23,468 nt of DNA. Origin: a virus. The position numbers and the translations under genes are program-made. The notes under the pieces are model-generated. The model saw only the letters and a program-made list of their open reading frames with translations. It was not told the DNA's origin and made no database searches. The stretch is from the IMG/VR virus record IMGVR_UViG_3300029448_000453, positions 1 through 23,468 of that record; one strand, written 5' to 3'. The number at the start of each line of letters is the position of its first letter. Positions within the stretch are counted from its first letter, which is position 1. Below, in pieces: positions 1-23,468 of this stretch.

Positions 1-1
1 T

Positions 2-196
2 GCAAAGAAATTCGGTGTTAGTTCTTGTTCACAGTTAGATGGTGCAAAGAAGAAAGCGTGTTACTCTGCATTAGATAAAGCTCATGTTGCAGACCATGAA
101 GAACAAGTAGAACTGGAAAAAATGAGAAAAGAAGAAACTCAGAAAACTTTCAGTAAAATGTTTACACATATTAAAACTTTAAAACAAGGTAAGTAA
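2..196 (+). CDS. C-terminal part of an unidentified phage protein (partial)
   Basis: The frame beginning at base 2 is open to a TAA at 194-196 and gives 64 residues; its start lies left of the window. The visible part is charged, has two cysteines (SSCSQLDGAKKKACYSALD) followed by ADHEEQVELEKMRKEE, and ends in a Lys-rich segment. The stop is one base before the next gene, so both belong to one co-directional cluster. I recognise no catalytic motif. From memory, Cys-containing segments of this kind occur near the ends of several marine T4-like virion proteins, but I cannot assign a function. The open frame and tight spacing make real coding likely. Confidence 0.6.
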   Translation, partial: AKKFGVSSCSQLDGAKKKACYSALDKAHVADHEEQVELEKMRKEETQKTFSKMFTHIKTLKQGK

Positions 197-197
197 A

Positions 198-590
198 ATG
201 AAAACCTTTAAAGAAATGTCAACTGAAGTAGATGAGGTTTTAGGTTTTTCTGCAAGAAAGGCTGTTGCCCGTAGAATGAAGATGATGGCAAAAAAAGCAT
301 CTACTAAATTCAAAAAGGCTAGAAATAAAATGAAAGCCTTATCTCAGGATAAAGCAAAACAAAAGGCACAAAAAGCAGTAAGGACTTTGATTAAACAAAA
401 AACAGTTGGTAAATCAAAAGATTTGAAATCCATGTCTATAGGTCAAAAAGCTGCATTAGAAAAAAAGGTTGATAAAAAAGTAAAAAATATGGGCGGTAGA
501 GTTCATGCTTTAGTTAAGAAGTTTCAAAAGAAAATAGTTAAACAACATAGAGCTAATCAAAAAATTGCAAGAACAAATAGAAATAAATGA
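198..590 (+). CDS. Lysine-rich small protein with capsid-targeting-like N-terminus
   Basis: A 130-residue, extremely basic protein: about 33 of 130 residues are Lys, with many Arg and few acidic residues outside the first 15. The N-terminus MKTFKEMSTE resembles the capsid-targeting sequence of T4 internal proteins (MKTYQEFIAE, cut after the Glu by the gp21 prohead protease). The rest is predicted helical and histone-like, suiting a DNA-binding protein packaged in the head; this role is inference. It starts two bases after the upstream stop, and its TGA overlaps the next ATG (ATGA), indicating translational coupling. No enzyme motif is present. Coding is well supported by composition and packing; the function is uncertain. 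Confidence 0.75.
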   Translation: MKTFKEMSTEVDEVLGFSARKAVARRMKMMAKKASTKFKKARNKMKALSQDKAKQKAQKAVRTLIKQKTVGKSKDLKSMSIGQKAALEKKVDKKVKNMGGRVHALVKKFQKKIVKQHRANQKIARTNRNK

Positions 591-2254
591 AAGTATCTGA
601 AAGAATAATGTCTACTCCACAGAAAGTTTCCCAAATGCAACATTATTGGGATAATTTGTGGCATATGACACCAGATAAAGATAAAAAGAAAAATTTGGAA
701 AAAAGGTTTGGTATTAAAAATATCAAGGTGGATAAACGTGGAAAGATTTTGTCTTTTGAAGAAGTTGAAAAGTCAGAAGTAAAGTTTGAAAAACATGATA
801 ATGCACTTATCGCGGAAACTGGTGATATATGCAGTATTAGTAGAAGTAATTTGAAGTCTAAAGCCATGCAATCAGCTTGGGATAAAAAATGTAATACAAA
901 TAAACCAGACAAAAGAAGTATTTTTGGAAAGGCTGCAAAGGGATTAAACTTGTACAATCAAAAAGTTGCACGTTTTGAACAATTTCTAGAAGCAAAACAA
1001 AAAACTGTTGTGTTTTCTTTTGGTAGACTTAATCCACCAACAACTGGACATCAAAAATTACTTCAAAAAATTATACAAACAGCCAAACAATTAAGTGGAC
1101 AACCTAAATTATATGTAAGTTATTCTCAGGATTCAAAAAAGAATCCCCTTACTGCGAAACAAAAGATTGCATATATCAAGAAGATGTTTCCAAAAGAAGC
1201 ACGACAACTAGAATTAAAAGACAATTCTAGTATAAGAAATGCAATGGACATTGCAACAGTATTGAATGGTAATTATGATAATTTAGTTATGGTAGTAGGT
1301 AGTGATCGTGTTAAAGATTTTAAAACATTGTTAAACAAGTATAATGGTGTAGAATCTAGACATGGTTTTTATAAATATGATAATATACAGATAGTTAGTG
1401 CAGGAGAAAGAGATCCAGATGCAGAAGGAGTTGCAGGAATGTCTGCATCTAAGATGAGAGCTGCAGCCGCAAGTGGTGATTATGAGTCTTTCTCTTTAGG
1501 ATTACCACCATCATTCAAAGACGGAGAAAAATTATTTAAAGATTTGCGTCTTGGAATGAATGTTAAAGAACAACTAAAACCTTTCAAACCTATTGTCGAG
1601 ATGACCAATATGGAGTTGATAAGGGAACAATACTTTCAGAACCTAATATATAACATAGGTGATTGGGTTAAAGATACTAAGACAGGAATTACAGGAGAAG
1701 TTGTTAAACGTGGCACTAATTACATTACTCTAGTTCAAGAAGATTTTACTCTACACAAAATTTGGTTGGAAGATGTAGAGTCGATGGAAAAACAAGAAAA
1801 GAAATTACCAGAAGCTATTAACTTTCTAAAGAATCGTAATCTTTGGGAAAAGGTACAGAGAGAAAATAGAAAAAGTGCAGGAGAAAAAGAAGATTCTCAT
1901 AAGAAAGAATGGGGTACTAAGTCTCTTACGGACAGATGTAAAAGGATTACTCCAGGCGAAACAGTAAAGGAATCTAAAGAAGGTCTTAAAAAGTTTGCAT
2001 CTAAGTTTAAGATACCAACAAATGTTGCATCTGCTATTTGGAGAAAATTAGCTGATGCTGGTATAGACCCATTAAAGATTAATCAATATAGTACATTATT
2101 ATCAACATATATTAATCTGATGGATGAGAAATTACCAGAAGTTGCACCGCCTGGAAAAGAAAAACAAATATTAAAGTTAAAGAAAAAATTTGGTAAAGAT
2201 AGTGATATACCATATAGAATAGCATGGAGTCAACACAATAAAGAGAAAGGGTAA
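587..2254 (+). CDS. Multidomain protein with NMN adenylyltransferase-like nucleotidyltransferase domain
   Basis: A 555-residue protein in several parts. Residues 1-127 are unassigned. RFEQFLEAK (129-137) looks like an internal capsid-targeting motif. Residues 140-330 form a nucleotidyltransferase of the cytidylyltransferase/NMNAT superfamily: GRLNPPTTGH at 146-155 is the HxGH-type nucleotide-binding motif, VVGSDRVKDF (236-245) is the middle motif, and MSASKMR (285-291) matches the C-terminal ISxTxxR motif. Residues 355-398 are a small beta-rich module (NIGDWVKDTKTGITGEVV), and 465-555 are a basic helical tail. The domain would join ATP to a mononucleotide, as in NAD synthesis, but the substrate is not proven. 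The start overlaps the upstream stop (ATGA); an ATG at 608 is an alternative. Linking so many modules to one enzyme is unusual. Confidence 0.8.
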   Translation: MKVSERIMSTPQKVSQMQHYWDNLWHMTPDKDKKKNLEKRFGIKNIKVDKRGKILSFEEVEKSEVKFEKHDNALIAETGDICSISRSNLKSKAMQSAWDKKCNTNKPDKRSIFGKAAKGLNLYNQKVARFEQFLEAKQKTVVFSFGRLNPPTTGHQKLLQKIIQTAKQLSGQPKLYVSYSQDSKKNPLTAKQKIAYIKKMFPKEARQLELKDNSSIRNAMDIATVLNGNYDNLVMVVGSDRVKDFKTLLNKYNGVESRHGFYKYDNIQIVSAGERDPDAEGVAGMSASKMRAAAASGDYESFSLGLPPSFKDGEKLFKDLRLGMNVKEQLKPFKPIVEMTNMELIREQYFQNLIYNIGDWVKDTKTGITGEVVKRGTNYITLVQEDFTLHKIWLEDVESMEKQEKKLPEAINFLKNRNLWEKVQRENRKSAGEKEDSHKKEWGTKSLTDRCKRITPGETVKESKEGLKKFASKFKIPTNVASAIWRKLADAGIDPLKINQYSTLLSTYINLMDEKLPEVAPPGKEKQILKLKKKFGKDSDIPYRIAWSQHNKEKG

Positions 2255-2256
2255 CT

Positions 2257-2652
2257 ATGATAACAGAAGCATCAACGAAGGCAAACAAATTACATATAAT
2301 GCACGCTGCAAAACTTATTTCTAAAATGAAATCTGGTGATGAGAGAGAACAAGCCGTTACAGAATTAGAACAGAAAGCTAAGAAAATGGGTTTTGGTAGA
2401 GATTGGATTGAAAGAACTCTTGAAAAACAAGGAGCATACGAAGAAACTATGCGTGGAAATCGAGAAGAAGCAGAAAAGATGAACAGTTATATGAACATAT
2501 TATCTTTAGATAGGACTGTAAATCTTTGGTCAGAAGCTTCGAAATCAAAAGATGAGGATTTAGAACCAGTAAAGGGAAGTAAAACTTTTACTAAAAAAAC
2601 TCAGGAAAAAGTTAAAATAAATCCTATGGAAAAGGAATACATTAAAAGATGA
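2257..2652 (+). CDS. Unidentified charged helical protein
   Basis: A 131-residue hydrophilic protein, predicted mostly helical and rich in Lys and Glu, with no Cys and no membrane segment. It begins MITEASTKANK; the I-T-E near the start would fit the (L/I)xE cleavage preference of T4 gp21 prohead protease, but the rest of a targeting sequence is missing. AAAGGG before the ATG serves as ribosome binding site. It starts two bases after the nucleotidyltransferase stop and its TGA overlaps the next ATG (ATGA), so it lies in the same translational cluster. I do not recognise the family; a packaged or scaffold-associated role is speculation from its neighbours. Confidence 0.7.
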   Translation: MITEASTKANKLHIMHAAKLISKMKSGDEREQAVTELEQKAKKMGFGRDWIERTLEKQGAYEETMRGNREEAEKMNSYMNILSLDRTVNLWSEASKSKDEDLEPVKGSKTFTKKTQEKVKINPMEKEYIKR

Positions 2653-3182
2653 AAAAGACACTAGTACAATTTCTATATGAATCTGGAATAGAGGAAAGAC
2701 TTCCTCATGTCTATTTGGATATGGATGGGGTATTGGTGAATTTGGAAAAAGGTGCATTTAAGGTACATGGTGTAAAATTAGGAGATGTACCAAAACCTGA
2801 AAGATGGGAAAAGATAAGAGATACCAAAGATTTTTGGAAAAATTTAGAATGGATGCCTGGTGCAGAAAAACTTTGGAATTTTTTAAAACCATATGAACCC
2901 AGTATCATGTCAGCATATGCTACACATGAACCAAATTCAGCAAGAGGTAAAGCTGATTGGTTAAAAACTCATGTGGGGAAATTACCTAGAGATAGAGTAA
3001 ATCTGGTCAAGAGAGCAGATAAACAAAGATTTGCAAAAGATGGAAGAACAAAACAACCAAATATACTTGTTGATGATCATCCCAAAAATATTAAAGAATG
3101 GGAAGCGAATGGCGGTATTGGAATACACCATACTAGTGTAAATAAAACAATAGCAAAACTTAAAAAGATAGGTTTTGCATAA
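2649..3182 (+). CDS. HAD-family 5'(3')-deoxyribonucleotidase-like phosphatase
   Basis: A 177-residue HAD hydrolase. Motif I is VYLDMDGVLV, with D24 as the expected nucleophile and D26 as acid/base; motif IV is ILVDDHPKNI, with the Mg-binding pair D142/D143. Conserved Lys/Arg lie between them (about 120-129). Length and motifs fit the small 5'(3')-deoxyribonucleotidase (NT5C) family, which removes phosphate from deoxynucleoside monophosphates, so the protein could adjust nucleotide pools. The extra N-terminus MKKTLVQFLYES precedes the fold and resembles the capsid-targeting-like leaders of neighbouring genes. It starts by ATGA overlap, and its stop lies within the late promoter-like CATAAATA at 3178. 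Fold assignment is firm; the exact substrate is not. Confidence 0.85.
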   Translation: MKKTLVQFLYESGIEERLPHVYLDMDGVLVNLEKGAFKVHGVKLGDVPKPERWEKIRDTKDFWKNLEWMPGAEKLWNFLKPYEPSIMSAYATHEPNSARGKADWLKTHVGKLPRDRVNLVKRADKQRFAKDGRTKQPNILVDDHPKNIKEWEANGGIGIHHTSVNKTIAKLKKIGFA

Positions 3183-3185
3183 ATA
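3178..3185 (+). promoter_or_regulatory. T4-type late promoter element CATAAATA
   Basis: CATAAATA differs from the T4 late consensus TATAAATA at one base. It overlaps the TAA stop of the preceding phosphatase gene and lies 31 bases before the next ATG. The following gene encodes a presumed virion protein, which fits late transcription. In T4 such elements are read by gp55-RNA polymerase with gp33 and the gp45 clamp; that role here is inferred. Confidence 0.55.
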
Positions 3186-3216
3186 GTAATAACAACTTAT
3201 TAATAAGGAGAACAAT

Positions 3217-3825
3217 ATGCCTTTATGGGGAAACGCTCATGCTTCAGCAACAAACAAACCCAAGTTTTTGCCGGCGGATGAAGATTCAAATTATAACCGA
3301 GCCGATTGTTATGCAACTCAAGAGGGTTGGGTAATGCAGGCTGGACATCCAAGTTCAGGAAATGGAAATACAAGTGCTGATCCAGAAGTTCTAGTTGCAA
3401 GTGGTGGACTTGCCGGTGCAACTGATACTACTGGTCTTAGAGCACCAACAGTAACATCAATGAGATTTGTTACAGCATCACTTGTTAATGGTGGAAGTAA
3501 GACCTTAACAGTTGAAATTACATGGGATGAGGGAATAACAGTTGCTGGAAGTCCACAAGTTGTGGTTGCAAATGGAAACCAATCATCTGATGGTGATGGA
3601 AATGCAACCTTAACATATACTGCAACTGGTTCAACTGCAAATAGAAAAAGATTTACTAATGCAAGTTTAACTTTTTCCACAAGTGATGTATATACATTAG
3701 GTGGAGCAAATATTACACTTAATAGTGGAACAATTTCAGATACAGTACGAGGTGGTACAGCTCAAGCCGCATCATTAGTACTTTCAGGTTTAACTGCTAA
3801 AACAAAAACTGTTGTAGCCGCATAA
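3217..3825 (+). CDS. Virion structural protein with Ig-like domain
   Basis: A 202-residue protein rich in Ala, Gly, Thr and Ser, unlike the Lys-rich genes before it. The N-terminus MPLWGNAHASATNKPKFLP followed by DEDSNYNRADCYAT is, from memory, a recurring start among marine T4-like virion proteins. From about residue 73 to the end there is a beta-rich Ig-like domain: TVEITWDEGITVAGSPQVVV, then a GDGNATLTYT strand and NSGTISDTV near the end. It would sit on the particle surface or a fibre; this is inference. A strong TAAGGAG precedes the ATG, and the late-type CATAAATA lies upstream. A hairpin pair follows the stop. Confidence 0.75.
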   Translation: MPLWGNAHASATNKPKFLPADEDSNYNRADCYATQEGWVMQAGHPSSGNGNTSADPEVLVASGGLAGATDTTGLRAPTVTSMRFVTASLVNGGSKTLTVEITWDEGITVAGSPQVVVANGNQSSDGDGNATLTYTATGSTANRKRFTNASLTFSTSDVYTLGGANITLNSGTISDTVRGGTAQAASLVLSGLTAKTKTVVAA

Positions 3826-3845
3826 TAATTATATAAAGCTAGTGG

Positions 3846-3886
3846 TCTAGAATTCCTAGAGTAGCATCCCCCCTCGAATGAGGGGG
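3846..3886 (+). terminator. Tandem hairpins between two virion genes
   Basis: Two perfect stems lie in the 86-base gap. The first is TCTAG/CTAGA with loop AATTC (3846-3860). The second, at 3869-3886, is CCCCCTC/GAGGGGG with loop GAAT, very GC-rich for this genome. The second is followed only by TTCACATT, a poor U-tract, so it may be a weak terminator or an RNA processing/stability element that sets relative levels of the two virion proteins. Confidence 0.5.
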
Positions 3887-3911
3887 TTCACATTAATTTA
3901 AAGGAGAAAAA

Positions 3912-4814
3912 ATGGCTGATAAGAAAATAACAGCGTTAACAGAACTATCCGCAACTGGAAAAGCCGGTGAGGATTTTTTACATATTATTGACTATGGTGG
4001 GGGATCTTCACCAGTTAATAAGAAAATTAGTCTTACTAATTTATTTAACAATGCAAACGTAGATACACATATCTATGGAGCTTCTAAAACTTTAGAAGTT
4101 GGTTTTGCAGCCGCAACTAATTCACATATAAAGGTAGCAACTGGTGCAAATGCCACTACCGATGGTGCAGTAACTATAAATGATGATGGAGTTGCATATG
4201 TTGATTTTGTAGTAAAATCACTTAGTTCAGATCAAGCAATCAAAGTTGATGCTGGAACTGATAAAATCATTGTTAATGGTGACGCCGCAAACGTGGATTT
4301 CACAGTTAGTGGTGATACTCAAGCAAACCTACTTCATTGTGATGCGGGTTTAGACGCAATAGGTATTGGAACAGGAACACCTGACACCGCATATTACCTT
4401 GATATTGCAGCTGTTGCTGGTAAATCTATAAAAACAGCTGGTTCTATTGATGTAACAGGAAGTATTACTGCTACTGGAAACCTTACTGTAACTGGTTTCT
4501 TAGTTTTAAATGATGCAATCGCAACAGCTATTGCTGGAGGTGCAAATGTCGGTGCCAAAGTAGAGATTCCTATTACTGATTTAGTTACACATCTTGACCC
4601 AGGCTCAAGTACTGGTCATTATGGACTTGCAAATGGTGCAGCTGGTCAAATTAAAATTGTATTTAATTCGGATGCGGCCCAAGATGCAATTATTACACCA
4701 ACTACATTTGCACAAGGTACAACATTAACATTAGATGAATTGGAATCTGCAACATTAATGTATACAACTGGTGGTTGGATAGTCTTAAATCATCCAGGCG
4801 CAGCAATTACATAA
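3912..4814 (+). CDS. Virion structural protein, fibre-like
   Basis: A 300-residue Ala/Gly/Thr-rich protein, low in Lys and Arg apart from its first 20 residues. It starts MADKKITALTELSATGKAGE, a form I associate with marine phage structural proteins. Residues about 160-200 carry a short repeated pattern (VTGSITATGNLTVTGF) typical of beta-helical fibre or tail-spike shafts, and the C-terminal third (LDELESATLMYTTGGWIVLN) looks like a compact beta head. No catalytic motif is visible. An AAAGGAG ribosome site precedes the ATG. A neck, fibre or decoration role is inferred from composition and the adjoining Ig-like virion gene. Confidence 0.75.
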   Translation: MADKKITALTELSATGKAGEDFLHIIDYGGGSSPVNKKISLTNLFNNANVDTHIYGASKTLEVGFAAATNSHIKVATGANATTDGAVTINDDGVAYVDFVVKSLSSDQAIKVDAGTDKIIVNGDAANVDFTVSGDTQANLLHCDAGLDAIGIGTGTPDTAYYLDIAAVAGKSIKTAGSIDVTGSITATGNLTVTGFLVLNDAIATAIAGGANVGAKVEIPITDLVTHLDPGSSTGHYGLANGAAGQIKIVFNSDAAQDAIITPTTFAQGTTLTLDELESATLMYTTGGWIVLNHPGAAIT

Positions 4815-4842
4815 TAATTAACTTTTATATAATGGAGAAATT

Positions 4843-5046
4843 ATGGCAATTACGATTGAATCGTTGAATGAACGGAAAACCGCCATTCAAACTGACATGG
4901 AAAAACTGAGAGATACTATCTCTCAGTTAGATAACAAACGACAAGAATTGGTCAATAACTTGAATGCTCTTTCGGGGGCATTACAACAATGTGACCAATT
5001 CATTGTCCAATTACAAGAAGAAGAAAAACCAAAGAAAGAAAAATAA
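4843..5046 (+). CDS. Small coiled-coil protein
   Basis: A 67-residue protein, almost entirely one predicted coiled coil: hydrophobic positions recur at heptad spacing from ERKTAIQTDMEKLRDTISQL through ELVNNLNALSGALQQCDQFI. A single Cys lies at about residue 50 and the tail EEEKPKKEK is highly charged. TGGAG precedes the ATG. Similar short coiled coils follow structural genes in other marine T4-like phages, from memory; none has an assigned function that I know. It could be a chaperone or oligomerisation partner of the preceding fibre-like protein. The clean ribosome site and tight spacing support real coding. Confidence 0.65.
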   Translation: MAITIESLNERKTAIQTDMEKLRDTISQLDNKRQELVNNLNALSGALQQCDQFIVQLQEEEKPKKEK

Positions 5047-5047
5047 T

Positions 5048-5485
5048 ATGAAATCATTTAAACAACATCTAACAGAACATTCTGGTGGTGTATATTTTCA
5101 ACAGTGGCAAGATCAAGACACAATGCCTTCATCTGAACACGCAATAGAAGCTTTGAATTCATATGTTGGTCAAATGGAAAATCATGAATATTTAAATCCA
5201 AAAATTGGAATTGAAATATTACAAACACAATTAGGAAAATTGGGTTATCATTTTGAATCTCCTACACTTGATGGTGGAGATGGTGAATATTCAATGCCAT
5301 TATCATATGGAAATGGTACTTTTCAGGCAGATTATGATGAGAATTCTTATGGAGAATTCAAAGAAGGTGATGGGATTTCAGACCACATAGAAGGTGGTGT
5401 TTCATTAAAAATTGAAGTAATGAAATCTGGTACTGGAAAATCAATCATGACGGCTGAAATAGTGAGGAATGCCGAACAGGGATGA
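5048..5485 (+). CDS. Unidentified protein with capsid-targeting-like N-terminus
   Basis: A 145-residue protein. I place the start at the ATG at 5048, immediately after the upstream stop, because the N-terminus MKSFKQHLTEHSGG there closely matches the T4 internal-protein leader (MKTYQEFIAE), with L-T-E fitting the gp21 cleavage rule. The frame is open further left, but that part merely shadows the coiled-coil gene. The body is acidic, without Cys, with Gly/Asp-rich turns (LDGGDGEYSMPLSYGNGTF) and a beta-like end (GGVSLKIEVMKSGTGKSIMT). No known enzymatic motif appears. A packaged internal protein is a reasonable guess. Moderately confident that it is a gene, not sure of its role. Confidence 0.65.
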   Translation: MKSFKQHLTEHSGGVYFQQWQDQDTMPSSEHAIEALNSYVGQMENHEYLNPKIGIEILQTQLGKLGYHFESPTLDGGDGEYSMPLSYGNGTFQADYDENSYGEFKEGDGISDHIEGGVSLKIEVMKSGTGKSIMTAEIVRNAEQG

Positions 5486-5491
5486 CCCCCT

Positions 5492-5854
5492 ATGTTTGAA
5501 AAATTGACCAAAGACAACATTATGATGTATGCTATACAACATTATCATAATCCGTCTTGTGAAGGTATGATTGAATTTAATGATGATATGAAACGATTTA
5601 AGTATGTTAAAAGACTCTTTCGTAAATATGAAGAATCTGGTATACTTAAAGAGCGTCTACTGTTGAATCATATTATAATATTAAACAACTTATTTGGAGC
5701 AGAAGCTTCATCTACACTTTTATTTTTTAAGACAGAACGAGAACATTGGCCCACGTTGAAGGGGTTTTTAGAATTTCTAAATATAATGCCTCAAAATGAC
5801 TTATTAGATATTAAAAGTGATGAAATAGTAAGACAAAAATTAATGGAACTATGA
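5492..5854 (+). CDS. Unidentified conserved small phage protein
   Basis: A 120-residue soluble, largely helical protein with His- and Tyr-rich N-terminus (MMYAIQHYHNPSC) and a Leu/Ile-rich middle (ERLLLNHIIILNNLFGAEAS). There is one Cys and no recognisable catalytic or binding motif. It begins six bases after the upstream stop, with AGGG about 12 bases before the ATG, and its TGA overlaps the next ATG (ATGA), indicating coupling. I believe similar proteins occur next to the following gene in other marine T4-like phages, but I cannot name the family with certainty. Function unknown. Confidence 0.65.
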   Translation: MFEKLTKDNIMMYAIQHYHNPSCEGMIEFNDDMKRFKYVKRLFRKYEESGILKERLLLNHIIILNNLFGAEASSTLLFFKTEREHWPTLKGFLEFLNIMPQNDLLDIKSDEIVRQKLMEL

Positions 5855-6429
5855 GCAGAGCAGTAGATTTATTTGTCACTTATAGATTTCTAAAATTACT
5901 GGTTACACCTTGGCACAAACAAGAAGCCTTTAAATTAGGAATCATAGATAAGGATGGTAAAGCATTAAAAAAGGCCAGAGATTTAGGTAAAGAATCAGAA
6001 AGAGCTGCATTTACTCTTTTACATAGGTTGGTATTCAATCTTAAAAGAATAATGATGAAAATCCCAGGCGTAAGAACACAATTAGGTACTTATGCAACTG
6101 CATTGTTTTTACTTAAAGAACATTATAAAATAGAAAATTTACCAGAAGGGGAAGTCACCAAATATTTACTGGAAAACAAACTAGTAGATATGAACGACAA
6201 CATATCAGAAGAAGTTATTGGTTTTGGTAGTATGTTACCTATGGGTGAATATAAACTCAAAGACCAAGTTACTGCGGATGATGAAGAAATAGATGCACAG
6301 CCTGGAGATGTGGTATCTGCACTTGAAGATACACCACCTAGTGATCGTGTTTTAGGAGTAGATATTTTTCCAGTAATTCATCAAAAAAGTAATAAAAAAA
6401 TATACGTTTCATTGGAGGACATTAAATGA
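5851..6429 (+). CDS. Unidentified conserved phage protein
   Basis: A 192-residue protein with two parts. Residues 1-110 are basic and helical (VTYRFLKLLVTPWHKQEAF; RVFNLKRIMMKIPGVRTQLG; YATALFLLKEHYKIE). Residues 125-192 are acidic and beta-like, ending VIHQKSNKKIYVSLEDIK. It has no Cys and no catalytic motif I recognise. The start uses an ATGA overlap with the preceding gene and its own TGA again forms ATGA with the next, so three genes are chained for coupled translation. Presumably conserved among marine T4-like phages and possibly structural, from memory only. Confidence 0.65.
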   Translation: MSRAVDLFVTYRFLKLLVTPWHKQEAFKLGIIDKDGKALKKARDLGKESERAAFTLLHRLVFNLKRIMMKIPGVRTQLGTYATALFLLKEHYKIENLPEGEVTKYLLENKLVDMNDNISEEVIGFGSMLPMGEYKLKDQVTADDEEIDAQPGDVVSALEDTPPSDRVLGVDIFPVIHQKSNKKIYVSLEDIK

Positions 6430-6800
6430 TTGAGATAATCACAGAAGATATGAGTACAGCTTCTGCTGTAGATATGAACGTAACAGGAAAACCTAAAAAG
6501 AAACGTAAGTGTGAAACCTTTAATGTTTCAGATGATTGTTTTCACAAGTTCAGACATGGAAAAACAAAGTTTGAACGATGGTCAAAGTATCTGGATATGA
6601 CAGATGCATCACAAAAGAAAATTTATGATTGGGCTAAAAGACATCACAATGGTACAATCATTCTTAAAAATTCCACAACTGGAGCGGTTAGAGGAATTCG
6701 TTATAATCGTACTGGTGGGGGCCAATGGGGCAAAATTACCAGAATAAAAGAACAAGTATTAAAAACAAATCAAGAATTCAAAGTAAAATGTCCACAGTAA
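6426..6800 (+). CDS. Unidentified basic, cysteine-containing small protein
   Basis: A 124-residue protein. The first residues MIEIITEDMSTASAV include I-T-E, fitting the prohead protease preference and echoing the leaders seen earlier in the window. Next come a basic stretch GKPKKKRKCETFNVSDDCF with two Cys, a helical middle (KFERWSKYLDMTDASQKKIY) and a Gly/Arg-rich segment (TGAVRGIRYNRTGGGQWGKI). A last Cys lies two residues from the end. The basic character suggests nucleic acid binding, but no defined domain is visible. It starts by ATGA overlap, and its 3' end overlaps the next gene by 13 bases. Confidence 0.6.
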   Translation: MIEIITEDMSTASAVDMNVTGKPKKKRKCETFNVSDDCFHKFRHGKTKFERWSKYLDMTDASQKKIYDWAKRHHNGTIILKNSTTGAVRGIRYNRTGGGQWGKITRIKEQVLKTNQEFKVKCPQ

Positions 6801-7090
6801 AGGCCGATGTCGAAGTACTTAAAGAACAAGTTGCAACTATCAAAGAAGCGTTCGATGAGCACGTTACACAAAACAGAGAAGATTTTAAAGAAGTACATTC
6901 AAGAATGAGTACCATGAAACGAGAAATTTCTGAAGAAATTAACTTGACATTTGAAAAATTGTATGATAAAATAGATGAAAATGAAAAAGATATTGGTGGA
7001 TTAGAAAAGTGGAAATGGACATTGGGGGGCGTAATGCTTGCAATGACATTTTTAATGACTTTATTTTCAACCTTTCATCACTTAAATTAA
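6788..7090 (+). CDS. Coiled-coil protein with C-terminal membrane helix, holin-like (XhlA-like)
   Basis: I start this 100-residue protein at the ATG at 6788 (MSTVKADVEVLKEQ) because the open frame further left only shadows the previous gene. Residues 1-70 form a charged coiled coil (VLKEQVATIKEAFDEHVTQN). GLEKWKWTLGGVMLAMTFLM begins a single membrane helix of about 18 residues, ending in a short FSTFHHLN tail. This layout resembles XhlA-type haemolysin/holin-associated proteins and some membrane-anchored phage proteins. It lacks an obvious partner holin next door, so a lysis role is only a proposal. The gene body contains a sigma70-like promoter at 6944-6972 pointing toward the primase. Confidence 0.65.
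   Translation: MSTVKADVEVLKEQVATIKEAFDEHVTQNREDFKEVHSRMSTMKREISEEINLTFEKLYDKIDENEKDIGGLEKWKWTLGGVMLAMTFLMTLFSTFHHLN
6944..6972 (+). promoter_or_regulatory. Sigma70-type promoter inside coiled-coil gene, toward primase cluster
   Basis: TTGACA (6944-6949), a 17-base spacer and TAAAAT (6967-6972). The extended -35 context ACTTGACATTT is the same as at 10725 and differs by one base from that at 16414. Transcription would begin near 6979, within the coding sequence, and run into the primase and ribonucleotide reductase genes. Confidence 0.5.
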
Positions 7091-7111
7091 GACTACATTA
7101 TTTAATACATT

Positions 7112-8125
7112 ATGAGCTATATTGATCAGAAGTACATAAATTTGTGTACTTCTAGGGTGGAAAAGTTTAAGAAAGTTCGCGATAACCTATGGAACTTTCG
7201 TTGCCCCATATGTGGGGATTCCAGAAAACATAAAAATAAGGCTAGAGGATTCGTATATCGCAAGAAGGCATCTTTTTTCTACAAGTGCCATAATTGTGGT
7301 GTAGGACTTACCTTTAACAACTTCCTCAAACATATAGATCATGGACTTTATACTGAGTATCGTGTAGAAAAGTATAAGGGTGGTGAAACACAAGGGAATA
7401 CTCCAATTCCTGACAAATCCCCATTTACATTTGAAGCTCCTAAGTTTGACAAATCCATGAATAAACACTTGGATAAATTGTCAAGGTTTAGTGATCTGGA
7501 AGAAGGACATCCTGCATTGTCCTATGTTGAAAATAGACAAATTCCTAAGAAACATTGGGATAAATTATATCTCGCAGATAAATTTTATGAATGGTCTAAC
7601 ACAATATTTCCAGAAAAATTTAAGAGTATAAATATAGATTATCCACGCCTTGTCATCCCTTTTTTCGACAAGTCAGGAGAAATCTTCGCTTATCAAGGAA
7701 GAGCATTTGGTAAGGAAGAACCAAGATATATCACCTTAAAAATTGTTTCGGAAAAAGAGAAGATCTATGGTCTAGAACGAATTAATTATGATTCTCATGT
7801 GTATGTCGTTGAAGGGCCTTTAGATTCACTTTTTATAGATAATTGTATCGCAGTTGCTGGAGCAGATTTGAATTTATTAGAGTTGAATACAAGTTCAACT
7901 ACTGTGATATATGATAATGAGCCTAGAAACAAACATACAGTAGAACGTATGTTCAAATCTGTTGATAAAAATTATCACGTTGTAGTTTGGCCGCAAGATT
8001 TGAAACAAAAAGACATTAATGATATGTATTTGTCAGGTATAGAAGATGTTAAATCTTTTGTTGATGTACACACATATCATGGACTAGAAGCATACTTAAA
8101 AATCAATCAATGGAAGAAAATATGA
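7112..8125 (+). CDS. 61: DNA primase, T4 gp61-like
   Basis: A 337-residue primase that makes RNA primers for lagging-strand synthesis with the gp41 helicase. The N-terminal zinc ribbon has CPICG (C31, C34) and CHNCG (C59, C62), separated by a basic segment. The TOPRIM catalytic core has VYVVEGPLDSL with Glu at 234, then VIYDNEPRN (around 266-273) and QKDINDMYLSG (299-309), the acidic metal-binding stations. Length is close to T4 gp61 (about 342). No strong Shine-Dalgarno precedes the ATG; the 21-base gap follows the coiled-coil gene. Its end overlaps the reductase start (ATGA), coupling primer and precursor synthesis. A TATAAATA at 7627 inside the gene is probably a chance result of coding. 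Confidence 0.92.
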   Translation: MSYIDQKYINLCTSRVEKFKKVRDNLWNFRCPICGDSRKHKNKARGFVYRKKASFFYKCHNCGVGLTFNNFLKHIDHGLYTEYRVEKYKGGETQGNTPIPDKSPFTFEAPKFDKSMNKHLDKLSRFSDLEEGHPALSYVENRQIPKKHWDKLYLADKFYEWSNTIFPEKFKSINIDYPRLVIPFFDKSGEIFAYQGRAFGKEEPRYITLKIVSEKEKIYGLERINYDSHVYVVEGPLDSLFIDNCIAVAGADLNLLELNTSSTTVIYDNEPRNKHTVERMFKSVDKNYHVVVWPQDLKQKDINDMYLSGIEDVKSFVDVHTYHGLEAYLKINQWKKI

Positions 8126-10095
8126 ACCCGCAAGTACAACCAGTAACAAAAACAATGTTCCCCAAAGTATTCAGTTCCCCCCTTAAAGAAGAAATTACCT
8201 CTCAAATAGATCCCTTTGAAAACGAAATGAGTAAGTTCGTGTATTACAGAACATATTCAAGATGGGATGATGGTAAAGGCCGTAGAGAGACATGGGATGA
8301 AACTGTTCAACGATGTGTAGATTACCTAAAGAAAGTTAGTAAAAGTAAACTTAAAAAATCAGATTATGAACTGATACATCAATACATTTTAGAGATGAAG
8401 GTAATGCCTTCAATGAGATTATTGTGGACTGCCGGAAAACCAGCTCACCTTAACAATGTTGCAATTTATAATTGTTCTACAGTACCTATAGATTCCCTTA
8501 GTTCATTTGCAGAAGTTTATTTTCTGTTGATGAGTGGAACAGGAGTAGGTATAGATGTATCTAAGAAATATGTAGAGAAGATACCCAAAGTAAAAAAATT
8601 GAATGGAGATAAACAGAAGATTGTATTTGATGATTCCAAAGAAGGATGGGCAATGGGAACATTGGAAGTTTGTCAAGCTATGTGGGAAGGATGCGATGTA
8701 GAATGGGATTTATCTAAACTTAGACCACAAGGTGCAAGACTTAAAACTTTTGGTGGAAGGTCATCTGGGCCAGGGCCACTAGATGAGACTTTACATTTCA
8801 TCAAACATATGATTGAAGCTCATAGAGACAGAAAGTTGAGTTCCATAAATGCATTTGATATTGTTACTAAAATTGCAAATTCAGTAGTTGTTGGTGGAGT
8901 CAGAAGGTCATCCATTATTACACTTTCAGATCTTCATGATAACGGAATGAGAGATGCTAAACAAGGTCAATTTTGGGTTACTAATGCACACCGAGCTATG
9001 AGTAACAATAGTGCAATTTATGATTCCAAACCAAATTCAATAGAATTCATGAAAGAGTGGTTAGCACTTGCAGAAAGTGGTACAGGAGAACGTGGTATAT
9101 TTAATCGTTATTCTATCAATAGTCTAATACCAAAACGCAGGCGCAAGAGACAAGATTGGACTACTAACCCATGTGGTGAAATAATATTACGTCCTAGAGG
9201 GTTCTGTAACCTTACAGAAGTGGTTATTCGTGCAGAAGATACACTTGAGACATTAATGGAGAAGATCAAAGTTGCAACTCTAATTGGTACAATACAATCA
9301 ACAATGACAGATTTTGCACTTCTAGATGACTTGCATGAGGATTGGAAAAAGAACGCAGAAGAAGAAAGACTTCTAGGTGTTTCTATGACAGGACAAATGG
9401 ACAATCCAGATATATTGACTCCTGAGAATTTACAAGCTCTTAGAGACTATTCTGTGGGAGTAAACGTAGAAGCTGCAGAACGATTAAAAATAAACAGATC
9501 AGTAGCCATTACAACCACAAAACCTAGTGGTACAGTATCAACTCTGGTAAATTCTGCATCTGGTTTTCATCCAAGATTTGCACCTCATTATATACGAAGG
9601 GTGCGAATATCTGCTACAGATCCATTATTTAAAATGATGAGAGATCAAGGTGTAAAGTTTTTACCAGAAGTAGGACAACCAGAAGAAACTGCAATGACAT
9701 GGGTGTGTGAATTTCCAGTAAAAGCACCAGAAAATTCTGTCATGGTAAAAGATGTTGATGCAATTTCTCAGTTAAAACAATGGTTAAAGATAAAACATAA
9801 TTACACAGAACATACAGTATCAGCAACAATATATGTCAAGCCAGATGAATGGTTAGAAGTTGGACATTTTGTTTACGAAAACTTTGACGATTTAGTGGGG
9901 GTGAGTTTCTTACCTAAAGATGACCACATCTATCAACTTGCCCCTTACGAAGAAATTGACGAAAAAACTTATGATGAAATGCTTGCAAATTTCCCAATTA
10001 TTGATTATTCTGAACTTTCTAAATATGAAACGGAGGATAATACTACAGGAGCGCAAACAGTTGCGTGCTCTGGTGACAGTTGTGAAATCATTTAA
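8122..10095 (+). CDS. nrdJ: Class II (adenosylcobalamin-dependent) ribonucleotide reductase
   Basis: A 657-residue single-chain reductase converting ribonucleotides to deoxyribonucleotides. I choose the ATG at 8122 (ATGA overlap with the primase, GGAAG at proper distance) over the ATG at 8110. Key residues are C118 (YNCSTVP) and the loop motif NPCGE with C351 and E353. A partner Cys at 362 (GFCNL) lies 11 residues later, the same spacing as C408/C419 in Lactobacillus leichmannii RTPR. The C-terminal CSGDSC (C-X4-C) is the expected thiol shuttle. No small-subunit (class I) or glycyl-radical partner lies beside it. The protein is shorter than RTPR (739) but matches compact class II enzymes. It depends on host or scavenged B12. 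Confidence 0.93.
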   Translation: MNPQVQPVTKTMFPKVFSSPLKEEITSQIDPFENEMSKFVYYRTYSRWDDGKGRRETWDETVQRCVDYLKKVSKSKLKKSDYELIHQYILEMKVMPSMRLLWTAGKPAHLNNVAIYNCSTVPIDSLSSFAEVYFLLMSGTGVGIDVSKKYVEKIPKVKKLNGDKQKIVFDDSKEGWAMGTLEVCQAMWEGCDVEWDLSKLRPQGARLKTFGGRSSGPGPLDETLHFIKHMIEAHRDRKLSSINAFDIVTKIANSVVVGGVRRSSIITLSDLHDNGMRDAKQGQFWVTNAHRAMSNNSAIYDSKPNSIEFMKEWLALAESGTGERGIFNRYSINSLIPKRRRKRQDWTTNPCGEIILRPRGFCNLTEVVIRAEDTLETLMEKIKVATLIGTIQSTMTDFALLDDLHEDWKKNAEEERLLGVSMTGQMDNPDILTPENLQALRDYSVGVNVEAAERLKINRSVAITTTKPSGTVSTLVNSASGFHPRFAPHYIRRVRISATDPLFKMMRDQGVKFLPEVGQPEETAMTWVCEFPVKAPENSVMVKDVDAISQLKQWLKIKHNYTEHTVSATIYVKPDEWLEVGHFVYENFDDLVGVSFLPKDDHIYQLAPYEEIDEKTYDEMLANFPIIDYSELSKYETEDNTTGAQTVACSGDSCEII

Positions 10096-10104
10096 TAGCA
10101 AGTT

Positions 10105-10275
10105 ATGGCAGAAAATTTAGAAATAGATTGCAAGGATTGCAACGCGACATACAATTTGAAACATAATCTGAATGTCGCAAGATACGAAATAGGATTTTGT
10201 CCTTTCTGTGGATCAGAAGATATTGATATAGAAGATGATTATTATGATGATGAAGATGAGGAAGATTATTTTTGA
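10105..10275 (+). CDS. Small zinc-ribbon protein with acidic tail
   Basis: A 56-residue protein between the reductase and the SegE-like gene. It has two CxxC pairs: CKDC (9-12) and CPFC (32-35), separated by about 20 residues including NLKHNLNVARYEIG, a classical zinc ribbon. The last 18 residues are almost wholly Asp, Glu and Tyr. The acidic tail could mimic DNA or bind a basic partner; this is inference. It begins nine bases after the reductase stop, and its own TGA is part of TTGACA and abuts CATAAATA. Similar short ribbons are common in marine T4-like genomes. The paired cysteines and tight packing argue that it is real despite its size. Confidence 0.75.
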   Translation: MAENLEIDCKDCNATYNLKHNLNVARYEIGFCPFCGSEDIDIEDDYYDDEDEEDYF

Positions 10276-10283
10276 CATAAATA
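10272..10283 (+). promoter_or_regulatory. Late promoter element CATAAATA with overlapping TTGACA
   Basis: CATAAATA at 10276-10283 matches the element at 3178 and is one base from T4 TATAAATA. It directly follows the TGA stop of the zinc-ribbon gene; that TGA also lies in TTGACA (10272-10277), for which I find no good -10 at 16-18 bases. The late element is therefore the better reading. The SegE-like gene starts 18 bases after it, with GTGGAG as ribosome site. Confidence 0.45.
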
Positions 10284-10301
10284 TTCTAAAGTGGAGTATT
10301 T

Positions 10302-10730
10302 ATGAGTTACGAAAATCCTTGGCTATACGATGGTGTAGCATTTGAAAGTGAAGATATAGAAGATTATTTTGGTTTTTGTTATCTTTTGACAGACCTTGAG
10401 AATGAAAAAATGTATATTGGTAGAAAATACTTCTACCAGAACCGAAAGAAAAAAGGTCAGAGAAAAAGAGTACGTTCAGAGAGCGATTGGAAAACCTATT
10501 ACAGTTCATCTAAAAAAGTTAAACATTTAGTACAAGAATTTGGGGGAGCCAGATTCAAGAGAGAAATACTTGGTCTTTGGAAAAAGAAAGGTCAGGTAAA
10601 TTATAATGAAACTAAATTGTTATTCAACCACAATGTTTTAGAAGAAATGAATGATAATGGCGAAAAGTTGTATTACAACGACAATATTATGAACAGATAT
10701 TTTTCAACATTAATGGAAGAAAAGACTTGA
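10302..10730 (+). CDS. SegE-like GIY-YIG family putative homing endonuclease
   Basis: A 142-residue protein with a divergent GIY-YIG core. GFCYLLTDLENEKMYIGRKY (residues 24-43) carries the two beta-strand signatures (here FCY and YIG) with catalytic-type Arg in GRK. It is followed by a Lys/Arg-rich segment (RKKKGQRKRVRSESDWKTYY), FKREILGLWK and a C-terminal helical region ending YYNDNIMNRYFSTL. The pattern matches the family of T4 SegE-related endonucleases found in many cyanophages and pelagiphages, from memory. It would cut DNA and might spread itself into related phages or help degrade DNA. Its stop TGA forms part of the -35 of the next promoter. The family call is good; actual homing activity is unproven. 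Confidence 0.8.
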   Translation: MSYENPWLYDGVAFESEDIEDYFGFCYLLTDLENEKMYIGRKYFYQNRKKKGQRKRVRSESDWKTYYSSSKKVKHLVQEFGGARFKREILGLWKKKGQVNYNETKLLFNHNVLEEMNDNGEKLYYNDNIMNRYFSTLMEEKT

Positions 10731-10755
10731 CATTTCATTTTTATAATGTTATACT
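10727..10755 (+). promoter_or_regulatory. Sigma70-type promoter, nearly leaderless, for gene at 10766
   Basis: TTGACA (10727-10732) with a 17-base spacer and TATACT (10750-10755). The TGA stop of the SegE-like gene is embedded in the -35. Start of transcription is expected near 10762, only about four bases before the ATG at 10766, so the mRNA would be almost leaderless. The context AAAAGACTTGACATTT is nearly repeated at the gp33 promoter. Confidence 0.65.
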
Positions 10756-10765
10756 ATAAGGGAAA

Positions 10766-11041
10766 ATGATTAAAAGACTTAAAGAGTTAAAAAGTCTTAT
10801 TGATAATGGTTCAGTACCAACCATACATGAAAATGCTAAAATAGATTCTGAAGAATATTCCTATATGGATCTTATAGCGTTGGATTATGGATTTGTCCAA
10901 GACCTTTATATTGGTAGTGGAAATTTTGAAAAGTGGTTTACATATACTGGGCCCGAACCGATCAAAATCAATGATCTTACTTTACATCCAAATGAGATGA
11001 TTGAGTTTGTGGTAACTCAAATTTATGATGGCATATTATGA
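10766..11041 (+). CDS. Unidentified small acidic protein, probably early
   Basis: A 91-residue protein: a basic helical start (MIKRLKELKSLIDNG), then an acidic, Tyr-rich body (DSEEYSYMDLIALDYGFVQD) and a beta-like end (INDLTLHPNEMIEFVVTQIY). No Cys and no known motif. It lies immediately behind a good sigma70-type promoter, so host polymerase should express it early, possibly from a leaderless message; AAGGG would otherwise be its ribosome site. The TGA overlaps the following ATG (ATGA). Small early phage proteins often alter host functions, but nothing in the sequence shows a target. Confidence 0.7.
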   Translation: MIKRLKELKSLIDNGSVPTIHENAKIDSEEYSYMDLIALDYGFVQDLYIGSGNFEKWFTYTGPEPIKINDLTLHPNEMIEFVVTQIYDGIL

Positions 11042-11493
11042 GAAAGAAACTGAGTGAAGAACGAAAACAACAACTGCGTGACCAGTTAGACGTTGCACGA
11101 AAGAAAAAAGCACCAGCGGAATACAAGAACGTATATCCGTCTGTATTAGCAAAACCAGATGATGATCCTTTGTCGTTGAAATCTATTAAGAAAGCGATTA
11201 AACATAACAAGGATAAAGCATCTGCATATCTTACCAATTCCCGCAGGAGAGGTGCATCTCCAAAACAATCCATTGCAGATAAAATTAATGCCGATAGTGC
11301 AAAAGCATATATTCGGTTTATGGAACATTACCTCAGAACAGGGGATTGGATTTCTGATTTTATGGGTGATGATGAGGAAAAGAAAACTCAATGGAAATGT
11401 ATTGCAATGGCCTATAATCCAGATGGTACACCTAAACGATCTAAAGGTGTTTACTATCCAGATATTAACATGGTATGGGGTGAAGTAGTATGA
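11038..11493 (+). CDS. Unidentified conserved basic phage protein
   Basis: A 151-residue protein. The N-terminal 30 residues are a highly charged helix (MRKKLSEERKQQLRDQLDVA). A central region follows with KHNKDKASAYLTNSRRRG, a helix INADSAKAYIRFMEHYLRTG, and an aromatic C-terminus (GVYYPDINMVWGEVV). There are many basic residues and a single Cys. It is joined to both neighbours by ATGA overlaps (11038 and 11490), which places it in one coupled unit with RNase H. I recall similar proteins beside T4-like replication genes in marine phages, without known function. Nucleic acid binding would fit the charge but is not shown. Confidence 0.7.
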   Translation: MRKKLSEERKQQLRDQLDVARKKKAPAEYKNVYPSVLAKPDDDPLSLKSIKKAIKHNKDKASAYLTNSRRRGASPKQSIADKINADSAKAYIRFMEHYLRTGDWISDFMGDDEEKKTQWKCIAMAYNPDGTPKRSKGVYYPDINMVWGEVV

Positions 11494-12332
11494 TATTAAT
11501 TGATTTGAGTCAAATAATGGTGGCATCTACAATGATGTCAATGGGTAAAGAACAATCAGAAGTTGACATTGATATGGTTCGACATATGATTCTGAATAGT
11601 CTCAGAATGTATCGGTCAAAATATCATCCAGAATATGGTGAATTGGTCTTATGTTGTGATGGTAGGCACTCATGGAGAAGGGAACATTTTCCTCAATACA
11701 AGGCAGCTAGAAAGTCTAGTCGTGATGCAGATAAAAGGAATTGGACACAAATCTTTGGTTGTCTTGATACCATCAAATCAGAACTTAAAGAGTTCTTTCC
11801 ATACAAGTATATACAGATTGATGAGTCAGAAGCTGATGACATTATAGGAGTTCTTGCAAGAAATGCAGGAACAGAAAAGGTAATGATAATTTCTGGTGAT
11901 AAGGATTTTATACAACTACAAGTACACAAAAACGTAAAACAATACAGCCCTATCACCAAGAAATTAATAACAGATAAAAATCCAGCAAAGTATTTAAGAG
12001 AACATATTTTGCGAGGTGATACCTCAGATGGTGTTCCTAATTTTCTATCATCTGATAATTGTATTATAGATAAGATTAGACAAACACCATTGTCTAAGAA
12101 AAAGATAGAAGCTTGGTTATACCAAGATCCAGAAGATTTTTGTAATGATGAACAGTTGAGAAATTATCATAGAAATTTGAAACTGATTGATTTACAATTT
12201 ACACCATTAAACATAATAGACCAAGTGGTTGAACAGTTTAATGTAGAACCAAAAGGTAAAAGAAGTGGACTTTTGAATTATTTTATCGAAAGGAAACTCA
12301 ATAATTTAATACAAGACATAGGAGAATTTTAA
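11490..12332 (+). CDS. rnh: RNase H / 5'-3' flap exonuclease, T4 Rnh-like
   Basis: A 280-residue FEN-superfamily nuclease that removes RNA primers from Okazaki fragments, working with gp32. Metal-binding acids appear in the expected order: D5 (ILIDLSQ), D57 (LCCDGRHSWRREHFPQYKA), the ESEADD cluster at 112-117, D137 and D139 in SGDKDF, and D177 and D180 in GDTSDGVPN. The arch-region HSWRREHFPQYKAAR is characteristic. The helix-hairpin-helix part after GVPN is followed by a C-terminal domain like T4 RNase H. The start is an ATGA overlap with the previous gene. Length is close to T4 Rnh (305). Confidence 0.9.
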   Translation: MILIDLSQIMVASTMMSMGKEQSEVDIDMVRHMILNSLRMYRSKYHPEYGELVLCCDGRHSWRREHFPQYKAARKSSRDADKRNWTQIFGCLDTIKSELKEFFPYKYIQIDESEADDIIGVLARNAGTEKVMIISGDKDFIQLQVHKNVKQYSPITKKLITDKNPAKYLREHILRGDTSDGVPNFLSSDNCIIDKIRQTPLSKKKIEAWLYQDPEDFCNDEQLRNYHRNLKLIDLQFTPLNIIDQVVEQFNVEPKGKRSGLLNYFIERKLNNLIQDIGEF

Positions 12333-12333
12333 T

Positions 12334-12948
12334 ATGGCACAACCAGTAATTGAAGGTGGAGTTGGAGTAGGTAGTTATAGTACCGATGCCGGTGCAAAAC
12401 TTACTTCAGAACCAAACCCTAGTATCAAAGTTAGAAAACCACTATTGAGTGAAATTCTTGATAGAGTACATAAGGCAAAAAACAAAGGAGATATGATTAA
12501 AATCTTACAAGAAGAAAATTGTGAACCATTGCAACAGATATTGCAATGGGCATATAATCCTACAATAGCTTCAGATTTGCCTTCTGGAAAACCACCATAT
12601 GTTGAAAATGAAGCTCCAGAAGGTACAGAACATACGTTATTGAGAACTGAGGCAAATGGTCTTTGGCATTTTGTTAAAATCTTAGTATCTGAAAAAAAGG
12701 ATGAAAATAATAAAATAGTAAGAACTTATAGATCAGCTGACCCAAATACACAACAAACAGTTAGAGAACGTATGTTTATCAGACTGTTAGAGGGATTACA
12801 TAAGAATGAGGCTAATTTATTATGTGCTATAAAAGATGGTAATTTACCATATAATCCAAAAACGAAGGAGGGGATTAAAGGATTATCCGTACCTATATTG
12901 CAGGAAGCCTTTAATTGGGATGAGAACTTCAAGAAGAAAGATGTATAA
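12334..12948 (+). CDS. Conserved T4-like marine phage protein (DUF6433-like)
   Basis: A 204-residue protein. After a disordered Gly-rich start (MAQPVIEGGVGVGSYSTD) comes the conserved block KPLLSEILDRVHKAKNKGDM, then an all-helical body containing APEGTEHTLLRTEANGLWHF, a charged insert and RERMFIRLLEGLHKNEANLL, ending LSVPILQEAFNWDENF. I believe this pattern corresponds to the DUF6433 family of cyanophage and pelagiphage proteins, whose role is unknown. Its position between RNase H and the late region suggests a replication or late-transcription partner, but that is guesswork. AGGAG precedes the ATG. The TAA lies within TATAAATA. Confidence 0.75.
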   Translation: MAQPVIEGGVGVGSYSTDAGAKLTSEPNPSIKVRKPLLSEILDRVHKAKNKGDMIKILQEENCEPLQQILQWAYNPTIASDLPSGKPPYVENEAPEGTEHTLLRTEANGLWHFVKILVSEKKDENNKIVRTYRSADPNTQQTVRERMFIRLLEGLHKNEANLLCAIKDGNLPYNPKTKEGIKGLSVPILQEAFNWDENFKKKDV

Positions 12949-12951
12949 ATA
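12944..12951 (+). promoter_or_regulatory. Perfect T4 late promoter TATAAATA before wall hydrolase
   Basis: TATAAATA matches the T4 late consensus at all eight positions and overlaps the TAA stop of the upstream gene. Transcription would start at about 12957-12960 and lead, after a roughly 190-base leader, into the secreted SleB-type hydrolase, a gene expected to be late. Confidence 0.65.
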
Positions 12952-12956
12952 TAATA

Positions 12957-13150
12957 CAATCTTTTTATAGGGAGTCCAAGATATGCAAATCCGAAACGGA
13001 ATGTGTGTAGAAGATAACCTAATATCTTCCCTCACATAAATTCCCCTTTATATAATTTAGAGTTTAGCCGTTTAACGATCTGCGGTTATTATTATTTCTA
13101 TGATGTCCTATATCAAAAAAAAGATTGAAGATCATATTAAAGAAGGTAAT
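12957..13150 (+). promoter_or_regulatory. Long structured leader of wall hydrolase gene
   Basis: This interval is unusually long for the window. It holds a perfect hairpin GAAGATA/TATCTTC with a 6-base loop (13010-13029), a second weaker one AGCCG/CGGTT with a 12-base loop (13066-13087) followed by T-rich sequence, and a tiny ORF at 12983-13039 (18 residues, MQIRNGMCVEDNLISSLT) behind GGGAG. An in-frame upstream ATG lies at 13100. It could be an attenuator, a riboregulator or a small RNA; which one is not decidable here. Confidence 0.4.
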
Positions 13151-13726
13151 ATGAAGAAACTGTTTATTCCAGTTGTTTTATTTTTGTTAATGGTACTTCC
13201 ATTAGGGAGTACTCAAAATAGTGCTAAAGCTGTTAAGATTGCAACAAGTTCACATGATAAAAATGTGTGGACATATGAATCATATCAAGAAGTTTTAGGT
13301 GATAGAGAAAAACAACACGAATGTCTTGCAAAGAATATATATTTCGAGGCTCGAAATGAACCATTTGTAGGACAATTTGCAGTAGCACTTGTAACTCTTA
13401 ATAGGGTACATGACTCTGCATTCCCTAATACCATATGTGATGTGGTATATGAGGGAATACATACAGCAAGTGGTTTTCCAAAACGAGATAGATGCCAATT
13501 CAGTTGGTATTGCGATGGAAACTCAGATGAAGTTCGTAATCAACGTGCATGGAAAGAAGTGCAAAAGACTGCGAATCTTGCAATGATTAAGTATGGTAAA
13601 ATGAAGGCCGAAGGTCTAGACTATACAGAAGGTGCAAGATTTTATCACACATTTGAGGTAAGTCCACGATGGTCAAAAGTTTATCCAGTAGTTGGAAGAA
13701 TTGGAGATCATATCTTTTATAGATAG
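13151..13726 (+). CDS. Secreted cell-wall hydrolase, SleB/CwlJ family (candidate endolysin)
   Basis: I choose the ATG at 13151 because AGAAGG precedes it and the product (191 residues) then begins with a signal peptide: MKK, hydrophobic core LFIPVVLFLLMVLPL, and a likely signal peptidase site after NSAKA. An in-frame ATG at 13100 would add 17 charged residues. The rest matches the SleB hydrolase domain: CLAKNIYFEARNEP with the presumed catalytic E66, VALVTLNRV, FPNTICDVVYEG, CQFSWYCDG (115-123), GARFYHTFEV and the end GDHIFYR. It would cleave peptidoglycan in the periplasm, reached by the Sec route without a large holin. A perfect late promoter lies upstream. M15 peptidase downstream may act with it. 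Confidence 0.85.
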   Translation: MKKLFIPVVLFLLMVLPLGSTQNSAKAVKIATSSHDKNVWTYESYQEVLGDREKQHECLAKNIYFEARNEPFVGQFAVALVTLNRVHDSAFPNTICDVVYEGIHTASGFPKRDRCQFSWYCDGNSDEVRNQRAWKEVQKTANLAMIKYGKMKAEGLDYTEGARFYHTFEVSPRWSKVYPVVGRIGDHIFYR

Positions 13727-13728
13727 TA

Positions 13729-13971
13729 ATGAATCTTGAAAATTTGCATAGACAAATGAAAATTCAAAAACTTGAAGATATTACACAAGAATGTGTTCAT
13801 AGTTGGCCAAAGAGTGAAAAATACTCAGAGTTTTCCAAAATGACGGACATAATTCATTGGTTAGAAAAAAATGAAGAATTAAGTTCAGATGGGAAAAAAT
13901 TTATGGTTGACTTAGAACACAGCTTGGTGAAACTTTTTGCAACAAAATATAATGCCGACATATCAATATAA
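13729..13971 (+). CDS. Unidentified small helical protein
   Basis: An 80-residue charged, helical protein (MNLENLHRQMKIQKLEDITQ at the start; WLEKNEELSSDGKKFMVDLE in the middle) with one Cys and no known motif. It begins two bases after the hydrolase stop and its last 20 bases overlap the start of the zinc-ribbon gene, so it sits in a continuous late-type transcription unit. No clear Shine-Dalgarno lies before the ATG; coupling to the hydrolase would explain expression. I cannot suggest a function beyond that implied by its neighbours. Confidence 0.6.
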   Translation: MNLENLHRQMKIQKLEDITQECVHSWPKSEKYSEFSKMTDIIHWLEKNEELSSDGKKFMVDLEHSLVKLFATKYNADISI

Positions 13972-14218
13972 ATGTACAAAGTGTGACTTTGAATTTGAAG
14001 AAACACATAAAATAGAGGATAGAAATATCCCATGTGAAAATCCAAAAAAATATGGTAATTGTAGTGATGATGATTCTTCATGTGACCTACAAATAGTACC
14101 ACAATTTCTTTCTATGGTTTCCATGAGAGACGGCTGGAGGAGACATACTAGTGATGGGTGGAAAGATAGATTGAAAGAAATAAAACGCCAGAACCCAGGC
14201 TCTAACATAGATACATAA
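13952..14218 (+). CDS. FmdB-type zinc-ribbon protein
   Basis: I start this 88-residue protein at the ATG at 13952 because MPTYQYKCTKCDFEFEETHK is the typical beginning of FmdB-family zinc ribbons: MPxYxYxCxxCxxxFE. The second ligand pair is less regular; Cys occur in NIPCENPKKYGNCSDDDSSC, an enlarged loop compared with the usual single CP pair. The C-terminal part (MRDGWRRHTSDGWKDRLKEI) is basic. Such proteins occur in many phages and bacteria, presumably binding nucleic acid or acting as regulators, without firm function. The gene overlaps the preceding one by 20 bases and ends two bases before phoH. Confidence 0.75.
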   Translation: MPTYQYKCTKCDFEFEETHKIEDRNIPCENPKKYGNCSDDDSSCDLQIVPQFLSMVSMRDGWRRHTSDGWKDRLKEIKRQNPGSNIDT

Positions 14219-14220
14219 TT

Positions 14221-14925
14221 ATGCAAACACAAATGTTTACTCATGACCAGTTAATTGAGATGAAGGGGGTTACAAAAAACCAACTTGAGGTTTTTAGTCA
14301 ATATGAGGCCGGTAAGAATATGTTTTTATACGGGCCAGCTGGTACAGGAAAAACTTTCGTACTTCTTTACAATGCAATCAAGGAAGTACTTGACCCCGCC
14401 AAAAATTATAACTGCATACACATAGTAAGGTCATTAATGCCTACTAGAAGTCTTGCATTCATGCCAAGTGATGATCAAGACAAAAGTTCTTTATACCAAG
14501 TTCCCTACGACAATATGTTACGATTCATGTTCAAACTCTCAGCACCTGAGCAGTTTGAAATGTTGTATGAAGAATTAAAGAAACAAGGAAATGTTGCGTT
14601 TCTATCTACATCTTTTTTACGAGGGATTACGTTAGACAATTCTATTATCCTTGTAGATGAATGTCAAAATTTAAACTTTCACGAACTAGATACAATCATG
14701 ACTAGAGTTGGTCAGGATTCTAAAATCATGTTCTCAGGAGATTTTGACCAGACAGACCTAAAAGAAGATGAAGAAAAGGCTGGATTAGGTCAGTTCATAA
14801 AAATTATCAACGAAATGGAAGAATTCTATTCATGTGAGTTTGATATAGGTGATATAGTGAGAAGTGGATTAGTTCGTTCCTATATCATCCAAAAATATAA
14901 TACTGGATTAGGAGATAGAAAATAA
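14221..14925 (+). CDS. phoH: PhoH-like P-loop ATPase
   Basis: A 234-residue PhoH-family NTPase. Walker A is GPAGTGKT (38-45) and Walker B is IILVDECQN (142-150) with D146/E147. The sensor-type motif MFSGDFDQTDL follows, and RSGLVRSYI is near the end. PhoH is a common accessory gene in marine myoviruses. Bacterial PhoH belongs to the phosphate regulon in E. coli, but the phage protein has no settled function; RNA or nucleotide-related roles have been proposed. The final TAA shares one base with the next ATG (TAATG). The family is certain from the motifs; its role is not. Confidence 0.9.
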   Translation: MQTQMFTHDQLIEMKGVTKNQLEVFSQYEAGKNMFLYGPAGTGKTFVLLYNAIKEVLDPAKNYNCIHIVRSLMPTRSLAFMPSDDQDKSSLYQVPYDNMLRFMFKLSAPEQFEMLYEELKKQGNVAFLSTSFLRGITLDNSIILVDECQNLNFHELDTIMTRVGQDSKIMFSGDFDQTDLKEDEEKAGLGQFIKIINEMEEFYSCEFDIGDIVRSGLVRSYIIQKYNTGLGDRK

Positions 14926-15245
14926 TGTTACCAATGCTACTATTTAACGTAGTTTCTAGTCTTGTTGTAGACAAGGCTCAGGATCTAGCGAAAGAGCACG
15001 TTGAGAAGATGTTAGATGATATTCTTCCAGATGATGCAAAAGAAGAATTAGATGAATTAATTAAAAGTGACCCTGCACATAAATTTGAAAGTGCAACAGA
15101 AGCACTTCAAGGTGCAATAGAAGGTAAACTTCCAATATCCTTAAAGGATGGAACATTGAAACCAGTTGAATTAAGTTTTAAGGTTACATATGACCCAAAC
15201 TCTGGAAAAGTGGATATTGTACAAGATAGTGATGGAGTACTATAA
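14925..15245 (+). CDS. Unidentified small protein between phoH and M15 peptidase
   Basis: A 106-residue protein with a mildly hydrophobic N-terminus (MLPMLLFNVVSSLVVD), an acidic helical middle (EKMLDDILPDDAKEELDELI) and a beta-like end (ELSFKVTYDPNSGKVDIVQD). The first 16 residues could be a weak membrane or amphipathic anchor, too short and polar for a confident transmembrane call. It is chained by TAATG overlaps at both ends, so its amount should follow PhoH and the peptidase. Its place beside a peptidoglycan peptidase allows a lysis accessory role, but there is no direct sign of one. Confidence 0.65.
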   Translation: MLPMLLFNVVSSLVVDKAQDLAKEHVEKMLDDILPDDAKEELDELIKSDPAHKFESATEALQGAIEGKLPISLKDGTLKPVELSFKVTYDPNSGKVDIVQDSDGVL

Positions 15246-15721
15246 TGTCTGAGACAATAAGAGTATCAAAGAATTTTGCACTCTCAGAAATGGTTAAGAG
15301 TGCAACAGCAGAAAGATTGGGTGTAGACAATTCACCTAGTGATATACACCTTGTAAATTTAACACATCTTGCAATTCATATTTTACAACCAGTAAGAGAT
15401 CAGTTTGGAGTAATTACAATCAATTCAGGCTATAGAAGTCCTACATTAAATGCAAAGGTTGGAGGATCAAAAACAAGTCAACATTGCAATGGCCAGGCAG
15501 CCGATTTTGAATCGTTTTCTACACCAAATCCTGACCTTGCAAAATGGATTGCAAATAATTTAGAATTTGACCAGCTCATTTTAGAGTTTTACGATGGTGT
15601 CAATCCTAATAGTGGATGGGTACATTGCAGTTACAACCTAATGGGCAATCGTAAGAAAATCATGACTGCACTAAAAACTAAAAGTGGAGTCCAATATAAA
15701 AATGGATTTGTGAGTAAATAA
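15245..15721 (+). CDS. Peptidase M15-family D,D-carboxypeptidase/endopeptidase
   Basis: A 158-residue zinc peptidase of the M15_3 (VanY/DacY-related) type that cuts peptide bonds in peptidoglycan. SGYRSPTLNAKVGGSKTSQH (61-80) contains the SGYRS signature and the first zinc ligand H80. CNGQAADFES supplies D87, and GWVHCSY supplies H127. The N-terminal FALSEMVKSATA is the usual leading helix. There is no signal peptide, so unlike the SleB-type protein it would need a holin or act from the virion. It begins by a TAATG overlap. It may be an endolysin, or a tail-associated or internal peptidase; enzyme family confident, role less so. Confidence 0.88.
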   Translation: MSETIRVSKNFALSEMVKSATAERLGVDNSPSDIHLVNLTHLAIHILQPVRDQFGVITINSGYRSPTLNAKVGGSKTSQHCNGQAADFESFSTPNPDLAKWIANNLEFDQLILEFYDGVNPNSGWVHCSYNLMGNRKKIMTALKTKSGVQYKNGFVSK

Positions 15722-16419
15722 TGATACTAAAAAATTATGATAGGAAACTCATTCCTGAGTTGCCTAAACTTGTGAGAACAAATGTTGGTGGTAATAGACA
15801 TTACGAAACACCTAATGGATCATACCCCTCTATAACATCCGTACTATCGATACGAGGAAAAGAATCGATTATTGCATGGAGAAAGAGAGTAGGTAATGAA
15901 GAAGCCAATCGAATATCAAAAAGAGCAACTACTAGAGGAACACATTTTCATAGTCTCATGGAAAAGTATTTCCTAAATGAGATAGATGATTACGATTCTT
16001 TTAGTGGAGATGCTCTTGCAAGAAATCCCGGCGTATGGTTTCTTTTCCTAGAAGCTGTTCAAATACTAGAAAAGAAGGTCGGTGATATTTACTGTATCGA
16101 AGATTACTTGTATTCTGATGAGTACGGAGTAGCTGGTGCAGTAGATATGATTGCCGAATACGAAGGAAAAACATCTGTTGTAGATTTCAAAACTTCTAAT
16201 TCAGATAAGAAGGAAGAATGGATTGAAAATTATTTCATTCAAGGAACTGCATATGCAAAGATGTTTACAGAGAGAACTAATATCCCCTGTGATCAACTGG
16301 TAATATTCATTATGCCTGATAATGGTATACCTCAAATATTCGTAAAAACAGTTGATGACTATATCCCACAACTTATAACCGCAATAGAAGATTTTAAAAT
16401 ATATCAACAAAAGACTTGA
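15721..16419 (+). CDS. PD-(D/E)XK (RecB/Cas4-like) exonuclease
   Basis: A 232-residue nuclease. The N-terminal YPSITSVLSIRGKESIIAWR and the RGTHFHSLMEKYF helix (72-84) are typical of RecB-type exonucleases of marine myoviruses. The catalytic core is GAVDMIAEYEGKTSVVDFKT: D142 and the D155-x-K157 pair, with YFIQGTAYAKMF as the following Gln-Tyr helix (motif QxxxY). No Fe-S Cys cluster is visible, so it is not a full Cas4. It may process DNA ends in recombination-dependent replication or degrade host DNA. It starts by a TAATG overlap. Its end AAAAGACTTGA forms the -35 region of the gp33 promoter. Confidence 0.85.
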   Translation: MILKNYDRKLIPELPKLVRTNVGGNRHYETPNGSYPSITSVLSIRGKESIIAWRKRVGNEEANRISKRATTRGTHFHSLMEKYFLNEIDDYDSFSGDALARNPGVWFLFLEAVQILEKKVGDIYCIEDYLYSDEYGVAGAVDMIAEYEGKTSVVDFKTSNSDKKEEWIENYFIQGTAYAKMFTERTNIPCDQLVIFIMPDNGIPQIFVKTVDDYIPQLITAIEDFKIYQQKT

Positions 16420-16444
16420 CTTTTGAGATTTCCTATAGTATAAT
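16416..16444 (+). promoter_or_regulatory. Sigma70-type promoter for gp33, leaderless
   Basis: TTGACT (16416-16421), 17-base spacer and a perfect TATAAT (16439-16444). The TGA stop of the nuclease gene lies within the -35. Expected transcription start is near 16451-16452, at the ATG of gp33 (16452), and no Shine-Dalgarno precedes that ATG, so the message is probably leaderless. The context AAAAGACTTGACTTTT nearly repeats that at 10723. Confidence 0.7.
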
Positions 16445-16451
16445 AGAACCT

Positions 16452-16685
16452 ATGAACAATAACGAATTAGATATTATTACACCAACAAAGTTTAGTTTAT
16501 TGATTGAACAAATGGTACAGACAAAACACATATCATATATGGATGCTTGTTTGGAATACTGCAAGGAAAAAGAAATAGAACCTAATTCCATTGCAAGGTT
16601 GGTGAATAAAGCATTAAAACAGAAAATACAAATGGAAGCTGAAGAACTCCATTTTTTACCTAAAACAAATTCACTACCAGTATGA
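16452..16685 (+). CDS. 33: Late transcription co-activator, T4 gp33-like
   Basis: A 77-residue helical protein started at the ATG at 16452, just after the promoter; the frame continues left to 16416, but that part covers the promoter itself. LLIEQMVQTKHISYMDACLE followed by IARLVNKALKQKIQMEAEEL lines up, from memory, with T4 gp33 (IIEKMVEEFGMSYLEA and IIEKIQSEAIDENLL). gp33 bridges the sliding clamp and RNA polymerase at late promoters. T4 gp33 is 112 residues with a hydrophobic clamp-binding end (LDFLL); here the protein is shorter and ends LPKTNSLPV without that motif. The order gp33-gp59-gp32 also matches T4, which strengthens the call. Confidence 0.82.
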   Translation: MNNNELDIITPTKFSLLIEQMVQTKHISYMDACLEYCKEKEIEPNSIARLVNKALKQKIQMEAEELHFLPKTNSLPV

Positions 16686-16686
16686 T

Positions 16687-17298
16687 TTGGAAGCCTTTGA
16701 TGCATACAAAATGTATTTGGCAATTAGACTACATTTTCAATCACCAAATTACGATTTTGTAAAATATAATGGAGAAATAAAATGTACTAAAGAGTCCTTT
16801 ATGAAAAGGAACGATAGGTACTTCTTCCACAAACTATCTAAGAGATACAATAGACCAGAGTATCAAGACTTTCTGGTAAGTAATTTTGTAACAGAAGATA
16901 GTGTCAATCCAAAGTGGTTGACAGGAGATAAGGCTGAAAGTAATTACAAAGAGTGGGTCAAGATACAACAATCAATAACTAGAGTGTTTGACCAAGATTT
17001 GAAAAAATGTATAGATTATCATAGTCCTTTTGGTGGACTGTTTAAGTGTGAAACTAAAACACATCCACCGATTGTAAAGTTGTTACTACGGAATGAAATA
17101 TCTATAGTATCAGCTATTGTCCTAGACTCTTACCTTAACTGGATAGAGTTTACTAACCATGAAGTGAGTGAGGATTGGGTTTGGCCGAAACTCATGAGTA
17201 CACTTCATAATTGTCAACCTTTCATTAAATTCGATAGGGAAAAATGCAAGGCAATACTAAAAGACAGGGTAGAAAACATCGTTCACCAGAAGATTTAA
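16687..17298 (+). CDS. 59: Helicase loader, T4 gp59-like
   Basis: A 203-residue, basic, all-helical protein that would load the gp41 helicase on gp32-coated forked DNA. The TTG at 16687 is the likeliest start: it lies one base after the gp33 TGA, and the residues after it (EAFDAYKMYLAIRLHF) are needed to match T4 gp59 (VYKLYLMIKQHM). The next in-frame ATG (16711) would remove them. Further agreement with T4 is RNDRYFFHKLSKRYNRPEY, LVSNFV, PPIVKLLLRNEISIVSAIVL and LDSYLNWI. Length is close to T4 (217). A rare start codon and coupling to gp33 may keep its level low. Confidence 0.88.
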   Translation: MEAFDAYKMYLAIRLHFQSPNYDFVKYNGEIKCTKESFMKRNDRYFFHKLSKRYNRPEYQDFLVSNFVTEDSVNPKWLTGDKAESNYKEWVKIQQSITRVFDQDLKKCIDYHSPFGGLFKCETKTHPPIVKLLLRNEISIVSAIVLDSYLNWIEFTNHEVSEDWVWPKLMSTLHNCQPFIKFDREKCKAILKDRVENIVHQKI

Positions 17299-17435
17299 TT
17301 CGGGAAAACGATTTTCTAAAACATAAAATGAGAGATTTGCAGAAGTATATTCGTAAGTTAGAATATGATAATGCACTCTTACAACGTAAACAACAGAGTA
17401 ATTATGCGAGGAGAAATAGACACAGACAAGCTTGA
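17244..17435 (+). CDS. Small basic coiled-coil protein overlapping gp59 end
   Basis: A 63-residue ORF that begins inside the last 55 bases of gp59 and runs into the following gap. TAGGG lies before its ATG. After a basic start (MQGNTKRQGRKHRSPEDLI) there is a leucine-zipper-like helix (FLKHKMRDLQKYIRKLEYDN) and a basic end (ARRNRHRQA). The heptad pattern and ribosome site favour a true gene that might bind DNA or RNA near gp32. There is no known family. The overlap and small size keep confidence moderate. Confidence 0.5.
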   Translation: MQGNTKRQGRKHRSPEDLIRENDFLKHKMRDLQKYIRKLEYDNALLQRKQQSNYARRNRHRQA

Positions 17436-17580
17436 ACTTGTATACTGTTCTAAGTGTGCATACAAGCTCATGGTCAGAGGTGTAGGTAGTTATGCCTCTG
17501 ATAACATAATTCACTTAGGGTGGATTATATTATGTCACAGACTTCACCATTTCTTTAAGGGTGAAGGATTTCGTGACTAA
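17404..17580 (+). CDS. Small Cys/His-containing ORF before gp32
   Basis: From the ATG at 17404 this gives 58 residues: a charged start (MRGEIDTDKLELVY), CSKC at 15-18, and later LCHRLHHF with one Cys and three His, which could complete a zinc site. It overlaps the preceding small ORF by 32 bases, and its TAA is covered by the late-type ACTAAATA at 17576, the same stop/promoter arrangement found after clear genes in this window. Ribosome site is weak. It may be a real zinc-binding peptide, or only the open sequence before the gp32 leader. Confidence 0.4.
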   Translation: MRGEIDTDKLELVYCSKCAYKLMVRGVGSYASDNIIHLGWIILCHRLHHFFKGEGFRD

Positions 17581-17583
17581 ATA
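17576..17583 (+). promoter_or_regulatory. Late promoter element ACTAAATA before gp32
   Basis: ACTAAATA is identical to the octamer in front of the minus-strand tail operon (23350-23357), and the shared match extends to GACTAAATA. CTAAATA-type late elements are described for cyanophages. In T4, gp32 is also transcribed late, so a late promoter here is consistent. The gp32 ATG lies 58 bases after the element. Confidence 0.5.
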
Positions 17584-17587
17584 GTGA

Positions 17588-17611
17588 TAATACGTTAATA
17601 CGCTAATATAA
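17588..17611 (+). repeat. Triple 8-bp repeat in gp32 leader
   Basis: TAATACGT, TAATACGC and TAATATAA follow one another with a period of exactly eight bases, between the late element and the gp32 ribosome site (AAGGAG at 17629-17634). T4 gp32 represses its own translation by binding an unstructured A/U-rich repeat region of its leader, so this may be the equivalent operator. No strong pseudoknot is evident by eye. Confidence 0.4.
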
Positions 17612-17640
17612 ACAAACAATACTATAATAAGGAGTAAATT

Positions 17641-18504
17641 ATGTCATTAGCCGCACTAAAGAAGCAATCCGATTTCTCATCACTTATTGATGAGTACAAC
17701 AAACAAACAACCCCTCAGAACGAAACTAAGTCGTTTGACGATGAAAGAATCTGGAAACCAGAACTTGATAAGTCAGGTAATGGTTATGCCGTGATTCGGT
17801 TTCTTCCTGCTCCAGAAGGAGAAGATGTACCATGGCAGAGAATGTTCACACATTCTTTTCAAGGGCCAGGAGGCTGGTACATTGAGAATTCCCTAACCAC
17901 TATCAACAAGAAAGATCCAGTTGGAGATGTGAATCGCACACTTTGGAATACTGGTTCTGAGGCTGATAAAGAGACAGCTCGTAGACAGAAACGTAAGTTG
18001 TCATACTTTACCAACATCTATGTTGTTGCAGATCCTAAACATCCAGAGAATGAAGGAAAAGTTTTCCTTTATAAGTTTGGTAAGAAGATCTTTGATAAGA
18101 TCATGGAGGCAATGCAACCTCAGTTCGATGATGAAAAGGCCATCAATCCATTTGATTTGTGGAAGGGTGCAAACTTCAAGTTGAAGATTCGTAAGGTAGA
18201 CGGATTCTGGAACTACGACAAGTCTGAGTTTGAAGCGGTAACACAACTGTTACCTACAGATGAAGAACTTGAAAAGGTTTATGGTTCAGAATATCCATTG
18301 AAACCATTTCATGATGATTCTAACTTTAAGTCTTATTCAGAGTTGAAGGAGAAGATGGAACGTGTACTAGGTGAGGCAGTAGATAATCGTACTGCTGAAC
18401 AAGTTGCATCTGATATGGGGGAAGTACCTTTTGATGGTGGAAAACCAATCGAAGGAAAACCATCTGATACTATGGACTACTTTGAAAAGTTGGCAACAGC
18501 TTAA
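17641..18504 (+). CDS. 32: Single-stranded DNA-binding protein, T4 gp32-like
   Basis: A 287-residue protein coating single-stranded DNA in replication, recombination and repair. The N-terminal LAALKKQSD region corresponds to the basic cooperativity segment. The core fold is seen in GYAVIRFLPAPEGEDVPW, RKLSYFTNIYVVADPKHPEN, GKVFLYKFGKKIFDKI and WKGANFKLKIRKVDGFWNYD, all close to T4 gp32. There is no Cys anywhere in the protein. Where T4 has its zinc ligands (CPVCQ), this has KKDPVGDVN (90-98), though H71 remains. The C-terminus (PSDTMDYFEKLATA) is less acidic than in T4. A strong AAGGAG precedes the ATG. The stop shares TTAA with the oppositely oriented tape measure gene. Confidence 0.93.
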   Translation: MSLAALKKQSDFSSLIDEYNKQTTPQNETKSFDDERIWKPELDKSGNGYAVIRFLPAPEGEDVPWQRMFTHSFQGPGGWYIENSLTTINKKDPVGDVNRTLWNTGSEADKETARRQKRKLSYFTNIYVVADPKHPENEGKVFLYKFGKKIFDKIMEAMQPQFDDEKAINPFDLWKGANFKLKIRKVDGFWNYDKSEFEAVTQLLPTDEELEKVYGSEYPLKPFHDDSNFKSYSELKEKMERVLGEAVDNRTAEQVASDMGEVPFDGGKPIEGKPSDTMDYFEKLATA

Positions 18505-20621
18505 CCATTTAAGAAGTATTTGTTATGCATTGGGTTTACAGAACTTGATGCAACAGCCATAGTGGTAGAACCACTACTAACATTAGAAGTTGTTGGAGCA
18601 TTTATTATCATAGGTGCTCCACTGCTTCCCATTCCCCCCTCTTTTTCCATATCTGGTAAAGGTTTTACTAATTCGGGGCCGTGAAGAACTGCGGGTACTG
18701 TTTTTCCAGCTGGTATAAATCCCCCTCTGTTTAAACTTGCACCATATTCATTTAAAAGATTTTTTAATTTTTCTCGTTCTACATCTTCTAAATTTCCTGT
18801 GTTATCTTGATAAGCTGCAACTAATCCTGACATTAATTTCTTTTGGTCTGATTCAGAACCTTCAGCAAGCATGGCTTTAAGTTTAGTTTCATCAACAGAA
18901 TTCATTCCTGCATCATCAATAAATGCACCTTTTTCAAATGCTTTTTCTGAAGCTTCATCACCACTAGAACCAAAAAGGAAATTATATAATGCAGAAGGCA
19001 TTATCTTTTTTGCTAAAGCTCCAAAATCTATATTGAATAAACCTTCTATCCAGTTAAATAATGGATCAAGAACATCTTCTTTCAACCATTTTGCTAAATC
19101 GAAATCTGCACTAATTGCATCATCTTCCATACCAAATAAATTTTTTCCAATCCAATTAATAGCTGGTTTTATTGCAATGTCAAACAACCAACCAAAAATA
19201 TCTGCAGCTTTACCAAATAGTCCTTTAATACCTTCTAATGCTAATTTGGGATCTAATTTAAAAAGTCCTTCAAATATTTTCATATAATCACCAAAAATAT
19301 CTTTTAGAAATCCAGTAACAGAAAATTTCATGAAGTCTTTACCTTCAATTTCTTTTTCATCCATACCAAATAAACCCATTACTTTTTTAATCAACCATTT
19401 GATTGAATCTTCTGCAAGTTGTATCAAATCAAATACGAAGAAGTCTACTATTGCTTTTATTCCTGCACTCAACCCTGCAACAGTTTTATCCCATAGAGAA
19501 CCTTCTTCTGATTCAAATGCGGCCATAAATGCAACTACTGCATCATATGCGGCCATTATCCATCCAATTGGCCCGAAGAATTTTAACATCTTAGCACCTA
19601 TAGACCCTAAGAATTTTTGAATACCTACTATAACTTTATTACTTTTTATTGTTTGTAGAGCTTTCATAATTTTTCCACCTTCATCTGCACTTCCAAAGAA
19701 ACTCCCTATCCATCTAAAGAATTTGGCAATAGATGAATCTCCACCCATCCAGGCTGTAAATTTTCCTGCAATATTACCCTTTATGACACTCAAATTTTTT
19801 GCTATTGACCCCTCTGCACCAAATATACCTTTAATCCATGTAATCCATGATTGAATTTTACTTTGAGGGCCAAACCACTTTGTAAATGTTGTACTTTCTT
19901 TTATAGCTTTAAGGGATTTAGCAATAGTTCCATCAAGACCAAACGCAGCTGCAATCCATGACATAACACCTCTTATTGCACCGCCAGCTAGAAACATTGA
20001 TCTAAAACCAAGACCTAATAGAAATTTCCAAAGAGTTCCAACCGGCCCCATAAATCCAAACCATCCTTTTATTAAATTCATAACGGCTTTAAACAACCAC
20101 AATCCACTTCCTATTCTAGTTAAAACTACAAATATTCCATCTAGTATATCTGTTACAGTTGTCCATTCTTCTTTTATTTTTCCATACCATTCTTTTACTT
20201 TTTCTACAGTTGATTCTAAATCTGCTGTTGATAACCAATCAAAAAGTGCCCAAAGAGCTGCAAGACCTAATCCTTTCATTAATAAATCTAATATATTTCC
20301 TGCAAAGTCTGAAACTGCTTTTATTTTTGCTTTTCCAAAATCGACAGCTTTAGATGCCGCAACTTTTGCAGCTTTTGCAGCTCGTTCTTGAAATTTCTTT
20401 GCCCAACTAAAATGACCCAGTAATCCTTTAAAAACACTATTTTGTCCAGCTGCATTTTTTTTATTCCAGTTATGATGTTTTCCAACATCTGACCTTTGTT
20501 TTCTAACAGCTTTGACTACTTCTTGAGTTTCATTTTTAATTTCTTCATCACCAGCATTACTAGTTTTTAACTGTTCTAATACTGCTTGTAAAGTACTCTC
20601 TTGACTTGGTTGATCAGCCAT
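18501..20621 (-). CDS. Tail tape measure protein (gp29-like role)
   Basis: A 706-residue protein, helical and hydrophobic in the middle, that would set tail length and be threaded inside the tail tube. Residues 1-115 are charged helices. Hydrophobic segments recur from 110 to 420 (LLMKGLGLAALWALFDWL; GWFGFMGPVGTLWKFLLGLG). Near the C-terminus GGFIPAGKTVPAVLHGPELV (633-652) is the Gly-rich HGPEL signature common in tape measures, followed by a Ser/Thr/Ala-rich end. About 40-residue repeats occupy 219-340. By the rough rule of 0.15 nm per residue, 706 residues suggest a tail near 105 nm. AGGA precedes the ATG, which overlaps the end of the short -1-frame reading frame, as in G/GT-tape measure clusters. 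Confidence 0.85.
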   Translation of the reverse strand: MADQPSQESTLQAVLEQLKTSNAGDEEIKNETQEVVKAVRKQRSDVGKHHNWNKKNAAGQNSVFKGLLGHFSWAKKFQERAAKAAKVAASKAVDFGKAKIKAVSDFAGNILDLLMKGLGLAALWALFDWLSTADLESTVEKVKEWYGKIKEEWTTVTDILDGIFVVLTRIGSGLWLFKAVMNLIKGWFGFMGPVGTLWKFLLGLGFRSMFLAGGAIRGVMSWIAAAFGLDGTIAKSLKAIKESTTFTKWFGPQSKIQSWITWIKGIFGAEGSIAKNLSVIKGNIAGKFTAWMGGDSSIAKFFRWIGSFFGSADEGGKIMKALQTIKSNKVIVGIQKFLGSIGAKMLKFFGPIGWIMAAYDAVVAFMAAFESEEGSLWDKTVAGLSAGIKAIVDFFVFDLIQLAEDSIKWLIKKVMGLFGMDEKEIEGKDFMKFSVTGFLKDIFGDYMKIFEGLFKLDPKLALEGIKGLFGKAADIFGWLFDIAIKPAINWIGKNLFGMEDDAISADFDLAKWLKEDVLDPLFNWIEGLFNIDFGALAKKIMPSALYNFLFGSSGDEASEKAFEKGAFIDDAGMNSVDETKLKAMLAEGSESDQKKLMSGLVAAYQDNTGNLEDVEREKLKNLLNEYGASLNRGGFIPAGKTVPAVLHGPELVKPLPDMEKEGGMGSSGAPMIINAPTTSNVSSGSTTMAVASSSVNPMHNKYFLNG

Positions 20622-20808
20622 GTTTCCTGTTTTGTTCTTTTATTCTTTGGTTTTCTTCTTTAATAAAATTAACTAATTTATCAACGTATATATCCCTTTC
20701 CCAAGGCAACATATTTTCAACTTCTGTTAAACTCCATTTGTGATGCTGTATCATAGAAAATAAAGTTGAATAATATACTTCCAGATTTATATGAGAAAGG
20801 GCAATTAA
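20614..20808 (-). CDS. Predicted -1 frameshift extension of gp26 (gp51/GT-like tail assembly chaperone part)
   Basis: This is the -1 reading frame that opens at the slip site before the gp26 stop and runs 64 codons without interruption to a TGA at 20616-20614. It encodes LIALSHINLEVYYSTLFS, then MIQHHKWSLTEVENMLPWER, then DIYVDKLVNFIKEENQRIKE and a short basic end. If translated alone it could only start at the ATG at 20754 (46 residues), but no Shine-Dalgarno stands before that ATG (TTTATTTTCT). The helical, charged product and its position between gp26 and the tape measure match the T part of lambda-type G/GT chaperones, and in T4 gene 51 follows gene 26. The frame and slip site are seen directly; expression as a fusion is inference. 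Confidence 0.6.
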   Translation of the reverse strand, partial: LIALSHINLEVYYSTLFSMIQHHKWSLTEVENMLPWERDIYVDKLVNFIKEENQRIKEQNRKHG

Positions 20809-21524
20809 AAAAAATCATTCATACCAGATAATGTTATCGTTGATTTTACCCCTGTCTTTGGATTAGTTATTTCTACCTCATGTTTTAAACTAGGCATTGT
20901 TTCAAAAAACTTTTGCACTTTTTCAAATTGTTGATGACTTAAACTTTCTAAAAATGTCATTTTATCTTTCATTGTATAATCCATAGCATCAAAAGTTTCT
21001 TCACCTTGCCATATTTGATAAAGACTATTAGCTATCATTTCAAATAGTCTGTCTGCATCTTTTTTATTACCTTTAGATTGTGTAGCATGACCAATAGTAT
21101 CAATAGATGGGTACATCATTAGAATACCAATATTTGGTTCTTCAGATAATTGTATTCTAGCATCATGTGTTTCATCCATTTCAACATTAACTTTAGTCAA
21201 ATCTACTTCAATATCAACTTGTGTTTTTTTATCATCTGGACAAGTTACTTTTAATTTAGCAATTTCCCCTACGGACTTTGCCCTTATGTTTAAGAAAATA
21301 TATTCCATATCAAATAAGGGTAGTTTATCAAGTTCTATTTTCCCTTTGCAACAATTTTCTATAATAGTTTTAATTGCTCTATATGTTGCATCTTCTGTTC
21401 CTGTTTCTTGTGCAATTAATAAAAGTTTTTCTTCTTTTACAAGAAAAGGTCTGTATGTAATTTCCTCATCAGTTGAGGGAACATTTAGCCGATATTCTGG
21501 CGTATTAATTATTGGTAAAGTCAT
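20805..21524 (-). CDS. 26: T4 gp26-like baseplate hub / tail assembly protein
   Basis: A 239-residue soluble, acidic protein with the layout of the T4 baseplate gp26 family. The N-terminal segment IINTPEYRLNVPSTDEEITY leads to YRPFLVKEEKLLLIA, followed by IKTIIENCCKGKIELDKLPL and FDMEYIFLNIRAKSVGEIAK. Next come VTCPDDKKTQVDIEVDL and a helical C-terminal half (LFEMIANSLYQIW; LESLSHQQFEKVQKFFETMP), then a beta hairpin ending LSGMNDFF. It is annotated as a hub subunit in T4, but its position between the tail-tube protein and the tape measure is that of a tail assembly chaperone. The stop is immediately preceded by a slippery T run. The ribosome site before its ATG is weak (GTGAG). Confidence 0.85.
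   Translation of the reverse strand: MTLPIINTPEYRLNVPSTDEEITYRPFLVKEEKLLLIAQETGTEDATYRAIKTIIENCCKGKIELDKLPLFDMEYIFLNIRAKSVGEIAKLKVTCPDDKKTQVDIEVDLTKVNVEMDETHDARIQLSEEPNIGILMMYPSIDTIGHATQSKGNKKDADRLFEMIANSLYQIWQGEETFDAMDYTMKDKMTFLESLSHQQFEKVQKFFETMPSLKHEVEITNPKTGVKSTITLSGMNDFF
20808..20814 (-). other. T-TTT-TTT slippery heptamer before gp26 stop
   Basis: On the minus strand the gp26 end reads GAT TTT TTT TAA, with a run of eight T (20814-20807). T TTT TTT is a canonical X-XXY-YYZ heptamer permitting -1 slippage of both tRNAs, after which reading continues TTA ATT GCC. The same run could also cause RNA polymerase slippage. No obvious downstream hairpin is visible by eye. Confidence 0.6.
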
Positions 21525-21551
21525 AATATTCTCACTATTTTAATGTTAAAA

Positions 21552-22748
21552 TTAACCAAGTAAATTTGAACCCCTTGATAAAGGACTCGTATTTATTCCT
21601 TGATTCACGGCACCTGACAATGGCCCTGAAAGTTCTGGTGGTAAATCCTCAATAAATGGAAATCCATCTTTTTCATTTCTAAATTCTCCAATCGCAAGAT
21701 TGACTTGACTACGATTTCCAAGATTACCCATTTTGAACGGATTCCATTTCCTATATGACCATGTAACATCAAATGTTGCAATAGAATTAGATGCATCATG
21801 TCCAAGATCAATAGAACCTACAATAGATGGAAAACATTCAAAAATTCTTACTCCATAATTGTCTCTAAAATTAACTTTTGGTATTTGATATGCAGCTTGA
21901 TCTTTAGCATCTCTGGTATCTTGTCCTGTCAATTCATCAAATTTACTTGTTGCCGTTGAAATACCATTACTAAGTGTTTGTGCCCATCCATCATCTCCTT
22001 TAGTTTTTACACCGGCACCACCTTGTGCTACAGTTGTACGAGTATGTACATCAAATTCAGATGTATACTCATTATAGAAATTAAAGTTACCAGTTAAATC
22101 ATTGTAGATAAGTTTTTGCCATGCATCAAAATAATTTTTGATATGCATCGTACCATCACAATAAAATGTAGTAGTTATTGCACCATATTGGACTGATTGG
22201 GGATATGCATATGGAGCTCCATATTGTCTAGGTAAGGCCGTCGTGATATTTTTTTCAGGTATGGTAACTTTACTACAATAGAGATTCATTTTTTGTTCAT
22301 CTCTTTTTAATTTTTCATGTCTTGGATTACCATCATTATGCATACCTGAGGCAGCTGCATTGGCTTGTTTGTATCTTTCTAAAATTTGTCCTTTAGTGGA
22401 GTTTTGCATAATATGAGTTTTCCAATCTAAACTACCAAATTTAACTTGACTAGTATTTGTTCCACTAGGTTTAGGTTTATCCCATCTTCCTGCTCCTTTT
22501 TCCATAGTCGATTGGTCAATACCTACTGGATGATTAAATGTACATTTAAAATTGACAGGCATGGTGAAACCTTCTCCCATACCAACAACTGTTCGTATGG
22601 TCTGGACATCCCCCATACCATCTACTGTTTTAGGTCGTTTATCTTCTAGAATTCCAATTTCTCTAAGAATTCCCTGGCCTCTTTGTTTACTGATGCCAGT
22701 ACGAATGTCCTTATTTCCTATTTTTACACCTTTTCTAAATAATGCCAT
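21552..22748 (-). CDS. Baseplate tail-tube protein, gp48/gp54-like
   Basis: A 398-residue protein with a phage tail-tube fold as in T4 gp19, gp48 and gp54. Recognisable pieces are NLYCSKVTIPEKNI (about 150-163), FYCDGTMHIKNYFDAWQKLI followed by YNEYTSEFDV, and VRIFECFPSIVGSIDLGHD with ATFDVTWSYRKWNP near 325-340. The last resembles the T4 gp54 end (ITTFDVTFAYR). T4 gp48 and gp54 form the first tube rings on the hub, where tube polymerisation begins. I cannot separate gp48 from gp54 by eye. It follows the 195-residue protein by eight bases, with AAGGAA overlapping the upstream stop as ribosome site. Confidence 0.75.
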   Translation of the reverse strand: MALFRKGVKIGNKDIRTGISKQRGQGILREIGILEDKRPKTVDGMGDVQTIRTVVGMGEGFTMPVNFKCTFNHPVGIDQSTMEKGAGRWDKPKPSGTNTSQVKFGSLDWKTHIMQNSTKGQILERYKQANAAASGMHNDGNPRHEKLKRDEQKMNLYCSKVTIPEKNITTALPRQYGAPYAYPQSVQYGAITTTFYCDGTMHIKNYFDAWQKLIYNDLTGNFNFYNEYTSEFDVHTRTTVAQGGAGVKTKGDDGWAQTLSNGISTATSKFDELTGQDTRDAKDQAAYQIPKVNFRDNYGVRIFECFPSIVGSIDLGHDASNSIATFDVTWSYRKWNPFKMGNLGNRSQVNLAIGEFRNEKDGFPFIEDLPPELSGPLSGAVNQGINTSPLSRGSNLLG

Positions 22749-22756
22749 TTTTTTCC

Positions 22757-23344
22757 TTAATACATTGCTTTTGATCTACCCCATACTGTATTTTCTGAGG
22801 CTCCCCTAAATTTCTGTAAAGGTAATGCAGCTGCATAACTCCAATCTTCACCTTTAATTCCGTAAAGACCTTTACCCTGCACATTACTAAACAAGTATCG
22901 TTTAATACATGGTTTCGCTGGGGGATAGTTTGTTATAATATCATACGACAATCGTAATTTATAATTGTCTGTTAAGTTTCCACTTGCACCTTGTGCCTTG
23001 ATTAGTCTTAACATCAAGTCTATTCGTGCATTTGGTGGTAGATAATGTAAGTTAATTCCATAGAATCCGTTTTTTGCAAAATCAAATGGAAATATTAACG
23101 GCCATACATCCCAATATGGCAATATATCTTTCCACTTTGCATCGTACTGAAACAGATACATTCTACCAATAATTGGTCTACTAGTAGAACCAGTACTTCT
23201 ATCTCCTGTTAATTCACTTCTTCCTGTAGATGCAGGAAATGCAGCTCGTTGAGTCTGTTTAACAATATCTTTAAACCAAGACATTGCTTCTTTACCCTTC
23301 GCTTTTAGTTTCGATAGAAAATCTGTTGCTACTTTATCTGCCAT
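22757..23344 (-). CDS. Conserved tail/virion-associated protein
   Basis: A 195-residue protein. The N-terminal 50 residues are a basic, disordered stretch (MADKVATDFLSKLKAKGKEA). The conserved body begins GRMYLFQYDAKWKDILPYWD and continues WPLIFPFDF, GFYGINLHYLPPNARIDLML, KPCIKRYLFSNVQGKG, EDWSYAAALPLQKFRGASEN and VWGRSK. From memory the MYLFxYDxKxKxxLPYxD / GINLHYLPP pattern is widespread in T4-like phages beside gp4 and baseplate genes, but I cannot say confidently which T4 gene it equals; gp53, next to gp4 in T4 and similar in length, does not look like it. It overlaps the end of gp4 by 11 bases, with a late-type promoter just ahead. Confidence 0.7.
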   Translation of the reverse strand: MADKVATDFLSKLKAKGKEAMSWFKDIVKQTQRAAFPASTGRSELTGDRSTGSTSRPIIGRMYLFQYDAKWKDILPYWDVWPLIFPFDFAKNGFYGINLHYLPPNARIDLMLRLIKAQGASGNLTDNYKLRLSYDIITNYPPAKPCIKRYLFSNVQGKGLYGIKGEDWSYAAALPLQKFRGASENTVWGRSKAMY

Positions 23345-23468
23345 ATATATATTTAGTCGTGTTAAGGTGATCTTCTGTTATTATCAAAAACTTCCATCCG
23401 TTCTTTTTACATATATCTTGTGCAGCTGACCATTTTGCACTATTCCTTGCCCATTCTTTTACTTCATG
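23334..23468 (-). CDS. 4: Head completion protein gp4-like, C-terminal part (partial)
   Basis: The minus-strand frame entering from the right edge gives 44 residues to a TAA at 23336-23334. HEVKEWARNSAKWSAAQDIC followed by KKNGWKFLIITEDHL matches, from memory, the end of T4-like gp4 (xSAKWxAAxEYCxxxGWxFxxxTExxL), a head completion protein related to TnsA-type endonucleases. The start is outside the window. The catalytic part would also lie outside. The last residues NTTKYIYGR extend slightly beyond the usual end and carry the late promoter of the next gene, which overlaps by 11 bases. Confidence 0.7.
   Translation of the reverse strand, partial: HEVKEWARNSAKWSAAQDICKKNGWKFLIITEDHLNTTKYIYGR
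23350..23357 (-). promoter_or_regulatory. Late promoter element ACTAAATA for tail operon
   Basis: On the minus strand ACTAAATA lies six bases before the ATG of the 195-residue gene and is identical to the octamer before gp32, with GACTAAATA shared. It falls within the 3' end of gp4. With transcription expected a few bases downstream, the leader of the first gene would be very short, so it may mainly serve the following tail genes. Confidence 0.5.

Follow-up and report, generated by a model that had tools for sequence, protein, structure and literature searches.

The locus raises the question of what the 202 bases between the end of the DUF6433 gene (12948) and the start of the Hydrolase_2 endolysin gene (13151) are for. 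The window, meaning the whole stretch of DNA analysed, is a 23,468-base virus record with T4-type gene content, including a late promoter regulator family, a helicase loader, SSB, RNase H, PhoH and an M15-type endolysin. Among the 31 + strand genes as delimited, the gaps are at most 86 nt, apart from the leader (202 nt) and positions 17436-17640 (205 nt); the remark in an earlier note on this DNA that the other gaps are short holds with that one exception. The N-terminal segment of the hydrolase resembles a signal peptide, as judged by eye. An endolysin that carries such a segment may need no holin to get out of the cytoplasm, and the moment of its action may consequently have to be fixed when it is made. 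Some 1.5 kb further downstream there is a second endolysin-family gene, Peptidase_M15_3 (phrog_894, 15245-15721), which has no intergenic leader in front of it.

The elements from which the earlier note had started, namely the late promoter box TATAAATA, an 18-codon frame behind GGGAG and an in-frame ATG at 13100, are all present in the sequence as described (Table 1). The box is perfect, but on its own it is no commoner than chance, with 3 occurrences observed against 3.2 expected. Its weight as a promoter derives from being kept in place rather than from rarity: in the 65 relatives described below, TATAAATA occupies this position in 55, CATAAATA or TCTAAATA in nine and another box in one. 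In T4 late promoters the first base of the box is numbered -13 (according to the available text of PMC2988020). Applied to TATAAATA, this numbering places +1 near 12957, where the pairing of helix P1 begins, and not directly ahead of 13151. By this analogy the late transcript is predicted to start with the first base of P1 or with one adjoining it. The hydrolase ATG is preceded by the Shine-Dalgarno (SD) sequence AGAAGG. A conserved start-codon hairpin at the hydrolase was considered and given little weight, the starts of other genes in the window looking alike.

Table 1. Features of the leader and its flanking genes, in window coordinates
Feature	Position	Strand	Basis or remark
DUF6433 gene (PF20025, phrog_461), upstream flank	12334..12948	+	family match
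T4-type late promoter box TATAAATA	12944..12951	+	overlaps the stop of the DUF6433 gene
P1, 5' strand	12957..12964	+	96.1% of cells paired; begins at the predicted +1
P2, 5' strand, holding the SD of the upstream frame (uORF)	12967..12977	+	87-88% paired within groups
GGGAG, SD of the uORF	12970..12974	+	sequence
uORF, 18 codons and TAA (stop 13037-13039), MQIRNGMCVEDNLISSLT	12983..13039	+	ATG 12983 behind GGGAG
First hairpin of the earlier note, inside the uORF	13010..13029	+	fold of the window and many single folds
Hairpin P4, loop GUUUAACGAUCUG	13066..13087	+	99.2% of cells paired
Pseudoknot, 5' strand GATCT in the P4 loop	13077..13081	+	100% paired
P2, 3' strand	13101..13111	+	pairs with 12967-12977; overlaps ATGs 13100 and 13103
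P1, 3' strand	13120..13127	+	comparison of 42 sequences
Pseudoknot, 3' strand AGATC	13129..13133	+	pairs with 13077-13081
Candidate start-codon hairpin CATATTA-AAGAAGG-TAATATG	13133..13153	+	putative; hydrolase SD in the loop, AUG in the stem
Hydrolase_2 (SleB-like) endolysin (PF07486, phrog_938)	13151..13726	+	family match

The structured leader (12957-13133) is common to 65 other IMG/VR contigs, all of one T4-like marine clade. Among the matches listed by a scan with the hydrolase were five close relatives, 58-81% identical, and the DNA upstream of their genes is remarkably similar. A DNA pattern built on the uORF start (TAGGGAGTC, a gap, ATGCAAA) matched 112 stretches, with the whole leader in 62 contigs. 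A covariance model built from 42 distinct leaders, R1, recognised these and in addition L272, L398 and L399, which stand outside the model and were obtained with patterns lacking the SD; one of these patterns, AACGATCYGC...GRTCA...ATGA, gave mostly chance hits among the matches listed, yet yielded L272. The figure of 65 leaves out the duplicates L088 (identical to L003), L090 (L002) and L081 (L004) as well as the partial L186 and L400. The same gene, DUF6433, precedes the leader in 63 of the 65 contigs, the other two being too short on that side, and both flanking genes are found in 61 (two contigs are short upstream and two downstream). The nine leader-bearing contigs that were searched whole contain one copy each.

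Beyond this clade no credible copy of the leader was found in the material searched. When R1 was run on 75 other Hydrolase_2 loci (L006-L080, some of which, e.g. L017 and L075, have almost no upstream DNA) and two phage loci, only the window fell below E 0.2; the R1 runs left out loci L308-L386. The model found no leader in the Mosig, Melnitz-3 and C48C1 records or in 11 further virus records, and nothing credible in 18 of at least 118 stretches from a scan of genome contigs (best E 0.96). A motif inspection of the loci from L394 onward gave no further leader among the matches listed, and a second match in L131 (14.5 bits) was taken as chance. When the leader was compared by BLASTN with 50,697 phage records, the only matches were 27-31 nt long, with E 0.2 or worse. 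Comparison with Rfam gave no match at E <= 1 for the whole window or for the leaders L272, L399, L004 and L096; for positions 12700-13400 at E <= 5, only RF02756 appeared (E 2.3), inside the hydrolase gene and far below the cut-off. A known Rfam family, riboswitches included, was ruled out by this lack of a credible covariance-model match, and no tRNA or tmRNA was found. No paper describing the leader was recognised in a search of the full-text literature (few subscription journals; titles and starts of abstracts). As far as searched, the leader is restricted to one uncultured T4-like clade.

Within the clade, the leader is better conserved than the third codon positions of the hydrolase gene beside it. 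Twelve representatives were named for this comparison, of which 11 have a long enough hydrolase frame (L087 was left out). The finding that would have told against the earlier proposal, hairpins with neither covariation nor conservation, was not obtained: P4 and the pseudoknot covary, and leader identity exceeds hydrolase third-codon-position identity in 55 of 55 pairs (0.85 against 0.56 for the window and L003, 0.70 against 0.49 for the window and L004, and 0.89 against 0.84 in the narrowest case, L001 and L096). The 200-nt leader has a predicted folding energy of -41.6 kcal/mol, whereas its shuffles average -30.9 (z -2.8), and one of 200 shuffles was as good. Taking P1, P4 and the pseudoknot together over 42 distinct sequences, 98.1% of the cells are paired, compared with 88.9% after shuffling and 34-51% with slid partners; none of 500 shuffles reached the observed value.

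These values have to be read with the way in which the sequences were collected. The extraction pattern of alignment A1 required TA[CG]A[AG]TCTT, TAGGGAGTC, ATGCAAA, AACGATC and G[AG]TCA, and the invariance of those bases in A1 is therefore partly by construction: most of the P1 5' strand is fixed, and so, largely, are four of the five pseudoknot pairs. The pattern placed no constraint on the P4 stems, on the 3' strand of P1 or on the last pseudoknot pair. It is in these free positions that exchanges are observed. In the P4 stem (13066-13071 with 13082-13087), one pair is C-G in 23 sequences and G-C in 19, a second is A-U, U-A or G-U (23, 15 and 4) and a third is C-G or U-A (38 and 4); the last pseudoknot pair covaries as well (U-A 23, C-G 18, U-G 1). 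Most of the compensatory changes set two groups apart. Those of the pseudoknot and the C-G/G-C exchange of P4 seem to map to the split of the two main groups, and on the tree of leaders only two same-branch double changes keep a pair. Leaders that fail the pattern and match R1 (L118, L141 and L398 in group alignment A5, L126 in A6) were included only in the group alignments, and the pseudoknot is 100% paired in both. Of the two hairpins placed here by the earlier note, the second, which is P4, is conserved with compensatory changes, whereas the first is not: RNAalifold includes it in the consensus of neither group, and it was ruled out as a conserved element. Beside the pseudoknot bases, the P4 loop (13070-13083 in the window) keeps GUU.AAC in 42 of 42 A1 rows, which no helix found explains; the pattern required AAC and left GUU free.

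Judged from these comparisons, the leader is a real, selected RNA with a pseudoknot. In the comparison the pseudoknot, with four of its five pairs largely fixed by the pattern, is present upstream of the hydrolase's own ribosome site, and the distance from its end to the hydrolase AUG is nearly constant (17 nt in 60 of the 65 relatives, 16 in four and 18 in one).

The second long-range helix, P2, carries the SD of the uORF in its 5' strand. Tested against mononucleotide shuffles of the 3' strand, its pairing energy is better at <0.05 for 27 of the 35 distinct leaders, with a mean z of -2.46; the other eight fall short of that level. Within groups, variation lies almost solely on the 3' side, because the first pattern fixed the 5' side; between groups, the 3' strand diverges strongly (GATGTCCTAT, GGACTACTTAT, GTTCCCTAT). 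The leaders obtained without the SD motif retain counterparts of it (GGGGAG in L272, GGAG in L398 and GGAAG in L399). For L272 and L399 the duplex test gave 0.53 and 0.33 as cut, above the <0.05 level, and inspection by eye indicates that in both P1 and P2 form one nearly continuous helix that includes the SDs. The predicted long-range pairing, with the statistics of 27 out of 35 leaders, would hide the ribosome site of the uORF, and the start site of this frame is probably concealed by the fold of the leader.

The uORF itself is 16, 18 or 20 codons long in the relatives read. No internal stop occurs in 35 distinct valid ORFs (47 sequences; the mis-cut row L141 was not counted among them, and the frame of L399 was read by eye), while the other two frames over the same stretch contain 38 and 30 stops, totals that include L141. 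With at least 46 and at least 30 substitutions in the two groups, and stop-making shares of 3.9% and 5.6%, about 3.5 stops are expected in the uORF against none found, a chance of about 0.03 by our own arithmetic. Recombination of alignment columns produced in-frame stops in 0.8% of the group A and 21.8% of the group B sequences; group A alone is consequently little evidence for the frame, since its recombined columns rarely give stops. At the level of the peptide no constraint was detected in either group, with no third-position bias and with synonymous/nonsynonymous single-step codon differences of 203/439 (A) and 103/230 (B). A conserved leader peptide of the arrest or attenuating type was ruled out on these grounds, the frame being open without peptide-level constraint. 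The lack of third-position bias suggests that translation, rather than the peptide, would be kept.

The start of the uORF, with TAGGGAGTC, a short gap and ATGCAAA, also opens genes in nine loci of other contigs (L082, L084, L086, L092, L102, L106, L138, L148 and L160, some near-identical). We take these to be gp23-like major capsid genes, a name given from their sequence by eye. No gp23 was found in eight leader-bearing contigs, all fragments, and no long ATGCA[AG] frame was found in the Mosig and Melnitz gp23 loci.

Taking these features together, our preferred reading, to which we assign a probability of roughly 0.55, is that the leader is a cis-acting, pseudoknot-locked RNA switch that controls how the exported lysis hydrolase is translated. 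Judged from sequence, control of hydrolase synthesis in cis is likely, and the suggestion of the earlier note that lysis is tuned through the leader is partly supported. The comparison supports P1 and P2 as joining the 5' end, including the SD of the uORF, to the stretch just before the hydrolase ribosome-binding site, and the P4 loop as pairing with the bases that directly follow P1, so that it can lock this closed form 17 nt before the hydrolase AUG. Since the uORF SD lies inside P2, binding of a ribosome to the uORF would be incompatible with the closed fold, as the anatomy of the leader suggests. In newly made RNA, or where the uORF is readily loaded, the leader would be open and hydrolase translation low; when loading of the uORF falls or folding is completed, the pseudoknot would lock the closed form, with the hydrolase start in a translatable state.

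The sign of such a switch is a guess based on predicted folds: provided that the switch exists, we lean slightly toward the closed form being ON. The lean is only slight because the prediction that frees the AUG also covers the SD. With the pseudoknot bases blocked, in ViennaRNA predictions that do not model the pseudoknot itself, accessibility of the hydrolase AUG rises from 0.21 to 0.47 in the window, from 0.07 to 0.55 in L170 and from 0.01 to 0.35 in L132, while that of the hydrolase SD falls from 0.70 to 0.34, from 0.94 to 0.53 and from 0.99 to 0.73, respectively. It is chiefly leaders with an upstream-pairing AUG that show the gain at the AUG. Overall, the folds predict a largely paired hydrolase AUG (mean unpaired 0.04); in most leaders its predicted partner is the gene's own coding sequence, regardless of the state of the leader. 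Occlusion of the AUG is also widespread among the genes of the window. A more specific form of the switch, which we consider unlikely, is that the uORF acts as a decoy, with a start like that of the gp23-like genes of other marine T4-like contigs, and that its loading keeps the leader open during vigorous late translation; falling loading at the end of infection would then allow the pseudoknot-locked form, from which the exported endolysin is translated. If this were true, the time of lysis would depend on how well translation is running and not on a holin clock.

Several other explanations of the same features have to be weighed against the switch. The 5'-terminal helix and the compact fold might mainly protect the late mRNA from decay, with the uORF as a bystander; P1 does begin at the predicted +1, and other marine Hydrolase_2 leaders (L009/L030, L010/L023 and L072) show, by eye, an inverted repeat joining the 5' end to the bases before the SD. 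Protection from decay nevertheless leaves the pairing of the uORF SD, the open frame and the fixed distance to the AUG unexplained, and we regard it as unlikely, ranking it above the decoy form of the switch and above all the other alternatives. A riboswitch or protein operator, in which a ligand or phage protein at the P4 loop and pseudoknot sets hydrolase translation and the uORF is incidental, ranks below both and is improbable as well. It would account for the strongly conserved P4 loop and for a pseudoknot adjoining the ribosome site, and a glutamine riboswitch is reported in the Melnitz and Mosig phages (available part of PMC9004378); however, the three Rfam scans gave no credible match, and the open uORF frame and its hidden SD would go unexplained. 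Less probable again is processing or termination of the leader into a separate small late RNA acting in trans, a possibility that the earlier note had also raised. The compact fold from the predicted +1 to 13133 would suit such an RNA, as would GUU.AAC in the P4 loop, kept without a helix behind it (its AAC pattern-required), but the leader stands only before one gene and within 16-18 nt of its AUG, an arrangement needless for action in trans.

More doubtful still is a timing device like that of T4 gene e, in which RNA reading through from upstream would pair its pre-promoter sequence with the P1 5' strand, late transcripts being free of this arm. In several leaders, L149, L093 and L091 among them, a hairpin extends across the promoter box and encloses the predicted late start; against this, only 8 of 33 distinct leaders beat their shuffles at <0.05 (mean z -1.17), and several have no such hairpin. 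This device could act together with the switch, with which it is compatible. The remaining alternative, which we consider very improbable, concerns the protein: the earlier note had seen in the upstream ATG a dual start recalling lambda holin, giving a longer hydrolase with altered export. The reading frame does bear out the extension of 17 residues from 13100 (and of 16 from 13103, both ATGs being in frame with 13151), an in-frame upstream ATG in an open frame is present in 24 of 49 distinct relatives, and in several of these the extension reads as 17 residues, e.g. MFPILIIEIEDHEEQGY. It is absent, however, from the other 25, and two conserved in-frame starts of the lambda-holin type were ruled out by this near-even division. 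No SD was seen in the 21 nt before 13100 or 13103 in the window, where both ATGs overlap the predicted P2 3' strand, and helices P2 and P1 together with the pseudoknot explain this segment.

The switch has functional parallels in known systems. The start of T4 gene e (lysozyme) is hidden in the structure of an early read-through RNA, and inhibitory leader hairpins also occur at soc, 49 and I-TevI (as described in the accessible text of PMC3014915). The present locus shares with gene e a T4-type phage, a lysis enzyme and a late promoter beside an RNA structure, here a predicted one, that restricts access to a translation start. In gene e, according to the same text of PMC3014915, the helix lies at the gene's own start in the early read-through RNA and the late RNA lacks the 5' part, whereas in the present leader some 180 nt inside the predicted late transcript would form a pseudoknotted domain and hide the start of a uORF. 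The gene 32 leader of T4 and RB69 likewise has a pseudoknot upstream of a phage ribosome-binding site, where it is bound by the gene's own product (PMC3014915, in the part available). Its topology differs from that of the present leader. To our knowledge, no RNA binding has been described for a Hydrolase_2 enzyme.

As in hok/mok/Sok (PMC8309996) and the uORF-gated type I toxin mRNAs (PMC11228461), both as presented in the available sections, a lethal product would stand behind a uORF whose ribosome site is controlled. Sok binds at the mok SD, and refolding follows 3'-end processing (PMC8309996, same sections). The uORF of the leader differs in not overlapping the gene that follows it, the hydrolase. 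The timP mRNA also has a conserved structure that hides a start, and a pseudoknot in one of its two mutually exclusive conformations is needed for translation; it differs in encoding a bacterial toxin with an antitoxin RNA, and no role of a uORF appears in the available part of the source (PMC11228461). By analogy, the gene 32 pseudoknot, hok/mok and timP may be regarded as functional parallels of the leader. The glutamine riboswitch of Melnitz and Mosig is similar in being RNA-level control in related marine T4-like phages that is proposed to bear on lysis (PMC9004378, in the part available), and dissimilar in that the present leader has no Rfam match and that the Mosig and Melnitz-3 records yield no match to R1. 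The leader adds a structured RNA with a pseudoknot and a predicted hidden uORF start, for which Rfam release 15 gave no credible match, and it offers a testable case of RNA-level lysis control in a clade found here only among uncultured marine contigs.

Three minor observations concern the surroundings of the leader and of comparable genes. In the window, a read-through hairpin at 12935-12966 could capture the P1 5' strand, the window's own value in the shuffling test being 0.15. The Hydrolase_2 genes of L009, L030, L010, L023 and L072 lie 52-75 nt behind a late-type box. A 58-aa frame (17404-17577), without a match among phage records, may span much of the other long gap of the window (17436-17640), which lies before the SSB gene and itself has a predicted fold of -56 kcal/mol (z -4.0).

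Follow-up and report, generated by a model that had tools for sequence, protein, structure and literature searches.

Phage lambda makes its tail assembly chaperone (TAC) in two forms, a short G and a long GT, by shifting to the -1 frame close to the end of a gene that lies between the tail tube and tape measure genes. According to a 2016 review (PMC5009743), G and GT cover the tape measure protein while the T domain recruits tube subunits, and frameshifting of the G-T kind is widely conserved "except T4". Similarly, phage P2 produces E and E+E' by a -1 slip (at T-TTT-TTG), with a short second-frame domain and the tape measure gene next. The TAC genes 26 and 51 of T4-like phages were reportedly the subject of Vladimirov, Gautam and Davidson (2022, Virology 566:9-15).

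In the PRFect paper (PMC10885494), Vladimirov et al. 2022 are cited as having shown for some T4-like phages that, in place of a frameshift, there is one short gene and a second, longer fusion gene. The initial annotation of the DNA studied here had suggested that a fused product would recast gp26 and gp51 as chaperones; this recasting is not new, since the PRFect paper cites these authors for T4-like TAC genes. The paper on phage Adele (PMC12846349) cites them for poly-T slippery sequences in T4-like TAC-N genes, and the slip described below is of an already known sort. As portrayed there, the TACs of Adele and of the Vandenendeviridae / Andersonviridae have a conserved poly-T -1 site, an uninterrupted -1 frame and a second part misannotated as a gene of its own, all as in our locus, but they belong to other phage families and their motif is given as GTTTTT. 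Frameshifted TACs, slip sites of this sort in T4-like phages and T4's arrangement of two genes have already been described, and our window, i.e., the whole stretch of DNA analyzed (23,468 nucleotides, IMG/VR record IMGVR_UViG_3300029448_000453), adds a well-supported further case.

Compared with the T4-like genes 26/51, the window has the same PF12322 G domain family and the same T-like extension. However, T4 spreads the two forms over two genes (one for G, one for a G+T fusion), whereas the window has one gene and a predicted slip. The locus resembles that of lambda in the predicted -1 frameshift near the gene end, its place between the tail tube gene and a probable tape measure gene, and the predicted short and long forms, and that of P2 in the predicted -1 slip, the short second-frame domain and the neighboring gene, here a probable tape measure gene. 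Despite this, profile comparisons detected no sequence similarity of the T domain to lambda T and no significant similarity to the single P2 E' sequence used, although FHWPPSEL..MS..EL is loosely similar by eye to P2 E'.

The gp26 locus in the window

The features of the locus are as follows.

21552..22748, minus strand: gene for the tail tube protein, upstream of gp26 (PHROG 45, E=2.5e-27)
20805..21524, minus strand: gp26, candidate short chaperone form (G-like), 239 aa (PF12322 T4_baseplate, PHROG 150)
20814-20808, minus strand: slippery heptamer T-TTT-TTT, X XXY YYZ in the gp26 frame
20814-20807, minus strand: T8 run
20807-20805, minus strand: gp26 0-frame stop TAA, with zero codons between heptamer and stop
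20808-20614, minus strand: -1 frame extension, T-like domain (mini-gp51), 64 codons plus stop (PHROG 634)
20754..20752, minus strand: first ATG of the -1 frame, no ribosome site before it, unlikely to be the main start
20616-20614, minus strand: extension stop codon, overlapping the beginning of the gene that follows (ATG 20621)
18501..20621, minus strand: 706-aa gene, probable tape measure protein (position, C-terminal motif, weak similarity)

The gp26 gene ends GAT TTT TTT TAA. After a slip, the -1 frame translates as LIALSHINLEVYYSTLFS-M(20754)IQHHKW...RKHG*, and the extension in full, as read from the slip to the stop at 20616-20614, is LIALSHINLEVYYSTLFSMIQHHKWSLTEVENMLPWERDIYVDKLVNFIKEENQRIKEQNRKHG. 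The gene order tail tube - gp26 - extension - large gene speaks for a chaperone locus of the G/GT type. The initial annotation had claimed a T-TTT-TTT at the gp26 end, a -1 frame open for 64 codons into the next gene, 18 stop-free codons before ATG 20754, no ribosome site at this ATG and a fused reading of about 303 residues. All of this was borne out: the heptamer stands directly before TAA, the 18 codons are all sense, an AGGA Shine-Dalgarno (SD) sequence precedes the downstream gene while none precedes ATG 20754, and the coding capacity of 239 + 64 predicts a fusion of 303 residues. Nevertheless, because the window has 34% GC and its genes hold 49 in-frame slippery heptamers as chance background, the window taken alone is weak evidence for a programmed slip.

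Conservation of the slip site and of the -1 frame

We compared 91 loci, namely the window, 80 IMG/VR contigs and 10 annotated phages (S-PM2, S-ShM2, ACG-2014d, Mosig, Melnitz-1, phiM12, Vibrio D527, Moby, AS-zj and pf16). In this set, picked as heptamer-bearing (Vibrio D533, among the annotated phages first fetched, lacked the heptamer), all 91 loci had T-TTT-TTC or T-TTT-TTT in register, together with a -1 frame that stayed open into the extension. Stops between slip and extension, which the initial annotation had proposed to look for in relatives, were found in 0/91. The gp26 stop itself floats, lying 0 (18 loci), 1 (56), 2 (1) or 8 (16) codons downstream of the heptamer. The codon before the two phenylalanines (FF) ended in T in 91/91 loci and the first F was TTT in 91/91, compared to 56.7 and 66.6 expected from each gene's usage. 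To control for redundancy, one sequence was kept per 60%-identity cluster. All 30 resulting representatives had a codon ending in T before FF (17.8 expected, p about 10^-7) and TTT as first F (20.4 expected, p about 10^-6), and the chance of 18 stop-free codons across all 30 is about 10^-14. More canonical heptamers were present outside the 91 loci, in Vibrio PG216, CZ01, Bakedbeans and Synechococcus S-N03. Judged by sequence, this comparative conservation is decisive for an origin other than chance.

The same fusion could be made by straight reading if RNA polymerase slipped on the T8 run and gave some mRNAs with U9. Eight consecutive T's, found in the window and 13 other loci, can promote this, and recognizable ribosomal stimulators are absent from the window, where an SD-like motif upstream of the heptamer and a downstream RNA structure were looked for and neither was found. 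However, the commonest slip sequence in the relatives, carried by most of them, is six T's followed by C (TTTTTTC), a poor polymerase slip site, and the strict X XXY YYZ register is kept. Furthermore, SD-like and downstream RNA elements in the relatives favor ribosomes. At the level of the group, with the kinship of the sequences ignored, anti-SD binding in the eight codons before the slip was -5.58 kcal/mol versus -4.56 kcal/mol in synonymous controls, a value as low as that observed being reached in 0/100 control replicates, and SD-like 4-mers were concentrated 7-11 nt upstream of the heptamer. By the same group-level measure, RNA folding in 60-nt windows was near background along gp26 itself and had its peak 6 nt past the heptamer, where z averaged -2.0 and was below -2 in 42%. 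These predicted elements match known -1 stimulators. In the window, the stop directly after the heptamer may help slipping; among the loci, no significant difference indicated a trade-off between an immediate stop and the other stimulators. Overall, we consider polymerase slippage clearly improbable.

Even less likely, in our view very improbable, is that gp51 is a separate protein of about 46 residues whose translation begins at ATG 20754, perhaps because ribosomes reinitiate once past the gp26 stop, with the openness upstream being incidental. An ATG near this place, at codon 19-20 after the slip, does occur in about half of the loci, and gp51 is annotated as its own gene in most records examined. 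However, no SD is present at the ATG, an SD-like 4-mer precedes the first ATG in only 5/91 loci, and the position of this ATG is not conserved: it varies from 2 to 33 codons among the 91 loci, the ATG being missing or distant in those outside the half just mentioned. The -1 codons upstream, open in 91/91, are instead under purifying selection at the protein level. Indeed, in related pairs, pN/pS was 0.25 before the ATG and 0.20 after it, changes before the ATG fell mostly in third positions of the -1 frame, and residues L9 (95%), L16 (91%) and F17 (99%) of the extension, all preceding the ATG, were conserved. Since selected and conserved codons precede an ATG of variable position, separate initiation fails to explain the pattern. 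In addition, PHROG 634 ("baseplate hub assembly catalyst") matched the extension from residue 2 (E=1.5e-26), so that homology starts before the ATG, and the T4 counterpart is fused. The extension is also present in AS-zj and ACG-2014d, although no gp51 gene is annotated there.

A wrong T-run length from sequencing or assembly, which would make gp26 and the extension one ORF or otherwise framed, is practically negligible: homopolymers are error-prone, and a Moby-like contig reads T5 (L095:3248-3253) where a 99%-identical relative has T6, but dozens of isolates and metagenomes, independent of one another, share the register, mostly as TTTTTTC. In that contig the slip site is broken with no compensation, and its T5 is probably a homopolymer-length sequencing error. 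The expectation of the initial annotation that the T run be unbroken thus held for the register, kept in 91/91 loci, with this contig as the blemish.

Predicted chaperone forms and the downstream gene

The gp26 protein matched PF12322 with 211.9 bits against a curated cut-off of 24.5 (E=1.2e-62). Its AlphaFold2 model had a pLDDT of 92.6, and the extension was modeled as three helices (pLDDT 89). The highest-probability PDB fold match of the gp26 model was the HK97 tail chaperone 2OB9, a weak one (prob 0.47, E=2), and the modeled likeness to the HK97 TAC fold is suggestive. A sequence search of the PDB with gp26 returned no match, nor did Foldseek give a significant match for the T domain in BFVD. 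Pfam families considered for the T domain, including DUF6760, were below threshold and inconsistent.

What the sequences show directly is the slip site, a -1 frame both open and under selection, and the domains encoded. From these we infer that the slip occurs, at a certain rate, and that its products serve as a chaperone. Very probably, then, the locus encodes a G/GT-type TAC in two forms made by the slip, and the comparative tests across the 91 loci support this reading, which the initial annotation had put forward. Read from coding capacity, gp26 would be G and gp26 plus extension would be GT, the two forms sharing the G part. Most ribosomes would end at the gp26 stop and yield the 239-residue short form. 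A minority would slip one base back at T-TTT-TTT, with the P- and A-site Phe-tRNAs re-pairing with UUU, and would read the -1 frame to give a 303-residue GT carrying the T-like domain with its three modeled helices. If lambda is a guide, the tape measure protein would be coated by many copies of G and few of GT, tail tube subunits would be recruited through the T-like domain, and both G and GT would depart before tail completion.

The 706-aa protein encoded downstream carries the C-terminal motif GGFIPAGKTVPAVLHGPELV. It had no match in Pfam, in PHROGs or by tblastn of the phage collection, and it is weakly similar to its Melnitz and phiM12 counterparts. The counterparts in Vibrio D527 and phiM12 matched tape measure families (E=1e-6 and 2e-5, respectively). 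The gene is probably the tape measure gene; this assignment, made in the initial annotation, is plausible even though the protein itself is unmatched in sequence searches. Its C-terminal GGFIPAGKTVPAVLHGPELVKP motif resembles the tail end of tape measure proteins. In S-PM2, the gene after gp51 (L082:2437-5940, minus strand) encodes an ADP-ribosyltransferase-like domain (PF01129, E=1.3e-5) and also a phage tail lysozyme domain (PF18013, E=7e-25). Cyanophage proteins at the tape measure position therefore look unrelated.

Slip, duplication and fusion in T4-like phages

Each frameshifting phage searched had exactly one PF12322 copy, and T4, Aeromonas phage 31, Acinetobacter PhT2-v2 and RB43 had two. 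The initial annotation had noted that gp26 and gp51 are treated as separate genes in T4. Two genes they are, but they are divergent neighbors, so that no slip can join them, and gp51 is already a fusion. Indeed, residues 1-201 of T4 gp51 matched PF12322 (E=3.9e-52), and its C terminus matched PHROG 634 and the extension of the window (E=1e-23; hhalign E=1.3e-4); gp51 is therefore a one-ORF G+T and gp26 a lone G. T4 gp51 is required yet absent from the particle (PMC3004832). In the other two-copy phages, the PF12322 genes are divergent as in T4 (Aeromonas 31 and PhT2-v2) or in tandem on the same strand with an 8-nt overlap, as in RB43 (L113:1801-3094), where the gp51-type (G+T) gene and the second PF12322 gene stand in the reverse of the order seen in slip phages.

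Taken together, these sequences suggest that T4 swapped the frameshift for a duplication of the gp26-like domain. In our tree, the gp51-type domains (100/99) and the single-copy gp26 proteins (98/95) each formed a clade of their own. Because this tree is unrooted and has long branches, we only infer the order of events, slip first and duplication later. The exchange probably took place within the Straboviridae, since AS-zj and the KVP40-type PG216 and CZ01, all members of that family, retain the slip site.

The canonical heptamer was lost in two distant relatives outside the 91 loci, Vibrio D533 (CTTTTCAAG) and Pseudomonas Cygsa01 (CATTTTCACC). Bakedbeans, a sister phage of this group, has the full heptamer, and a scan of viral contigs with D533 gp26 found no relatives. 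In both phages the gp26/T junction is a TAATG stop-start overlap (D533, L088:4680-4780; Cygsa01, L119:2290-2320), possibly a third way to express the T domain. A tentative reading, which we hold to be unlikely, is that the T4-like superfamily has three interchangeable routes to the two forms: a poly-T slip (marine phages, KVP40- and AS-zj-type), duplication plus fusion (T4, 44RR and RB43 types) and the heptamer-less state (D533 and Cygsa01), using a TAATG restart or a weak one-tRNA slip. If so, the T domain in the heptamer-less state would be able to work unlinked to G.

In many cyanophage and marine phage records, gp26 is labeled a baseplate hub subunit and gp51 a catalyst of hub assembly; in some, the second part is overlooked. 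The correct reading would be that gp26 and gp51 are one frameshifted tail chaperone gene, which also points to the gene that follows as the probable tape measure gene wherever no family can be recognized in it. Overall, the locus would represent a clear case in which a gene duplication apparently took over from a frameshift in the lineage leading to T4.
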